This document shows positions 1 through 64,000 of a stretch of 64,000 nucleotides of DNA, in pieces (the stretch's first letter is position 1; the number at the start of each line of letters is the position of its first letter). A program made the position numbers and the translations under genes. The stretch comes from Brachyspira intermedia PWS/A (GTDB lineage: Bacteria; Spirochaetota; Brachyspiria; Brachyspirales; Brachyspiraceae). The stretch is taken from contig NC_017243.1 of assembly GCF_000223215.1 (NCBI RefSeq), positions 2,480,001 through 2,544,000 on the forward strand, written 5' to 3'. The notes under the pieces are model-generated. The model saw nothing but the letters and a program-made list of their open reading frames with translations. It was not told the origin of the DNA and searched no databases.

Positions 1-870
1 GGCATAATAGATATAAAAGACGGAAGACACCCAGTTGTAGAAGTTAATCTAAAAACAGAAAGCTTCATTCCAAATGATACATATTTAGACAATAAAAATG
101 AACATATGCTTATAATTACAGGCCCTAATATGAGCGGTAAAAGTACATATTTAAGACAAACAGCTTTGATAGTACTTCTTGCTCAAATAGGTTCATTCGT
201 TCCTGCATCAAGTGCGAAAATTTCTATAGTTGACCGTATATTTACTCGCGTTGGTGCAAGCGATAATATAGCAAGAGGAGAAAGTACATTCTTAGTAGAA
301 ATGAATGAAACAGCATACATTCTAAATCATTGTACAGATAAAAGTCTTGTTATAATGGATGAAATAGGAAGAGGTACTTCAACTTATGACGGACTTTCTA
401 TTGCTTGGGCTATAGTAGAATATTTAGTTCATGAAGAAAATAAAAAAGCTAAAACTCTATTCGCTACTCACTATCATGAACTTACTATGCTTGAAGATTT
501 GGAAGGCGTTAAAAACTATAAAGTATTAGTTGAAGAATATAAAGATGAAATAATATTTATGAAAAAAGTTACTGAAGGAGCAGCTAAATCCAGTTATGGT
601 ATATATGCTGCAAAAATAGCCGGTGCCCCTAATAAAGTTATAAAAAGAGCCACTGAAATATTAAAAAGATTAGAAGCTGATGCTAGTGTTCAGGTGGAAA
701 ATATAGAATTAAATACTCAAAAATCTAAAAATATACTTCCGCTTTATGAAGAGCCTAAAATAATAGAAAAAGAAAGCGAAATAGAAAAAGAGATAAAAGA
801 TTTGAATATTAATACGATAACACCTCTTGATGCCATGAATTTAATTAATAAATGGAAGAACATGATATGA
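1..870 (+). CDS. mutS: DNA mismatch repair protein MutS, C-terminal part
   Basis: The reading frame is open from the first base, so the gene begins before the window; 289 residues are visible. It carries the MutS ATPase domain: Walker [10 protein letters not shown] at visible residues 41-49, the Walker B/D-loop region [13 protein letters not shown], and the switch histidine in ATHYHEL. The C-terminal tail ends with [15 protein letters not shown], the usual helical end of MutS. MutS binds mismatches as a dimer and uses ATP to recruit MutL. An internal ATG at 106 is not the start because the coding match continues upstream of it (DGRHPVVE, typical of MutS just before the P-loop). Nothing unusual is seen. 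Confidence 0.97.
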
Positions 871-958
871 AAATATCATATTAATTTCATTGATTTTTTT
901 ATAAATTCAATTTTAAGAGGTTGCAAGCCGAAATTATAGTATAATAATGAGGTGTACA

Positions 959-1282
959 ATGACTGAACAATATTACTACAAATCAACAACTGAAAGAGAA
1001 TTCGACTGTGTAAAAGATGATGAGAGATTGATAGAAACTTTATCGGATAAGGGCTATACTGTTTATGCCATTGCACAAAAATCTAATCAATTAATACCAT
1101 ATCATGAACATCCTTCCGAAGAAATGGTAATAGTATTAAGCGGTAAAGTAAGATATATAGTAGAAGAAGAAATCGTAGATTTAGAAGAAGGCGATATTAT
1201 AAGGGTAAGACCGCATTCTGTGCATTCCATGATAGGAATTTCTGAAAACGGTATATCTAATTTACTTTTAGTATTTATTTAA
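959..1282 (+). CDS. Small single-domain cupin protein
   Basis: 107 residues forming one cupin barrel. Motif 1 is PYHEHPSEE followed by a glycine-rich turn and EGDIIRVRP; motif 2 is PHSVHSM. The two His of HEH, the Glu and the later His would bind one metal ion. I chose ATG 959 over the in-frame ATG 947 because a GAGGTG ribosome-binding site (949-954) overlaps the first and sits correctly for the second. The gene is monocistronic between mutS and a repeat element. Small cupins of this kind may be sugar or metabolite binding proteins or dioxygenases; the substrate cannot be told from sequence. Confidence 0.8.
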   Translation: MTEQYYYKSTTEREFDCVKDDERLIETLSDKGYTVYAIAQKSNQLIPYHEHPSEEMVIVLSGKVRYIVEEEIVDLEEGDIIRVRPHSVHSMIGISENGISNLLLVFI

Positions 1283-1333
1283 TCTTTTATAAATTAATAG
1301 TAAAAAATAAATATGTTACACTAAAAATTTTCA

Positions 1334-1556
1334 GTATATACCTAAACAACTATATTTTGTAATTTTTTACATTTTTGTAAATGTAAATTATATTTTTTTA
1401 TAAAATATGTTTTATTTATAAAATTACTTATTGTTTTTGTACAATAATAAGAGTAATCAACCGCACGTATAGCTGGCATTTGATAAGATGAAACAGTGCA
1501 GTGCGGAAAGGTGCCGCAGCTCGCGGTTGACAAAATATAATTGTTTAGGTGTATAC
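1334..1556. mobile_element. MITE-like repeat, copy A (two L-type ends)
   Basis: The left end (1334-1360) contains TATACCTAAACAACTATATT and the right end (1530-1556) is its inverted, slightly diverged copy ending in GTTTAGGTGTATAC. This makes terminal inverted repeats of about 27 bp around 223 bp. There is no coding capacity. The interior differs from the other copies: AT-rich up to 1455, then a GC-rich block (1459-1529) whose outer arms CAACCGC and GCGGTTG pair and which contains a hairpin TGCGG/CCGCA. The 14 bases before the left end (CTAAAAATTTTCAG) match the R-type end of the other copies, so an older copy may have lain alongside. This element fills the gap between the cupin gene and dcd. 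Confidence 0.7.
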
Positions 1557-1639
1557 TAAATATATTTAAAATGTAAAAATTGAAATGGATTATTTTTAAT
1601 ATAAAAGTATTAATTAAAAAATTTAATACAAATACTAAA

Positions 1640-2158
1640 TTATTTGAAATCTTTATAAAGCATACTAGGCTGAACATCAGTATTATTCTGATATTTGCTG
1701 CTTGTATATTCTTCATATTCTCCGTCTATTGTATGATAATAAAGCTGAGCTATTTCAACCCCTGGATATATTATTATAGGCTTTATACAGAAAATTTCTA
1801 AAGTCCAATAACCTGCAAATCCAACATCGCCGAAACCAGCAGTAATATGAATAAATATTCCAAGCCTTCCTATAGATGATCTGCCCTCTATCATAGGAAC
1901 GAATTTTTTTGTATTAGTATATTCCAAAGTTCTACCTAAATATAATTCATTAGGCTTTAACTCATAACCGCTTTTTGGTATTATTATTTCATCTACTTCA
2001 TTTGGTTTTTTCATATCAAGAACATTGTCTTTATATACTAAAAGTTTATCATGAAGTTTTACATTATAGCTATTAGAATTTAATTGTTTTCTATTAAATG
2101 GTTCTATTATTATATCTTTACCAAGATTTTTTTCTATTTCAAGTCCTGACAAAATCAT
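1640..2158 (-). CDS. dcd: dCTP deaminase
   Basis: 172 residues, full length for the trimeric Dcd/dUTPase fold. The conserved core reads EGRSSIGRLGIFIHITAGF, followed by GFAGYWTLEI; the Arg/Ser and the TAG motif shape the nucleotide pocket, and the Glu of TLE is the expected deamination residue. Dcd converts dCTP to dUTP and so feeds dTMP synthesis. The usual DPGF is GDVGF here. The single-function enzyme and the bifunctional dCTP deaminase/dUTPase cannot be separated with confidence. The gene stands alone, convergent with repeat copy A and divergent from pgi. Confidence 0.93.
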   Translation of the reverse strand: MILSGLEIEKNLGKDIIIEPFNRKQLNSNSYNVKLHDKLLVYKDNVLDMKKPNEVDEIIIPKSGYELKPNELYLGRTLEYTNTKKFVPMIEGRSSIGRLGIFIHITAGFGDVGFAGYWTLEIFCIKPIIIYPGVEIAQLYYHTIDGEYEEYTSSKYQNNTDVQPSMLYKDFK

Positions 2159-2258
2159 TTATTTATTTTCCTGCAATTTATTTTAAATTATTTCACTTTA
2201 TTTTTCGGTATTATTATAGTATAATTTATCGAGCAAAATAAAATGAGGGAGTTATTAA

Positions 2259-3590
2259 ATGCTATCTATAAATTATAAAAACGTTTTAGGATTTTTACAA
2301 GAGCATGAATTAGAATATCTTGCTGAGCATGCTAAATATGCAAATGAACTTCTTGAAAACAAAAAAGGTGCCGGCAATGACTTTTTGGGATGGGTTAATT
2401 TACCAACTGAAGCTTTAAAAATGGTTAAAGAAATCGATGAATTAGCTAAAGAAATAAGAGAAAATGCTGAAGTATTAGTATCTGTTGGTATAGGCGGTTC
2501 TTATTTAGGCGGTAAAGCAGTAATTGAATCATTTTTGAATCCTTTCTCTCAGGCTAAAAAAGGAAATACTCAAGTTGTATATGCAGGCCATAATATGAAC
2601 GGAGAATATTTCAAACATTTATTAGATTATTTAGAGGGAAAAGACTTCTATATTAATGTTATATCAAAAAGCGGTACTACAACTGAACCTGCTATAGCTT
2701 TCAGAATGTTAAAAGAATATGCTGAAAAAAGATACGGCAAAGATGGTGCTGCTAAAAGAATAATAGCTACTACAGATAAGGCTAAAGGTGCTTTAAAAAC
2801 TTTATCTACAGAAAATAAATATAGAACTTTTGTAATACCTGATGATGTTGGCGGAAGATATTCAGTTCTTACCCCTGTAGGACTTATACCTATAGCTGTT
2901 GCTGGAATCAATATAGAAGAATTTGTTAAAGGTTTCGATTCTATGGCAAAAATAACTAAAGAAATGGATTATAAGAAAAATCCTTCTATGTTATACGCTA
3001 TGCTTAGAAATGCTCTTTATAATAAAGGATTCAGCACAGAAATAATGGTTAACTATATACCTAGAATGCATTATGTATCTGAATGGTGGAAACAATTATA
3101 CGGTGAAAGCGAAGGTAAAGATAAAAAAGGTATATTCCCTGCTTCTGTTGATTTCTCTACTGACTTACACTCTTTAGGTCAATTCATACAAGATGGTAAA
3201 AGAGGATTATTTGAAACTGTTATAAGAGTTGATAAAGAAGATATTGATTTAAAAATGAAAAAAGAAGATTCTGATTTGGACGGACTTAATTATTTAGACG
3301 GAAAATCTTTACATGAAATTAATAAGTCAGCATTAGAAGCTACAGTTCTTGCCCATGTTGATGGAGGAGTACCAAATATCATAATAGATTTAGATAAAAT
3401 TACTCCATTCACTATTGGAGAGCTTTTATACTTCTTTGAAAAAGCATGCGGCATATCTGGTCATATACTTGGAGTTAATCCATTCGATCAGCCTGGTGTT
3501 GAAGCATACAAGAAAAATATGTTTGCTATGCTTGGTAAAAAAGGTTACGAGGAAATGGGTAAAACTTTAAGAGCTAGATTAGAAAAATAA
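2259..3590 (+). CDS. pgi: Glucose-6-phosphate isomerase
   Basis: 443 residues, the length of the short bacterial Pgi class. Visible motifs are GIGGSYLGGKA, the phosphate-binding SKSGTTTEP, the family signature GGRYSVLTPVG, and the C-terminal GVNPFDQPGVEAYKKN with the catalytic lysine. It interconverts glucose-6-phosphate and fructose-6-phosphate in the cytoplasm and would receive glucose-6-P released by the GH4 enzymes encoded further on. ATG 2259 has a GAGGGAG ribosome-binding site about 9 bases upstream. A hairpin terminator follows. Confidence 0.97.
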   Translation: MLSINYKNVLGFLQEHELEYLAEHAKYANELLENKKGAGNDFLGWVNLPTEALKMVKEIDELAKEIRENAEVLVSVGIGGSYLGGKAVIESFLNPFSQAKKGNTQVVYAGHNMNGEYFKHLLDYLEGKDFYINVISKSGTTTEPAIAFRMLKEYAEKRYGKDGAAKRIIATTDKAKGALKTLSTENKYRTFVIPDDVGGRYSVLTPVGLIPIAVAGINIEEFVKGFDSMAKITKEMDYKKNPSMLYAMLRNALYNKGFSTEIMVNYIPRMHYVSEWWKQLYGESEGKDKKGIFPASVDFSTDLHSLGQFIQDGKRGLFETVIRVDKEDIDLKMKKEDSDLDGLNYLDGKSLHEINKSALEATVLAHVDGGVPNIIIDLDKITPFTIGELLYFFEKACGISGHILGVNPFDQPGVEAYKKNMFAMLGKKGYEEMGKTLRARLEK

Positions 3591-3617
3591 TAATTATAAT
3601 AAAATATTATTAATAAG

Positions 3618-3660
3618 GCTGATAGTAAATGGTAAATAAAATTTATTATCAGCTTTAATT
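3618..3660. terminator. Terminator between pgi and the convergent methyltransferase gene
   Basis: A 13-bp stem GCTGATAGTAAAT / ATTTATTATCAGC (one G-T wobble) is followed by a T-rich run. It lies between two convergent stop codons and could serve both. Confidence 0.75.
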
Positions 3661-3672
3661 TTTATATATCAA

Positions 3673-4293
3673 TTATTTTTTTCCTACAACTGAATATATA
3701 AAACCTTTTATTTGTTTTTTATCTATTACTTCAAATCCGTTTTTTATCATTAGTTTAGATATACCTTCTTTGTTTTCTGTATGACAATCTCCGCTTTTCA
3801 TTATTTTAAATAAAATATGATTATCTATCCAAGCTGCAATTCCTCCAACTCCTGTATCTGATAATATATAAAGTCCTCCTTTTTTAAGAACTCGGTAAGC
3901 CTCTCTCATAGCTTCATTAGGATATGGATAATGATGAAAACTTTGTATACATGTTACTATATCAAAAGTATCATCATCAAAAGGGAGTTTATTTGCACTG
4001 CCCAAAATAAATTCGGCATTCTTTATTTTTTTAGATTTTGCAATCTTTATCATCTCTTCTGATAAATCAAGACCGTAAAATTCTGCCATTTCTTTATCCT
4101 TTAGCATATTTATTAAATAACCTGTTCCAGAGCCTATATCTAGCAGTTTATTATAATCTATATTTTTTAAATATTCTGACACATAATTACAGCTTATTTT
4201 TCCGTATTTAGAATAATAAATTGTATCCTTTTTATCATAAATACTAGCTTGCTTATTAAAATGTTCTTTTGATAATTTTTCATAATCTTTCAT
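3673..4293 (-). CDS. Class I SAM-dependent methyltransferase
   Basis: 206 residues of the Methyltransf_11/UbiE-like fold. Motif I DIGSGTGYL lies near residue 52; the acidic residue after strand 2 is in YGLDLSEEMI; post-motif FDIVTCIQSFHHYPYP and motif VLKKGGLYILSDT follow. It would transfer a methyl group from S-adenosylmethionine in the cytoplasm; the acceptor is unknown. The nearest named families are UbiE/MenG and arsenite or small-molecule methyltransferases, but no diagnostic residues favour one. Monocistronic, with divergent spacing of 213 bp to the next lipoprotein gene. Confidence 0.85.
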   Translation of the reverse strand: MKDYEKLSKEHFNKQASIYDKKDTIYYSKYGKISCNYVSEYLKNIDYNKLLDIGSGTGYLINMLKDKEMAEFYGLDLSEEMIKIAKSKKIKNAEFILGSANKLPFDDDTFDIVTCIQSFHHYPYPNEAMREAYRVLKKGGLYILSDTGVGGIAAWIDNHILFKIMKSGDCHTENKEGISKLMIKNGFEVIDKKQIKGFIYSVVGKK

Positions 4294-4506
4294 AAATATT
4301 TCCCCATATATAAAAAAAGTTAGTATATTCTAACATTTAAAATAATTAAATCAATAATAATTTTTACTAATATTTTCATATATTCAATTATGTAAAAATA
4401 AATTATTTTCAAAAAAATACATTATTTCATATTATTTTATATTGTATTTATTTCTATTTATTATATAAACTGTTTTATATATCAATAATTTTTAAAGGAA
4501 AACATT

Positions 4507-5193
4507 ATGAAAAAAATATTAATACTTTTTACTATTGTTATATCTTTTATATCAATAGTATCATGCTCCAATCAATCAGAAAAACAAAATAATAATTCAC
4601 AGCAAAATGGTCAAAAAATATTAAAAGAAGGAGAATGGGATATTAATCCAAAACAAATAAATGAAGTAGATGAAAACATAAAAACAATTTTTGATAATAC
4701 TGTTAAAAATTTATTAGGTGTAAAAAGAGAATTAATGCTCTATATTGGAAGCCAAAATCTTAATGGTACCAACTATGCTTTTATATGCCGAAGCGAAATA
4801 ACATATCCTTCAGCATTGCCTTACTATGAAATTATTATATGCAATGTATCTCCTTCAAATGAAATATCTATAGTAAAATTAGAAAAGATAATAGAAAGCA
4901 GTCAGAGCAGTGTAGGCGGAATAGTATGCACATCATCTGATGAAGCTAAAATTAATATATCAAATTCTAAAGAAGCTAATGATATCATCAAAGTATTTAA
5001 AAATGCTGTTAAAGATATTAAAGATACAAAATATACTCCTGAACTTTATGCTGCAAGCCAAGTTGTAAAGGGAATCAATTATTATTTTATAGCTCATGCA
5101 GAACTTAATGACGGAACTCATTCAATAAAATTACTAACAATAAATAATTTTACAGAATCAAGCGAAGTTATTGAAGTAAAAAATATTTTATGA
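4507..5193 (+). CDS. Lipoprotein with two related halves
   Basis: 228 residues. The signal peptide MKKILILFTIVISFISIVSC ends in a lipobox (SIVSC) with Cys20, followed by an Asn/Gln-rich linker. The mature part looks internally duplicated: residues about 52-100 (NEVDENIKTIFDN..., LMLYIGSQNLNGTNYAFICRSE) resemble about 157-205 (SKEANDIIKVFKN..., PELYAASQVVKGINYYFIAHAE). The shared pattern is a helix followed by L-Y-a-S-Q-G-x-N-Y-x-F-I. Function is unknown; a periplasm-facing lipid-anchored protein is expected. AAAGGA precedes the ATG. Confidence 0.7.
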   Translation: MKKILILFTIVISFISIVSCSNQSEKQNNNSQQNGQKILKEGEWDINPKQINEVDENIKTIFDNTVKNLLGVKRELMLYIGSQNLNGTNYAFICRSEITYPSALPYYEIIICNVSPSNEISIVKLEKIIESSQSSVGGIVCTSSDEAKINISNSKEANDIIKVFKNAVKDIKDTKYTPELYAASQVVKGINYYFIAHAELNDGTHSIKLLTINNFTESSEVIEVKNIL

Positions 5194-5309
5194 TATCAAG
5201 AATTTAGGAGTTATGTAAACTCATTATTAAAAATATTATAGTTCAATTAACATAACAATGCAGATTTATGATATCCTTAACCGATAATAATCTGTAAGAG
5301 GGTATCAAC

Positions 5310-6986
5310 ATGAGAAACATAAGATATAAATATTTGTTTGTTATTTTATCGGTAGTATTCATTTCTACTTTAGAAAATTTATATGGTCAAATCGCCGTAA
5401 ATACCTATTCTTTAGAAATTACTACTAACGATATAGAAATAGTTAAGTTTATAAATGGATATCAGCTTTATTTAAAGAAAAAGCCGAATGTATACGGATA
5501 TAGAATACAATTAAAAAGCCAAGATGGTTTTAATTCTTATCTTCATATTGATAATAGCGGCAGTACTAACTCTATAGTAAGAATAAGAGAAAGCGATTAT
5601 CATTATAAACTTGGGGAAGTATTTAAAGTATTTATTCCACAAAATGTATATTTGGATAGAAGAAACAATAATTCTCCATTTACTTTAAGGGATAATATTA
5701 CTCTAGTTTTAGAAGCCTATAATATCAACAATGAGACTTTAATAAATAATGAAATAATATTAAAGGCAAATAATGCAGAAATTTCAACACCTACTATAAC
5801 ACTTAGAAATGTTGAAAAAGAAGGCGATCTATATGCATTTTATCTATACTACTCTGGAGGCGATAATGGAGAATATGCATTTTATGTAAGAGAAGGAAGA
5901 ACAAATACATCATATAAATTAATAGATACTTCTTATGGAAATACTGGAAATTATGACAGCAGCGGTATTATATTAGAAGATACTTTTAATAGATCATTAG
6001 GTAAAAAACTCTATATAAAAGCATATTTTAAACAGTTGCCTGAAGATAGATATTTATCTTTCAATGTATTTAATACTCAGGGTGAAAGCTTTACTTATCC
6101 TATAGATTATGTTATAGAAACTACAAATGTACAAAAGGAAGTAGTACCTCCTCAAATCCCTAACGGAGGAAATGAAGGTCCCGTACAAATAAGACCTAGA
6201 GATAGAGTTATAGAAACTTCTACAAATACTATAATAGTAAAAAAAGATGCTCAGCCTCAAAAAGAAAATAATGAGATAAAAATTTTATCTTCTGCTAATA
6301 TTGTTGAAAATCCTGTAACAGAAGAAAAACCAATTATCGAAGAACCTGAAGTAAAAGAAAATTTCAATTATAACTTGGAAGCTATGGATAATTTAAATAA
6401 TGCTAGTAAATCATTCAATACCCCTAATAATTATGTAAAAGATCAAGAAGAATTGAGTGATAAATTTAAAGGCATTATTAAAAGATATAAAGATGAAGGA
6501 AGCATAGACTTAGTTGTAGTGCTAGATACAACAGAAAGTATGCATCCTTATTTGAAAACTATAAAAAGAGATATAAGGGGTATGGTTACAGAATTATTCG
6601 ATAATCATAAATATTCAAGAGTAGGTTTTTTGCTTTACAGAGATGTTAAAGATACTTATCTTACAAAAAAGATAGATTTCAGCGATAATATTAACTTTAT
6701 AAATAGAGAAGTTAATTATTTCTATGCAGCAGGAGGCGGAGATAAGGCAGAACCTATGTATGAAGCTTTACAGGAAGCATTAGAAACATTTGATTATATT
6801 AATCAAAAAAGATTAATAATAGTTATCACAGATGCACCTGCTAAAGTTATTGGAAGAGCTAATTTGGATTTGAATTTATCTACAGCTAAACAAAAAAATG
6901 TTACTGTAGAATTTGTATTAGCTTCCGAAATAGAAGAAGAGGAAGAAGATCTTTCTGATGATTATTTATACTTCTTTAATTTCTAA
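5310..6986 (+). CDS. Secreted von Willebrand factor A domain protein
   Basis: 558 residues. A hydrophobic signal sequence lies in the first 27 residues (start MRNIRYKYLF, likely cleavage after LYGQ). The N-terminal two thirds is beta-rich with no recognisable family; a proline/glutamate-rich linker spans about 280-350. A VWA domain begins near 400 with the metal site DTTES at 406-410 (DxTxS instead of DxSxS), then GFLLYRDVKD and the strand RLIIVITDAPAK. The protein ends soon after an acidic stretch EIEEEEEDLSDD. VWA domains bind protein partners through a metal ion; location is periplasmic or surface. Ribosome-binding site GAGGG at 5299. Confidence 0.8.
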   Translation: MRNIRYKYLFVILSVVFISTLENLYGQIAVNTYSLEITTNDIEIVKFINGYQLYLKKKPNVYGYRIQLKSQDGFNSYLHIDNSGSTNSIVRIRESDYHYKLGEVFKVFIPQNVYLDRRNNNSPFTLRDNITLVLEAYNINNETLINNEIILKANNAEISTPTITLRNVEKEGDLYAFYLYYSGGDNGEYAFYVREGRTNTSYKLIDTSYGNTGNYDSSGIILEDTFNRSLGKKLYIKAYFKQLPEDRYLSFNVFNTQGESFTYPIDYVIETTNVQKEVVPPQIPNGGNEGPVQIRPRDRVIETSTNTIIVKKDAQPQKENNEIKILSSANIVENPVTEEKPIIEEPEVKENFNYNLEAMDNLNNASKSFNTPNNYVKDQEELSDKFKGIIKRYKDEGSIDLVVVLDTTESMHPYLKTIKRDIRGMVTELFDNHKYSRVGFLLYRDVKDTYLTKKIDFSDNINFINREVNYFYAAGGGDKAEPMYEALQEALETFDYINQKRLIIVITDAPAKVIGRANLDLNLSTAKQKNVTVEFVLASEIEEEEEDLSDDYLYFFNF

Positions 6987-7010
6987 ATATATGTTGATAA
7001 TAATGAATGA

Positions 7011-7044
7011 AAAGCCCTTACCAAATAAGGTTTGGGCTTTTATT
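7011..7044. terminator. Terminator between the VWA gene and the convergent PAP2 gene
   Basis: The stem AAAGCCC..ACC / GGT..GGGCTTT is followed by TTATTATATT. It lies between convergent stops. Confidence 0.85.
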
Positions 7045-7048
7045 ATAT

Positions 7049-7639
7049 TTATGGGTTATCAAATTTATTTATGATTGGAATTTGATTTAATCTATATTCA
7101 ATATTCAATCTTTTAAAAATAAAATAAGTTAAACAAGATACTGTTATCCCAATAAATGCCCCGAATACTACATCACTAGGATAATGAACTACTAAATAAA
7201 TTCTAGAAAAACCTATTAATGCTGCAATCAATACAGCTATAAAACTATATTTCTTATTAAAATAAAGAAAAATAGGAAAAAGCACAGCAAATGATGCAGT
7301 AGTATGAGAGGAAGGACATGAAAATGAAGTTTCAAGATGCTTGCCAACAGCAATCCAATATTCATTATAAATGGGATCTGTAAAAGGACGTTCTCTTGCT
7401 ATCAATGGTTTTAATATTATAGCTCCTATAAATATAGATATAAATAAACTTACAGCCATATTAATACCGCAAACTCTAGTCCTTTTTATAAATATTAATA
7501 TAATTGTAAATACCATCAAAGGAATTGATTCGCCTAAATATGTTATAGATGAAAAAAACAAATCTAATATTTGATAATTATTATGTAAACTATGAGCAAA
7601 TTCTATTATAGTTTTATCGAATATATTTATTATCTGCAT
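7049..7639 (-). CDS. PAP2-family membrane phosphatase
   Basis: 196 residues with about five to six hydrophobic segments. All three PAP2 motifs are present: KPLIARERP (KX6RP), CPSSHTTASFA (PSxH), and SRIYLVVHYPSD (SRX5HX3D). These form the vanadium-haloperoxidase-like site that dephosphorylates lipid phosphates. A likely role is undecaprenyl diphosphate recycling or phosphatidylglycerophosphate hydrolysis at the outer face of the inner membrane. The family alone does not decide between these, so I give no gene symbol. Confidence 0.87.
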   Translation of the reverse strand: MQIINIFDKTIIEFAHSLHNNYQILDLFFSSITYLGESIPLMVFTIILIFIKRTRVCGINMAVSLFISIFIGAIILKPLIARERPFTDPIYNEYWIAVGKHLETSFSCPSSHTTASFAVLFPIFLYFNKKYSFIAVLIAALIGFSRIYLVVHYPSDVVFGAFIGITVSCLTYFIFKRLNIEYRLNQIPIINKFDNP

Positions 7640-7712
7640 TTATGATTCCTGTAATTAATTTTTTAATAAAACAATTATATTATAAATATGTAATAAATTT
7701 TTTAGTAATAGT

Positions 7713-8128
7713 GTATACCTAAACAACTATATTTTGTCGAAATAATTTTTTAATTTAAAATATTTTCAGGGCTTTGCCCACCGCTCTGCGTACTTCGTAC
7801 CCCCCCACTTCTTTTGCGACTGAAGGAAGTACCTGCGACTGAAAGGAGTACCTGACGAAGTCCACTGTAAGTGTAGGTATGGTATTGCCACAAAGAAGCT
7901 ATATCCTCGACAGGCTCGGATACGCTTCGCGAAAGGCTATATTTTATCTTAAATTTAATGAATTACCTTACATATAAGACAATTTTAATATGATTTAGTA
8001 CTAATTTTTACACTTGCACTTTCGCCGTAGGCGTACTTCGTATGGTTCTTTGACGAAGTCCGCCTGTGGCGTGCGGCGGGAAAAAGAACAATAAAAAATT
8101 GACAAACTTAAAAATTTTCAGTATATAC
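7713..8128. mobile_element. MITE-like repeat, copy B
   Basis: The left end reads GTATACCTAAACAACTATAT and the right end TTAAAAATTTTCAGTATATAC, preceded by TTGACAAAC. The first 9 and last 5 bases of the two ends pair as imperfect inverted repeats; the middles differ (L and R types). The interior is GC-richer and mosaic, with the repeated short blocks GACGAAGTCC and GGAAGTACCTGCGACTGA, and a GCCGTAGGCGTACTTCG block near the R end. No open frame of credible coding character is seen. The element fills the 555-bp gap between the PAP2 gene and the GH4 gene. Confidence 0.75.
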
Positions 8129-8129
8129 A

Positions 8130-8170
8130 AAAAATAGGAAAGGAGTAATAATTACCCTTCCCTATTCTAA
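8130..8170 (-). terminator. Terminator of the alpha-glucoside operon
   Basis: On the minus strand, TAGGGAAGGG pairs with CCTTTCCTA and is followed by TTTTTTG. It lies 25-65 bases beyond the stop of the GH4 gene and directly abuts the end of repeat copy B. Confidence 0.7.
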
Positions 8171-8194
8171 TATCATATAATTATTAAAAAATAA

Positions 8195-9550
<1,356 letters not shown>

Positions 9551-9559
9551 TTAGTATTA

Positions 9560-11143
9560 TTATTCACTAGTTTTCAAAAGTTCTTCAAATTTAGCTTTTA
9601 CTTGAGGCACTGATAAACCTACTATTATTTGTATAGCATTTCCTTTTTTAACAAGTCCATGAGCACCACCTTTTTTGAATGCATCTACATCTTTAACAAG
9701 ATTCATATCTTTAACTGTTACTCTCAATCTAGTAGCACAGTTAGTAACATGCTCTATATTATTTCTTCCACCCAATGCCTCTAGATAGATAACAGCCTGA
9801 TCCTCAAAACTTGATTTTTTAGCTTCTCTTTCTTTATAATCTTTTTTAGTATATAGTTTAGTCTTACTATCGCCCCTTCCAGGAGTAGGAATATTAAATT
9901 TTAATATCAAAAATCTAAATACAACAAACCATATACCAGTAAATATAAGCCCTATAACAATATTTGCTATAACCATAGATGAATGATTTTTCATAGCAAA
10001 TATCCAGTTTTGCGTTATAAAAGCTATTAATCCTGATCCATAGTTTCCTACTACGCCTCCAACTACATATAATACTGTGGCTAAACTAGCAGCCAAAATA
10101 GAATGCACAAAAAATAAGAAAGGAGATATAAATAAAAATGTAAACTCTAAAGGTTCAGTAATACCTACAAGTATTGATGTTAATGTTACAGGAATAAGCA
10201 AAGCAGCCATTCTCTCACGATTCTCTTTATTAGCACAGAAATAAATAGCTAAAGCAAGTCCGGGAGCTCCAAATACTTTAGAGTTTCCATGCAAAGCAAA
10301 TCCGCCTTCAGGGAATAATTGTTTAAGAGGCTCAACCATATTTGAAAATTCAGCAACATGTTTTATCCAATAAGGTTCTATACCTTCAGGAACAACAGCT
10401 GGCCCGTAAATAAAAGGTCCATAAATGAAATGGTGAAGTCCTGTAGGTATTAATATTCTTTCTAAGAAAGTATATATAAATACTCCTGCTCCGCCTGCAT
10501 TTGCTAGGAATTGCTGCATTGAAGCTATTAAAGCCTGTATTTTAGGCCATATTAAACATGTTAAGAATGCTAAAACCAATACAACAAAGAAACCTATAAT
10601 ATGTACAAAAGATGTTCCTTGAAATACTCCCAAATAATCTGGAAGTTTTGTTTCATAAAATCTATTATGAATTGTAGTAATAATTACACCTATAAATATT
10701 GCCCCTATTATGCTTGTATCTAATGTTTTAATACCTGCTATTAAAGCTAAACCGCTTACTCCGCCTGCTTCTTGAGTGAAATCAACTCCAAACTGAAGAC
10801 CCCAAAATTTAAGTATAGCAGCTATAAAATAATTATATGATAAGTAGCATATCAAAGTTGCTAATATTGCTCTTTCAGGCGCCATTTTTGAAAGTCCTAT
10901 AGGAATACCTAAACAGAAAAATAAAGGCATATTTCTGAATATAGTCCAAGCACCTTCTTCTATTATAAATACTAATTTGTAGAATACGCCATCAGGATTA
11001 GCCAAATTTCCTACTATAGCCTGATCTTTAAAAATAATAGTTAATCCTACAACTAAACCGGAAAAAGAAAAAAGCAATACCGGTACAAACATGGCCGCCC
11101 CAAATTTTTGGAAACTAGCCCTTAAATCAATATTAGCAAACAT
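9560..11143 (-). CDS. PTS alpha-glucoside/maltose permease, EIICB
   Basis: 527 residues. The EIIC membrane domain (about 1-420, roughly ten hydrophobic segments) contains the sugar-site motif GITEPLEF. A charged linker leads to a C-terminal EIIB domain with the phosphocysteine Cys469 in TNCATRLRV. It belongs to the glucose/maltose EIIC superfamily, close to MalB/AglA-type alpha-glucoside permeases. It takes up and phosphorylates the disaccharide at the inner membrane. No EIIA domain is present, so a shared glucose-type EIIA must be encoded elsewhere. It lies between the two GH4 genes in one transcription unit. Confidence 0.9.
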   Translation of the reverse strand: MFANIDLRASFQKFGAAMFVPVLLFSFSGLVVGLTIIFKDQAIVGNLANPDGVFYKLVFIIEEGAWTIFRNMPLFFCLGIPIGLSKMAPERAILATLICYLSYNYFIAAILKFWGLQFGVDFTQEAGGVSGLALIAGIKTLDTSIIGAIFIGVIITTIHNRFYETKLPDYLGVFQGTSFVHIIGFFVVLVLAFLTCLIWPKIQALIASMQQFLANAGGAGVFIYTFLERILIPTGLHHFIYGPFIYGPAVVPEGIEPYWIKHVAEFSNMVEPLKQLFPEGGFALHGNSKVFGAPGLALAIYFCANKENRERMAALLIPVTLTSILVGITEPLEFTFLFISPFLFFVHSILAASLATVLYVVGGVVGNYGSGLIAFITQNWIFAMKNHSSMVIANIVIGLIFTGIWFVVFRFLILKFNIPTPGRGDSKTKLYTKKDYKEREAKKSSFEDQAVIYLEALGGRNNIEHVTNCATRLRVTVKDMNLVKDVDAFKKGGAHGLVKKGNAIQIIVGLSVPQVKAKFEELLKTSE

Positions 11144-11246
11144 TTATATCCCCCTCATTTTAAATTTTTATATCATAATTCAGAGCTTTATAATCTCTAA
11201 AATATTTGCATCCTCCTTTACAAAACGCAGACGAAAATAAAATAAA

Positions 11247-12611
11247 TTATTTTAAATAATCTAAATATGGTTTTTGAGAATCTATCATTCTATCCACCAT
11301 CTCTTCAATATTTTTACATACATTAACAACAGGGTTAGCAAGTATAGCCTGTATAGCATATTCTTTTTTATGATGTATAGCAGCTTCAGCAGTTAAATCA
11401 TATACGCTTACATAATTTCTTAAAAGTGATAAATAACCTTTAGGAACATTATTTAATTTTACGCCTTTAACTCCGTCTTTGCTTATTTCAGCAGGAACTT
11501 CAACTGCTATCCAGCTAGGTAAATCTTCTATTAATCCATCATTCAAAATATTAACAGCCTCTTCTACATAGCTTTCATTTGTAACTATACCGTCTATTAT
11601 GCTTGAAGCTCTTTCTTTTACTCTCAATTCTATTTTAGGTTCTGCTTTAGAAAGTACAGTTCTGTATAATTCATAGAAATCTAATATTCCTCTATGATCA
11701 ACAACGTCCCAAGCCCAGCCTATATATTCACCGAAATGGCTGTCAACTGTTATAGGTAATAATTTATATTTTTCTAATATTACTTTTAATAATCTTCTGT
11801 CAGCCCATATAAATTCCCCTTTTAATTTTTCTTCTATAGAGTGATCAAAACTTTCTGTTTTTGAAAATGCATTATTTGCTTTAGCGTATTTTAATAAATC
11901 ACTATATCCAACTTCATGCTCAAAATAACCATGTGCATTTTTTAATACATCAGGATATAAATCTTTTCCGCTTTTTTTGTCTTTAATCTCTAATAAGCAG
12001 CTGAAATGATTAAGTCCTCCTGCCTTAATATCCAATGAGTCATAATTCATTCTTAAAATTTTTGGAAGCCATTTATGAAGCCAGCCTATCTCATGGCACA
12101 TACCTATAAATCTAGCATTAGGATAAACTCTTTTTACAGCAGTACATATAGCAGTCATAGGATTTGAAAAATTGAATATATAAGCATTAGGACATATATC
12201 CATAGCATCTTTTACTATATCCAAAATAGGCGGAATAATTCTTAAAGAGTGGAATACTCCTCCAGGTCCTCCGTTTTCTCCATAAACCTGATGAATACCA
12301 TACTGCATAGGTATTTTCCAATCCTCATCCCATAATTGAAATCTATCCCCTACTTCTATTGAACTTATAATAAATTCAGCATTTTTGAAAGCCTCTTTCC
12401 TATCTGTAGTGGCATCAACAGTAAAATTTAATTTATTAGCCTCAATAAACTCTTTAACATAATCATATACTTTTTTCAAAGCATTAGGGTTAATATCAAG
12501 TAAAGTTATATGAGAGCCTTCTAAAGACTTAGTAGAGAAAATATCTCCAAGCATATCACATCCGAATTGTGCACTTCCTGCACCTACCAAAACAAATTTA
12601 ATCATTTCCAT
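11247..12611 (-). CDS. GH4 glycosidase, alpha-glucosidase/alpha-galactosidase branch
   Basis: 454 residues of family GH4. The NAD loop FVLVGAGSAQFG is at 6-17, LLDI at 37-40, and the metal-site motif is GMCHEIG with Cys172 and His173; GLNHFSC follows. The Cys-His pair (CHE), in place of CDM, is the pattern of GH4 members acting on non-phosphorylated or alpha-linked sugars (AglA/MelA-like), so its substrate probably differs from that of the downstream GH4 enzyme. It is the first gene of the operon and faces the LacI-type regulator. GGAGAT lies just before the ATG. The exact sugar is uncertain. Confidence 0.82.
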   Translation of the reverse strand: MEMIKFVLVGAGSAQFGCDMLGDIFSTKSLEGSHITLLDINPNALKKVYDYVKEFIEANKLNFTVDATTDRKEAFKNAEFIISSIEVGDRFQLWDEDWKIPMQYGIHQVYGENGGPGGVFHSLRIIPPILDIVKDAMDICPNAYIFNFSNPMTAICTAVKRVYPNARFIGMCHEIGWLHKWLPKILRMNYDSLDIKAGGLNHFSCLLEIKDKKSGKDLYPDVLKNAHGYFEHEVGYSDLLKYAKANNAFSKTESFDHSIEEKLKGEFIWADRRLLKVILEKYKLLPITVDSHFGEYIGWAWDVVDHRGILDFYELYRTVLSKAEPKIELRVKERASSIIDGIVTNESYVEEAVNILNDGLIEDLPSWIAVEVPAEISKDGVKGVKLNNVPKGYLSLLRNYVSVYDLTAEAAIHHKKEYAIQAILANPVVNVCKNIEEMVDRMIDSQKPYLDYLK

Positions 12612-12701
12612 CTCCTTTTATTTATAAAATTGAATATTAATTAAATATTCATAATATCTATAACTATTATTATATACAAACAATATACAATGTCAATAAA
12701 A

Positions 12702-12745
12702 TGATACTAAAATATCATTTTTTTAATACTAAAATATCATTTTTT
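12702..12745. promoter_or_regulatory. Candidate operator pair for the alpha-glucoside operon
   Basis: TGATACTAAAATATCA (12702-12717) is a dyad with TGATA and TATCA arms. The 20-base block starting at 12704 is repeated exactly at 12726, a spacing of 22 bp, or two helical turns. The pair lies in the divergent region between the GH4/PTS operon and the LacI-type gene, where an autoregulated repressor would be expected to bind. Inference from position and symmetry only. Confidence 0.5.
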
Positions 12746-12844
12746 AGTTAAAACTGTAGATTTTTCATATAAAATATATTATTATTAATATTAATTAATA
12801 TTTTTGCTAATATTTATTACATTTTTAATATCATTATTATGATA

Positions 12845-12872
12845 TTGTTTATTATAAAAAATGTAATATAAT
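12845..12872 (+). promoter_or_regulatory. Promoter candidate of the LacI-type regulator
   Basis: TTGTTT (12845-12850) and TATAAT (12867-12872) are separated by 16 bases. The start codon at 12900 has AGGAC just upstream. Confidence 0.45.
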
Positions 12873-12899
12873 ATAAAAAATCATTATAGGACTGATTCA

Positions 12900-13874
12900 A
12901 TGGTACAGAAAGAGAAAGTTGAGAATATTGCTAAGATTTTGAATATTGCAGAAACAACAGTAAAAAGATTTTTCTATTCTCCTGAAAAACTGCATAGTGA
13001 TACTTTTAGGGAGATAATGTCTGTTTTAGCTGAATACTATCCTGAAGATTTAAGATCAATAGTAAAATCAGACTATAGAGATATACTATTCATATTAAGA
13101 GATCATAATTTAATGGTAGCTTCTGATATAATTAAATATCTTCAGAAAATAACTTTAAAATATAATATTTCAATAAGACTGTATGAAAATAGTGAAAATA
13201 TACCTTTGAATATACTTATTAATAAAAACAAAAAGAAATGGAGTGATATTAGAGGCATCATAAGTTTATCAACTGAAACTGAAGAAATTACAAATGACTT
13301 TTTAATTCCTACAGTATTTTTGAATATGCCTCAGCAGGAATACGGATTAAATATAGATGTTAATGATTATTTAGGCGGTAAATTAGCCATAGAACATTTA
13401 TACGAAAATAATTGGAGAAATCCTGCCTTTGTTGGACATTATGAATTAAGCGGAGATATAGTAGAAAGATATGAAGGAGTAAAAACTGCATGCGAAAATC
13501 TTAATATAGATTGCAAACTATTTAACACATATAATTTTTCTATGGAAGAATCATACAATATAACAAGGCAAATTTTACAGGATAAAACAATAGATTCTAT
13601 TTTTTATTTTTGCGATCAAATGGCTATAGGAGGAATTAAAGCTATAAATGAATATGGATATGAAATGGGAAAAGATATAGGTGTAATAGGATTTGATAAT
13701 TTAGAAATATCAGAATTTTTAGGATTAAGCTCTATGGATCAGAAATTATATGAAAAAATTCTATACTCTATAGAATATATTTTATTTGGAAACGGAAAAC
13801 CTTTTACAGAGAAATCTCCTTTAATAAGTTATACTCCTGAGGTAATAGCAAGAAAAAGCTCTTTAAGGAAATAA
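12900..13874 (+). CDS. LacI-family transcriptional regulator
   Basis: 324 residues. The N-terminal helix-turn-helix (KVENIAKILNIAETTVKRFF, residues 5-24) has the LacI layout but is atypical, with KRFF where VSRAL is usual, and no clear hinge helix sequence. The remainder is a periplasmic-binding-protein-like sensor: a Y-E-G-V-K block near 195, DSIFYFCDQMAIGGIKA, and DIGVIGFDN, all standard LacI core motifs. It probably represses the divergent GH4/PTS genes until a sugar or sugar phosphate binds. The 22-bp-phased repeats upstream are its likely site. Confidence 0.82.
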   Translation: MVQKEKVENIAKILNIAETTVKRFFYSPEKLHSDTFREIMSVLAEYYPEDLRSIVKSDYRDILFILRDHNLMVASDIIKYLQKITLKYNISIRLYENSENIPLNILINKNKKKWSDIRGIISLSTETEEITNDFLIPTVFLNMPQQEYGLNIDVNDYLGGKLAIEHLYENNWRNPAFVGHYELSGDIVERYEGVKTACENLNIDCKLFNTYNFSMEESYNITRQILQDKTIDSIFYFCDQMAIGGIKAINEYGYEMGKDIGVIGFDNLEISEFLGLSSMDQKLYEKILYSIEYILFGNGKPFTEKSPLISYTPEVIARKSSLRK

Positions 13875-13897
13875 AATAATAAGATAAAATATTATTA

Positions 13898-14563
13898 CTA
13901 AAATAAATCTTTAATTATATTAGGATATTTAATATCATTTATTTTTGATATTCCTGCATTATTATCAAATTCTGTTATATGCACTTTTATAGGATCTATT
14001 TGACTTGTAATATATTTTATAACATTAGATGAAACAAATACATCTTTTTTTACATTGATAATTATGAAAGGTATTTTAAATCCTCTAGTATGAAATAATT
14101 CCACCTGCTCTAAAGATGAATGTATAACATTAGAATCATATTCTACAATAGGTATTATATGAATTTCATTTTCTTTTTCTATATCAAGCATTAAATCCAT
14201 AAAATTATAATTCTCTTTTATAGGCGAATATAAAGATAATGATTCAAACACCATATAATCATAAATATTATTATTTTCATCTATAAGATCAGTAATATCT
14301 CTTTCATCTATTTTTGCATTAATACTGTGAAGAGGAGATATATTTCCATTAGTAGCATAGGAAACAAATATTTCTGAAGCTTTTAAAGAAGTTGTATTTT
14401 TTATATATTCAGGGTCGAATAATTTATTATCTCTTACTTCCATTACAAAAGGTTTATAATAGCATACACTTTTATCCAGCATCTTTAATGATGACACTAT
14501 ATGAGAAGAAATATAAGTCTTACCAACATGACTCTTATCAGATATAACACAAAACAGCTTCAT
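13898..14563 (-). CDS. Dethiobiotin-synthetase-like P-loop NTPase
   Basis: 221 residues resembling BioD. The P-loop is SDKSHVGKT at residues 8-16 (BioD has TDTDVGKT); YYKPF near 36-40 matches the substrate-binding lysine segment of BioD; a Glu in MVFESL matches the BioD EGAGG region, but the glycines are missing. No other biotin gene is nearby. The gene follows the GH57 gene by 17 bases and is probably co-transcribed. It could be an authentic but diverged BioD or a relative with another carboxylation or amide-forming role (CobB/CbiA-type fold). Function uncertain. Confidence 0.55.
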   Translation of the reverse strand: MKLFCVISDKSHVGKTYISSHIVSSLKMLDKSVCYYKPFVMEVRDNKLFDPEYIKNTTSLKASEIFVSYATNGNISPLHSINAKIDERDITDLIDENNNIYDYMVFESLSLYSPIKENYNFMDLMLDIEKENEIHIIPIVEYDSNVIHSSLEQVELFHTRGFKIPFIIINVKKDVFVSSNVIKYITSQIDPIKVHITEFDNNAGISKINDIKYPNIIKDLF

Positions 14564-14580
14564 CTATACTACCCTTAAAA

Positions 14581-16701
14581 TTAAATATATTTAACATCTA
14601 ATTTTACTTTATATTTAACTTTTTCACCTGCTTTTAATGATATATTTTTGCAGCATACTATAGTAGAATTTTGATAATTCATCTCTAGTTTATCAACAGC
14701 ATCGGATATAGTGAAGTTAGGCATATATAAGAACACTGTTTCTTCGCTTGCTTCCATTAATACATTTATTTTTATATATGATTCATCGGCCATACCGAAA
14801 ACTGTTCCTTTGTATTCTCCGCAATCAGACAAATTATTAGAAACTTTTTCATTGCCTCCTATATAATATCTGTCTGGTTCCTGTCCTGCAAGCAATGTTA
14901 TATTATTTTCTAAAGCATATACAAATTCTATATCTTCATTAGATTTATTTTCTATAATAGATTCAACAGAAAATTTTCCGTCATTGTTTACAATATATCT
15001 TTTTACCAAATGTATATCTTTGCCATTAACCTTTGAAGTCTTTTCAAAAGATACGGTAGCATAATCTTTATTGATAAGATTTTCCAAAACATCATAATGA
15101 AGATTATAAAAATCTGCATTTTCTTCATATTTTAATAATTGGAATTCTTCAGCAGTAGGCATTTTATTTAGGAAGTGGTCAACTCCGAATACTTTTTCAT
15201 TTTTATCGAATACCAAATATTTAGCAATCTTATCATCAACTTTTTTTGCTATTTCATGTATTGATACATGCTCATCATTATTTTGATTATTATTAGAATT
15301 TCTTACAGCAGCTATATGATAAGCCTCTTCCCTTCTTCTAAGACAATCTATTAAATTAGTAGGGTTTCCTTTTTTCAAATCCCATTCTATTAAAGATCCG
15401 CTTAAAGTATGGAAAACTAATCCGGCATTCTCACATGAAATCATGATCTCCTCTCTGCCGTCCATATCAAAATCCAAGCTATGACTTAAAAAATATTTTC
15501 TTCCATAAACTTTCTCTAAAGATATAGAAGTAGCCTTAATTAAATTAGCATAAGTAGCATGTCTTAAATTATTTAAATAAAGACCGCCGAATGTACCATG
15601 CCAATAAGGACAATTACACTGCCCCTTTAATAAATAACTCAAAGCCTCTTCTTTTTCTTTATAATTAGAATCTGTAATCTCCCCTATCATATTGGAAGTA
15701 AATATCATTCTTTTATTCATTCTATTGCTTTCAGAATACTTGCTGAAATAATTTCTCCAGAAACCGCCTCTCATAAATCTGCTTACAATTTCATTATCTT
15801 CAGATTTTTTTAATTCTTCCTGTTTTGAATGGAATTCATCCTGTACTTTAGCAGGTAAAACCCAAGTAAGCATTTCTTCATAAGAGCCTGTAGGTATATA
15901 AATTCTTGATATAGGAGGATGTTTCTCCATATATTCACTGTATGTAGTAGTGATAATCGTATCTTTTTCTTTTGTAAGGGCATCAAAAAACTTTTCAAGC
16001 CATTTATCTTCATATACCCATTTTTGAGTACCAGGCCAATCTCCGTATTTTTCACCGTCATCATGAAGAACTACAACTCTGTCGCCTTCTTCAGTAGCTA
16101 TTGATTTTAAATATTCAATGGACTTTTCAACATCTCTAAACGGTATTAAATAACGAAGTTCCTGAGATATTGGGAATATATTTAATTTATAATTCTCATT
16201 ATCAGTTATAAAGTAACCAAACATATTTTTAGTGTCTATTCCTGTAGTTAAAAACTGAGAATCATCAAGCATTATATATTTGATGCCATTCATAGCTAAA
16301 TTCTTAACTAATGTAGGCTCCCAAACTCTCTCAGCAATCCAAGCACCTTGAGGAGTAATATTAAAATTCTTTTCTATATATTCATTTAATTTTTTTATCT
16401 GTATATCTTTATCTTTATCCGGTATTGAAGGCATTATAGGTTCATAAAAACCGCCGCTTTGCATTTCTATTCTTTTTTCTTCTGCAAGTTTTTTCAAAGC
16501 CTGAATATGTTCTGGGTGATTCTTTTCAAGCCATTCTAATAAACAGCCTGTATAGTGAAAATTAAATTTTATGTCTTTATATTTTTCTAATATATCTAAA
16601 AAAGGCTTATAAGCATTTTTATATGTATTTTCAAATACAAAGTCAAAATTGCCAACCGGCTGATGATTATGGTTACCCAATATTAAATTAATAGTTTTCA
16701 T
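14581..16701 (-). CDS. GH57 4-alpha-glucanotransferase/alpha-amylase
   Basis: 706 residues. Family 57 motifs appear in order: GNHNHQPVG (9-17), GGFYEPIMPSIP (83-94), WIAERVWEP (121-129) with nucleophile Glu124, and HDDGEKYG (213-220) with the acid/base Asp215. The spacing agrees within one residue with the Thermococcus litoralis glucanotransferase (Glu123, Asp214). C-terminal beta domains (the DUF1925/DUF1926 part) contain SLDFDMDGREE and a sandwich region. The enzyme would rearrange or degrade alpha-1,4-glucans such as glycogen in the cytoplasm. It is the first gene of a two-gene unit with the BioD-like protein. Confidence 0.9.
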   Translation of the reverse strand: MKTINLILGNHNHQPVGNFDFVFENTYKNAYKPFLDILEKYKDIKFNFHYTGCLLEWLEKNHPEHIQALKKLAEEKRIEMQSGGFYEPIMPSIPDKDKDIQIKKLNEYIEKNFNITPQGAWIAERVWEPTLVKNLAMNGIKYIMLDDSQFLTTGIDTKNMFGYFITDNENYKLNIFPISQELRYLIPFRDVEKSIEYLKSIATEEGDRVVVLHDDGEKYGDWPGTQKWVYEDKWLEKFFDALTKEKDTIITTTYSEYMEKHPPISRIYIPTGSYEEMLTWVLPAKVQDEFHSKQEELKKSEDNEIVSRFMRGGFWRNYFSKYSESNRMNKRMIFTSNMIGEITDSNYKEKEEALSYLLKGQCNCPYWHGTFGGLYLNNLRHATYANLIKATSISLEKVYGRKYFLSHSLDFDMDGREEIMISCENAGLVFHTLSGSLIEWDLKKGNPTNLIDCLRRREEAYHIAAVRNSNNNQNNDEHVSIHEIAKKVDDKIAKYLVFDKNEKVFGVDHFLNKMPTAEEFQLLKYEENADFYNLHYDVLENLINKDYATVSFEKTSKVNGKDIHLVKRYIVNNDGKFSVESIIENKSNEDIEFVYALENNITLLAGQEPDRYYIGGNEKVSNNLSDCGEYKGTVFGMADESYIKINVLMEASEETVFLYMPNFTISDAVDKLEMNYQNSTIVCCKNISLKAGEKVKYKVKLDVKYI

Positions 16702-16830
16702 GATAATGCCCTGCTTTATTGAAATTTATTACTTATAATTTCGTAATAATAGAAAAATTAATTAACATAATTCTATAATAAATAAGTCTTTTTGTAAAGC
16801 ATCTTTTTTATAGTATTACTTCAAACAGTA

Positions 16831-16858
16831 TTGACTTTTTACTTTTTTTATTTATCAT
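16831..16858 (+). promoter_or_regulatory. Promoter candidate of glmS
   Basis: TTGACT (16831-16836) and TATCAT (16853-16858) are 16 bases apart, 75 bases before the glmS start codon. Confidence 0.4.
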
Positions 16859-16933
16859 ATTCGATTATCAAAAAAACTGATTTTTTTAAAATGATGTTTT
16901 TTGATAAAATCTTATTTAAGGACTTTTTAATTT

Positions 16934-18758
16934 ATGTGCGGGATTGTTGGATATATAGGGTATAATAAAGCATCAGATATATTAATGCATGGACTCTCTT
17001 CATTAGAATACAGAGGATATGATTCTGCTGGTATATCTATAGCAGACTCAAATAATAATATTATCACTTTCAAAGCTGAAGGAAAACTTGAAAATCTAAA
17101 AAACATATTAAAAAATGAAAAAACATAGAATCAAATATAGGCATAGGGCATACAAGATGGGCCACTCATGGTGCTCCTTCCGATATTAATGCTCACCCTC
17201 ATTTTACTGAAAGGCTTACATTGGTACATAATGGAATTATAGAAAATTATAAAGATATAAAAAATGATTTAATAAAAAAGGATATAAATTCTTATCGGAA
17301 ACGGATACTGAAGCGGCAGCAAATTTAATAGATTCATTATATGAAGGTGATCCTTTAACTGCCATAAAAAAGGCTTTGGATATTATAGAAGGCTCTTATG
17401 CATTCGCTATCATTTTTAAAGATGATATTAATAAATTATATGCTGTTAGAAAATCTGCTCCTTTAATAGCTGCTTTAGGTGAAAATGAAAATTTCTTAGC
17501 TTCAGATATACCGGCAATATTAAAATATACAAATAAATATATTTTGATAGATGACGGAGATATAGCTATTTTAGAAAAAAATAAAATAACTATATATGAT
17601 GAAAACTTAAAAGAAAAAGATTATGAAATACTTGAGGCAAATTGGACTGTAGAACAAGCTGAAAAATGCGGATATGAACATTTCATGCTTAAAGAGATTA
17701 ATGAACAGCCTAAAGCTCTTCTTGATACAATAGAGCCTAGAATAGTTCATGGCATTCCAGATTTTAAAAGAGACGGAATCGAAGATGAAAGTTTTTGGAC
17801 ATTCTTTGACAGGGTTTATATAATAGGATGCGGTACTGCTATGCATGCCGCTATGATAGGAAAAAGACTCATAGAAGATAATTGCAGAATACCCGTAGAA
17901 TGCGAAATAGCTTCTGAGTTCAGATATAAAAATCCTATACTTACAGAAAAAACTCTTTCAATATTCATATCACAATCCGGAGAAACTGCTGATACTTTAG
18001 CTGCTTTAAATTTAGTTAAAGAAAAAGGATACAAAACTTTAGCTATAGTAAACGTTAATAGTTCTTCTATAGCTAGAAATGCTGATTATGTTATATATAC
18101 TTATGCAGGCCCTGAAATATCAGTTGCATCTACAAAGGCTTATTCTGTACAAATGGCTATAATGTATTTAATAACTTTTAAAATAATATCTGCAAGAAAA
18201 ATTAAAGATAATGATTATATAAAAATACTTATAAAGAATTTACTTAATACAATAGATTCTGTAAATAAAGTTCTCACTATGAATGATGAAATAAAATCAC
18301 TATGCTATGATTATAAATAAGCTAACAGCATATTCTTTATAGGAAGAGATTTAGATTATTATCAGGTAATGGAAGGAGCTTTAAAGATGAAAGAGATAAG
18401 CTATATTCATTGTGAGGCTTATGCAGGAGGAGAACTCAAACATGGTGCTATATCTCTCATTACAGACAATACTCCTGTAGTGGCATTGGCTATACAAGAA
18501 AAAATACTTAGTAAAATGATAAGCAATACAAAAGAGGTAATATCAAGGGGTGCTAATGTTTTACTTTTTGTAAAGGAAGGCATTGATATAGATAAAGATT
18601 CATATAGAAAAATAGTATATCTTCCTAAAGTTGAGGATATGTTTATGCCTATAGTTTCAATTGTGGCATTACAATTATTAGCATATCATACATCTGTAAT
18701 AAGAGGATGCAATGTTGATAAACCTAGAAATTTGGCTAAAAGTGTTACAGTTGAATAA
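16934..18758 (+). pseudogene. glmS: Glutamine-fructose-6-phosphate aminotransferase, disrupted at three places
   Basis: Both ends of the protein are intact: the catalytic Cys2 in [10 protein letters not shown], and the C-terminal KPRNLAKSVTVE. The frame is broken three times. At 17118-17123 a run of six A should be seven; adding one restores [20 protein letters not shown]. At 17274-17279 six A should again be seven, restoring [17 protein letters not shown]. At 18318-18320 an in-frame TAA interrupts CYDYK-ANSILFIGRD with no shift. All sugar-isomerase motifs remain (IIGCGTAMHAA, SQSGETADT, GGELKHGAIS). GlmS makes glucosamine-6-P for cell-wall synthesis, so loss would require imported amino sugar or another copy. 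Two lesions could be homopolymer errors; the stop is not of that kind. Confidence 0.88.
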
Positions 18759-18773
18759 ATAATACAAAAATTA

Positions 18774-18845
18774 AAAAATCTTGTATTTTATTAAATATTT
18801 ATTTCAGCTTATTTATATTTTATTAAAATACAGGATTTTTTATTT
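18774..18845 (+). terminator. Terminator after glmS
   Basis: A 17-bp stem AAAAATCTTGTATTTTA / TAAAATACAGGATTTTT (one wobble) with a long AT-rich loop and a T run. It begins 16 bases after the glmS stop. Confidence 0.75.
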
Positions 18846-18864
18846 GACTAAATAAATAATTATT

Positions 18865-18917
18865 ATAATTGTATTTTTTTATTAATTGATTTATTATTAA
18901 CATAATTATTAGAATAT
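18865..18917. repeat. 53-bp perfect direct repeat, left copy
   Basis: Identical over 53 bases to 19284-19336 (offset 419). It ends in TTATTAGAATAT exactly where the R-type end of repeat copy C begins. The right copy is the promoter/leader region of dgt, so this left copy looks like a duplicate of it placed on the other side of the inserted element. Confidence 0.9.
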
Positions 18918-19283
18918 ACTGAATTTTTTAAGTTTGTCATTTTTTTAGTCAACTTTTTCCCGCCGCAAAAAGTTGCAAAAAGTGCAAATATAAAATTAGT
19001 ATGAAATAATACTAAAATTATTTTGTATGTAAGATAGATTATTAATTTAAGCACACCTAAAGGTGGACTTCGTCAAATATAGCCATTCGCCGTAGGTGGG
19101 CTTCGCCTGTGGCAATACCATACCTACACTTACAGTGGACTTCGTCAGGTACTCCTTTCAGTCGCAGTACTTCCTTCGGTCGCAAAAGAAGTGGGGGTTG
19201 CGAAGCACACAGAGTGGTGGGCAAAGCCCCATATATTAAAAAGAAAATATAATTATATAATTTGATTATATTCAAATTATATA
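18915..19283. mobile_element. MITE-like repeat, copy C (L end missing)
   Basis: It starts with the R-type end TATACTGAATTTTTTAAGTT and continues with the TTTTTCCCGCCGC block. It is in reverse orientation to copy D: the block around 19050-19200 (GGTGGACTTCGTC, GGCAATACCATACCTACACT) is the reverse complement of 23040-23190. The expected L-type end is absent. After GGGCAAAGCCCC the sequence becomes AT-only with a palindrome ATAATTTGA/TTCAAATTAT near 19255-19282, then the right copy of the direct repeat. No coding function. Confidence 0.7.
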
Positions 19284-19336
19284 ATAATTGTATTTTTTTA
19301 TTAATTGATTTATTATTAACATAATTATTAGAATAT
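19284..19336. repeat. 53-bp perfect direct repeat, right copy, with candidate dgt promoter
   Basis: Identical to 18865-18917. It contains TTGATT (19305-19310) and TAGAAT (19329-19334), spaced 18 bases, which would serve dgt, whose start is at 19359. The left copy carries the same candidate promoter, which would read into the repeat element. Confidence 0.8.
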
Positions 19337-19358
19337 TAAAACTTATGAGGAAGACATT

Positions 19359-20390
19359 TTGAGAACTATAAGACTTGATATAGAAACCAGAGAAAAAGGC
19401 TTTTTATCTCCTGCTGCAGCTTTTTCAGCAGATAGTAAAGGCACAGTATACCCTAGAGAAAAAGACGATATAAGAACTATTTATATGCAGGATAGAGACA
19501 GAATAGTACATAGCGAATATTTCAGACGCCTTAAAGATAAAGCACAAGTTATAATGCTTTCAGTAGGCGATTTCAGGACAAGACTTACTCATACACTTGA
19601 AGTTATGCAAATAGCTAGAAGCATAGCAAGAGCTTTAAGACTAAATGAAGATTTAACAGAAGCTATTGCATTTGGGCATGATTTAGGACATTCTCCATTC
19701 GGACATGCCGGAGAGAGAGCTATATCAAAATATTTCAAAGGTTTTCATCATTCTTCACATTCTTTAAGAGTAGTAGAACATCTTGAAAAAGGTAAAGGAC
19801 TAAATTTAAGTTTTGAAGTACGCGATGGTATTATAAAGCATACCAAAGGAAAAAACGGAAAACTTATTGCTGACTCATCAGGTCCTTCAACTAATGAGGG
19901 CATGATAGTAAGGATATCAGACACTATAGCGTATGCGAATCATGATGTTGATGATGCTATAAGATACGGACTTCTTAAATATGAGGATTTACCTAAAGAT
20001 ATAGTTAAAGTTCTTGGAACAACTTATGGAGAGAGAGCAGACACTATGATTATGGGTGTTATAGAAGCTAGTATGGAAAAGATGGAAATTGATATTGATG
20101 AAAAAGTATTAAAAGCTATTAATGATTTAAGGGCTTTCATGTTTAAGACTGTTTATGAAAGCAAAGCGATACTCGAAGATGTTGAAAGAGTAAACAGAAT
20201 AATTTCAACAATATTTGAATATTTATTAAAGCATAAAGATATTATAGAAGAAGATACTTTATTCAAAAAAGCAGATATACCTTATAACAGCGATGAAGAA
20301 TTAGTAAAAGATTATGTTGCGCATCTTACAGATTCTGAAGCTATATCATTACATAAAAAAATTACCTATGGAAAATTTAATTATATATAA
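19359..20390 (+). CDS. dgt: Deoxyguanosinetriphosphate triphosphohydrolase-like HD protein
   Basis: 343 residues. The HD-domain metal site is visible in order: RLTHTLEVMQ, GHDLGHSPFGHAGE (His-Asp pair) and ISDTIAYANHDVDDA. The region HSEYFRRLKDKAQV is the dGTPase N-terminal signature. It hydrolyses dNTPs to the nucleoside and triphosphate and so adjusts dNTP pools. The start is TTG 19359: GAGGAAG (19347-19353) is well placed, and the upstream ATG at 19345 is in another frame and runs into a stop at once. Its 3' end overlaps the next gene by 23 bases. Confidence 0.92.
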   Translation: MRTIRLDIETREKGFLSPAAAFSADSKGTVYPREKDDIRTIYMQDRDRIVHSEYFRRLKDKAQVIMLSVGDFRTRLTHTLEVMQIARSIARALRLNEDLTEAIAFGHDLGHSPFGHAGERAISKYFKGFHHSSHSLRVVEHLEKGKGLNLSFEVRDGIIKHTKGKNGKLIADSSGPSTNEGMIVRISDTIAYANHDVDDAIRYGLLKYEDLPKDIVKVLGTTYGERADTMIMGVIEASMEKMEIDIDEKVLKAINDLRAFMFKTVYESKAILEDVERVNRIISTIFEYLLKHKDIIEEDTLFKKADIPYNSDEELVKDYVAHLTDSEAISLHKKITYGKFNYI

Positions 20391-22344
20391 GCCTAAAAAC
20401 AAAGAAGAATTAAAAAAATTAACTGATGATGAAAATATAAATCTATACAATATAGATACAAGTCTTATAAAAGATATGAGTTTTTTATTTAAAGAAAGCA
20501 AAAGAAAGAATTTTGAAGGCATAGAAAATTGGAATACTTCAAATGTTCATGATATGATTGGTATGTTTAAAGATGCTCATTACTTCAATAATGATTTGAA
20601 TAATTGGGATACTTCAAACCTTAAAAAAATTTCATATATGTTTTTTAATGCATCATCTTTCAATAAATATCCTGATAAATGGAATCTTGATAATATAAAA
20701 GAAGCTTATGATGTATTTAATAATGATATTGATATAAATAAACTTCCTATTAATCTTAGAATCAATTTATATTATGAAGATTTTGATAAAATAAAAGATA
20801 TTGATATAAAAGATATATACAAAACTATCATTACTTCTAAAAACAGAAAGATTATAGCCTTTAGAACAAAGTTAGAAAAAGAACATTATGATGAACTTAA
20901 AAATCTTATAGAACATAGAGAACAAATAGAAGCTAAAAATGAAGTAAAGTTTAATAGCATAGAAGAAGTTAAGGATTATGTTAACAATAATTATGAAGAA
21001 TATTTTGATAAAAATTTAAAATTTATTAAAGATGAATATGATATTCTCACAAAAGATAAAACTAAAAAGATTGATATAAAAATAATTAAATTCATTTACG
21101 GAAATTATTTGAAAGTTAAAGACAATGTGATGAGATTAAAAATCATAGATAATATCATAGATTTAATAGATATAGAAAGTTTCAGGAATGCTGCCTATAA
21201 AATATTTGAAAATGACAGAAGTAAAATCGCTTCAAGAATAATAGTAGGCATATATGGAAAAGGAAATATTATAAAAGATTATGCTAAAAGTATTCAGGGC
21301 AAAGAATTTTATCCGCGTTCATATTATATTTATATTTTAGCTTTAAATGACGGAAAATACGCTTTAAGTTTAATAGATGAAATGGCTAGAAAATCAAAGA
21401 TTGAAAGCGTGAGAAATGCTTCTAATTCTGCACTCGATGTTATAGCCGACAGAATGAAAATAAATAGAGATGAGTTAAGCGGTTTACTAATTCCTGATTT
21501 TTCATTGGATAAAAATGGCGAGAGAATAATAAATATAGAAGAGAAAAAATACAAAATATCCGTCAATTCAAATATGTCTATTGATATATACGATATAACA
21601 GAAAAAGAAAAAATATTAAAAACTATTCCAAAAACTTTTTCATCTGAATTAAAATCAGAAATAAACTTCATGAAAAAAGAAATAAAGAATATTGTAAAAA
21701 AAGAAAGAGAAAAAATATTAATGCTTCTTATGAACGGAAGAAAATTGAGTTATGATTTTTGGAAAAAGATTTATATTGATAATTCATTTTTGAGTCAGTA
21801 TTCTATAAATTTATTTTGGAACTTATATGATGAGAATGAAAATTTTATAAATATTTTCAGATATTTAGGAGATGGAAGTTTCATTGATATAAATGATGAT
21901 TATATAACATTGAATGAAAATAATTTAATAAGTTTAACCTCAACTACTGAAATAAATAAAGATTCAATAATAAAGTGCATCAATCAATTATCTGATTATG
22001 AGATAGCACAGCCTATTAAACAGATTCAAATAATAGATGATTTAAAAGACGAGTTCAATAAATATAATAGTATAACAGTGACAGTATCAAATATAAAAAA
22101 TTTCGCTTCTCAATTTGCATTTAAAGAGATTTCTGAATATTATGAAGAAGTTAATGGTTATGAATACTTAGATAATTACAGCGGCTTATCATTATATATA
22201 GAATCTCCTTTTAATAGAAATTCAAATTACAATGATGAAATTGATATAAAAATATCTATTCAAGGCAAAAATGAGAATAATAAACATTTATTTGAAAGAT
22301 TTATGTACGGAAGCATTTTAATTTTAGAAAATTTGATTAAATAA
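20368..22344 (+). CDS. DUF285 repeat plus DUF4132 (MolR-like) protein
   Basis: 658 residues from ATG 20368. Residues about 35-125 hold two to three BspA/Mycoplasma-type DUF285 repeats (NWNTSNVHDMIGMF, NWDTSNLKKISYMF, KWNLDNIKEAYDVF). The C-terminal half matches the DUF4132 family as I know it from E. coli MolR-type proteins: DELSGLLIPDFSLDKNGER, then FRYLGDGSFIDIND, then the motif DYEIAQPIKQI. The centre is helical. An in-frame ATG at 20314 lies deeper inside dgt and is less likely. Role unknown. Overlap with dgt and AT-rich codon use suggest co-expression. No signal peptide, so cytoplasmic. Confidence 0.7.
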   Translation: MENLIIYKPKNKEELKKLTDDENINLYNIDTSLIKDMSFLFKESKRKNFEGIENWNTSNVHDMIGMFKDAHYFNNDLNNWDTSNLKKISYMFFNASSFNKYPDKWNLDNIKEAYDVFNNDIDINKLPINLRINLYYEDFDKIKDIDIKDIYKTIITSKNRKIIAFRTKLEKEHYDELKNLIEHREQIEAKNEVKFNSIEEVKDYVNNNYEEYFDKNLKFIKDEYDILTKDKTKKIDIKIIKFIYGNYLKVKDNVMRLKIIDNIIDLIDIESFRNAAYKIFENDRSKIASRIIVGIYGKGNIIKDYAKSIQGKEFYPRSYYIYILALNDGKYALSLIDEMARKSKIESVRNASNSALDVIADRMKINRDELSGLLIPDFSLDKNGERIINIEEKKYKISVNSNMSIDIYDITEKEKILKTIPKTFSSELKSEINFMKKEIKNIVKKEREKILMLLMNGRKLSYDFWKKIYIDNSFLSQYSINLFWNLYDENENFINIFRYLGDGSFIDINDDYITLNENNLISLTSTTEINKDSIIKCINQLSDYEIAQPIKQIQIIDDLKDEFNKYNSITVTVSNIKNFASQFAFKEISEYYEEVNGYEYLDNYSGLSLYIESPFNRNSNYNDEIDIKISIQGKNENNKHLFERFMYGSILILENLIK

Positions 22345-22375
22345 TTAAAAGCAATAAATTATAAAGGAGTATAAA

Positions 22376-22914
22376 ATGTCTAACGAGATACCTAAATTTA
22401 AATATGTTGATGATAATATTGTTAAAAATTTTTTGTAAAGGAAGATAATAAAGTATTATGTAAATGCTGTGAAAAGGAAACAGATTTGGTTTATTATACT
22501 ATTCCGCATTGTGAAGACAATATAAAACCGTTATGCCCTGAATGCATAGTAAATGGAAAGGCAGCTGAAAAATTTAATTGTGATTTTATTGATGAGCCTT
22601 TTGATAGTGACAATATCATAGAAAATAGAGATGAAAAAATTGAGGAACTTACAAAAAGAACACCTGAATATTCAGCTTGGCAGCAGCCGTATTATCCAAA
22701 CCATTGCGATGATTTTTGTAAATTTATTTCTTATGTTGGCTATAAAGAATTAAAAGAAAGAAATTTATTAGATAAAATAATTATATCCTCTGATAATGAT
22801 GAAGATTCTGTAAGAGAATATATTGAAGATTTAGAAATAGAAGGAAATTTCCAAGGATATTTGTTTGAATGCTTGAAATGCGGACAATTAATTTTACATA
22901 CTGACTGCGATTGA
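22376..22914 (+). pseudogene. CbrC/UPF0167 family protein, frameshifted in a T run
   Basis: GGAG precedes ATG 22376, which opens MSNEIPKFKYVDDNIVKNF and then stops. A run of six T (22429-22434) should be seven; one added T gives NFFVKEDNKVLCKCCEKETDL and joins the long downstream frame. The joined protein of about 179 residues matches UPF0167/CbrC: CxxC pairs CKCC and CPEC, GKAAEKFNCDFID, the core RTPEYSAWQQPYY, and the end YLFECLKCGQLILHTDCD. E. coli CbrC is linked to colicin E2 tolerance; the molecular role is not known. It lies 31 bases after the DUF4132 gene. It may be intact in the real genome if the T run was undercalled. Confidence 0.8.
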
Positions 22915-22927
22915 TTTGATATTTTCT

Positions 22928-23377
22928 GTATATACCTAAACAACTATATTTTATCAAAAATTATTTTCTTATTTTTATTATTAGTGGGGACTAGCCCCCC
23001 ACTTATTTTGCGACCGAAGGAAGTACTGCGACTGAAAGGAGTACCTGACGAAGTCCACTGTAAGTGTAGGTATGGTATTGCCACAGGCGAAGCCCGCCTC
23101 ACGAAGTGTGCCTACGGCAGGCGAGAAGCTATATCCTCAACAGGCTCGGATACGCTTCGCGAAGGGCTATATTTGACGAAGTCCACCTTTAGGTGTGCTT
23201 AAATTAATAATCTATCTTACATGTAAGACGATTTTAATATGATTTAGTACTAATTTTATACCTTGCACTTTCGCCGCAGGCGTACTTCGTATGGTTCTTT
23301 GACGAAGTCCGCAGAGCGTATGCGGCGGGAAAAAGTTGAATAAAAAATTGACAAAGTTAAAAATTTTCAGTATATAC
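22928..23377. mobile_element. MITE-like repeat, copy D (longest, both ends present)
   Basis: The left end GTATATACCTAAACAACTAT starts 13 bases after the cbrC stop; the right end is TTGACAAAGTTAAAAATTTT followed by CAGTATATAC. At 450 bp it is the fullest copy. The interior includes GGGGACTAGCCCCCCA, GGAAGTACTGCGACTGAAAG, the block GTAGGTATGGTATTGCCACA shared exactly with copies B and C, and a GCCGCAGGCGTACTTCG block near the R end. Short frames inside (for example 22984-23202) encode only translated repeat and are not genes. Confidence 0.8.
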
Positions 23378-23416
23378 TTAATAAATAAGCGATCCGGAGC
23401 AGATAACAGCTTTAGC

Positions 23417-23441
23417 TTGCCTCTATTGTTAGTAGAGGCAA
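23417..23441. promoter_or_regulatory. Hairpin in the region upstream of purF
   Basis: TTGCCTCT and AGAGGCAA form an 8-bp perfect stem with a 9-base loop. It is preceded by AAGCGATCCGGAGCAGATAA, which resembles the start of the structured region after glyQ (33417). It lies between repeat copy D and purF, about 100 bases before the start codon, and could be a leader structure. No purine riboswitch core is recognisable. Confidence 0.35.
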
Positions 23442-23543
23442 ACATAATAATAAAAAAATATTCAATAAATCTATTGTATAAAAATGCAATTAATTATAAT
23501 ATTGACAGGTTAAAAATAAAAATAAAGTTGGTTATAATAATAT

Positions 23544-24959
23544 ATGATGAATAATATTTATATGAATGACAAGCCTAGAGAAGAATGCGGAGTTTTTGGT
23601 ATTTATTCTAAAGAAATAAAGAAAGATATATTAAAAACTTTAAATTATGCACTTTATTCCTTACAGCATAGAGGACAGGAAAGTGCAGGTATTACAGTAT
23701 CAAATTACAAACATTTATTTACTTATAAATCTATGGGGCTTGTATCAGATTTATTTTCTAGTAATATACCTAAAGATACAGAAGGTAATATTGCTATAGG
23801 ACATGTAAGATATTCCACTACAGGTGCTAGTAAAATAGAAAATGCTCAGCCGCTTGAAAACCTTTTCAGATTGGGACAAATTGCTATAGCTCATAACGGT
23901 AACTTGACTAATGCTGAAGAATTAAGATATGAACTTGAAGAAGGAGGAGCAACATTCAATGCTACTTCTGATACAGAGGTTATTATTAAACTTATAGCTA
24001 GAAAAACTGTTAATAACTTCATAGAAGGCATTAAAGAATGTGTTAATATTATAAAAGGAGCTTTTGCTTTAGTTATAGTTGTTGATGGCAAACTTATAGG
24101 TGTAAGAGATCCTTATGGAATAAGACCATTATGTTTGGGTACAAATGCCAATGGTGATTATTTCTTAGCTTCCGAGTCCTGTGCTTTAGATGCTGTAGGC
24201 TCTAAATTCATAAGAGATATAGAAGCAGGAGAAATGGTTATAATAGATGAGGAAGGTGTTAAATCTTTCAAATACGCTAAAGACCAAGTTAAACATTATC
24301 CTTGTGCTTTTGAACATATATATTTTGCACGCCCTGAAAGTAATATAGACGGCATTAATGTTTATAATGTAAGATTCCAAACAGGCGTATTGCTTGCCAA
24401 AAAAAATACAATAGACGCAGATATAGTTATAGGTGTTCAAGACTCTGGTACAATAGCGGCATTAGGATTTGCTAAAGAAAGCGGTATTCCATATAGCATA
24501 GGTTTAGTAAAAAACAGATATATAGGAAGAACTTTCATCATGCCTGAACAATCATCAAGAGAAGAAACTGTAAAACTTAAATTTAACCCTTTAAGACATT
24601 TAATAGACGGTAAAAGAGTTATATTAATAGATGATTCATTGGTTAGAGGAACTACAAGCAGAATATTGATAGATATTGTTAGAAAAGCAGGTGCTAAAGA
24701 GGTGCATTTCAGATCAGCATCTCCTGTTATAAAAAGTCCTTGCTACTATGGAGTTGATATATCTTCCAAAAAAGAACTTATAGGAGCTAAACTCTCTGTA
24801 GAAGAGATCCGAAAGGAAATCAATGCTGATACTTTAGAATATCTCACTATAGAAGATATGCTTGAAGCTTTACAAAATCAGAATTACTGTATAGGCTGTT
24901 TTACAGGAGAATATCCTACTGAAATACCAAACAGACCTGCAGCTGAAAAGACTTGCTGA
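23544..24959 (+). CDS. purF: Amidophosphoribosyltransferase
   Basis: 471 residues. A short N-terminal propeptide (MMNNIYMNDKPREE) precedes the conserved ECGVFGIYSK; the Cys of this motif becomes the N-terminal nucleophile after processing. Glutaminase motifs are LQHRGQESAGI, GHVRYSTTG and AHNGNL. The PRPP loop is VILIDDSLVRGTTS. Late Cys residues (CYYGVD, NQNYCIGCFTGEYP) resemble the Fe-S ligand pattern of the Bacillus-type enzyme. It makes phosphoribosylamine, the first step of purine synthesis. ATGs at 23544, 23547 and 23562 are all possible; no strong ribosome-binding site decides. purC and purE follow nearby on the other strand. Confidence 0.96.
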   Translation: MMNNIYMNDKPREECGVFGIYSKEIKKDILKTLNYALYSLQHRGQESAGITVSNYKHLFTYKSMGLVSDLFSSNIPKDTEGNIAIGHVRYSTTGASKIENAQPLENLFRLGQIAIAHNGNLTNAEELRYELEEGGATFNATSDTEVIIKLIARKTVNNFIEGIKECVNIIKGAFALVIVVDGKLIGVRDPYGIRPLCLGTNANGDYFLASESCALDAVGSKFIRDIEAGEMVIIDEEGVKSFKYAKDQVKHYPCAFEHIYFARPESNIDGINVYNVRFQTGVLLAKKNTIDADIVIGVQDSGTIAALGFAKESGIPYSIGLVKNRYIGRTFIMPEQSSREETVKLKFNPLRHLIDGKRVILIDDSLVRGTTSRILIDIVRKAGAKEVHFRSASPVIKSPCYYGVDISSKKELIGAKLSVEEIRKEINADTLEYLTIEDMLEALQNQNYCIGCFTGEYPTEIPNRPAAEKTC

Positions 24960-25055
24960 CATAATAAAAATATTTATGTACTAATTGACTTTTTTATCAA
25001 TAAATTTATCATATAATTATGAAAACATATAATAAAGTTGAGGTTAGAAATTATT

Positions 25056-25547
25056 ATGAAAGAAGTTTCTTATAAAATTTGTATGAATGAAGAAGAGTTA
25101 GTAAATGCTCTTATGTCAGATGATGATGTTATTTACATAGAGCATAAACTTGGTAATAAAGTTTCTAACATAAAAAATACAGGTAAAATTGCTTGGGGCG
25201 TTCTTATAGGAGGAGTATTAGTTGCTGCTACTGCTATAGTATCATCAAAAAAATTCGGAAAAGATAAGGCATTAATAGCTTCTTCAATAGCAACAGTTCC
25301 ATCTGCAGGTATAGCTATTATATATATAGGACTTCCATCTACTATATCATTAATACAAATAATTATTCAGGCATATAAAAAAAATGATGGTATTAATGGT
25401 GCTAAGGATATAGTATTTAAATTAAGAAATAACTATTATATAGCTGAAAAAGACAGAGAAAAACTTACACTTAAAAAAACTGCTGATGAAAAAGTTAAAG
25501 AAGTAAAAATAACAGAAATAAAAGAAGCAGAAAAAAAAGAAAATTAA
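25056..25547 (+). CDS. Small membrane protein of unknown function
   Basis: 163 residues from ATG 25056, chosen because GAGG at 25040-25043 precedes it; a TTG 18 bases earlier is in frame but lacks a site. There are two hydrophobic segments: TGKIAWGVLIGGVLVAATAI and, after a short charged hinge, an Ala/Ser/Ile-rich stretch to IYIGLPSTISLIQIIIQAY. The C-terminal quarter is Lys/Glu-rich (coiled-coil-like). No family is recognised. A strong terminator follows immediately. Confidence 0.6.
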   Translation: MKEVSYKICMNEEELVNALMSDDDVIYIEHKLGNKVSNIKNTGKIAWGVLIGGVLVAATAIVSSKKFGKDKALIASSIATVPSAGIAIIYIGLPSTISLIQIIIQAYKKNDGINGAKDIVFKLRNNYYIAEKDREKLTLKKTADEKVKEVKITEIKEAEKKEN

Positions 25548-25561
25548 TCAAATAATAATTA

Positions 25562-25604
25562 AAAAGACTTTGCTAGATATTAAAATCAAGCAAAGTCTTT
25601 TTTA
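25562..25604. terminator. Bidirectional terminator before purC
   Basis: AAAGACTTTGCT pairs with AGCAAAGTCTTT, flanked by A's on the left and T's on the right. It lies between the convergent membrane-protein gene and purC. Confidence 0.9.
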
Positions 25605-25621
25605 TATGTACTATAAATTAA

Positions 25622-26338
25622 TTATAGATTATTAAGTCTATTTAACACTTCTATATAAGCCTCTTCAATAGAACCTAAATCTCTTCTGAATCTGTCTTTA
25701 TCTAATTTTTTACCAGTTTCTTTATCCCAGAATCTGCAAGTATCAGGAGTAATCTCATCAGCTAAAAGTATTTCGCCTTTTGCATTTTTACCAAACTCTA
25801 CTTTGAAGTCAACTAAAGTAATTCCTATTTTATCCAAAGCATCTTTTAATAGATTATTCACTTTTGCAGTTACTTCATAAATATATTTTAATTCATCATA
25901 AGTAGCTAATTTCAAAGCAACAGCATGATGATCATTGATTAAAGGATCGCCGTATTCATCATTTTTATAACAAATTTCAAATATAGTATTAGGAGGAACT
26001 GTACCCTCTTCTATTCCAAGTCTTTTAGCCATAGAACCTGCTATTAAATTTCTAACAATCACTTCTAATGGGAAGATTTTAACTTTCTGACAAAGCTGTT
26101 CTCTTTCATTTAACTTTTCTATGAAGTGAGTTTTTACTCCGTTTTTTTCAAGCATTTTGAAGAGTAAAGTTGTTATTTCATTATTCATAACGCCTTTATC
26201 TTTTATAGAGCCTTTTTTCTCACCATTAAAAGCAGTAGCATCATCTTTATAATACACAATTATTTCATCAGGATTATCTGTAGCATAAATCTTTTTAGCT
26301 TTTCCCTCGTACATCATTTCTTTTTTTTCTTTAGACAT
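25622..26338 (-). CDS. purC: Phosphoribosylaminoimidazole-succinocarboxamide synthase
   Basis: 238 residues, standard length. It starts [14 protein letters not shown] after a short lead, followed by [25 protein letters not shown] and the C-terminal [14 protein letters not shown], all PurC signatures for ATP and CAIR binding. It joins aspartate to CAIR to make SAICAR. It lies 69 bases after purE on the same strand, so the two are probably transcribed together. Confidence 0.97.
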
Positions 26339-26407
26339 ATATTAACTCCTATTATAGTTAAACTTTTTAAATATATTCTCTATATTATATAATATTTTTT
26401 AAAATAA

Positions 26408-26896
26408 TTAAATATCAAACTCTATAGGCTTTTCATTATCAGCAATAAAATCTTCTTTCATTTTTTTTCTGTATTCTATCAATTTATTTTTAATATCATT
26501 ATATTTTAAAGCAAGCATTTCCACAGCAAGCATACCGGCATTATAAGAATTATTTATGCCAACAGTAGCAACAGTTATAGGCTTAGGCATTTGAACTATA
26601 GAAAGTAAAGCGTCCATTCCGTCAAGATTGCTTGCACTAATAGGAACACCTATTACAGGAAGTATAGTTTTTGAAGCTATTACACCCGGTAAATGTGCTG
26701 CAAGTCCTGCACCTGCTATTATCACTTCATAATTATTTTCTTCTATATTTTTAATAGTTTTTTCAAGATGTTCAGGCACTCTATGAGCTGAAAGAACAAA
26801 TGCTTTATACTCAATTCCAAATTCTTTTAAACAAGAAGCAGCACCTTTCATTTTATCAGTATCAGATCTGCTTCCAAATATTATAGCAACTTTCAT
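26408..26896 (-). CDS. purE: N5-carboxyaminoimidazole ribonucleotide mutase
   Basis: 162 residues. The class I PurE pattern is clear: IIFGSRSDTDKMKGA, the catalytic His region VLSAHRVPEHL, AGAGLAAHLPGVIA, GVPISASNLDGMDALLSIVQMP and AVEMLALKY. It converts N5-CAIR to CAIR. No purK is adjacent, so its partner must lie elsewhere. The start has a TAGGAG site (minus strand). Confidence 0.96.
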   Translation of the reverse strand: MKVAIIFGSRSDTDKMKGAASCLKEFGIEYKAFVLSAHRVPEHLEKTIKNIEENNYEVIIAGAGLAAHLPGVIASKTILPVIGVPISASNLDGMDALLSIVQMPKPITVATVGINNSYNAGMLAVEMLALKYNDIKNKLIEYRKKMKEDFIADNEKPIEFDI

Positions 26897-27031
26897 GTTT
26901 TCTCCTAATAAAAAATATATTATATATTCAATTAATTCTAATATAATAAATAAATTAATACAATAATCACATTATCTATTTTATAAAAAAAATTCCGATA
27001 TTCTAGATAAATTATAATATAGGTTTTAGTC

Positions 27032-28065
27032 ATGCTTAAAAATATATCAATAAAAAACTTTAGAGGATTTGATAAACTAGAAATAAATGATATAAAAAAA
27101 TTAATCTATTAGTTGGTCAAAATAATTGTGGAAAAACAAGCATACTTGAAGCCATAGCTATAATATCTGGCATGCCTGACTGTTCAATAGCTTATCATAT
27201 CAATGCTATAAGAAGAATAGATGAAAATTCAGAATTAAAAAATTTATTTTATAATTTTGATTATAGAAATAATGATATAGAATTTAACTATAACTTTGAT
27301 AATATAAATCATAATTTGATGATAACTCCTATATTAAAAAAAGATATTTCATTTGACAATAAAACAGATGATATAAATGAATTAGAATATAAACTTAATA
27401 TAGAATTTGAAGATAAGAAAAAAGAAGAATATAAATATATTTTTAGAAATACTAGTATTAGAAAAACAATAAGAAGAATTGGAGAAAAAGAATATCTTAA
27501 TAATATAAAAGAATTATACTTGCATAATGTAGTAGAATGCATAGATTTATTGGATTCACTTGCTAATATAGTAAAAAATAAAGATGAAGAATTATTAATA
27601 AATTTAATATCATTTTTCAACAAAAATATAAAATCTATAAAAATAATAAAAAATGATATATATTTAGATATAGAAGGTATTAATGAACTAGTATTATTAA
27701 ACCTTATGGGAGACGGATTAAAAAAATACCTTTCAATTATTATTCCTATGGTAGTAAATCAATATAATATGATATTAGTTGATGAAATAGAAAATGGTTT
27801 GCATCATAAAAGTATTAAGCATTTATTAAGAAGCATATTAAATTTAAGTAAGAATAATAGCAATATACAAATATTTTTTACAACTCATAGCTATGAGGTA
27901 TTAAAATTTTTATCAGAAATAGCAGATAAAGAATTTAATGATATGAAAGATATGATAAATATTATTAATATAGTTAATACAGAAAATAAAGGTTTTCAGT
28001 CATACAATTATGATATTGACGGAGTTAAAGAATTATTAGAAAACGATTCGGATATAAGGTATTAA
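27032..28065 (+). pseudogene. OLD-like AAA ATPase (first gene of ATPase/TOPRIM pair), frameshifted
   Basis: Translation from ATG 27032 gives MLKNISIKNFRGFDKLEIND, the typical N-terminus of OLD/RecF-like ATPases, and then stops. A run of seven A (27094-27100) should be eight; with one more, the frame continues through NLLVGQNNCGKTSILEA (Walker A) into the long frame ending at 28065. The joined protein has about 344 residues. The ABC-type signature region is NLMGDGLKKYLSIII, Walker B is ILVDEIENGLHHKS, and the switch His is in FFTTHSYEVL. The next gene, three bases on, encodes a TOPRIM protein. Known relatives pair such ATPases with a nuclease domain in phage-defence proteins (OLD, Gabija, PARIS). 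Function here is inferred. Confidence 0.8.
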
Positions 28066-28068
28066 TTT

Positions 28069-28918
28069 ATGGATAATAATAAAAAGTACATAATACTTGT
28101 TGAAGGTAAAGCTGATAAAAAATTCATAAAAGACTATATTAAATATCAATACCAAATAGATACTGATATCAATGATAATATTATTATAGAAGAAAACGGC
28201 GGAAAAAGTTTTAACAAAAACAATATAAATAATATTCAAAAATATATTGATGATGATTACGAATTAGCAGTGATATTTGATGCTGATAACAATTTTGAAG
28301 AAGCAAAAAATAATATAAAAACAAATTTAAATATAGATGATAATAATATATTTTTATTTCCAAATAATAATTCTTTAGGTACTTTAGAAGATATATTAAG
28401 TAATATTGCTGTCATAAAAGATATAATTAATTGTTTTGACAAATACACAAATTGCATAGATTCAATACCTGAAACTATAACTCCAGCTAAAAAATCAAAA
28501 ATATATGCATATTTAGAATCAATAAAATCATATGATAAAAAAACAATAACAGAAGATAAAAGAGATTATACTGAAAATTTTTAAGTTTATCAATTTTTTT
28601 ATTCAACTTTTTCCCGCAGCAAAAAGTTGCAAAAAGTGCAAGTATAAAATTAGTACTAAATAATACTAATTTTGTTTTACATATAAGATAAAACATTAAA
28701 TTTAATCTAAAGTATAGCCTTTTTGCTTCTCGCCGAAGGCGGGCTTCGCCTGTGGCAACAAAAGAAGTGGGGTGCGGGGCAAAGCCATGCAAATATTTAA
28801 AATTTAAAAAAATTATTTTTGACAAAATATATTTGTTTTGGTATATACCAATAATAATATATGGAATTTAAATGATGAATATTTAAATCCATTAAAACAG
28901 TTTTTTGACAGTATTTAA
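28069..28918 (+). pseudogene. TOPRIM (DUF3226-like) protein split by repeat copy E
   Basis: The readable part is 166 genuine residues, then YTENF encoded by the inserted element. TOPRIM features are the Glu in YIILVEGKADKKFI, the DxD motif AVIFDADNN, and the DUF3226-like FPNNNSLGTLEDIL. After the element (28567-28848), the frame NNNIWNLNDEYLNPLKQFFD followed by SI and a stop (28916-28918) supplies the missing C-terminus. The original product would have been about 190 residues. TOPRIM proteins of this type are metal-dependent nuclease-like partners of the upstream ATPase. Both members of the pair are therefore damaged in this sequence. Confidence 0.8.
28567..28848. mobile_element. MITE-like repeat, copy E, inserted in the TOPRIM gene
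   Basis: The R-type end TATACTGAAAATTTTTAAGT begins inside the TOPRIM reading frame, and the L-type end ATATTTGTTTTGGTATATAC closes the element. The interior has TTTTTCCCGC, a GTTGCAAAAAGTGCAA block, GCCGAAGGCGGGCTTCGCC and GGTGCGGGGCAAAGCC, all shared with other copies. At 282 bp it is a shorter derivative. Coding sequence on both sides makes the insertion boundaries unusually clear, but divergence at the very ends leaves the target duplication unresolved (TA or a few bases). Confidence 0.85.
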
Positions 28919-28926
28919 TAATACTT

Positions 28927-29091
28927 TTATTTTTTTATAATATGATCCATAGACTTAGTATCTTTACTTCCGCATTTAGGACATTTAGCACCAAAGCCAA
29001 ATAAATTAAGAACTGAAGGTCTTTTTTTAGAAGAAAAAAATTTTCCGCATGAATTGCATTTATACATGAAAGGCGGATTAAAAGGAAGCAT
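28927..29091 (-). CDS. 54-residue zinc-ribbon protein
   Basis: A short frame on the minus strand with an AGGAG site seven bases before its ATG at 29091. The product begins MLPFNPPFMYKCNSCGKFF and contains a second pair in GAKCPKCGSKD. The two CxxC pairs (YKCNSCG and KCPKCG), about 22 residues apart, make one zinc-binding ribbon. It ends with MDHIIKK. It is reminiscent of FmdB-type small regulatory zinc ribbons but too short to assign. It is convergent with the broken TOPRIM gene and ends nine bases from its remnant stop. Confidence 0.75.
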   Translation of the reverse strand: MLPFNPPFMYKCNSCGKFFSSKKRPSVLNLFGFGAKCPKCGSKDTKSMDHIIKK

Positions 29092-29246
29092 AATAAACTC
29101 CTAAATTAATTTTTATATAATAGTATTATAGTATATATGTATGACAGTTTTTGACATATTTTTGACATAATTAAAAAAATTGAAAATTATATGAATAAAA
29201 TTTAAATATGGATTACTTATTCAAAATAACCCATATTTAATATTAA

Positions 29247-30452
29247 TTATAATAAAGACTCTATAAATTGTCTTGCTACCCTAGGACTTCTTCCGGCACT
29301 TCTTATAGCATAACTTTCAGCCTGTTTTATAAGTTCTTCTTTATCCATTTCTATATTATTAATTTCAGCATAAGAAAGTACAATATCTATAAATAAATCT
29401 TTATCCGGTCTTTGGAATGTTATTATTATACCGAATCTGTTAGTTAAGCTCATTATCTGTTGAATAGTATCTTCTATATGAATATCATCTCCTGTTCTGT
29501 CTTGGAAATTTTCTTTTATTAAATGCCTGTAATTTGAAGTAACATAAACTACAACATTTGAAGGAAAAGAATTAACTCCGCCTTCAAGTATGGCTTTTAA
29601 ATATGAGAAAGTATCATCATTTGAAGAGAATGTTAAATCATCTATAAATATTATAAATTTAAGAGGACTAAAACTTAAATCTTCTATTATATCCGTTATA
29701 AATGATAATTGGCTTTTCTTAACCTCTATAAGTCTTAATCCATCATCTTTAAACATATTAGCTATTGCTTTTATAGTGCTGCTTTTTCCAGTACCTGCAT
29801 CCCCGTAAAGAAGTATATTATTTGCCTTTTTACCTTCAAGCAAACTTTTAGTATTGGCAATAACCTTGCTTCTCTCTCTTTCATAACCGTATAAATGTTT
29901 AATATCCTGCATATCCTGATGTTTTGCCGGTATAATATTTTTTTTATCATCTAGAGTAAACATATTATTTTCATAAAATATTCCATGCCCTTTATTAGGC
30001 ATTTCTTCTATATGTTTTTTATATAATTCATAAAAGTTTATTTCATCACAGTCCAATTTTGATATTTGATTTGAATATTCTTCTGAAAATAATGTATTAA
30101 AATCGAATGAAGATAAAAATTCAAAAAAATTTAATTCATTTTTTAATGACTCTTCTAAATTATAATCTAAATTATCTTTCTTTATATATTTGTTTATATA
30201 AATATTATCATCTTTGAATATATAAGATAATAAATAATCAGCTATATTATTATTATATTTAAAAAGTTCATATAAAAAATCTGAATAATAATCTATCAAT
30301 TTTATTTCATTGTTTTTATTGTCATCATCATAAGCTTCTAAAAATTTAATTAGCTTTTTTATCACTTTATTTTTAAGTATATCCCTAAATATCACTATAC
30401 TAGAAAACCCTATTCTCATTTTTACTATTTTATCATTCATAATATTTTCCAT
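29247..30452 (-). CDS. DUF815 family AAA ATPase
   Basis: 401 residues. The N-terminal half is helical and poorly conserved. The AAA module starts after LYGYERERSKV, with Walker A GDAGTGKSS (217-225), Walker B FIIFIDDLTF, sensor region VVYVTSNYRHL, and the family-typical arginine region SAGRSPRVARQFIESLL. This is the layout of DUF815, a cytoplasmic MoxR-like family of unknown function. The first in-frame ATG has no strong ribosome-binding site, and the fifth codon is also ATG. Monocistronic. Confidence 0.85.
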   Translation of the reverse strand: MENIMNDKIVKMRIGFSSIVIFRDILKNKVIKKLIKFLEAYDDDNKNNEIKLIDYYSDFLYELFKYNNNIADYLLSYIFKDDNIYINKYIKKDNLDYNLEESLKNELNFFEFLSSFDFNTLFSEEYSNQISKLDCDEINFYELYKKHIEEMPNKGHGIFYENNMFTLDDKKNIIPAKHQDMQDIKHLYGYERERSKVIANTKSLLEGKKANNILLYGDAGTGKSSTIKAIANMFKDDGLRLIEVKKSQLSFITDIIEDLSFSPLKFIIFIDDLTFSSNDDTFSYLKAILEGGVNSFPSNVVVYVTSNYRHLIKENFQDRTGDDIHIEDTIQQIMSLTNRFGIIITFQRPDKDLFIDIVLSYAEINNIEMDKEELIKQAESYAIRSAGRSPRVARQFIESLL

Positions 30453-30631
30453 TCCATTTTTAATTTCCGATTATTGTAAATTTATTAAAAAATATTCAAG
30501 TATTTTTATTTTATTTTTAATTTTTTAATATTAATGTAATATTTTATTCATTTATATGCTATAATTATTGCATTACAGTTTAATTGATTCCGAGAATTGT
30601 TAAAAAACTATATTATGGATATGAGGTGCAT

Positions 30632-32293
30632 ATGAAAATAAAGACAAGGTTCATTATATTTGGTATTTACACTTTTATAGTTACTCTTTTGTTAATATAT
30701 TTGCAATTTAGAATTGTAAGAAGTGTTACCGGATATAGTAAGATATATCAGCATACTATAAAGTCATCCGCTATAGCAAGACAGTACCAGCAAAATTCAG
30801 CATATTTAACTCAGTTCGTTAGAAGTTATGTGGCAACTGCTAATCAAAAATATGAACAAGCATATAATGACTGTATAGGAATATCAGGCGGAACAAAGCC
30901 TACACCATTAAATTATGACAGAGGTTTATATTGGTCTTTATATTTAGGAAGCGGAACTAAACCGTATCAAGATGGACAAACAAAATCTTATGCTGATGTG
31001 ATGAAAGAACTTAATTTCTCTCAGGATATGTTTGATTTACTTGCTTTATCAAAGAGCAGATCTGAAGAATTAGTAAAATTAGAAGTTCAGGCTATGGATA
31101 TAATAAAGTCAATACCAAGAAATGCTGATGGAACTATACCTGATGAATATAAGGGAAGACAATTAGAAGCCATAGAATTAGTTAATGGCGATGAATATGA
31201 AAGAAGAGTTTCAGAGATAATGACTCCTATAAGTCAGTTTTTCGATAAATTAGAAAGTGATAATGCTATAAAGTTAAGGGCTGCAGCTTATGAAGTAAGA
31301 AATGATACTATATTATTTTTTATAGGTCTATTATTAGTAGGTTCATCTGTTGTAGTGTTCTTGGCTTCTTTAGGAAAAACTATAGGAAAAAATTTAAGAT
31401 TATGCGTAGAATTAGCTTCTGAAATATCTAATGGTAATTTAACAGCAGAAATAGATGAAAGATTATGCAAAGGTAATGGAGAATTTGCTTCATTACTTAA
31501 AAGTTTCAGAGATATGATATCACATTTAAGAGAAATTATTTCAAGAGTATTACAAAGCTCTAAAGAAATATCTGAGGCTGCTACAGAAATAGCACAAGGA
31601 AATACTGACTTATCAACAAGAACAGAAATGCAGGCATCTCATTTGGAAGAAACTGCTTCTTCTATGGAACAAATTGCCTCTACTATAAAATCTTCTGCTG
31701 ATAATTCTGTAAGAGGAAATCAGATGATGCAGGATTCTGAAAAATCTGTTCAGGAAGCTGGAGAAATAATTGAAGCTACTACAAATAATATAGAATTGGT
31801 ATTTGAAGCAAGTAATAAAATTACAGATATTACAAAAATAATAGAAAATATTGCATTCCAAACTAATATATTAGCACTTAATGCCGCAGTAGAAGCTGCA
31901 AGAGCAGGAGAACAAGGAAAAGGTTTTGCGGTTGTTGCTTCTGAAGTTAGAAACCTAGCACAAACTAGTCAATCTTCAGTTAAAGATATTACTTCTCTTA
32001 TAGCAGATGCTAATGAGAAAATAAAAACTGCAACAGAAACAGCTAGAAAATCCAAAGAAATATTTATGGACATAGAACAAAAAATAGAAGATACTTCTAG
32101 AATCATGCAGGATATCAGTGCTATGGCAGTAGAACAGCAGGCTGGAGTTGATCAAGTTAATATAGCAGTATCTCAAATGGATCAATCTACTCAGCAAAAT
32201 GCTGCTTTAGTAGAACAGGCTACTGCTTCTTCAGAAGGATTAATGGGACAGGCTAAAGAATTAGTTGATTTAATGCATTTCTTTAAAGTTTAA
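30632..32293 (+). CDS. Methyl-accepting chemotaxis protein
   Basis: 553 residues. TM1 is at about 6-27 (FIIFGIYTFIVTLLLIYLQF), the periplasmic sensor at about 28-220, and TM2 at about 228-248 (ILFFIGLLLVGSSVVVFLAS); then come HAMP and a long coiled coil. The signalling tip contains IENIAFQTNILALNAAVEAA followed by RAGEQGKGFAVVASEVRNLA, the hairpin that contacts CheA and CheW. I chose ATG 30632 because GAGGTG (30623-30628) precedes it; the in-frame ATG 48 bases upstream has no site and adds a charged segment before TM1. The ligand is unknown. Spirochaetes carry many such receptors. Confidence 0.95.
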   Translation: MKIKTRFIIFGIYTFIVTLLLIYLQFRIVRSVTGYSKIYQHTIKSSAIARQYQQNSAYLTQFVRSYVATANQKYEQAYNDCIGISGGTKPTPLNYDRGLYWSLYLGSGTKPYQDGQTKSYADVMKELNFSQDMFDLLALSKSRSEELVKLEVQAMDIIKSIPRNADGTIPDEYKGRQLEAIELVNGDEYERRVSEIMTPISQFFDKLESDNAIKLRAAAYEVRNDTILFFIGLLLVGSSVVVFLASLGKTIGKNLRLCVELASEISNGNLTAEIDERLCKGNGEFASLLKSFRDMISHLREIISRVLQSSKEISEAATEIAQGNTDLSTRTEMQASHLEETASSMEQIASTIKSSADNSVRGNQMMQDSEKSVQEAGEIIEATTNNIELVFEASNKITDITKIIENIAFQTNILALNAAVEAARAGEQGKGFAVVASEVRNLAQTSQSSVKDITSLIADANEKIKTATETARKSKEIFMDIEQKIEDTSRIMQDISAMAVEQQAGVDQVNIAVSQMDQSTQQNAALVEQATASSEGLMGQAKELVDLMHFFKV

Positions 32294-32316
32294 TATTAAT
32301 TAAAATATTTTCATAT

Positions 32317-32356
32317 AAGACAATAATGGTAAATTGTACTGTTATTGTCTTTTTTA
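32317..32356 (+). terminator. Terminator of the chemoreceptor gene
   Basis: AAGACAATAA / TTATTGTCTT perfect 10-bp stem followed by TTTTTAT. Confidence 0.9.
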
Positions 32357-32462
32357 TATTAAAAATATAATATTTTAATATTAATTATAGCATTTTAATT
32401 AATCATATTATATAATTGATAGCGTTATTTGATTAATAAAAAAGAATGGAGATATATCAATC

Positions 32463-33335
32463 ATGACATTTACAGATTTAATTATGACTTTAAATAAATT
32501 TTGGAGCGAGAATGGATGCATAATACAGCAAGGTTATGATTTAGAGGTAGGAGCAGGAACATTCAACCCAGCAACAGCATTAAGAGCATTAGGACCAGAA
32601 CCTTTCAGTGTAGCTTATGTAGAACCATCAAGAAGACCAACTGACGGAAGATATGGAGAAAATCCTAATAGACTGCAGCATTATTATCAATACCAAGTTA
32701 TAATGAAACCATCTCCAGAAAATATTCAGGATTTATATATACAAAGTTTGGAAGCATTAGGAATAAGCTTTAAAGATCATGATATAAGATTCGTTCATGA
32801 TGACTGGGAATCCCCTACCCTTGGAGCTTGGGGACTAGGTTGGGAAGTTTGGCTTGACGGTATGGAAATAACTCAATTTACATATTTCCAAGCTGTAGGA
32901 GGAATAAATTTAAAGCCTATAACAGGTGAGATTACTTACGGACTTGAAAGAATATGTATGTATTTACAAAATATAGATAATGTTTATGATTTGGAATGGG
33001 GACATGGCATAAAATACGGAGATGTACATTTACAAGGTGAAAAAGAATTCTCTAAATATAATTTTGAAGTTGCTGATACTGATATGTATTTCAGACATTT
33101 CAAAGAATATGAAGAAGAATGCGATAGATGTTTAGCTAATGGATGCGTACTACCTGCTTATGATATGGTTATGAAAAGTTCGCATGTATTCAATATGCTT
33201 GATGCTAGAAATGCTATAAGTGTAACAGAAAGAGCCGGATATATAGCAAGAGTAAGAGAGCTAATGAAAAAAGTTTCAGCTGCTTATATAGAATCAAGAG
33301 AAAAATTAGGATATCCATTAATCAAAAATAAGTAA
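32463..33335 (+). CDS. glyQ: Glycyl-tRNA synthetase alpha subunit
   Basis: 290 residues, the normal size of GlyQ. Motifs are [60 protein letters not shown] and [10 protein letters not shown], which form the class II active site for glycine activation. In most bacteria glyS (beta subunit) follows directly; here it does not, and the next 466 bases contain only structured non-coding sequence. The beta subunit must be encoded elsewhere. GGAGAT upstream of ATG 32463. Confidence 0.96.
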
Positions 33336-33416
33336 AGTTATTTATTTAAAAATTATTATTTATTATTATAATATATTACTAAAGACTATATATTAATTGT
33401 TTTATTAAGTTTTTAA

Positions 33417-33476
33417 AGCGATAAACGAGCAGCTGATAAATTTAGTTGTCAGCTATTTGTGAGCGAGTTTATCGCT
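33417..33476. ncRNA. Structured intergenic element after glyQ
   Basis: Outer arms AGCGATAAAC (33417-33426) and GTTTATCGCT (33467-33476) pair over 10 bp without mismatch. Inside, AGCTGA and TCAGCT form a second hairpin. About 20 bases after the outer stem comes a terminator hairpin. This may be a small RNA with its own terminator or a leader-like switch. No known class is recognised. Most of the rest of the 33336-33801 gap is plain AT-rich sequence plus the encapsulin promoter. Confidence 0.35.
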
Positions 33477-33497
33477 AGCAATAATAAAAAATTTTCA

Positions 33498-33528
33498 AGC
33501 TGTCATTTATATAATGGCAGCTTTTTTT
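33498..33528 (+). terminator. Terminator in the glyQ-encapsulin gap
   Basis: AGCTGTCATT / AATGGCAGCT (one wobble) followed by seven T. Confidence 0.85.
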
Positions 33529-33719
33529 ATTTTGATTTTATACTACTTTTAAATTATAGAAGATTATCTTTTTTGTTATCATATATTTCATTAAAATACA
33601 CATTATATGTTACCGGTTTACTTATATATATAGTTTTTATTATACATATTAATATAAAATTATAACAAATAAATTATTACTTTTTAATATGAAAAATGTT
33701 ATTATTTATTATAATAATA

Positions 33720-33747
33720 TTGACATTATTTTTTTATCTTGTATAAT
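33720..33747 (+). promoter_or_regulatory. Consensus promoter of the encapsulin operon
   Basis: TTGACA (33720-33725) and TATAAT (33742-33747), both perfect, are 16 bases apart and 55 bases upstream of the first start codon. Just downstream, TAGTA and TACTA arms around ATTAA (33753-33767) form a small dyad that could be an operator; this last point is weak. Confidence 0.7.
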
Positions 33748-33801
33748 ATTATTAGTAATTAATACTATTAAGTAATTATTTTAAATAAGGAGACTAATAT
33801 T

Positions 33802-34152
33802 ATGCCTAGTTTTGCAAATCCATTTAATGCAAATGTGAACAGAAAAGTTACTAAAGAAGAATTAATACAAGCTGTAAGACTTGATATTGCCGGAGAATTG
33901 GAGGCTATATATCTGTATGATGCCCATGTTATGGCTACAGATGACCCTGTTGCAAAGGCAGTATTAGCTGACATAAGAGATGAAGAAAAAGCACATGTCG
34001 GAGAGCTTATGGCTTTACTTAGACATTTAGACCCTAAAGAAGCAGAACATTTTGAATCTGGACAATTAGAGGTTAAAGAGATGATGGAAGAGCTTGGAAT
34101 AAAAGAACCTGATCTATCTGGGCTTACAGTTGGAAGTTTGAAAAAAGACTGA
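33802..34152 (+). CDS. Encapsulated ferritin-like protein (EncFtn)
   Basis: 116 residues. The ferroxidase residues match the Rhodospirillum rubrum EncFtn numbering as I recall it: Glu32 in GELEAIYLYD, Tyr39, and Glu62 and His65 in EEKAHVGE, with Glu34 also present. EncFtn has only two helices and forms a decameric ring of dimers that oxidises Fe2+ at subunit interfaces. The C-terminus ends DLSGLTVGSLKKD, the typical cargo-loading peptide that docks inside encapsulin shells. The shell gene follows 33 bases on. Together they would store iron and limit oxidative damage. AAGGAG lies ahead of ATG 33802. Confidence 0.93.
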   Translation: MPSFANPFNANVNRKVTKEELIQAVRLDIAGELEAIYLYDAHVMATDDPVAKAVLADIRDEEKAHVGELMALLRHLDPKEAEHFESGQLEVKEMMEELGIKEPDLSGLTVGSLKKD

Positions 34153-34185
34153 TAAAGCGATAATAAAACATTAAAGGAGGAATAT

Positions 34186-34995
34186 ATGGATTATTTAGCT
34201 AGAGAAAGTTCGCCTTTTGAAGAAAGTTTTTGGCAGAATATAGATAAAGTTGTTGTTGAAACAGCAAGCAGAACACTTATAGGAAGAAGATTTTTATCTA
34301 TTTACGGACCTCTTGGTGCAGGTGCTATAAGCGTTCAATATGATAAAAGCGACAGAGAAGAAGTTTTTGAAGATGGCTTCGTAAAAACTTCAGGAAGAAA
34401 ATCTGTTGAGCTTCCTCAGATTTATCAGGATTTTACTCTATTATGGAGAGATTTAGAGAATAATATTTCTAATAAATTACCTTTAGATTTATCTATTGTA
34501 TCTCAGGCAGCTCAAACACTTGCTAACAAAGAAGATAATTTAATATTCAATGGAAATGATTTTCTTGAATTAAAAGGAATACTCAATGCTGAGGGAGTAC
34601 AAAAATTAAAAATCTCTGATTGGGGACAAGGTGAGAATCCTTATACTGATATAGTAAAAGCTATAAATATGATTAGAGAAAAAGGCATAGTAGGAAGATT
34701 TGTACTATGTTTAAGCCAATCATTATATTTTGACTTACAAAGAATACAGCAAGGTACTGGAATGACAGAAGCTCAAAGAATATCCAGTATGATTGGAAAT
34801 CTTTATAATGTACCTGTTATCAAAGGAAAGAAAGCAGCATTAATTTGTGCTGAACCTCAATATATGGATTTGGCTGTTGGAATAGATATGTCTACTGCAT
34901 ATTTAGAACAAAAAGATTTAAATCACAGCTTTAGAATAATGGAAACTATAATACCTAGAATAAAAGACTCTAATGCAATAGTTGTTTTAGAATAG
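34186..34995 (+). CDS. Family 1 encapsulin shell protein
   Basis: 269 residues, the standard size for the HK97-fold linocin M18/CFP29 family. It begins MDYLARESSPFEESFWQNID, the cargo-docking N-terminal helix region; later come ASRTLIGRRFLSIYGPLGAG, SRKS-type strand residues, the segment LYNVPVIKGKKAALI, and the C-terminal IVVLE. It would self-assemble into an icosahedral protein shell (60 subunits for this size class is usual) enclosing the EncFtn cargo encoded just upstream. Strong AAAGGAGGAA site nine bases before the ATG. Confidence 0.95.
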   Translation: MDYLARESSPFEESFWQNIDKVVVETASRTLIGRRFLSIYGPLGAGAISVQYDKSDREEVFEDGFVKTSGRKSVELPQIYQDFTLLWRDLENNISNKLPLDLSIVSQAAQTLANKEDNLIFNGNDFLELKGILNAEGVQKLKISDWGQGENPYTDIVKAINMIREKGIVGRFVLCLSQSLYFDLQRIQQGTGMTEAQRISSMIGNLYNVPVIKGKKAALICAEPQYMDLAVGIDMSTAYLEQKDLNHSFRIMETIIPRIKDSNAIVVLE

Positions 34996-35027
34996 TTTAA
35001 TTTCATAATAACTCTTTAAAAATTATA

Positions 35028-35063
35028 AGCCTGCAGGTTATATAAAATCTGCAGGTTTTATTT
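35028..35063 (+). terminator. Terminator of the encapsulin operon
   Basis: CCTGCAG / CTGCAGG stem with a 12-base loop, followed by TTTTATTTTAT. Confidence 0.8.
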
Positions 35064-35174
35064 TATAATTACATATTATTGTTTTTTTATTAGTTTACTA
35101 TATAATTTCATAAATATTAAATATTATTTCAATCTAATTATAATTTTTTAATAATACCAAATTAGGAGTATTAA

Positions 35175-36326
35175 ATGTCATATCATTGCGAATGTGAACA
35201 ATGTAAAAATAAAGAATTCAATCCTGAAGATTATATTATAAAAGAAGAAGATTTTAAAGTACTCGATAAAGAACGTCCTTTGGGTATATCAGGACATTTA
35301 AGAGTAAAGGATGAAGCTATGAGTATAGCTGAATGTATAGACTCATGTATTGATGCCTTAGATGAACTTATTATAACATACAATAAATCAACAGATGATA
35401 CAGAAGAAATATTAAAAGACTATGAAAAAAAATATCCTGATAAAATAAGACTTTATTATTATGCTCCTAATATAATAGGATATAATGAAAATGAATATAA
35501 AACAAAATATTCAGAAATTCATTATTTTTATCATTATAGCAATTTTGGTTATTTAAAAATAAAATATCGATATTATATAAAGATAGATGCAGACCAAATT
35601 TATTTTACAGAAAAATTATTAGATATACGAGAAGCTTTATTATCAGATATAAACGCTTCAGAAACCATCAATAAATTATTAACGATAGATAAAATTTCTT
35701 GGTATATACCTATTAAAAAACTAAGAAATAATTTCAGAACCTATTATATAAAAAAATTATTTAACATAAAAGATAAATACTATAACTTTAATTGTCCTGA
35801 ATATTTTTTAAGTTTAAAAGATTTTATAATATATTCAAAGATGAAATATACTGATAATTTTTATTTACTAATTAGTGGATTTGAGTTAGGATTAAATAAT
35901 GATTCTCTTTGTCTAAATACATCATTTGTATATAATGGAGCCACTGGTGATCATTTTATATTTGTGCCTACTCAAAATTATACTTATTATTTAAATTCTG
36001 TTGGGTTAGAAAGTATTCATCTTCCTCATAATTGTAGTGTATTAGGATTATCTTGGGTTCATTTAGGATTGATAAAAAGATCAATAAATATAGACAGTGA
36101 AATTAAATTTATGGATATACATAAAATGAATAATGAAGATATATTAAAATATATAGAAAATAATTTGGAAAAAAAAGAATATCAAACTCTATTATCAGAT
36201 TTGACTATAAAATATTTTGATAATGATAAGCAATATCTTAATAAAGAATTTTATGATAAATATTTAAAAAAAACTCTTGAATATGTTATAAAAAATAGAG
36301 ACCAATTTATAAAAAGATTATGGTAA
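35175..36326 (+). CDS. Family 2-like glycosyltransferase
   Basis: 383 residues. A short Cys-rich start (CECEQCKNKEF) precedes a GT-A-like domain: GHLRVKDEAMSIAECIDSCI, then DELIITYNKSTDDTEEIL, and a DxD-like motif in YIKIDADQIYF. These are the pattern of nucleotide-sugar transferases acting on surface polysaccharide or glycoprotein. The Cys cluster could bind a metal. The C-terminal half is Tyr/Asn-rich and specific to this lineage. Monocistronic; its stop lies three bases from that of the convergent gene. Confidence 0.7.
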   Translation: MSYHCECEQCKNKEFNPEDYIIKEEDFKVLDKERPLGISGHLRVKDEAMSIAECIDSCIDALDELIITYNKSTDDTEEILKDYEKKYPDKIRLYYYAPNIIGYNENEYKTKYSEIHYFYHYSNFGYLKIKYRYYIKIDADQIYFTEKLLDIREALLSDINASETINKLLTIDKISWYIPIKKLRNNFRTYYIKKLFNIKDKYYNFNCPEYFLSLKDFIIYSKMKYTDNFYLLISGFELGLNNDSLCLNTSFVYNGATGDHFIFVPTQNYTYYLNSVGLESIHLPHNCSVLGLSWVHLGLIKRSINIDSEIKFMDIHKMNNEDILKYIENNLEKKEYQTLLSDLTIKYFDNDKQYLNKEFYDKYLKKTLEYVIKNRDQFIKRLW

Positions 36327-36329
36327 TAT

Positions 36330-37313
36330 TTATCTATATTTTATTATCCTCTCTATTATCACACCTATTAATATAGTTGATAAACCCAAAATAATAAAAA
36401 ATATCCAAGTATTCATCCTAAGATAAAAATATTCAAAGTATCTTATATATATATTTAGAATAACAAAAAATATCGAATATCTTACTATTGAAGAGATTTT
36501 TAATTTATAACCTATTATAAAAATAATTATATCTATAAATAAAAATAATAAACTATATATTAATAATTCAGATGAGCCATACTCAAATATTATAGGTTCT
36601 AGATTATTTCCAAATATCGACATTATCGCTAGTATTATGTTTAAATACAATATTCCAACTGTATAATATATGATTGTAAAATTAGAATATCTTTCTCCTA
36701 ATTTTTTATTTATATCAGTTATTCCTATCAAAAACATTAATACACTTGTTATAATAAATCTTATATAATTATTAAGTGTCAAATCAATTCCGGATATATC
36801 GAAACCTTCAAAACCATACCAAGTTATTAAGCCTATTATTGCGATAGATAATACGGCATAATTTCTTTTTATATATGCTATGATAAAAAACAATATTATA
36901 CTTATAAGAGATAATAAAATAAAATTATCTTTGTTATGAGTTATGATATATGATAAAGTAAAAATAAATGCTGATAAAAATATTGAAGAAATTGCTATTA
37001 TTGCAGAAGAAGTTTTGGGTAAGTATATATCTTTTCTTTTAAATACTTCATCAATTATAAATCCTGATAAGAAAAGTAAAGCAAATAGGAATACTATGAA
37101 ATAAAGAGAAAAAATGTAGAAACTTATAAATGCAATAAATCCAATGGACACCATTATAATACCTGTTATCATTATAGCTTTTATAATAGGCTGCCAATCT
37201 ATATAATCATCTCTGTATCTTTTGGATAATGTTTCAAACTGTTCATCAGTTATGATATTATCTTTATTCCATTTTTTTAATTCTCTGAGTAAAAATCTAT
37301 TTTTGCTTCCCAT
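36330..37313 (-). CDS. DUF2157-like multi-spanning membrane protein
   Basis: 327 residues. The N-terminal cytoplasmic helix KKWNKDNIITDEQFETLSKR is typical of DUF2157 proteins, followed by about nine to ten hydrophobic segments. There are no catalytic motifs, and transport or sensing roles are unproven. The gene starts six bases after the stop of the 108-residue gene upstream, so the two form an operon. Confidence 0.65.
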   Translation of the reverse strand: MGSKNRFLLRELKKWNKDNIITDEQFETLSKRYRDDYIDWQPIIKAIMITGIIMVSIGFIAFISFYIFSLYFIVFLFALLFLSGFIIDEVFKRKDIYLPKTSSAIIAISSIFLSAFIFTLSYIITHNKDNFILLSLISIILFFIIAYIKRNYAVLSIAIIGLITWYGFEGFDISGIDLTLNNYIRFIITSVLMFLIGITDINKKLGERYSNFTIIYYTVGILYLNIILAIMSIFGNNLEPIIFEYGSSELLIYSLLFLFIDIIIFIIGYKLKISSIVRYSIFFVILNIYIRYFEYFYLRMNTWIFFIILGLSTILIGVIIERIIKYR

Positions 37314-37318
37314 AATAT

Positions 37319-37645
37319 TTAATAGTCTTTAAAGATTTGTGTTTTTATAAATTTTATATTATCCAATGTATATCTTGTATAATCATTATCATTATGCTTC
37401 ATAGTTCTTAAAGCTCTTATATACTTAATAAAATTCATAAAAGTATTCATCAAATTAGCAGGAACAATATTTTCTATGTCAGATTTTATATTATCATTAA
37501 AACTATCACTATTTTCTAATATTATCAAATCACAGAATTCATCTTTATGTTTGAAAAAATTATCCAAATCATTATTCTCTAAATATGAAATAAGTTCATT
37601 TAATTTATTAGCTATTAATTGTAAATCTTTGCTGCTCATATACAT
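37319..37645 (-). CDS. Hypothetical 108-residue protein
   Basis: A soluble, helix-rich acidic protein (KDLQLIANKLNELISYLEN). No signal peptide, membrane segment or known motif. ATGs at 37645 and 37639 are both possible. It is the first gene of a unit with the DUF2157-like protein, which suggests a shared role. Confidence 0.5.
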   Translation of the reverse strand: MYMSSKDLQLIANKLNELISYLENNDLDNFFKHKDEFCDLIILENSDSFNDNIKSDIENIVPANLMNTFMNFIKYIRALRTMKHNDNDYTRYTLDNIKFIKTQIFKDY

Positions 37646-37838
37646 AATTAAATATTATAATGAAATAATTGCAATAGCTAAAGATGAATATTTATAAAAT
37701 AAAGCCATAAACGTAAGCAAATTTTACATTTATTAGTAAATTTCATATTAAAATAAATCAATATGTACGATATGTATTCTAATACATATTAAAATCTATA
37801 TTTTAGGTAAATTTTAAGTAAAATTAATGTAAAATATA

Positions 37839-37866
37839 TTGACAAATATCTAATTTAGGCTATACT
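37839..37866 (+). promoter_or_regulatory. Promoter of the PepSY-like gene
   Basis: TTGACA (37839-37844), 16 bases, TATACT (37861-37866); 67 bases upstream of the ATG. Confidence 0.6.
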
Positions 37867-37932
37867 TATAATTGTAAAGATAATTTACAGTATTAATGAC
37901 AATAAATAAAAACAATATAAAGGAGATTTACT

Positions 37933-38364
37933 ATGACTAAAAAATTATTCGCTTTATTAATAACTTTGACTATAATTTCTACTTCAAACGCTTTTGCTGA
38001 TTGGGTGGTTCCAGCTTCTTCACTTCCTCAAAATGCTAGAAGTTTCATACAGCAAATTTATCCTAATACACAAATATGGAAAGTAGAAAGAGATGACGGA
38101 AAATTTGAAGTAAAATTATCAAACGGGGTAAAAATAGACTTTTTATACAATGGAGATTGGAACAGCATAGAAGGTGAATATAATGCAGTACCTTTCAACG
38201 CTTTACCTGTTAATATAGCAAACACTATAAGAAACACTTATCCTCAGGCTGCTGTAATAGATGTAGAAAAAGAATGGGGCAATTACAAAGTTAAATTGAA
38301 TAACTTTATGGAATTATTTATAACATCTGACGGACAGTTAATGGGACAGAAATTCGATGATTAA
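37933..38364 (+). CDS. Periplasmic PepSY-like (DUF2874) protein
   Basis: 143 residues. Signal peptide MTKKLFALLITLTIISTSNA, cleavage about residue 22. Two tandem PepSY-like units follow: LPQNARSFIQQIYPNTQIWKVERDDGKFEVKLSNG and LPVNIANTIRNTYPQAAVIDVEKEWGNYKVKLNN (each split here only by description). Such proteins are small periplasmic folds of uncertain role, possibly binding ligands or inhibiting proteases. Strong AAAGGAG site and own terminator. Confidence 0.8.
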   Translation: MTKKLFALLITLTIISTSNAFADWVVPASSLPQNARSFIQQIYPNTQIWKVERDDGKFEVKLSNGVKIDFLYNGDWNSIEGEYNAVPFNALPVNIANTIRNTYPQAAVIDVEKEWGNYKVKLNNFMELFITSDGQLMGQKFDD

Positions 38365-38410
38365 TTAGAAATATATTATAAATATTATTTCATGAAAAAT
38401 ACTAAATAAA

Positions 38411-38445
38411 AAAGAGGGAGTTATAAAAAACTCTCTCTTTATTAT
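38411..38445 (+). terminator. Terminator of the PepSY-like gene
   Basis: AAAGAGGGAGTT / AACTCTCTCTTT stem with a short A-rich loop. It directly abuts the L end of repeat copy F. Confidence 0.85.
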
Positions 38446-38452
38446 ACCTAAA

Positions 38453-38690
38453 CAACTATACTTTGTCAAAAATAATTTTTTTAAATTTTAAATATCCGCA
38501 GGGCTTTGCCCCGCACCCAAGTTCTTTTATTGGTATAAAAGAACCAAAAAAACTGTATTTTTAGGTTATATCCTATATTTAATAGGCATGTTTTTAATAT
38601 AAAGTTATAGCAATTGCACTTTTTGCAACTTTTTGCGGCGGGAAAAAGTTGAATAAAAAAAATTGACAAAGTTAAAAATTTTTTAGTATA
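38453..38690. mobile_element. MITE-like repeat, copy F
   Basis: The L-type end TATACCTAAACAACTATACT and the R-type end TTGACAAAGTTAAAAATTTT, then TTAGTATA, bound 238 bp. The interior starts GGGCTTTGCCCCGCACC, has a short AAGAACC/GGTATAAAAGAACC region, a GTTGCAAAAAGTGCAA-related block and CGGCGGGAAAAAGTTGA before the R end. It sits between the terminator of the PepSY-like gene and the 3' end of pcrA. Confidence 0.78.
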
Positions 38691-38727
38691 TTTCAAATAA
38701 AATACTTTACTTAAAAAAATACAAACT

Positions 38728-40725
38728 CTATTTATTTTCAGGTCTTAAAGAAGCTTTTAAATTTGAGAAAAACTCCTCTTCATTCATAGCCATTTCTTCA
38801 GGTAAATTCTCGCTCATCTCCTCCAAAAATACAGAAGGCGTACACTCAACCTTTCTTCCCATTTTAGTTCTGCTTCTGCAGTATGTTAAAGTTAAATGTT
38901 TTTTAGCTCTAGTCATAGCAACATAGCAAAGTCTTCTCTCTTCTTCTAATCCGTTTTCGTCCAAACTTTTTTGATGAGGCATTATACCGTCTTCCATACC
39001 GCATATATAAACATAAGGAAACTCTAATCCCTTAGCAGCATGTATACTCATAAGCATTATTCCTTTCTTTTTATCCTCATCATCATTTTGTTCTTCTATA
39101 CTCATTAATAAAATTCTATCTAAATAATTTTTTAAAGTAGCGTTCTTATTTGACTTCTCATATTCAAGTATGCCGTTCATAAGAGATTCTACGTTCTCCA
39201 TTTTTTTAGCACCCTGCTCTTTTGTATCGCTTGAGTTTAAAATCTCATTATGATAAGCAATAACATCTAAAAATTTATTAATATTCTCATATAGTTTAGG
39301 ACGCTCTAAATCATTTTTGTCAACTGTAAATAAATTATGATAATGCTCTATCACTTCAAGAAAATCTTTTATGCCTGCTTTAGCTTTAGGTGAAATTTCA
39401 TCCATACTCTCATAATTAAGCAATGTATGATATAGTGAAACTCCATTTTTTATACTAGCTTCATTGAGATTATTTATAGCAACTGCCCCTATTCCTCTTT
39501 TAGGTATATTTATAACTCTAAGCAAAGACACCTCATCTTCAGGATTAACAAATAAATTAAGATATGCAAGTATATCCTTAATCTCTTTTCTTTCATAAAA
39601 CTGAAAAGCACCTACTACAGTATAAGGCAAACCTCTAAGTCTGAATGCCTCTTCAAAAAGTCTTGACTGTGCATTCATTCTAAAAAGCACCGCAAAATCT
39701 TCATAATTTAATCTTTTACTTATAGAATAATTTATTATAGAATCTGCTACAAATTGAGCTTCTTCCCTCTCATCTTCGCATGGCATTATAGTAGGAGGTA
39801 TTCCTTCCTCACCTTCTGCCACTACCTTTTTATCTTTCCTTTGAGTATTATTACTTATTACAGAATGTGCTGCTTCAAGTATTGCTTTTGTACTTCTATA
39901 ATTTTTTGTAAGAGTTACTATTTTTGCATCAGGGTATTCATTTTCAAATGATAATATATTAGATACATCAGCACCTCTGAATGCATATATACTTTGATCA
40001 TCATCGCCTACAACTGCAATATTTCTATATTTTGATGCTAATAAAGTGGTAAGTTTATACTGTGCAAAATTAGTGTCCTGATATTCATCTACCATTATAT
40101 ATCTGAATCTCTCCTGATATTTATCAAGAACTTCAGGAAACTCTACATATAAATCTATTGTAAGATTAATGAGATCATTAAAATCAACAGCATTATATCC
40201 TTTTAAATAGCTTTGATAAACTTCATACACTCTTTTAGCAATTTTTTCCAAATCATCATGAGGCTCTACTTCATAAGGCTTCATCAAATTATTTTTAAAT
40301 CTGTCTATATACCAAGCAAATAATCCCTCATCATAATTAAGGGTATTAACTTTTATTTCTCTTAAAATATTTCTTATTAATGTTTTACTGTCAGATGAAG
40401 AATAAATACTGAAATTATTTTTATAACCTAACTTTTCAATATCACCTTTCAATACTCTAACACAAAAAGAATGGAAAGTGCTTACTACCAATTGTTTTGG
40501 TTTTTCTTTTAAAAGTTTTGTTATACGTTCACGCATTTCCGCTGCTGCTTTATTAGTGAAAGTAACTGCTAGTATCTGACTAGGAAGTACGCCATGCTTT
40601 ATTAAATATGCAATTCTCTCTGTAATAACTCTAGTCTTGCCAGAACCTGCACCAGCCAATGCTAGTAACGGGCCGTCAATATGTTCTACTGCTTGTCTTT
40701 GTTCTTCATTTAACATTAATGCCAT
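38728..40725 (-). CDS. pcrA: UvrD/PcrA-type DNA helicase
   Basis: 665 residues, superfamily 1A. Motif Q LNEEQRQAVEH (5-15), Walker A LALAGAGSGKT (21-31), motif Ia VTFTNKAAAEMRERI, motif II MVDEYQDTN, motif III GDDDQSIYAFRGAD, motif IV TKNYRST, motif V MSIHAAKGLEFPYVYI and motif VI RLCYVAMTRAKK are all present. It unwinds DNA 3'-5' in excision and mismatch repair and in removing blocks from replication. The family is sure; whether it is best named PcrA, UvrD or Rep is less so. The length is slightly short of the usual 720 because of the trimmed C-terminus. Confidence 0.93.
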   Translation of the reverse strand: MALMLNEEQRQAVEHIDGPLLALAGAGSGKTRVITERIAYLIKHGVLPSQILAVTFTNKAAAEMRERITKLLKEKPKQLVVSTFHSFCVRVLKGDIEKLGYKNNFSIYSSSDSKTLIRNILREIKVNTLNYDEGLFAWYIDRFKNNLMKPYEVEPHDDLEKIAKRVYEVYQSYLKGYNAVDFNDLINLTIDLYVEFPEVLDKYQERFRYIMVDEYQDTNFAQYKLTTLLASKYRNIAVVGDDDQSIYAFRGADVSNILSFENEYPDAKIVTLTKNYRSTKAILEAAHSVISNNTQRKDKKVVAEGEEGIPPTIMPCEDEREEAQFVADSIINYSISKRLNYEDFAVLFRMNAQSRLFEEAFRLRGLPYTVVGAFQFYERKEIKDILAYLNLFVNPEDEVSLLRVINIPKRGIGAVAINNLNEASIKNGVSLYHTLLNYESMDEISPKAKAGIKDFLEVIEHYHNLFTVDKNDLERPKLYENINKFLDVIAYHNEILNSSDTKEQGAKKMENVESLMNGILEYEKSNKNATLKNYLDRILLMSIEEQNDDEDKKKGIMLMSIHAAKGLEFPYVYICGMEDGIMPHQKSLDENGLEEERRLCYVAMTRAKKHLTLTYCRSRTKMGRKVECTPSVFLEEMSENLPEEMAMNEEEFFSNLKASLRPENK

Positions 40726-40951
40726 AATAAAAAATACCTCTCATTTTGAAAAGCTATTATATATTATATTTAAATAATGTAAAATTTAGAATTTGCATAT
40801 TTCATATTAATTTTTTTATAGAAAAAAATTGTAATTATCAATTAATATACAACTATATGTAGTTTTATCAATATATATTTCTTTAAAATTAATTGAATTA
40901 TATAGAAGATGGTATATATTATTTTTACATAATAATGTAATGGAGGTAAAT

Positions 40952-41359
40952 ATGAAAAAGACAATAAGTATATTATTTTTATGTTTTATATTTATTTGTG
41001 TAATAGGATGTTATAATTATGATGTAACTGGTGTAGAAATAGAAAATGATGGTAATGAAAATACTGAAGATAATGGAAATAATGAGGTAGATAAAAAATC
41101 TAAAGTATTTTTGCATTACTATGGTAATTTATATGTTATAAAAACTCCAACAATGATAATAATTTCTCCAAACGACAATCTTTATTTTTATGATGGAAAT
41201 AGAAAAATGAATATTCAAAATATTCAAAAAATATCTGATAATGAATATAACTTTTTTATTGAATATTATTATAATGGTAATATAAAAATATATGATAGAT
41301 ATTTACATTTTAATATTGGAAGTGGTGTGTTAACTTATAATATAGATGAGATTATTTAA
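40952..41359 (+). CDS. Small lipoprotein
   Basis: 135 residues from ATG 40952; GGAGGT at 40942-40947 decides this start over an ATG 12 bases earlier that overlaps the site. The signal peptide ends in the lipobox VIGC. A Glu/Asn/Gly-rich linker leads to a small Tyr/Asn-rich beta domain. No family recognised. Monocistronic. Confidence 0.65.
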   Translation: MKKTISILFLCFIFICVIGCYNYDVTGVEIENDGNENTEDNGNNEVDKKSKVFLHYYGNLYVIKTPTMIIISPNDNLYFYDGNRKMNIQNIQKISDNEYNFFIEYYYNGNIKIYDRYLHFNIGSGVLTYNIDEII

Positions 41360-41564
41360 TTAACGTAAAAAATTATCATATAGTTTTTATAGTGTAAATA
41401 AATACTATTTGAATAAACTTATTTTTTATTTAAATAGCATTTATTATAAATTTTAATTCTTATATTAGAAAATATAATATAAACTTCAAAATATATTTGC
41501 AAAAATATTTTAAAATGATACTATAAAATATATTATTTTTTAAAAGCAATTATAAGGAAATAAA

Positions 41565-42632
41565 ATGAATATAGATAATATTAATGATATAAGAAAAAAA
41601 GTAAAAACTGTAAAAATAGGAAATGTTTTGATAGGAGGAAACAATCCTATAAGCATTCAGTCTATGACAAATACAGATACTAGAAATATAAAAGAAACTG
41701 TTAATCAGATAAAATCGCTTGAAGATGCTGGGGTTGATATAGTAAGGCTTGCTGTTTTGGATATGGATGCTGCCAAAGCCATTAAAGAAATAAAAAATCA
41801 AACAAAAGTTCCTTTAATTGCTGATATACATTTTGATTATAGATTAGCATTAGAAAGTATGAAAAGCGGTATTGATTCTTTAAGACTTAATCCGGGTAAT
41901 ATAAAAGATAAAGAAAAAGTAAAAGAAGTTATAAAAGAAGCCAAAGAGAGAAACCTTACAATAAGGGTTGGAGTAAATGGCGGAAGTTTGGACAGAAGCA
42001 TATATAAAGAAGTAACTCCTGAAAACATGGTGAAAAGTGCTGCTGATCATATAAAATTAATGGAAGATTTAGATTTCACAAATATAAAAGTTTCTTTAAA
42101 ATCTTCAGACATAAAAACTACAATAGAAGCTAATACTTTATTCAGAGAAAAATTCGATTATCCTATACATTTGGGAGTAACAGAGGCAGGTACTTTAAGA
42201 AGCTCGCTTATAAAAAGTACAAGTGCTTTATCATATTTAATAATGCAGGGTATTGGAGATACTATAAGATATTCTATAACGGGCGATCCTGTAGAAGAAG
42301 TAATGGCAGGAAAAATGCTTCTTAAATTTTTAGGCATAAGAAATGAACCTTCCATAGAAATAATATCATGTCCTACATGCGGAAGATGTCAGGTTAACGT
42401 AGAAGAGGTGGCTAGCTTCATAGAAAAACATGTTCAGAATATAAAGAAGAATATCACTATAGCTATTATGGGCTGTGTTGTTAACGGCCCTGGTGAAGCA
42501 AGGCATGCTGATTTCGGAGTAGCTGGAACAGGTGACGGAAACTTTATATTCTTTGAAAAAGAGAATGAACCTATAAAAGTAGCCAAAGATAATATTATAA
42601 ATTTCCTTACAAAAAAAATAGAAGAATTTTAA
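41565..42632 (+). CDS. ispG: 4-hydroxy-3-methylbut-2-enyl-diphosphate synthase
   Basis: 355 residues, the bacterial short form. The TIM-barrel part begins KVGN-type VKIGNVLIGGNNPISIQSMT; DIHFDYRLAL and LRLNPGN follow. The [4Fe-4S] ligands are in SCPTCGRC and MGCVVNGPGEA. It makes HMBPP in the non-mevalonate isoprenoid pathway. AAGGA lies before ATG 41565. Monocistronic. Confidence 0.96.
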   Translation: MNIDNINDIRKKVKTVKIGNVLIGGNNPISIQSMTNTDTRNIKETVNQIKSLEDAGVDIVRLAVLDMDAAKAIKEIKNQTKVPLIADIHFDYRLALESMKSGIDSLRLNPGNIKDKEKVKEVIKEAKERNLTIRVGVNGGSLDRSIYKEVTPENMVKSAADHIKLMEDLDFTNIKVSLKSSDIKTTIEANTLFREKFDYPIHLGVTEAGTLRSSLIKSTSALSYLIMQGIGDTIRYSITGDPVEEVMAGKMLLKFLGIRNEPSIEIISCPTCGRCQVNVEEVASFIEKHVQNIKKNITIAIMGCVVNGPGEARHADFGVAGTGDGNFIFFEKENEPIKVAKDNIINFLTKKIEEF

Positions 42633-42785
42633 AACTTATATATTAAATTATATCATTAAATAATTAGTAGAATATGTTTTTATATATTAATGCTATATAA
42701 TTAAATAAAATTAAAACTGTCAATCAAATATTCTTCAAAAGCTATAGAATATATATAAACATTATCTGCTAGCATATTGCTATAG

Positions 42786-43626
42786 ATACAAGTAAAAAGT
42801 AAAGAAAAAGGCAAAGAAGGTTATTTTTATTCATTAGAAGAAATAGAATTATTTGATATGATAGTAGAATATTTTGAGCTTGAAATAAGTAAATTAAAAT
42901 ATATTTTATACAGCAAAAAAATTAATTATCATAATATCATAAATTATAAAATAAAATGCTTTTATAACAATATTCAAAATTATATATCAAAAAACAATGA
43001 TAAAATGATATATTATGATTATAAATTATACTTCATACCTTTTTTAATTTTTGACAATTTCAAACATGGTAAAATCACGGAAAAAGAACATAATGAACTT
43101 TTAAAATCATACAGAAAACTTTATAAATCATTCAAAAAAAAACAAAAAGAAAAAAAGAATATAATTATTTTGGATATAAAATAGAAAACAAAGAAACATT
43201 CTATAAAAAAATCTCATAGAAATATTTTAAAGTACTTTCTTATGAAGATTATCAAAACAATTCATATTTAGAAGAGTATATTCAATTACATAAAGAATTA
43301 ATTGAATACCAGATAAAATATAATAGGTATATAGAATATTATAATAACTTTTTTAATGATAAGATTTTAATTTTTTTATATTTTACAGATAGAATTTCTA
43401 ATGATGATTTTTTATTCTTTAAAAAAATATAGAAGAATTAAAAAAAATAAATGCTGAAAATAATAAAGAATACAAAGCTATACAATTAACTAAAAAAGAT
43501 GAAGATATAATTTATCAAACAATAATTAAAAATGATCATAAACAAGTGATTATAGGATATATAGAATTATACAATTTCAATAAACTTTATCATAAATCCT
43601 CAAAAAGTATTACAAACGAAATATAG
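42786..43626 (+). pseudogene. Degenerate gene of unknown function
   Basis: Three consecutive frames give one continuous-looking product. The first runs QVKSKEKGKEGYFYSLEEIE to the A runs at 43134-43156. The second (EYNYFGYKIENKETFY, then LSYEDYQNNSYLEEYIQ) carries an in-frame TAG at 43217-43219. The third starts after seven A at 43421-43427 (NIEELKKINAENNKEYKAI) and ends at 43626. Both shifts are -1 in A runs. No start codon is evident, and the product (Lys/Tyr/Asn-rich, soluble, helical) matches nothing I recognise. It fills the gap between ispG and the next lipoprotein gene; 42633-42785 holds nothing clear. Confidence 0.55.
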
Positions 43627-43813
43627 AATTAATTTAAGGGTATAATTTCTTTAAAATAATTTTTGAAATATTAAAAAAAAAAAATGCATAGTTCAAATGC
43701 AATATTTTCTTTTTATCGTATTATATTTTATAAACCTAATATCATTTTGAAGTATTAAAAAAATTAATACTTCAAATTTAACTTATCAAATAAAGATTTA
43801 AGGAGTAATAAAA

Positions 43814-45109
43814 ATGAAAAAAACACTTGCATTTATTACGATTGTAATGATGATTTTTATTGCAAGCTGTCAAAAAACACCTACAACACCGGATACAGTA
43901 CCGATATCATTACAGAATTTTACAGAGTGGCTTAATGCTATCAAAGTAACTGATTTCACAGCACAAACAGTAAATAATTCTTTAACTTTAACATCTGAAA
44001 AAGAAATGACAGCAGAAACAGCATTAACATCAATAAAAACTGCATTATCTGCATTATCTAAAGAAAATATAGTAATAAACAATATAGATTCATTAACTTG
44101 GCAAGAGGAAGTAACATCTGATAAAGAGGGAATCATAAAAGTAAGCGTATCTCCTGCAGAAGGTATGAAGTTTGCTGATGATTTGACTGCTTCTTTAGCT
44201 AATAATGAATTTACTATAACAGTAAAACCTTTAGTTTCAGAAGAAGATATATCAATAGACGGTCCAGGTAAGTCTGCCGATATGCCTTTAGATATTTCTC
44301 TTTATACAGGAACTGATTATGCTAAAGAAGCACCATTTACAATAAAAACAGGTACAGGAGTATTTATTCATGATATAACACATTCCCCATTAAAATGGGT
44401 AGTAGGCATACAGGATATTTGGAATGTATCAAATTTAGAAATATTTAAACCATATATTTCTAAATATGATACAGCACTATATATAGATTATCTAGAAACT
44501 TTTAAAATATTAGAGGATGTTAATATTAAACTAAAAACTTCTCAAATATATAAATTGACATTAACAATATCATATAGCAAAGACAATAATACTTTGACTA
44601 AAAATATAGATTTGTATGTAAATTTAAAAAAAGATCATCAAATAGTAAATGATAAAGCTATAATAAAAGCATTTATTGAGGGAATATCAGGACAAACTTA
44701 TACAGGTTCTGAAGAGACTATTAACATAATGATAAATGACAATGTAACATTTAATATGGTTGGCTTATTGCCTTATTTGGCAGAATCATCTAGCGTAAAC
44801 AAATTAAAATTTTTTGATGTCAGCTATGGAAAAAAAGGAAGCATAAGTTATATAAATAGTATTGCTACTGGTCTCAATAGACAAGATGTAATACAAAGAT
44901 TAAAAACTAAACTTTTAGAAATAGGAATTAATTGGTCTGGAAGCAGTTTCAATTTTTATATAGCTGAATCAGTCTTTGCAATATCGGCAATTGAGCCTAT
45001 GACTGTATCAGATAGCTCTTTTGTATTTAGAACATCATCATATAGTGCTATTGATATTACAAAAGGTATAGATATTACTCTTATGATTCCTGAAGGCTGG
45101 GTTGAGTGA
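43814..45109 (+). CDS. Large lipoprotein of unknown function
   Basis: 431 residues. The signal peptide MKKTLAFITIVMMIFIASC has its lipid-modified Cys at 19, followed by a Thr/Pro linker. The mature protein is Ser/Thr-rich, probably beta, with no known family or motif. It would sit on a membrane facing the periplasm or the surface. AAGGAG is spaced eight bases before the ATG, and a terminator follows. Confidence 0.65.
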   Translation: MKKTLAFITIVMMIFIASCQKTPTTPDTVPISLQNFTEWLNAIKVTDFTAQTVNNSLTLTSEKEMTAETALTSIKTALSALSKENIVINNIDSLTWQEEVTSDKEGIIKVSVSPAEGMKFADDLTASLANNEFTITVKPLVSEEDISIDGPGKSADMPLDISLYTGTDYAKEAPFTIKTGTGVFIHDITHSPLKWVVGIQDIWNVSNLEIFKPYISKYDTALYIDYLETFKILEDVNIKLKTSQIYKLTLTISYSKDNNTLTKNIDLYVNLKKDHQIVNDKAIIKAFIEGISGQTYTGSEETINIMINDNVTFNMVGLLPYLAESSSVNKLKFFDVSYGKKGSISYINSIATGLNRQDVIQRLKTKLLEIGINWSGSSFNFYIAESVFAISAIEPMTVSDSSFVFRTSSYSAIDITKGIDITLMIPEGWVE

Positions 45110-45158
45110 TATAGAAAATATTATTTTATAAATTAAAATCAATCAATATTCTAATAAA

Positions 45159-45198
45159 AGCCTGTCTTATATTTTAGGTTATGAGGCAGGTTTTTTAT
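45159..45198 (+). terminator. Terminator after the large lipoprotein gene
   Basis: CCTGTCTTAT / ATGAGGCAGG (two G-T wobbles) followed by TTTTTTATTA. Confidence 0.7.
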
Positions 45199-45311
45199 TA
45201 TTTTTTATAAAAATATACTTTATTATTTTGTATATATATGATAAAGTATACAATAAAAATATAATTATATTTAACAATAATATAAAGTTTTAATAATTAA
45301 TGGTATTTATT

Positions 45312-46379
45312 ATGAAAAGAATTTATCTATTAGTCATGATATTATTTTTTATAATTGTTTTAAATATATATCCCAATACCTCTGAACGTTCTTCTATTGA
45401 TAAATATCTCCTTCTTACAATTAAAGCAATTATAGACAACTCCCCTATCACTATGCATATAAAAATAAAAAATCCTGATTCTATTATAGATGGTAAAATC
45501 AGCAGTATAAAAGGACATTATAAATATGACAGCATAAATATTCCTATACAGTTGGAAGGAAATATTGATAAAAAAAGTATGACTATAAAAACTCCTAATA
45601 ATGAAATTTTTGCTTTCAATTTTCATGAGAAGCAATTATATGATATTATTAATTCAAAAAGCGAAATATATTTTAATTTAAATGGCAAATGGAGAAATAG
45701 AGATAAATCAGCAAAATGCATTATAAAATCTATCAAATTTGTACACTCTATTTATGAAATATATATAGAAAAAGAGTATAAAAAAAATTCAGGTTCTATG
45801 GGAGCAATATATATAGAAAATAAATCTTTCGCAATATATAAAGGAACTTCAACTAATATCACATTAAATCAATTAATATCTGAAATAAATAATAATCTTG
45901 ATGAAAACCTTAAAACTAATAATTATACAAATAATTTAAACTATACTGAATTTGCTGTATTATCAGATTACTTTGATGATAAAATACTTTCTATAAAAAA
46001 CTATTCTGATGGATATTATGGAGAAAATGGAATAGTTTATAAATCTTATGTAACTATACTTACTATAAATTCATTAGTAAAAATTCATAATTATTTAGGA
46101 AATTTGGTATATGATACTAAAGATTTCAGAACTTTTTTAAAAAATAAGATAAAAAAACAAAATTCTAATTATGATAATGATAATTTCGGAGAATATTTTG
46201 ATGAATATATCACTTCTCTCAATTATGCTGAAATATACTTCAACACTGACGCCTCTGTAACCGTTCACTTTTTCTTCGGTAAAGAAAAACTAGAATATAG
46301 CTTTATCAATATAAACATAGAAGAATTAAAGCCCTATATAAAACCTGATAGTTTTTACAGTTATTTATTTTATAAATAG
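45312..46379 (+). CDS. Secreted hypothetical protein
   Basis: 355 residues from ATG 45312 (MKRIYLLVMILFFIIVLNIY), which begins a clear signal sequence; a further ATG 12 bases upstream is possible, and neither has a strong ribosome-binding site. The mature part is mixed alpha/beta with LEGNIDKKSMTIKT and FNLNGKWRNRDKSAKC, and ends FYSYLFYK. No family recognised. It lies 99 bases ahead of the cdaA operon on the same strand but probably has separate transcription. Confidence 0.55.
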   Translation: MKRIYLLVMILFFIIVLNIYPNTSERSSIDKYLLLTIKAIIDNSPITMHIKIKNPDSIIDGKISSIKGHYKYDSINIPIQLEGNIDKKSMTIKTPNNEIFAFNFHEKQLYDIINSKSEIYFNLNGKWRNRDKSAKCIIKSIKFVHSIYEIYIEKEYKKNSGSMGAIYIENKSFAIYKGTSTNITLNQLISEINNNLDENLKTNNYTNNLNYTEFAVLSDYFDDKILSIKNYSDGYYGENGIVYKSYVTILTINSLVKIHNYLGNLVYDTKDFRTFLKNKIKKQNSNYDNDNFGEYFDEYITSLNYAEIYFNTDASVTVHFFFGKEKLEYSFININIEELKPYIKPDSFYSYLFYK

Positions 46380-46478
46380 AACCCATATTTTAACTATTAA
46401 ATATAATAAAGTAATAATAAAAAATAATTGAATGCTAAATATTTACAAATTATATATTTGTGATATAATGGATTAGCA

Positions 46479-47261
46479 ATGCTTTATGTAATAAATAATT
46501 TTATATCAACTTCAAACTGGCGATATTTCTTTTATGGTCTAGATATAGTATTGGTTGCTGTATTATTCTATATTATATATATGCTTATGTACAATACAAG
46601 AGCTTACAGCATAGCAGTAGGTTTTATAATATTATTTTTTATAACTCTAATAGCAAAAGTATTTGGACTTTCTACATTATCTTGGATATTTGATCAATTC
46701 TTCCAAGTAGGACTTATAGCCATAGTAGTGATATTCCAAGCAGAAATAAAGCATGCTTTAAGAATATTAGGCGGAAAAGCATTTTTAAAAAAATCATTCA
46801 GATATGATGAAGATCAAATTCAAAAAATATTAAGTGCTACATTTAATTTATCATATAAAGGATATGGTGCTTTAATAGTATTTCAAAGAAATATATCACT
46901 GCATTCTTTAGTTGATAGAGCTGTAAAACTCAATGCTGATATATCTATAGAACTTGTTGAAGCTATATTTTTTAAGAATAACCCTATTCATGACGGGGCT
47001 GCAATAATAATGGAAAATAGAATAGCAGCAGCAAGTGCATATCTGCCTCTTACAGAAATAGAGCCTCAAATAAAAAATAGAAGATTAGGAACAAGGCATA
47101 GAGCAGCACTTGGTATTTCAGAACAAACTGATGCAGTAGTAGTTGTAGTTTCAGAAGAAACTCAATGCGTATCGATTGTTCATAATGGTATATTAGAATA
47201 TAATTTAAATAGAGAAGAATTAGATAAAAGACTTGGAGAACTTTTAGAGATAAAAAAATGA
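46479..47261 (+). CDS. cdaA: Diadenylate cyclase CdaA
   Basis: 260 residues. Three N-terminal membrane helices lie within about 15-85, followed by a DAC (DisA_N) domain with DGA at 172-174 (NPIHDGAAII) and RHR at 206-208 (LGTRHRAALG), the two catalytic motifs that join two ATP into c-di-AMP. It is membrane-bound and controlled by CdaR, whose gene overlaps the end by four bases (ATGA). c-di-AMP typically governs osmolyte and potassium uptake and cell-wall stress. Confidence 0.95.
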   Translation: MLYVINNFISTSNWRYFFYGLDIVLVAVLFYIIYMLMYNTRAYSIAVGFIILFFITLIAKVFGLSTLSWIFDQFFQVGLIAIVVIFQAEIKHALRILGGKAFLKKSFRYDEDQIQKILSATFNLSYKGYGALIVFQRNISLHSLVDRAVKLNADISIELVEAIFFKNNPIHDGAAIIMENRIAAASAYLPLTEIEPQIKNRRLGTRHRAALGISEQTDAVVVVVSEETQCVSIVHNGILEYNLNREELDKRLGELLEIKK

Positions 47262-48331
47262 GCAGCAAAACAACATCAGATTTAAGCAAATTTAGTTTAA
47301 AAAAAGCGTTAGCTCGTTTAACGAATAGATTAGGAATTAAATTATTATGTCTGCTAATGTCATTTTTATTATTCCTATTTGTTAGATACCAAAAAGAATA
47401 TACTAAAGACTATGTTACAAAAATAGATATAAAAAATATTCCTTCAAGATTATTGATTGCAAATGATATACCTGAAAATATTACTATAACTTTAAAAGGA
47501 TTTAAAGATAATATTTATGAACTTCCTACAGAATTTAGTGCTTATATAGATCTTACCAATGCCTCTATAGGAAGTAATATATATAATGTTAATTTGGCAG
47601 GCGATATAGATTATTCTAAAATGAATATTACTGTAAATCCAAGTGAAATACCTATAATATTAGATGAATTGTCATATAAAACAGTACCTATAAAAGTACC
47701 TACTGTAGGAATAGCAGCTTATGGACTTACTGTTGATAAAATAATAATAAATCCTTCTAATACGATAATATCAGGACCTAAAACTTTAATATCCTCTATA
47801 GATGAAATTAAAACTTTTAATGTAGATATAACAGATAAATATATGGATTATTCATCAATATCAAGAATACATTTGCCTAGAAATATAAAATCAGATGTTT
47901 CAAGAGTTAATGTAAATATTATATTTGATAAAGATCTTGATAGAGTAGAGTTCAATGATCTTGCTATCAATATAGATAATTTAAATGGAAAATTTAAAAT
48001 TAATGATCATAATCCGCTTATAATAAATAAAATAGTTTTAGAAGCTAATAAAATAATGCTTGCAAATTTATCTCCTGATGATATTAAATTATATATAGAT
48101 TTGCAAGAAATGACTAATGTTGGTATGTACTCAAATGTATCCGTAGAAGCTAATATACCAGTTCATACAAGACTTATAGAAATAGAACCTTCATTCTTCG
48201 ATATAGAAATAATAGAAAGAGATGTAACTGATACTAATAATATCAACTATACTAATAACAATATAGCGACAAATGAAGAAAATATAAATAATGAAACAAT
48301 TACTAATGAAAATAGTGTAACTAATGAATAA
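47258..48331 (+). CDS. cdaR: CdaR-like YbbR-domain regulator of CdaA
   Basis: 357 residues. One N-terminal membrane helix (about 28-47, LGIKLLCLLMSFLLFLFVRY) anchors several extracytoplasmic YbbR repeats, recognisable by segments such as NITITLKGFKDNIYELP and TVDKIIINPSNTIISGP. YbbR proteins bind CdaA outside the membrane and modulate it. The C-terminal tail is Asn/Thr/Glu-rich and low complexity. The start overlaps the cdaA stop, so translation is coupled. Confidence 0.88.
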   Translation: MSSKTTSDLSKFSLKKALARLTNRLGIKLLCLLMSFLLFLFVRYQKEYTKDYVTKIDIKNIPSRLLIANDIPENITITLKGFKDNIYELPTEFSAYIDLTNASIGSNIYNVNLAGDIDYSKMNITVNPSEIPIILDELSYKTVPIKVPTVGIAAYGLTVDKIIINPSNTIISGPKTLISSIDEIKTFNVDITDKYMDYSSISRIHLPRNIKSDVSRVNVNIIFDKDLDRVEFNDLAINIDNLNGKFKINDHNPLIINKIVLEANKIMLANLSPDDIKLYIDLQEMTNVGMYSNVSVEANIPVHTRLIEIEPSFFDIEIIERDVTDTNNINYTNNNIATNEENINNETITNENSVTNE

Positions 48332-48347
48332 GGTTAATAAATAAATA

Positions 48348-48710
48348 ATGAAGAGATTAAGATACGGCGATGTATTAATATTTTTATTTATAATTATTTT
48401 CTCATTTTTCTATGCTAAGAACTTAATTTCAAATAAAAGCAGTAAAATAATAATAGATACTTATGATAAATCTTTTAGATATGACTTAAATACTGACAGA
48501 GAAATTACTGTTACTGGTTTATTAGGCGAATCAAAAATACTTATAAGCAATCAGCAAATTATGTTTGAAAGCTCACCTTGCAGAGATAAACTATGTATCA
48601 AGGCAGGGGCACTAAAAAATTCACCTATAATATGCATGCCTAATGGTATATCTATAAGATTTGAAAAAAATATGGAGAACGATATAGAAATAGATTCTGT
48701 AGTTCAATAG
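48348..48710 (+). CDS. Membrane-anchored NusG domain II protein
   Basis: 120 residues. One N-terminal membrane helix (VLIFLFIIIFSFFYAKNL) leads to a small extracytoplasmic NusG_II fold with the family's Cys pattern SPCRDKLCIKAG and IICMPNGISI. This is not the transcription factor NusG. To my recollection such proteins (EetA in Listeria) occur beside Gx-family membrane proteins (EetB) in flavin-based extracellular electron-transfer loci. The same pairing is seen here, 16 bases after cdaR and eight before the Gx gene. Confidence 0.82.
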   Translation: MKRLRYGDVLIFLFIIIFSFFYAKNLISNKSSKIIIDTYDKSFRYDLNTDREITVTGLLGESKILISNQQIMFESSPCRDKLCIKAGALKNSPIICMPNGISIRFEKNMENDIEIDSVVQ

Positions 48711-48718
48711 GAATATTT

Positions 48719-49261
48719 ATGTTATTTTTAGAAAATATAAAATCTCATACTGGCAAAAGAAGAATATACGATATAATATTTTTTGCTTTTTTATCATCAT
48801 TTATTGCAGCAGTTGAAAATATGTTTCCAAGACCTATACCATATTTCAGAATAGGATTTTCTTTTGTTATTGTATTAATGGTTGTAGATGTATTCACTTT
48901 TAAAGAATTATTACTGCTTATATTTATAAAGAATGTTTCTGTTGCTTTAGCATTTGCTTATATATTAACGCCTCCTTTTTATTTGGGATTATGCGGAGGT
49001 ATAACATCAATAATAGTGATGAAATTAATGAGTTATTTCAAAAATACTTTTTCTGTATTCGGTGTAAGTTTAGCCGGTGCTTTAATAAGTAACTTATCTC
49101 AGGCTTTTTTGTCTAAATATTTATTTAAATTACCGGATATAAGATTTTTAATAGTGCCTGTATTTATATTATCACTCATAACAGGAAGCATAGTAGGAAT
49201 TATAACAATGGTATTATGCTCAGATAATTATAAAAAAGGCCTTAATAATCAACAAAATTAA
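48719..49261 (+). CDS. Gx transporter family membrane protein
   Basis: 180 residues with five to six membrane segments. The family's core is FFAFLSSFIAAVENMFPRPI then PYFRIGFS, with GLCGGITSI and SLAGALISNLSQA; this is the family once labelled heptaprenyl diphosphate synthase component I and now called Gx transporter (ECF-like). It probably moves or binds a small molecule, perhaps a quinone precursor or flavin. Last gene of the cdaA operon; the terminator overlaps its stop. Confidence 0.8.
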   Translation: MLFLENIKSHTGKRRIYDIIFFAFLSSFIAAVENMFPRPIPYFRIGFSFVIVLMVVDVFTFKELLLLIFIKNVSVALAFAYILTPPFYLGLCGGITSIIVMKLMSYFKNTFSVFGVSLAGALISNLSQAFLSKYLFKLPDIRFLIVPVFILSLITGSIVGIITMVLCSDNYKKGLNNQQN

Positions 49262-49276
49262 TTATCAAAGCCTTTT
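49233..49276 (+). terminator. Terminator of the cdaA operon
   Basis: AAAGGC..TTAATAAT pairs with ATTATCAAAGCCTTTT. The stop codon at 49259-49261 lies inside the loop side. Confidence 0.7.
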
Positions 49277-49306
49277 GTATTTTACAATTATAATTTATTA
49301 ACTTTA

Positions 49307-50138
49307 TTATTTTGCACTAGGTTCAAAAATAGTATCTTCATTTAATAGATGCTTATACTCTGTAAGATAATAAGCTATAAGTTCATCAAGCTGTTTTGAA
49401 TATTTATTTTTTAAGGCTGGACCCTCAATAGGCTTCCATAACATTTCATGTAAAATTTGAGTTACTACACCCTGAAGAGCTGCAGGAACATTATAATCTC
49501 CAAAATGATTAAAACCTATATTATGCATATGTTCATGAAACATTAAGCCTGCTACATTGGCATATGTTTCACTTTGCTTATAAGTAAAATAATCTCCAAA
49601 TAAAACATCATTTAAACTGCCCCAATTACCTGTGGTTAATCCTATCCACTTACCTGTAGGTATATCATTTTCATTTTGAAGTCCATATCTAAGATATCTT
49701 GATTTACCTTGTTCACCAGTACCAGTACCGACAGCAACATTCATTTTTCTATATATAAAATTATATTTAAGAGAACGTACGCTATCTATTAATTTTTGAG
49801 TATTATATTGTTCTCCATATTGTAAAGTATGTCCGCCATAAGAATCTCCAACAGAAGATTTTAATGAACCTTCTGATGCCTTTACACGTTCAGCAAACTC
49901 ATCAGTATTAACAGCTAATCTCATAAGAGCCATACATACCAATATATACTTTTTTTCCTCTACTGTAATAACAGTACGTTTATTTAAACGGCTATCCACC
50001 TCAAAATTTTCTATACCAACCTGCCAATAAGGATATTTTTTATCAATAGATTCTTTACTATAAACATCAGGCTTTAATGCACCATTATTACAGCTTAATG
50101 CAAATAATGGAAATAAAAACAAACAAAATAAAAATAAT
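49307..50138 (-). pseudogene. Metzincin-like lipoprotein, signal peptide frameshifted
   Basis: The mature part is complete: the zinc site HEHMHNIGFNH matches HExxHxxGxxH of metzincin metallopeptidases, and it carries KYPYWQVGIENFEV and YLRYGLQ as in its neighbour. At the N-terminus, ATG 50138 (GGAG upstream) begins MLKN... in the wrong frame. A run of six A on the minus strand (50128-50133) with one more A gives MLKKLFLFCLFLFPLFALSC, an ideal lipoprotein signal that aligns with the paralogue. Either the gene is off or one base is missing in the sequence. A TTG inside the signal could restart but would give a truncated signal. Confidence 0.8.
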
Positions 50139-50173
50139 TTTTTAACATAATCAACTCCGCTTTCAAGTATTTA

Positions 50174-50950
50174 TTATTTTAAACTAGGATCAAAAATAGT
50201 ATCTTCTAACAACAAATCTTTATATTCAGTATAATAATAAGCTGTAAGCTCATCTAACTGTCTAGCGTATTTATCTTTCAAATCCCCAGATAATATTCTA
50301 TAACCAAGCTGTCTTACTATATCATCAAGAACATAAGCACCAGGATGTCCGAAACCAATATTATGCATATGTTCATGAAACATTAAAGGAGCAAAGTTAC
50401 CTATGTTATTATATGACCAAAGCAGCCAATTAGCATTTACAAAACCAACCCAATCTCCTATAAATATTTGATCTTCCGGCTGAATACCATAACGTAAATA
50501 TCTAGAGTTACCTACAGTTCCAACTCCTCCTGCCTGATTAGCGCTTGTTTTTTCATATATAAAATCATATTTTACCGTACGTATTATTTCAGTTACTCTG
50601 TCAGGATCATATTTGTCTCCAACATTTAAAGTTTTTCCATTATATGAATCACTTACTCCTGAAATTAATTCATCTTTTTTAGATCTTACAGCACCTGAAA
50701 ATTCCTCTGAATTGACAACAATTCTTAAAAGAGCCATTCCTCTTAATATATAACGCTTCTCTTCTACAGTTATAGTAGTATAAGTTTTTTCATTTTGAGA
50801 TATTTGAAATCTGGAAACACTTACCTGCCAATATGGATATTTTTTATTTATAGATTCTTTACTATAATCATCAGGCTTTAATGCATTGTTATTACAACTT
50901 AATATGAATAAAGAAAATAAAAACAAATAAAATAAAAATAATTTTCTCAT
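50174..50950 (-). CDS. Metzincin-like lipoprotein
   Basis: 258 residues. The signal peptide MRKLFLFYLFLFSLFILSC ends in a lipobox Cys. KYPYWQVSVSRFQIS follows, and the zinc site HEHMHNIGFGH (HExxHxxGxxH) sits near residue 190; the C-terminus reads LEDTIFDPSLK. It is a surface or periplasmic lipid-anchored peptidase, or a catalytically altered relative. The site is complete, but I do not see a clear Met-turn. It is tandem with its paralogue (36 bases apart) and directly downstream of two outer-membrane-type genes, forming one probable operon. AAGGAGAA precedes the ATG. Confidence 0.8.
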   Translation of the reverse strand: MRKLFLFYLFLFSLFILSCNNNALKPDDYSKESINKKYPYWQVSVSRFQISQNEKTYTTITVEEKRYILRGMALLRIVVNSEEFSGAVRSKKDELISGVSDSYNGKTLNVGDKYDPDRVTEIIRTVKYDFIYEKTSANQAGGVGTVGNSRYLRYGIQPEDQIFIGDWVGFVNANWLLWSYNNIGNFAPLMFHEHMHNIGFGHPGAYVLDDIVRQLGYRILSGDLKDKYARQLDELTAYYYTEYKDLLLEDTIFDPSLK

Positions 50951-50970
50951 CAATTATTCTCCTTACTATA

Positions 50971-51741
50971 TTAATTATAAGGCAATATTCTTACGCCAAC
51001 TTGAAAACCTATATCAAAACTAGATATAGTTTGTCTTGTTATTTTAGCTATACTTTGATTATTTAACATAGCATTTTTAAAAGACATACCGAAATCGCCA
51101 CCTATATAACCACCCAATACAAGTCCGAATTTTTTATCACTATAAACTTCATAATCTACAGAAAATCTAAGATATGGTATTATAGGAACTTCAAATAAAT
51201 TTTTTATCTGAAATGCATTAAAATCTTCTATATTTTTATTCATATTTTTAGTATCATAATTGATAGAAGCTGACATAGCTCTGGCAAACAGTGGTACTTT
51301 AATTCCAACATTCAAACCAAATGAAAATTTCTTCCAATTAAATTTAGGATATATACCAAATGACATACTTTCAAATGTATATGCATAAACATTTTCATTT
51401 TTCTTATCTGTGCTTATTCTATAAAATGAAAATTCATCATGATTATATCCTAATTCACCTAAAACACTGATACTAAAATCTTTATTTATATCGAATCTAT
51501 ACCCTATATGAACTAAAAAACCCGCATCAAACCCTACACCTGATTTTCTATCCGACTGCTTTATTGCTGATTTTAAATCATTTTCCTGCTGTTGAGTAGG
51601 ATTTTTATTAGTTAAACTATATTGATTTATTCCAATACTTAACCCTAATGGAACAAATACTCCTATTTCAAGACCGCTTTTAGCAAAAAGAGTAAAGCAG
51701 CTTAAAAACATTATTATAAATATATTCAATAATTTTTTCAT
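50971..51741 (-). CDS. Outer-membrane beta-barrel-type protein, paralogue 2
   Basis: 256 residues from ATG 51741; an in-frame ATG 27 bases upstream would spoil the signal peptide MKKLLNIFIIMFLSCFTLFA. The mature protein starts KSGLEIGVFVPLGLSIGI and shows alternating strands with aromatic ends (LGELGYNHDEFSFYRI, IDIGFQVGVRI-type last strand SSFDIGFQVGVRILPYN). This is the look of an eight-to-twelve strand barrel. It shares its start (KSGLE.GVFVPLG) and ending with the next gene upstream. Confidence 0.72.
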   Translation of the reverse strand: MKKLLNIFIIMFLSCFTLFAKSGLEIGVFVPLGLSIGINQYSLTNKNPTQQQENDLKSAIKQSDRKSGVGFDAGFLVHIGYRFDINKDFSISVLGELGYNHDEFSFYRISTDKKNENVYAYTFESMSFGIYPKFNWKKFSFGLNVGIKVPLFARAMSASINYDTKNMNKNIEDFNAFQIKNLFEVPIIPYLRFSVDYEVYSDKKFGLVLGGYIGGDFGMSFKNAMLNNQSIAKITRQTISSFDIGFQVGVRILPYN

Positions 51742-51770
51742 AATTTTCTCTTTATTAATTTTCAACATTC

Positions 51771-52559
51771 TTAATTCATAGGTCTTATCTTAGTACCTAC
51801 CTGTATACCAAAATCCACGCTTGCTATATTTTCTATAGGTGCATCGAGTTGATTATTATTTATTTTTGAACCTTTTATCTGATATCTCAAACCAAAATCA
51901 TAATCAATATATGCCCCTACAACTATATCAAAATTCCTAGATGTATATACTGAATAATCTAAAGTTAATTTCAAATACCCCATTACATTTGAAGTAAAAT
52001 AATCTTTATAATTCTTCGTATCAAGCATCTTTATGGTTTCAGTTGTATAACCCAATGTTGGATTATAACTTGAATTATTAATAGTACCGGATAGAAATAT
52101 TTTCATTCCCACGCCAATACCGAAAGAAAATCTTTTATAATTAACTTTAGGAAGAATACCAATAACAAGACTATCAAAAGTATAATAACGATAATTCTGA
52201 AATTTAAGTACCTGAGACCCTGTATTACTACTATCTTTCAATCTATAATTAAAAGTATCTCTGCTGTATCCAAGCTCTCCCATAAAACTAAAACTAATTT
52301 CTTTATTTAATTCTAATCTATAGCCTGCCTGAAATAAAGCCCCAGCATCATACCCAATATGGGAGGTTCTAGTATTATTTGTAACATATGAATTGTACGC
52401 AGCTGCCTGCTGATTATCCAAGCCTGAAGGAGCTTTGTCATAATAATGAATTCCTATGTTGAAACCTAAAGGAACAAAAACACCCAACTCTAATCCGCTT
52501 TTTGCAAATACCGAATAAGAAAGAACAAATAACACCACTAATATTTTACATAGTTTCAT
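51771..52559 (-). CDS. Outer-membrane beta-barrel-type protein, paralogue 1
   Basis: 262 residues. Signal peptide MKLCKILVVLFVLSYSVFA, then KSGLELGVFVPLGFNIGI, the same opening as the downstream paralogue; LGELGYSRDTFNYRL and the end ASVDFGIQVGTKIRPMN also match. First gene of a probable four-gene operon: barrel, barrel, metzincin lipoprotein, metzincin lipoprotein. Two tandem duplications appear to have produced it. Role unknown; surface exposure likely. Confidence 0.72.
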   Translation of the reverse strand: MKLCKILVVLFVLSYSVFAKSGLELGVFVPLGFNIGIHYYDKAPSGLDNQQAAAYNSYVTNNTRTSHIGYDAGALFQAGYRLELNKEISFSFMGELGYSRDTFNYRLKDSSNTGSQVLKFQNYRYYTFDSLVIGILPKVNYKRFSFGIGVGMKIFLSGTINNSSYNPTLGYTTETIKMLDTKNYKDYFTSNVMGYLKLTLDYSVYTSRNFDIVVGAYIDYDFGLRYQIKGSKINNNQLDAPIENIASVDFGIQVGTKIRPMN

Positions 52560-52724
52560 TGTAACCCTTAATTTTTAAATTCTAATTTTTATAATAACAC
52601 ATATTATAATATTAATCAAACGGTATTATTAGTAAATTAATTAGCAATTTTTATTATTGTAATAATAACCATTATTTTATATAATAAAATTAATCAACAT
52701 TTATAAATAAAAAGATAATAAATT

Positions 52725-53669
52725 ATGGATATATTTTTTGAAGAATACATAAATATAAACGGTATAGAACAATATTTTATACATTACCCTAAAAAATCAA
52801 ATACAACTTTACTATTTTTACATGGCGGCCCGGGAGAAAGCGAATCATATTTTTTATATAAAATGCATTCAAAAACTCAAAATTACAATTTAGTATACTA
52901 TGATCAAAGGGGTACAGGAAAAACTCAAGCAAAAAATAAATCAAAAGATAAAGATATAACTATAGAAAAATTGCTCATAGATTTAAAAGAAACAATTAAT
53001 TATGTTAAATTAAAATATAATTCTAAATACATTATTTTACTTGGTCATTCTTGGGGAAGTGTTTTAGGAATTGAGTTTATAAAAAAATTTCCTAATTTAG
53101 TTTCTGCCTATATTGGTATGGGACAGGTAGTTAATTTCAAAATAGGCGAAAAAACAGGATTTGACTACTGTTATAATATTGTTCAAAAAAGTAACAATCA
53201 AAAATATATAAAAAAAATAGAAAAATTAAAAAATTATCCCTTTATCATAAATAAAAATAATGTATTTGAAATATTTAAAAATTTCAGAGAGATACAAGTA
53301 AAATACAAATTAGCCGGATATTATGAAGGCAATGATAAATTAAATAAAATCATTAAACAAAGTCCTATATATTCATTTAAAGATATGTTTAATTCTAATT
53401 CACTAATACTAAATCAAAACATTATATATTATCTAATTGATTATGATACAACTAAATTCACAAACTTTAATATACCTATGTTTTTTATATGCGGTGCTAA
53501 TGATTGGCAGGTACCAACTGTTGTAGTAAAAGAATACTATAAAAATATAATAGCTCCTGACAAAGATTTATTCATAGTAGAAAATGCAGGACATCTCCTT
53601 AATATAGAAAATACAAAAGATTATAATATTATAGTAGAAGGTATATGCAGCCGAGTAAGCGGAATTTAA
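52725..53669 (+). CDS. Alpha/beta hydrolase, proline iminopeptidase-like
   Basis: 314 residues. Oxyanion motif LFLHGGPGESESYF, then YDQRGTGKTQ, nucleophile elbow GHSWGSVLG with the catalytic Ser, Asp in CGANDWQVP, and His in ENAGHLLN. HGGPG plus DQRGTG is the S33 (prolyl aminopeptidase) pattern. It would cleave N-terminal proline from peptides or hydrolyse related small substrates in the cytoplasm. No signal peptide. Monocistronic, divergent from the barrel operon. Confidence 0.82.
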   Translation: MDIFFEEYININGIEQYFIHYPKKSNTTLLFLHGGPGESESYFLYKMHSKTQNYNLVYYDQRGTGKTQAKNKSKDKDITIEKLLIDLKETINYVKLKYNSKYIILLGHSWGSVLGIEFIKKFPNLVSAYIGMGQVVNFKIGEKTGFDYCYNIVQKSNNQKYIKKIEKLKNYPFIINKNNVFEIFKNFREIQVKYKLAGYYEGNDKLNKIIKQSPIYSFKDMFNSNSLILNQNIIYYLIDYDTTKFTNFNIPMFFICGANDWQVPTVVVKEYYKNIIAPDKDLFIVENAGHLLNIENTKDYNIIVEGICSRVSGI

Positions 53670-53696
53670 TTTTATAAATTTATTAACTAATAATTT

Positions 53697-55286
53697 TTAT
53701 TTAGAAACTGCAGAATATCCCAATTTTCTTGATTCTTCAAAATAATGTTTACTTTTCTCTGTATACTCTTTCATCTTCTCTGCTGTGATAGTTGTAAGTT
53801 TTGCATATTCATCATAAACCAATGATAAATAATAATAACTTTCAGCCAAAACAGAATTAGATTTATTATTTTTAATAGATTTCAAAAAACTATATTCAGA
53901 TTCTTTTAAATCTTTCACCTGTTTTTCTAATTTGTATTTATAAAGAGATGTTATACCGCTGTTATTCAAAAGATAAAAATTATCCTTTTCTAAATTAAGT
54001 CCATGCTTTATATCTTTTTCAGCATTATCTAAACTCTCTATATCATTACAAATTTTATAATCTGTTAAATATAGCCATCCTCTATTTATATAAATAGAAG
54101 TATTATTATTATCTATAGCAAGTGCTTTATTATAATTATCTAAAGACATTTTAAAATATTTTTTATCTCTAGTGTTTTTATACTTTTCATTATAAAGATC
54201 TGAATATATAAGCAATGTACTTAAATCATCTTTATCATTATTATCATTGACTACTTTGTTATAATCATTCAAAGCTAAATTAAAATAATTTTCATTAGAT
54301 GTATAATGATATTTTTTTGTATAAAGAACTGATCTATCTTTTAATGTGTCTGTATTACTATATCCATTAAAACTATTAATATCTATTATTTTATTATAGT
54401 CTTTTAAAGCAGCATCAAAATATTTATCTTCTGAAGTTTCTTCGTATTTTTTATTGAATAGCAATGCCCTACTTTTTAATACGGCTATATTATCATCATC
54501 GAAACTCAATATCTTTGTATAAATATTTATAGCATTATCATCATTTCCATTTTCAACCTCTCTTAAAGCCATAAGAGATAATTCATTTATATTTAAATTC
54601 TCATCATTTTTATTTTTCTTTATAACATTCCAATATACATTATCTGCATTTTTATTGTATTTGTAGTAATTATTTTTTAATACAAGTTTATCTCCGTCAT
54701 TATTTGTATCAATAATATTTTTATCATCATCTAAAGAATTAATAATTCCAGATGTATCTAATTTATTAATACTTTCATTTTTATTATCTTCGTTACCATT
54801 ACCACTATCTTTATTGTCCTTATCAAAGAAACGTACATCAGAATCTGCATTTTCTAATGCTTCAGAATTATTACCCCTAAATAAAAACATAGAAGCAATA
54901 ATAGTAAATACAGTGCCTGCAAATATAATAGCTATAGTTCTAGTATCTACATTTAATAATCCGCTGTTATCTATAATTGAATTGAAACTATTAACATGAG
55001 GAGCAATATATTCCTTATACTTTATCTCTAATAAATAATCTAAATTTTTCTTTATATTATTTCTATTTAGAATATCATTTTTATTGCTTAATTGTGTATT
55101 AGTTTGTATATTATTTTTATATGAATAACTTCTTGAATAAGTATTTGAGTTATATATCCAATAGCATATTCCCGCAATTAATAAAACAAGGAATATAATT
55201 GTTAACATAACACCATTTGAAGAAGATTTTTCTATTGCAGGTTCATAATTTTCTTCAGTTTTTATAAAATTATGCTCTTCTTCCAT
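53697..55286 (-). CDS. Membrane-anchored TPR protein
   Basis: 529 residues. Two hydrophobic helices, GVMLTIIFLVLLIAGICYWI (about 25-44) and TIAIIFAGTVFTIIASMFLF (about 117-136), flank an Asn/Lys-rich segment. After an acidic low-complexity stretch, five or more TPR-like units follow (FDAALKDYNKIIDINS, FNLALNDYNKVVNDNN, FKMSLDNYNKALAIDN). TPR units mediate protein contacts. Brachyspira-type genomes carry many such proteins. No enzymatic domain. Monocistronic. Confidence 0.75.
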   Translation of the reverse strand: MEEEHNFIKTEENYEPAIEKSSSNGVMLTIIFLVLLIAGICYWIYNSNTYSRSYSYKNNIQTNTQLSNKNDILNRNNIKKNLDYLLEIKYKEYIAPHVNSFNSIIDNSGLLNVDTRTIAIIFAGTVFTIIASMFLFRGNNSEALENADSDVRFFDKDNKDSGNGNEDNKNESINKLDTSGIINSLDDDKNIIDTNNDGDKLVLKNNYYKYNKNADNVYWNVIKKNKNDENLNINELSLMALREVENGNDDNAINIYTKILSFDDDNIAVLKSRALLFNKKYEETSEDKYFDAALKDYNKIIDINSFNGYSNTDTLKDRSVLYTKKYHYTSNENYFNLALNDYNKVVNDNNDKDDLSTLLIYSDLYNEKYKNTRDKKYFKMSLDNYNKALAIDNNNTSIYINRGWLYLTDYKICNDIESLDNAEKDIKHGLNLEKDNFYLLNNSGITSLYKYKLEKQVKDLKESEYSFLKSIKNNKSNSVLAESYYYLSLVYDEYAKLTTITAEKMKEYTEKSKHYFEESRKLGYSAVSK

Positions 55287-55368
55287 GCAAAAATCCCGAT
55301 ATTAAGTAGATTATTTATCGGATTGCATTTCATAAAAAAAATAAATATGATAACTTAATCGTATTTTT

Positions 55369-56148
55369 TTAAATCTTATTATTCTCGTAATATTCTTTAA
55401 TCATATTAATAATTTTTTCATTACCTGTATCATAAGCATAATCTAAAGCAGTATTTGAATCATTATCTTCAAAATTTATATTAGGCTTATATTTAAGCAG
55501 AATATCAATTATATTAGTATTTTCTCTAATAATTGCAAACATTAATGAACTTTTACCATCATTACTTGCAATATTAATATCAGCATTATTATCTAGCAAA
55601 ATATTGACAACATCTTCATAACCATTTATAACAGCCTGTATTAACGCAGTATATCCCATATTATTTTGATGATTAATATTAATAGTATCAAGCTCTAATA
55701 TTTTTTTTACTATATCCGTACTCTTAGAAAAACAAGCCTCTATCAATACATTATTACCATCATTATTTACTTGATTAATATTAGCAGCATTTTCCAATAA
55801 AATATTAAAAATATCATAATGTCCCCCAGCAGCGGAAGCCATAAGGGCACTATATCCAAAATTATTCACTATATTTACATCAGCATTATTTTTTATAAGT
55901 AAATCAACTATATCCTTAAATCCATTAAAAGAAGCAATCATCAAAGGAGATATTTTATCACTATCAAGCATGTTAGGATCAATTCCATTATCCAATAACT
56001 CTTTTACTCCTTTATAATCATTCTGCTGAACGTATATAAAAATTTTATCCTCATCTTTATTAATATCATATTTATTAGCACTGCTTATATACTCTGAATA
56101 TAAAAAACTATTAAATATGATAAATATTAAAATTAAATATATTTTCAT
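55369..56148 (-). CDS. Secreted ankyrin-repeat protein
   Basis: 259 residues. A signal peptide of about 18 residues (MKIYLILIFIIFNSFLYS) is followed by about six ankyrin repeats of 33 residues. Units include DKISPLMIASFNGFKDIVDL, FGYSALMASAAGGHYDIFNI and MGYTALIQAVINGYEDVVNI. Ankyrin stacks bind proteins; a periplasmic location is predicted. Target unknown. Confidence 0.82.
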   Translation of the reverse strand: MKIYLILIFIIFNSFLYSEYISSANKYDINKDEDKIFIYVQQNDYKGVKELLDNGIDPNMLDSDKISPLMIASFNGFKDIVDLLIKNNADVNIVNNFGYSALMASAAGGHYDIFNILLENAANINQVNNDGNNVLIEACFSKSTDIVKKILELDTININHQNNMGYTALIQAVINGYEDVVNILLDNNADINIASNDGKSSLMFAIIRENTNIIDILLKYKPNINFEDNDSNTALDYAYDTGNEKIINMIKEYYENNKI

Positions 56149-56252
56149 AACAATATCCGTAATAAATTTACAAATATATATAACGGATTATATAGAATTA
56201 TGTTAAATATTTTTATAATTGACAAAATACACATACAAGGTATAATAAAAAT

Positions 56253-56645
56253 ATGAATACAGCTATATTTGAAATAATAATGTTTAGCCCAATACTAATC
56301 GCCATAAGTTTAATAATTTTATTATTCTTTATTCTTTTATATTATTTTATAAAAATAATAAATGCTCTTTTTATGAAATTCTTTCATATAGACAAAAAAT
56401 TAATAGATAAAGTTCATATAATTTCATTTGTATCCATCAACATATTAATTAGTGCTTATTTTCTAATTAATCTTTTATATAAAATAAATACTTATGGAAC
56501 AGATTTAAATACATTTATGGATAAAGATAATCAAGTGTATCTTGGAAATATAATATTTACTTTTTCTTTGATATTAGAAAGTATAATTATTTCTATTATT
56601 TGTATTTTTCTAAATAAATTTAAATTATTTAGAAACGGTTTTTAA
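56253..56645 (+). CDS. Small membrane protein
   Basis: 130 residues with three hydrophobic segments: PILIAISLIILLFFILLYYF, IISFVSINILISAYFLINLL and IIFTFSLILESIIISIICIF. No motif recognised. Its end overlaps the convergent ankyrin gene by 21 bases. No clear ribosome-binding site. Confidence 0.5.
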   Translation: MNTAIFEIIMFSPILIAISLIILLFFILLYYFIKIINALFMKFFHIDKKLIDKVHIISFVSINILISAYFLINLLYKINTYGTDLNTFMDKDNQVYLGNIIFTFSLILESIIISIICIFLNKFKLFRNGF

Positions 56646-57200
56646 ATAATCTGCTGCTTCTTTCTGCTCTTTACGAATGGCAAATTCTAAAGCTCTCTCT
56701 CCATCTTTATTTTTATGCTCTATATCTGCCCCATTTTCTATTAATAATTTCATTGTTTCAATATCATTTACACCAGCAGAAAACATTAAAGGCGTTACAA
56801 GCTTAAAATTTTTAACATTAACATCAGCACCGGCTTCAACTAATGCCTTAATAATATTATATTCTTTTGTAAGACATGCATAAAGCAATGCAGAAAATAA
56901 AGGCTTATCTCTTAAATTGACATCAGCACCGCTGTCTATTAAATACTCAGCTATTTTTACTTGCTTCTCTGCACAGGCAAACATTAAGGCTGTTATTCCT
57001 GTTCTACTTCTTGCATTTAAATTAGCCCCTTCTTCTACTAAAAGTTTGGCTATATCAAAATAACCTTTCTTAGCACAAATCATAAGTAATGTAAATTTAG
57101 ATTCTTCATCTCTAGCATCTACCAAAGTATTATCAGATGCTAAACATTTTTTAACATTATCTATATCATTATTTTTTACATACTCAACTATATCAGACAT
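56625..57200 (-). CDS. Cytoplasmic ankyrin-repeat protein
   Basis: 191 residues, no signal peptide. Five ankyrin repeats: ESKFTLLMICAKKGYFDIAK, TGITALMFACAEKQVKIAEY, PLFSALLYACLTKEYNIIKA, KLVTPLMFSAGVNDIETMKL and DGERALEFAIRKEQKEAADY. It probably binds other proteins. It lies 31 bases after the ABC permease gene on the same strand in the direction of transcription, so the three minus-strand genes may be one unit. Confidence 0.8.
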   Translation of the reverse strand: MSDIVEYVKNNDIDNVKKCLASDNTLVDARDEESKFTLLMICAKKGYFDIAKLLVEEGANLNARSRTGITALMFACAEKQVKIAEYLIDSGADVNLRDKPLFSALLYACLTKEYNIIKALVEAGADVNVKNFKLVTPLMFSAGVNDIETMKLLIENGADIEHKNKDGERALEFAIRKEQKEAADYLKTVSK

Positions 57201-57231
57201 TTTGATAAAGCCCTTTTAATAAAATCAAAAA

Positions 57232-57939
57232 TTATTGCCATTTATAAGATTCTACAAACATAGTAGATATTGATATACAGGCAACAGCCCAAATTAAAAA
57301 GAATATAACATTCTGTATATCTATCATACCTTTAGTAAAATCAGAAAAGTATGTAGTTATAGAAATAGCATTCAATATCTTGCTTGCTCCTGTAAACATT
57401 TCACTAAGCCAATTTATTATATAGGCAAATATCCCCATAGATACGCCCAAAATAGCAGCTACTAACTGACTTTTAGATATACTTGTTGCTATAAGTCCTA
57501 ATCCAAGTATAGCAGTACCTAAAAGAAATAATCCTAAATATCCACTGAATATTACTCCTATATCAGGCTTACCAAATACCATAAGAAGTATAGGATAAAC
57601 AAAAGTCATAGCAAGCAATGATATATATACTACTAATACAGATAAATATTTTCCTATAACATATTGAAGCGAAGTAATAGGTGCTGTCATTATAAGTTCA
57701 AAAGTTCCTGAAGCTCTTTCTTCTGCTATAAGTTTCATACAAAGAATAGATAAGAATAATATTGTAAAAAACCCAATATTATACATAGTGTTTTCCATAA
57801 CAGCCAATCTGCTATAATAAATTTCTATAGTAAAAAAGTATCCTGTCAAAGCAAGATATATAAATCCCAATATATAGTATAATGGCGATACATAAAAAGA
57901 TTGAATTTCTCTTGAAAATACAACATATATATTTCTCAT
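57232..57939 (-). CDS. ABC-2 type permease (GldF-like)
   Basis: 235 residues with six membrane segments. The family pattern is a start like YVVFSREIQSFYVSPLYYIL, then LCMKLIAEERASGTFELIMTAPI (the ABC-2 coupling region) and SISKSQLVAAILG. It forms a transporter with the ATPase encoded just upstream, 42 bases apart. Relatives export polysaccharides or lipids or take part in gliding (GldF). The substrate is unknown. Confidence 0.82.
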   Translation of the reverse strand: MRNIYVVFSREIQSFYVSPLYYILGFIYLALTGYFFTIEIYYSRLAVMENTMYNIGFFTILFLSILCMKLIAEERASGTFELIMTAPITSLQYVIGKYLSVLVVYISLLAMTFVYPILLMVFGKPDIGVIFSGYLGLFLLGTAILGLGLIATSISKSQLVAAILGVSMGIFAYIINWLSEMFTGASKILNAISITTYFSDFTKGMIDIQNVIFFLIWAVACISISTMFVESYKWQ

Positions 57940-57981
57940 TTATATTAACCTCTTATTAATTGTTTATCTATTTTATATTTA

Positions 57982-58977
57982 TTATTCATTATTTTCTGCA
58001 CTCAAAATTGCATCTCTGATATATTTAGATTTATCAAAATCTTCATTTTTCTTTTTATCAGTAAAGTAAATGAATACTTCTTCTAATGATCTTTCTTTAG
58101 CTCTTATCTCTAAAACATCAAAATTATTATTAACTAAATGCTTAACTATTTGGGCTCTTGAATCATTTCCTCTTTCACACTCAATAAGAATATCACCATA
58201 AGAATTAAGTTCAGCCTGTACAACTCCATTAACTTCCCTAACACATAAAAGAGCATCATTATATCTGCCAGCTACTTTAAGTTCTATATTGCCGCCTAAT
58301 ATTTCTCTATCCATAGCCATTTTCAAACCTTCAATAGTATCTTCAGCTATTAATTCTCCGCTATCTATAATTAAAGCTCTTTCACAAGTATCTTCTACTT
58401 CGCTCAATATATGAGTAGAAAGTATAACTGTTCTAGTTCCGCCTAAACTTTTTATTAATGATCTTACCTCTATTAATTGATTAGGATCCAAACCGCTTGT
58501 AGGCTCATCTAATATTAAAACTTCAGGATCATGTATTATTGCCTGTGCTATACCTGTACGCTGCTTATAACCTTTTGATAAATGTCCTATTATTCTGTTT
58601 CTGTATTTTGTAAGTCCTGTTATTTCTATAGTATTTTCTAATGCAGTCTTTATATGCTTTCTAGGTATGCCTTTAAGTTTGGCGCAGAATCTAAGATAAT
58701 CTATAACTGTCATTTCAGTATATAGCGAAACATTTTCAGGCATATAACCTATTCTTTTTTTAATTTCTATAGGATTATCATAAACTTCATAATCATCTAA
58801 ATAAACATATCCGCTTGTAGCTGGAAGATAACCTGTAATTATACGCATCATAGTGCTTTTACCAGCTCCATTCGGTCCTAAAAATCCTACTATCTCTCCC
58901 TTATTTATAGTATAGGATACCCCTTTTAATGCTATATGTTCCCCATAATATTTAACTATATTATCAACTTTTATCAT
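57982..58977 (-). CDS. ABC transporter ATP-binding protein (GldA-like)
   Basis: 331 residues. Walker A is GFLGPNGAGKSTMM, Q-loop GYMPENVSLY, signature HLSKGYKQRTGIAQA, Walker B VLILDEPTSGLDP, and switch His LSTHILSEVE. A C-terminal extension of about 110 residues (from DTIEGLKMAM) is typical of GldA/NatA-like exporters and ends in ERSLEEVFIYFTDKK. It energises the permease encoded next. First gene of the unit. Confidence 0.88.
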   Translation of the reverse strand: MIKVDNIVKYYGEHIALKGVSYTINKGEIVGFLGPNGAGKSTMMRIITGYLPATSGYVYLDDYEVYDNPIEIKKRIGYMPENVSLYTEMTVIDYLRFCAKLKGIPRKHIKTALENTIEITGLTKYRNRIIGHLSKGYKQRTGIAQAIIHDPEVLILDEPTSGLDPNQLIEVRSLIKSLGGTRTVILSTHILSEVEDTCERALIIDSGELIAEDTIEGLKMAMDREILGGNIELKVAGRYNDALLCVREVNGVVQAELNSYGDILIECERGNDSRAQIVKHLVNNNFDVLEIRAKERSLEEVFIYFTDKKKNEDFDKSKYIRDAILSAENNE

Positions 58978-59159
58978 TAAAAATCCTTTAAATATTTATT
59001 ACAATAAAAGAATGCTGTATTATACAGCAAAACTCTAATTTATCAACATATTTGTTAATTATTATATTATCGCAAAATAATAATTTTTCAGTAATAAAAA
59101 ATTATAATATTAAAGACTGTTTTGTACTAAATTCTATAATTGTATCATCGAAATAAATA

Positions 59160-59193
59160 AAAAAGTCTGCCTAAATTAGACAGACTTTTTTTA
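59160..59193 (-). terminator. Terminator of the HEAT-repeat gene
   Basis: AAAAGTCTG / CAGACTTTT stem with an 11-base loop; T-rich on both strands. It begins 35 bases after the stop. Confidence 0.85.
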
Positions 59194-59227
59194 TTCAAAA
59201 TTAAATTAATGTTTTTATTTACTAAAA

Positions 59228-59950
59228 TTACTGAGCTGCAGTATCAGTAGTAGTTGTAGTATTGTTGTTTCCGCCATCTGATGAAGGTTTGATATTTTTG
59301 ATAGCATCAACAGCAGCTTGTCTAACAACTATAAAATATTGTTCATTTTGAGCTAAATCTATCAAATCGCTTAAAGCAGCTTGATCACCTATTTTACCCA
59401 AAGCAACAACAACTTCATAAACTATAGCTTGAGTTTTAGCTAATCTTAATTGGAAAAGTAAAGCAGCTACACCTTTATTACTTCCTATTTCACCTAATGC
59501 CTGAGCAGCAGCTATAATGTTAGATGTTTCTTGTTCAGAATATAACATTTGAGATATATATTCTACAGAAGTTTCTGACTTAGCAGCTTTAGCAGCTTGT
59601 AAAGCCTGATAACGAACCATAGAATCAGAATTCTGACTAGAAGGTGCATTTAAACCATAGCTTACATATCTGTTAATTGCTTCTAATAAATTTTCAGAAC
59701 TAGCACCTTTTTCACTTAAAGCTTTAAAACACATAGCTTTAACTTGAGGACTGCCACCTTCTATAGCTGATATCAAAAGTTTTTCATCTTGAGCAGCCAA
59801 TGCATCCACAAAATTTTGAGCTAATTGTTCTCTTGGCTTATTGCCTGTAGTTCCTGTATCTGTAGTAGTAGTTGTTGTAGTATCTTGAGCAAAAACAGAT
59901 GATAAAGAAAATGCAAACATTAATGTTACGATAAATACTTTCTTGAGCAT
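59228..59950 (-). CDS. Secreted HEAT-repeat protein
   Basis: 240 residues from ATG 59950, chosen because AAGGGG precedes it and the signal peptide MLKKVFIVTLMFAFSLSSVFA starts there; the upstream in-frame ATG adds ten unlikely residues. A Thr-rich linker (DTTTTTTTDTGTTG) follows, then about four HEAT-like repeats (LLISAIEGGSPQVKAMCFKA, NIIAAAQALGEIGSNKGVAA, VYEVVVALGKIGDQAALSDL), then a second Thr-rich tail. It is a periplasmic helical scaffold of unknown partner. Both low-complexity tracts are codon repeats that could vary in length. Confidence 0.8.
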   Translation of the reverse strand: MLKKVFIVTLMFAFSLSSVFAQDTTTTTTTDTGTTGNKPREQLAQNFVDALAAQDEKLLISAIEGGSPQVKAMCFKALSEKGASSENLLEAINRYVSYGLNAPSSQNSDSMVRYQALQAAKAAKSETSVEYISQMLYSEQETSNIIAAAQALGEIGSNKGVAALLFQLRLAKTQAIVYEVVVALGKIGDQAALSDLIDLAQNEQYFIVVRQAAVDAIKNIKPSSDGGNNNTTTTTDTAAQ

Positions 59951-60223
59951 TATACAACCCCTTAATATATTAACTTCCACTAATAATACTATTATTATTC
60001 AATAATTGCAAGTAAATTTAAAAAATTTATAAAAAATAATCATGTATAAAAATACTATATTTTTCATATCATACAAAATTTCTTCTTTAAGAATTAATTT
60101 TTTAATTATTATTAAATAAATTCTTTATATTATCTATTTATCTATTGCAAAAAGATGTATGTGTTTTATAATATATAAGTAACATAATATATTATAAAAT
60201 AAAAAAATAATAAGGGGGTACTT

Positions 60224-61219
60224 ATGAAAAAAATAATTAATGATGTAAGTAACATAATATTAGAAGAACTTCAAGGAATGGAAAAAGCATATTCTAATAT
60301 ATTAAAAGTTAATTATGATCCTATATATGTAACAAGAGCAAGTAAAAATAGTAAAGTATCCCTAGTTTCGGGCGGAGGCTCAGGGCATGAACCATTACAT
60401 GCCGGATTTGTTGGATATGGTATGCTTGATGCAGCTTGTCCTGGAGAAATATTCACCTCACCTACTCCAGATCAAATGGAAGAAGCAGCAAAATCCATAA
60501 ATAATGATAAAGGTGTGCTATTTCTAGTAAAAAATTACACAGGCGATGTTATGAATTTCCAAATGGCTGAAGATTTATGCAAAGCTGATGGTATAGATGC
60601 AAGAAGTATTATTATAGATGATGATGTATCAGTAAAAAACAGTTTATATACTACAGGAAGAAGAGGAGTCGGAGCAACTGTATTTTTTGAAAAGATATGC
60701 GGTGCTTCTGCTGAAAAAGGAGATAATTTAGATAAAGTTTTAGAATATGCTAACTTCTGTAAAGAAAATGCACGTTCTATGGGTATGGCTCTAACTTCAT
60801 GCACAGTTCCTGCTGTTGGAAAGCCTACATTTGATATATCTGATAGTGAAATAGAAATGGGTATAGGAATACATGGAGAACCTGGAAGAGAAAGAACAAA
60901 TATAAAAAAATCTTCTGAAATAGCTGAAATAATGATGGAAGCTATATGTTCTGATATACCATATAAAAATGGAGATGAAGTAATTTGTATGGTTAATGGT
61001 ATGGGAGCTACTCCTTTAATGGAACTTTACATACTATATAATGATGTTGCTAAAATAGCTGATAAAAAAGGAATAAAAATAATAAGAAACTTAATAGGTA
61101 ATTATGTTACCTCTATAGATATGGCAGGTGCTTCTATCAGTTTAATGAAAGTAAATGATGATATATTAAAACTTTGGGATTATCCTGTACATACTGCCGC
61201 TTTAAGATGGGGTATATAA
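60224..61219 (+). CDS. dhaK: Dihydroxyacetone kinase subunit DhaK
   Basis: 331 residues. SGGGSGHEPLHAGFVGYGML (48-67) and His217 in GIGIHGEPGRERTNI are the substrate site; the His forms a covalent hemiaminal with dihydroxyacetone. It works with DhaL-ADP, which carries the phosphate from PTS via DhaM. AAGGGGG precedes the ATG. dhaL follows after 284 bases that contain a long hairpin. Confidence 0.96.
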   Translation: MKKIINDVSNIILEELQGMEKAYSNILKVNYDPIYVTRASKNSKVSLVSGGGSGHEPLHAGFVGYGMLDAACPGEIFTSPTPDQMEEAAKSINNDKGVLFLVKNYTGDVMNFQMAEDLCKADGIDARSIIIDDDVSVKNSLYTTGRRGVGATVFFEKICGASAEKGDNLDKVLEYANFCKENARSMGMALTSCTVPAVGKPTFDISDSEIEMGIGIHGEPGRERTNIKKSSEIAEIMMEAICSDIPYKNGDEVICMVNGMGATPLMELYILYNDVAKIADKKGIKIIRNLIGNYVTSIDMAGASISLMKVNDDILKLWDYPVHTAALRWGI

Positions 61220-61366
61220 TTAAATAAATTTATTTCACATAACTAATAATATTGTAAAAAATAATAGCAATTTCATTAGTTATATATAAATACAAGTTTA
61301 TTGTATTAAAAATATTAGATATATATAAAAAATTGTGAGAGTTTACTAATTTTATTTAACTATAAA

Positions 61367-61436
61367 GCTAGGTATAAAAATTGTGATATAAGCCTTTGCT
61401 TAATATATGTATGATGAGTTAACAATTTTTATTAGC
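61367..61436. promoter_or_regulatory. Long hairpin between dhaK and dhaL
   Basis: GCTA..TATAAAAATTGT (61367-61384) pairs with ACAATTTTTATTAGC (61422-61436), leaving a 37-base loop. It is followed by TAGCAATAATAAAAAAT, a string also found right after the structured region downstream of glyQ (33474 on). It may attenuate transcription or stabilise the upstream mRNA. Confidence 0.4.
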
Positions 61437-61503
61437 AATAATAAAAAATACTTTTTTATTATAATTGAAAAAGCTAGCATAACAACAATAAAGGAGATAT
61501 TTT

Positions 61504-62115
61504 ATGTGTAATAATACAAAAATAAAAGAATGGCTTATTAATCTATCTCTTGTATACGATGAAAATAAAGATTATCTTACTCAATTGGATGCTGACATAG
61601 GAGATGCTGATCATGGAATAAATATGAGCAGAGGTTTTGGTTTTGTTAGAGATGCTTTAAAAGATAATGATTCTGCAATATCGGCCATATTCAAACAAAC
61701 AGCAACACTTCTTATAAAAAATGTAGGCGGAGCTTCAGGTCCTTTATATGGTACTTTCTTTCTTAACGCCAGCATAGTTTCTACAAATAAAGAAGAATTA
61801 ACATTAAAAGATATAACAGAAATTTTTAATAAAGGAACAAATGCCATAGCAGCATTGGGAAAGTCTAAAGAAGGTGAAAAAACTATGCTTGATACATTAT
61901 TTCCTGCATTAAATGCTATGAAAGAAAATAATGAAAGCATAGAAGATTTTAAAAGCAAAGTATTGATATCAGCAGAAAATGGAATGAAATCAACTATAGA
62001 TATGATTGCTACTAAAGGAAGAGCTAGTTATTTAGCTGAAAGGAGTGCAGGACATCAAGATCCTGGAGCTACTTCTTCATTTATGATGATAAAAGAATTA
62101 ATAAATATTTTATAA
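61504..62115 (+). CDS. dhaL: Dihydroxyacetone kinase subunit DhaL
   Basis: 203 residues. The ADP/Mg2+ site is QLDADIGDADHGINMSRGF (Asp29, 31, 34, 36), with NVGGASGPLYGTFF and the closing segment ERSAGHQDPGATSS. The bound ADP is rephosphorylated by DhaM and passes phosphate to dihydroxyacetone on DhaK. GGAG is five bases before the ATG. dhaM follows 23 bases later. Confidence 0.95.
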   Translation: MCNNTKIKEWLINLSLVYDENKDYLTQLDADIGDADHGINMSRGFGFVRDALKDNDSAISAIFKQTATLLIKNVGGASGPLYGTFFLNASIVSTNKEELTLKDITEIFNKGTNAIAALGKSKEGEKTMLDTLFPALNAMKENNESIEDFKSKVLISAENGMKSTIDMIATKGRASYLAERSAGHQDPGATSSFMMIKELINIL

Positions 62116-62138
62116 AAAATTAATTAAAAGGAATTAAT

Positions 62139-63584
62139 GTGGTTAGTTTAATATTTGTTTCACATAGTTATAAACTTGCTAAAATTGCAGCTGAATATAT
62201 AAAAGAAGTTACTAATATCAATAATGTGGATATATCATTTTCAGGCGGAACTGGTGATGATCATAAAGAAATTGGTACGGATGCAGTTGACGTTTTTAAT
62301 GCTATAGAAAGAGTATATTCTGATGACGGAGTTATAATATTTTGCGATTTGGGAAGTGCTTTAATAAGTTCCGAACTTGCAATATCTATGCTTGATGAAG
62401 AAAAATCAGCAAATGTAAGAATTACTTCAGCACCTTTCATAGAGGGAGGAATAAACGCTGCAATACAGTCTTCATTGGGTAAAAATATAGATGAGGTTAT
62501 TAATGAATCTCTCGAAAGTTTAACTCCAAAAATATCTTATGTTAAAGATAAAGTTGATTATAATATAAACAATGATGCATTAGATGATATAGAATTTAAA
62601 GATTATGTAAAAGGAGAATATAAGATATTATTGGAAAATGGTTTTCATGCAAGACCTGTTTTTATGTTTATTAATTTAATAGCTAATTCAAAAAGTGAAG
62701 TTTATATTTCTAATAAAACTAAGCATAAACCTCCTGTATCTGCTGATAGTATCACTAAAGTAACATTATTAAATATAGAATATGGCGATGTAATGGAAAT
62801 ATATGCCAAAGGTCCTGATGCGGATCAAGTTTTAGAAAGATTTGAATATTTAGTAAATGGGAAATTTGAAACTAAAAAGAAAACTCTTCAGCAAAAAAAT
62901 ATTGATAATAATGCCATTGTGGTTTCAGATGGACATGTAAGCGGTAAAGCAACCTATATGTATTTTGGTATCAATGTTAAAAAAGAATATATAAAAGATA
63001 CAGAAGCTGAAAAAAATAAATTTAATCAATCAATAGAAAATGTTAAAAAAGATCTTTTAGAACAAAAAACAATTATAGAAGAAAAAAATCTGCAAAATAA
63101 TGAGTATCTTATTTTTGAAACTTACATATCAATGCTTTTTGATGATTATGTTTTAAAAGAAGTATATGATTTAATAGATAATAAAAAATATTCTGCAGCT
63201 TACTCATACAATAAAGTTATGAGAAATATATTCAAAAGTTTTGATTCTTTAGATGATGGATACATAAAAGAAAGAAAATATGATATAGAAGATATACTAC
63301 ATCAAGTTTTAAAATATTTATTAGATATAAAAATTAATATGCCTGAAGAAGATGATGTAATATTGATAGTAGATAATATATATGCTTCTATTGTAACAGA
63401 GATAGGACAAAATATAAAAGGTGTAATTTCTATCAATGGAAGTGCTGTATCTCATGCTGCTATACTTTTAAAATCATTAAATATACCCTATGTTATATAC
63501 GACTCCGCTATGCAGTTAAAAGGAAAAGATATAGTTATAGATACTAAAAATGAAGAAGGAAAAATTATTTATTTAAAAAAATAA
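62139..63584 (+). CDS. dhaM: DhaM multiphosphoryl transfer protein (EIIA-HPr-EI N-domain)
   Basis: 481 residues from GTG 62139; the overlapping ATG 62137 is out of frame and stops after four codons, and AAAAGG sits upstream. Domain 1 (1-125) is mannose-type EIIA with phospho-His9 in VSHSYKLA and LGSALISSEL. Domain 2 (about 158-242) is HPr with His170 in ENGFHARPVF. Domain 3 (about 255-481) is the N-terminal, phospho-His part of enzyme I with GSAVSHAAILL (His439). The C-terminal PEP-binding domain of EI is missing, so phosphate must come from a separate EI or HPr. Same architecture as E. coli DhaM. Confidence 0.93.
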   Translation: MVSLIFVSHSYKLAKIAAEYIKEVTNINNVDISFSGGTGDDHKEIGTDAVDVFNAIERVYSDDGVIIFCDLGSALISSELAISMLDEEKSANVRITSAPFIEGGINAAIQSSLGKNIDEVINESLESLTPKISYVKDKVDYNINNDALDDIEFKDYVKGEYKILLENGFHARPVFMFINLIANSKSEVYISNKTKHKPPVSADSITKVTLLNIEYGDVMEIYAKGPDADQVLERFEYLVNGKFETKKKTLQQKNIDNNAIVVSDGHVSGKATYMYFGINVKKEYIKDTEAEKNKFNQSIENVKKDLLEQKTIIEEKNLQNNEYLIFETYISMLFDDYVLKEVYDLIDNKKYSAAYSYNKVMRNIFKSFDSLDDGYIKERKYDIEDILHQVLKYLLDIKINMPEEDDVILIVDNIYASIVTEIGQNIKGVISINGSAVSHAAILLKSLNIPYVIYDSAMQLKGKDIVIDTKNEEGKIIYLKK

Positions 63585-63664
63585 TAGCTTTTACTATAAT
63601 AATTTTATATTGTTTTATAAACATATCATGGGTATATAATTTTATATAAAATTTGGAAAAGACA

Positions 63665-64000
63665 ATGAATTTCAATACTATCATCATAGTTGTAATAGTA
63701 GCTATAGTAATATTATGGCCTATTATGAAAAAAATAACTAAAAACATCAAAATAGAAAGCTCAGAAAATATACATATAGCTTGCTTATACGGTGATCTTT
63801 CAAAAATTAAAAGATTAATAGCATCTGGTGTCAATATTAATTCTAAAGACTTCAGCAATAAAACCCCTTTAATGTATGCTGCTGAAGATGGTGCTATAGA
63901 AACTATTGAATATCTTATTAAAAATGGTGCTAATGTGAATGACATAGATGTGCGAGGAGATACTGCCTTAATAATAGCCGTAAAAAATAATAATATCAAA
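63665..64000 (+). CDS. Ankyrin-repeat protein, N-terminal part
   Basis: Runs off the window end without a stop; 112 residues visible. A membrane anchor or signal (FNTIIIVVIVAIVILWPI) is followed by at least two ankyrin repeats (NIHIACLYGDLSKIKRLIAS, NKTPLMYAAEDGAIETIEYL, GDTALIIAVKNNNIK). GGAAAAG precedes ATG 63665. A third ankyrin protein in this window, with a different location signal from the other two. Confidence 0.8.
   Translation, partial: MNFNTIIIVVIVAIVILWPIMKKITKNIKIESSENIHIACLYGDLSKIKRLIASGVNINSKDFSNKTPLMYAAEDGAIETIEYLIKNGANVNDIDVRGDTALIIAVKNNNIK

What the first reader, a model, noticed from the sequence alone, without database searches (positions are those of the whole stretch)
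27032..28918. Compact ATPase/TOPRIM two-gene module, both genes broken as read
An OLD/AAA_15-like ATPase gene is followed after three bases by a small TOPRIM (DUF3226-like) gene. Seen: Walker A and B and a switch His in the first, VEG and DxD motifs in the second. Known: OLD, Gabija (GajA) and PARIS (AriA/AriB) join these two activities in phage defence. Inference: this is a split, minimal relative, possibly a defence or abortive-infection pair distinct from PARIS, whose AriB is DUF4435. Loss of both genes by separate lesions would fit a costly or toxic system that decays when selection is relaxed.
Basis: partly seen in the sequence, partly recalled or inferred. Interest (0 to 1): 0.75.

Follow-up and report, generated by a model that had tools for sequence, protein, structure and literature searches.

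The report
Broken AbiL phage-defence gene pair
This is a damaged copy of AbiL, a known two-gene bacterial system in which infected cells shut down to stop phages; one of its two breaks looks like a sequencing error, and relatives show that the toxic half is lost again and again while the ATPase half can be kept on its own.

Summary
They are AbiLi and AbiLii of the known abortive-infection system AbiL: intact homologues match PADLOC AbiLi over its full length (255-313 bits) and AbiLii (56-93 bits). AbiLii is a DUF3226 TOPRIM protein with the metal-site residues of OLD nucleases, not a PARIS AriB.

The two breaks differ in kind. The 277-base repeat insertion in abiLii looks genuine: the element is dispersed in the genome, has TATAC-like flanks, and is absent from relatives. 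The A-tract break in abiLi is probably a sequencing error. Ten kilobases away the only full-length glmS is broken at two A tracts, and the paralogous abiLi is broken at the same A tract.

The "costly, decaying" idea gains support. AbiLii is broken in five of nine related Brachyspira loci. A separate clade keeps a lone AbiLi beside hisA in ten genomes, under purifying selection (dN/dS 0.06-0.15 between close relatives). Most copies have lost catalytic residues, and all have lost an acidic-hydrophobic-Arg C-terminal tail found in 31 of 33 paired ATPases, a candidate effector-docking site. The pair itself is a known kind.

The parts
27032..27112 (+). abiLi, N-terminal piece as read (26 aa, stop 27110-27112)
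   Evidence: relatives read through the same place in one frame
27091..28065 (+). abiLi, rest of the gene (open frame, 324 aa): AAA_21/OLD-type ABC ATPase AbiLi
   Evidence: AAA_21 84.5 bits; PADLOC AbiLi PDLC02336 234 bits, profile 22-340 of 340
27094..27100 (+). A tract at which the two abiLi frames part; probable homopolymer error of the assembly
   Evidence: 454 sequencing of the matching strain
27115..27138 (+). Walker A GQNNCGKT
27772..27804 (+). Walker B and D-loop ILVDEIENGLH
27874..27891 (+). switch His (FFTTHS)
28039..28062 (+). C-terminal tail ENDSDIRY; acidic-hydrophobic-Arg tail shared by DUF3226-paired ATPases, absent from orphans (proposed effector-docking site, inferred)
28069..28584 (+). 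abiLii as read (171 aa), DUF3226 TOPRIM nuclease, truncated by the insertion
   Evidence: DUF3226 55.5 bits; PADLOC AbiLii 42.9 bits; AlphaFold model of an intact relative, fold closest to OLD C-terminal regions
28099..28116 (+). TOPRIM VEGKAD (Glu12 and Asp16)
28276..28290 (+). TOPRIM DxD (FDADN)
28375..28389 (+). GxLE motif (Glu107), proposed counterpart of OLD Glu508
28573..28849 (.). inserted dispersed repeat (about 265 bp) with one copy of a TATAC-like direct repeat; the other copy is at 28567-28572
   Evidence: 57 matching places in the genome; copies aligned with flanks; absent from 8 relatives
28850..28918 (+). separated 3' end of abiLii (22 codons and stop: NNNIWNLNDEYLNPLKQFFDSI)

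Best explanation
The locus is a chromosomal AbiL system. AbiLi, an OLD-type ABC ATPase, is the sensor and holder; AbiLii, a stand-alone TOPRIM nuclease, is the toxic effector. By analogy with PARIS, AbiLi would assemble into a ring that keeps AbiLii inactive until a phage signal releases it. AbiLii would then cut a nucleic acid (RNA/tRNA or DNA, not known which) and stop growth before the phage matures. Shown here: family membership, gene coupling, conserved metal-site residues, and an OLD-like fold of the effector. Inferred: sensing, ring assembly, release, target. The C-terminal [DE]-hydrophobic-Arg tail of AbiLi is proposed as the effector-docking site. In this strain the effector is truncated by a real repeat insertion, so the pair is probably inactive; the ATPase gene is probably intact in the cell and only mis-read in the deposited sequence. 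Effector loss is recurrent in Brachyspira, and one lineage retains the ATPase alone.
For: PADLOC AbiLi PDLC02336 is the best match at full length (234 bits for the window piece, 255 and 313 for intact relatives) and AbiLii PDLC02338 is the best match for the TOPRIM gene (43, 56, 93 bits). Literature: AbiLi/AbiLii bicistronic Abi; F. nucleatum AbiLii toxic in E. coli (PMC3985639); AAA antitoxin paired with TOPRIM_OLD toxin (PMC10440598). AriA hexamer sequesters AriB, a tRNase. 29 of 29 testable DUF3226 genes lie directly downstream of an AbiLi-like ATPase. Two-metal OLD residues E400/E404/D455/D457/E508/K562 (PMC6755086) line up by order and spacing with E12/D16/D71/D73/E107/K142. AbiLii model pLDDT 91; the top five PDB folds are OLD nucleases. 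Effector lesions in five of nine loci, three of them (G007, G009, G024) neither single-base homopolymer changes nor insertions. Window genes under past purifying selection, dN/dS about 0.15-0.17. Orphan clade: monophyletic 98/98, dN/dS 0.06-0.15 between close relatives, tail lost in 10 of 10. A-tract error: glmS, the only full-length copy, broken at two A tracts; 454 at 14x; 454 frameshifts common in low-G+C genomes.
Against: No function was tested. The AbiLii profile match is modest and the profile short (125 positions). Fold matches of AbiLii are weak (E 0.003-0.009 for the best four, TM about 0.5). F. nucleatum AbiLi did not neutralise its AbiLii, so a plain antitoxin role for AbiLi is unproven. 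The deposited G006 locus has a broken AbiLi with an intact AbiLii, which argues against simple antitoxin dependence unless that A-tract break is also an error. Strain identity rests on genome size only.
Confidence: 0.85

Rival explanations
1. The A-tract break is real and both genes are decaying pseudogenes: a costly system under relaxed selection.
For: The repeat insertion is real; in G024 both genes are broken, with a stop at the catalytic Glu codon of AbiLii.
Against: The only full-length glmS carries the same kind of A-tract break twice; the paralogous abiLi shows it at the same tract while nine orthologues are intact; the platform is 454 at 14x.
Confidence: 0.25
2. The A tract is a programmed or phase-variable slippage site that switches AbiLi on and off.
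For: The tract lies at the frame junction, and both abiLi copies of this genome part there.
Against: G004, G005 and G006 have no comparable tract there yet read through; A/T runs of 7 are common in this genome (about 13 per 10 kb).
Confidence: 0.06
3. It is a PARIS (AriA/AriB) variant.
For: Same architecture of ATPase and TOPRIM as adjacent genes; AriA models hit AbiLi (86 bits).
Against: The effector matches DUF3226, not DUF4435; AbiLi is the far better model; no clear [DE]-hydrophobic-Arg tail was seen on the ATPases found beside DUF4435 genes.
Confidence: 0.05
4. A housekeeping RecF/primase-like pair unrelated to defence.
For: Weak RecF, Rad50 and SMC similarity of the ATPase; small TOPRIM proteins appear among weak fold matches.
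Against: Patchy presence, two different chromosomal sites, recurrent loss; RecF equivalog score 26 against a cut-off of 172; best folds are OLD, Gabija and retron effectors.
Confidence: 0.04

Closest known systems
AbiL (AbiLi/AbiLii), abortive infection of Lactococcus lactis (Deng 1999, cited in PMC3985639); PADLOC PDLC02336/PDLC02338
   Same: Two adjacent genes in the same order, AbiLi model over full length, AbiLii model as best match
   Different: Chromosomal in Brachyspira; effector truncated here; sequences too far for tblastn to find full-length plasmid copies
PARIS (AriA/AriB)
   Same: ATPase and TOPRIM as separate adjacent genes; likely hold-and-release logic
   Different: AriB is DUF4435; the C-terminal tail motif was not seen on ATPases beside DUF4435 genes
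Class 1/2 OLD nucleases and Gabija GajA
   Same: OLD-type ATPase and TOPRIM with matching metal-site residues; closest folds
   Different: Single polypeptide; Gabija adds a UvrD-like helicase, none here
PADLOC candidates PDC-M38A/B
   Same: Next-best models for both genes (147 bits and about 32 bits)
   Different: Lower scores than AbiL; function untested
MADS (MAD3/MAD4)
   Same: ATPase/TOPRIM components with weak similarity (40 and 27 bits)
   Different: Part of a multi-gene methylation-associated system, absent here

Membership tests
AbiL | AbiLi-family ATPase over full length | tested here: met
   PDLC02336 profile 1-340 of 340, 255 and 313 bits in intact relatives; 22-340 in the window piece
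AbiL | AbiLii-family TOPRIM gene directly downstream | tested here: met
   PDLC02338 is the best model: 42.9, 56.3 and 92.7 bits; three-base gap
AbiL | Abortive infection upon phage attack | not testable with these tools
   needs a phage assay
AbiL | AbiLii toxic when expressed alone | not testable with these tools
   shown for the F. nucleatum homologue only (PMC3985639)
PARIS | AriB effector of the DUF4435 family | tested here: not met
   Pfam gives DUF3226, no DUF4435; no DUF4435 match anywhere in the own genome
Gabija | GajA single chain (ATPase + TOPRIM) with GajB helicase next to it | tested here: not met
   separate genes; downstream gene is a zinc-ribbon protein, then DUF815
Class 1/2 OLD | ATPase and TOPRIM in one polypeptide | tested here: not met
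   stop codon and new start between them in the window and in the relatives read
OLD-type two-metal TOPRIM nuclease | Glu, Glu/Asp at +4, DxD, downstream Glu and Lys | tested here: met
   E12, D16, D71, D73, E107, K142; E12, D71, E107 invariant and K142 nearly so in 21 sequences (reference residues)
RecF housekeeping | RecF equivalog score | tested here: not met
   26 bits against a cut-off of 172

The most novel reading that the evidence does not exclude
Brachyspira has domesticated the ATPase half of AbiL. A clade of ten genomes keeps a lone AbiLi beside hisA under purifying selection although no AbiLii is beside it, and three of these genomes (G008, G022, G025) have no detectable DUF3226 gene at all. 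In most copies the catalytic Glu and switch His, and in all copies the proposed effector-docking tail, are gone. The lone protein may act as a catalytically dead guard against incoming AbiLii, or may have a new cellular role.
Probability: 0.35. Interest if true: 0.65.

Novelty: new member of a known kind. Interest (0 to 1): 0.4.

Why it matters
AbiL has been known for decades, but I found no account here of how AbiLi controls AbiLii. The Brachyspira series supplies natural separations of the two parts: intact pairs, ATPase with dead effector, and a long-lived ATPase without effector that has lost its catalytic residues and C-terminal tail. This points to a short tail as the docking site and makes the hold-and-release model directly testable. 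It also warns that frameshifts at A tracts in an old low-G+C 454 genome should not be read as decay without reads.

Tried and rejected
Plasmid search with AbiLi gave only partial hits (at most 42% of the query) and none with AbiLii; phage search no match; viral contigs gave two short N-terminal matches. So no link to mobile elements was found. Rfam: nothing in 20000-36000. Defence island: only a housekeeping-like dGTPase among ten neighbours. Relics of abiLii behind orphan abiLi genes: only low-complexity and repeat matches, no relic. DUF3226 in the paper library: no paper. PARIS structure papers were not held, so the AriA-AriB interface could not be compared. Slippage as a programmed signal: tract not shared by the nearest intact relatives. 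PDB by sequence: AbiLi finds PtuA, RecF, Rad50 and OLD; AbiLii finds nothing meaningful.

Full report
WHAT IS THERE. The deposited sequence holds an ATPase gene that starts at 27032 and stops at 27110-27112, while the rest of the same protein is open at 27091-28065 in another frame; a 7-A tract (27094-27100) sits at the junction. Three bases later a TOPRIM gene starts at 28069. It runs to 28584, where it ends inside an inserted repeat; its last 22 codons and stop are at 28850-28918.

IDENTITY. Pfam gives AAA_21 (84.5 bits) and DUF3226 (55.5 bits), both above cut-off. PADLOC gives AbiLi PDLC02336 as the best model for the ATPase (234 bits) and AbiLii PDLC02338 for the TOPRIM gene (42.9 bits). 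Intact relatives match AbiLi over all 340 positions (255 and 313 bits) and AbiLii with 56 and 93 bits. AbiL is a bicistronic abortive-infection system of Lactococcus; the F. nucleatum AbiLii homologue is toxic in E. coli, although its AbiLi did not neutralise it (PMC3985639). Other AAA proteins paired with TOPRIM_OLD toxins have been studied as antitoxin-toxin pairs (PMC10440598).

EFFECTOR CHEMISTRY. In 21 DUF3226 proteins E12, D71, G104 and E107 are invariant, with K142 nearly so; D16 and D73 are kept in AbiL proper. Class 2 OLD nucleases use E400, E404, D455, D457, E508 (metal ligands or water contacts) and K562. The order and the +4 and DxD spacings agree. The correspondence is by motif order, not by superposition. 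The AlphaFold model of an intact AbiLii (G005) has pLDDT 91. Its best folds in the PDB are OLD proteins, then PARIS and GajA, with weak E-values of 0.003-0.1. A read-through chain of the G005 pair, with the intergenic stop codon read as a residue, matches GajA, OLD and retron Eco8 effectors (E about 1e-14 to 1e-12, but low TM-scores).

COUPLING. In 296 genomes of the phylum, 30 DUF3226 loci were fetched. In 29 of them an AbiLi-like ATPase lies directly upstream on the same strand; the remaining one (L167) ends at a contig edge.

THE TWO LESIONS ARE NOT ALIKE. The insertion (28573-28849) is a dispersed element: 57 matching places in the genome, copies with the same ends, and TATAC-like repeats on both sides. 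Eight relatives lack it, so it looks real. The A-tract break is doubtful. The two contigs (3,304,788 bases plus the rest of 3,308,048) fit B. intermedia PWS/A; that identity is my recollection of the genome size, not a tool result. That strain was sequenced by 454 at 14x with an estimated 1.5 errors per 10 kb (PMC3163572). In the same window glmS (16934-18755), whose only full-length copy this is, is broken at two A tracts while a relative at 97-100% identity is intact. The paralogous abiLi beside hisA parts at the same tract, while nine orthologues are intact. Where relatives have A/T runs of 7 or more, the window is shorter in 6 (G025) and 9 (G022) cases and never longer; the converse count is 2 and 1 (conditioning on the relative's length inflates the first figures). 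[quoted passage not shown] I put about 70% on error. Programmed slippage is unlikely because the nearest intact relatives lack the tract.

DECAY ACROSS THE GENUS. Two chromosomal sites hold AbiL: beside purE (G000, G004, G005, G006, G024) and beside hisA. Among nine loci with abiLii, both genes are intact in G005, G018 and G021. AbiLii is broken in G000 (insertion), G004 (frame break at an A tract), G007 (catalytic Glu codon changed to Lys, plus a nonsense codon), G009 (two-base frame break) and G024 (stop at the catalytic Glu codon). AbiLi is broken in G000, G006 and G024. The lesions in G007, G009 and G024 are not single-base homopolymer changes. Before breakage the window genes were under purifying selection (AbiLi dN/dS 0.16-0.17, AbiLii about 0.15).

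ORPHAN ATPASES. Ten genomes keep an AbiLi beside hisA with no AbiLii next to it. They form one clade (98/98) inside the paired sequences. Pairwise dN/dS among close relatives is 0.06-0.15 and reaches 0.24 for the deepest pair, so they are maintained. In the eight-genome core clade ILVDEIENGLH has become ILADDI-type, and in nine of ten orphans the switch His is gone; G014 keeps both. All ten have lost the C-terminal tail. G008, G022 and G025 have no DUF3226 match in the whole genome. A similar copy in G015 is a relic.

TAIL. 31 of 33 ATPases fetched beside a TOPRIM gene or by similarity end in [DE]-hydrophobic-Arg within six residues of the C-terminus; one exception is the frame-broken G024 copy, the other a weak match. 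None of ten orphans has it, and it was not seen in the ATPases printed beside DUF4435 genes. Relatedness inflates the count, but it spans sequences of about 25% identity. I propose it as the effector-docking site; this is inference.

MECHANISM. Most likely AbiLi senses and holds, and AbiLii cuts. In PARIS the AriA hexamer sequesters AriB, and a phage trigger releases the tRNase (PMC11455837; PMC12409363). The trigger and target of AbiL are not known from this work. In the present strain the truncated effector keeps its metal-site residues but lacks the conserved last helix, so it is probably inactive.

NOT DONE. All comparisons used pieces as read and naturally intact relatives.

Noticed in passing
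window 16934-18755: glmS (glucosamine-6-phosphate synthase), the only full-length copy in the genome, is broken into three frames at two A tracts; relatives are intact. Likely sequencing errors in an essential gene.
   Followed up: yes
L046 (G000:C2:2747144-2748091), L047, L048, L049, L017-L022: Orphan AbiLi beside hisA in ten Brachyspira genomes, under purifying selection, with degenerate Walker B and switch His in most copies and no C-terminal tail.
   Followed up: yes
G000:C2:1322900-1324507 (L006): Another ATPase + DUF3226 pair in the same genome; the DUF3226 gene is in two pieces near an A tract.
   Followed up: partly
G000:C2:517014-518754 (L004): A third, apparently intact ATPase + DUF3226 pair of a more distant type, present in several Brachyspira.
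   Followed up: partly
window 28573-28849: Dispersed element of about 265 bp with dozens of copies, inserted at TATAC-like sites; similar sequence also lies downstream of orphan abiLi in G014, G022 and G025.
   Followed up: partly
window 42774-43664: Remnant of a gene of about 433 codons in relatives, broken in several frames at about 80-85% identity: probably a true pseudogene.
   Followed up: partly
window 33802-34995: Encapsulin shell gene (Linocin_M18) directly behind an EncFtn-like cargo gene.
   Followed up: no
window 22984-23202: Small ORF over repeat sequence that also occurs near orphan abiLi in L021 and L022.
   Followed up: no
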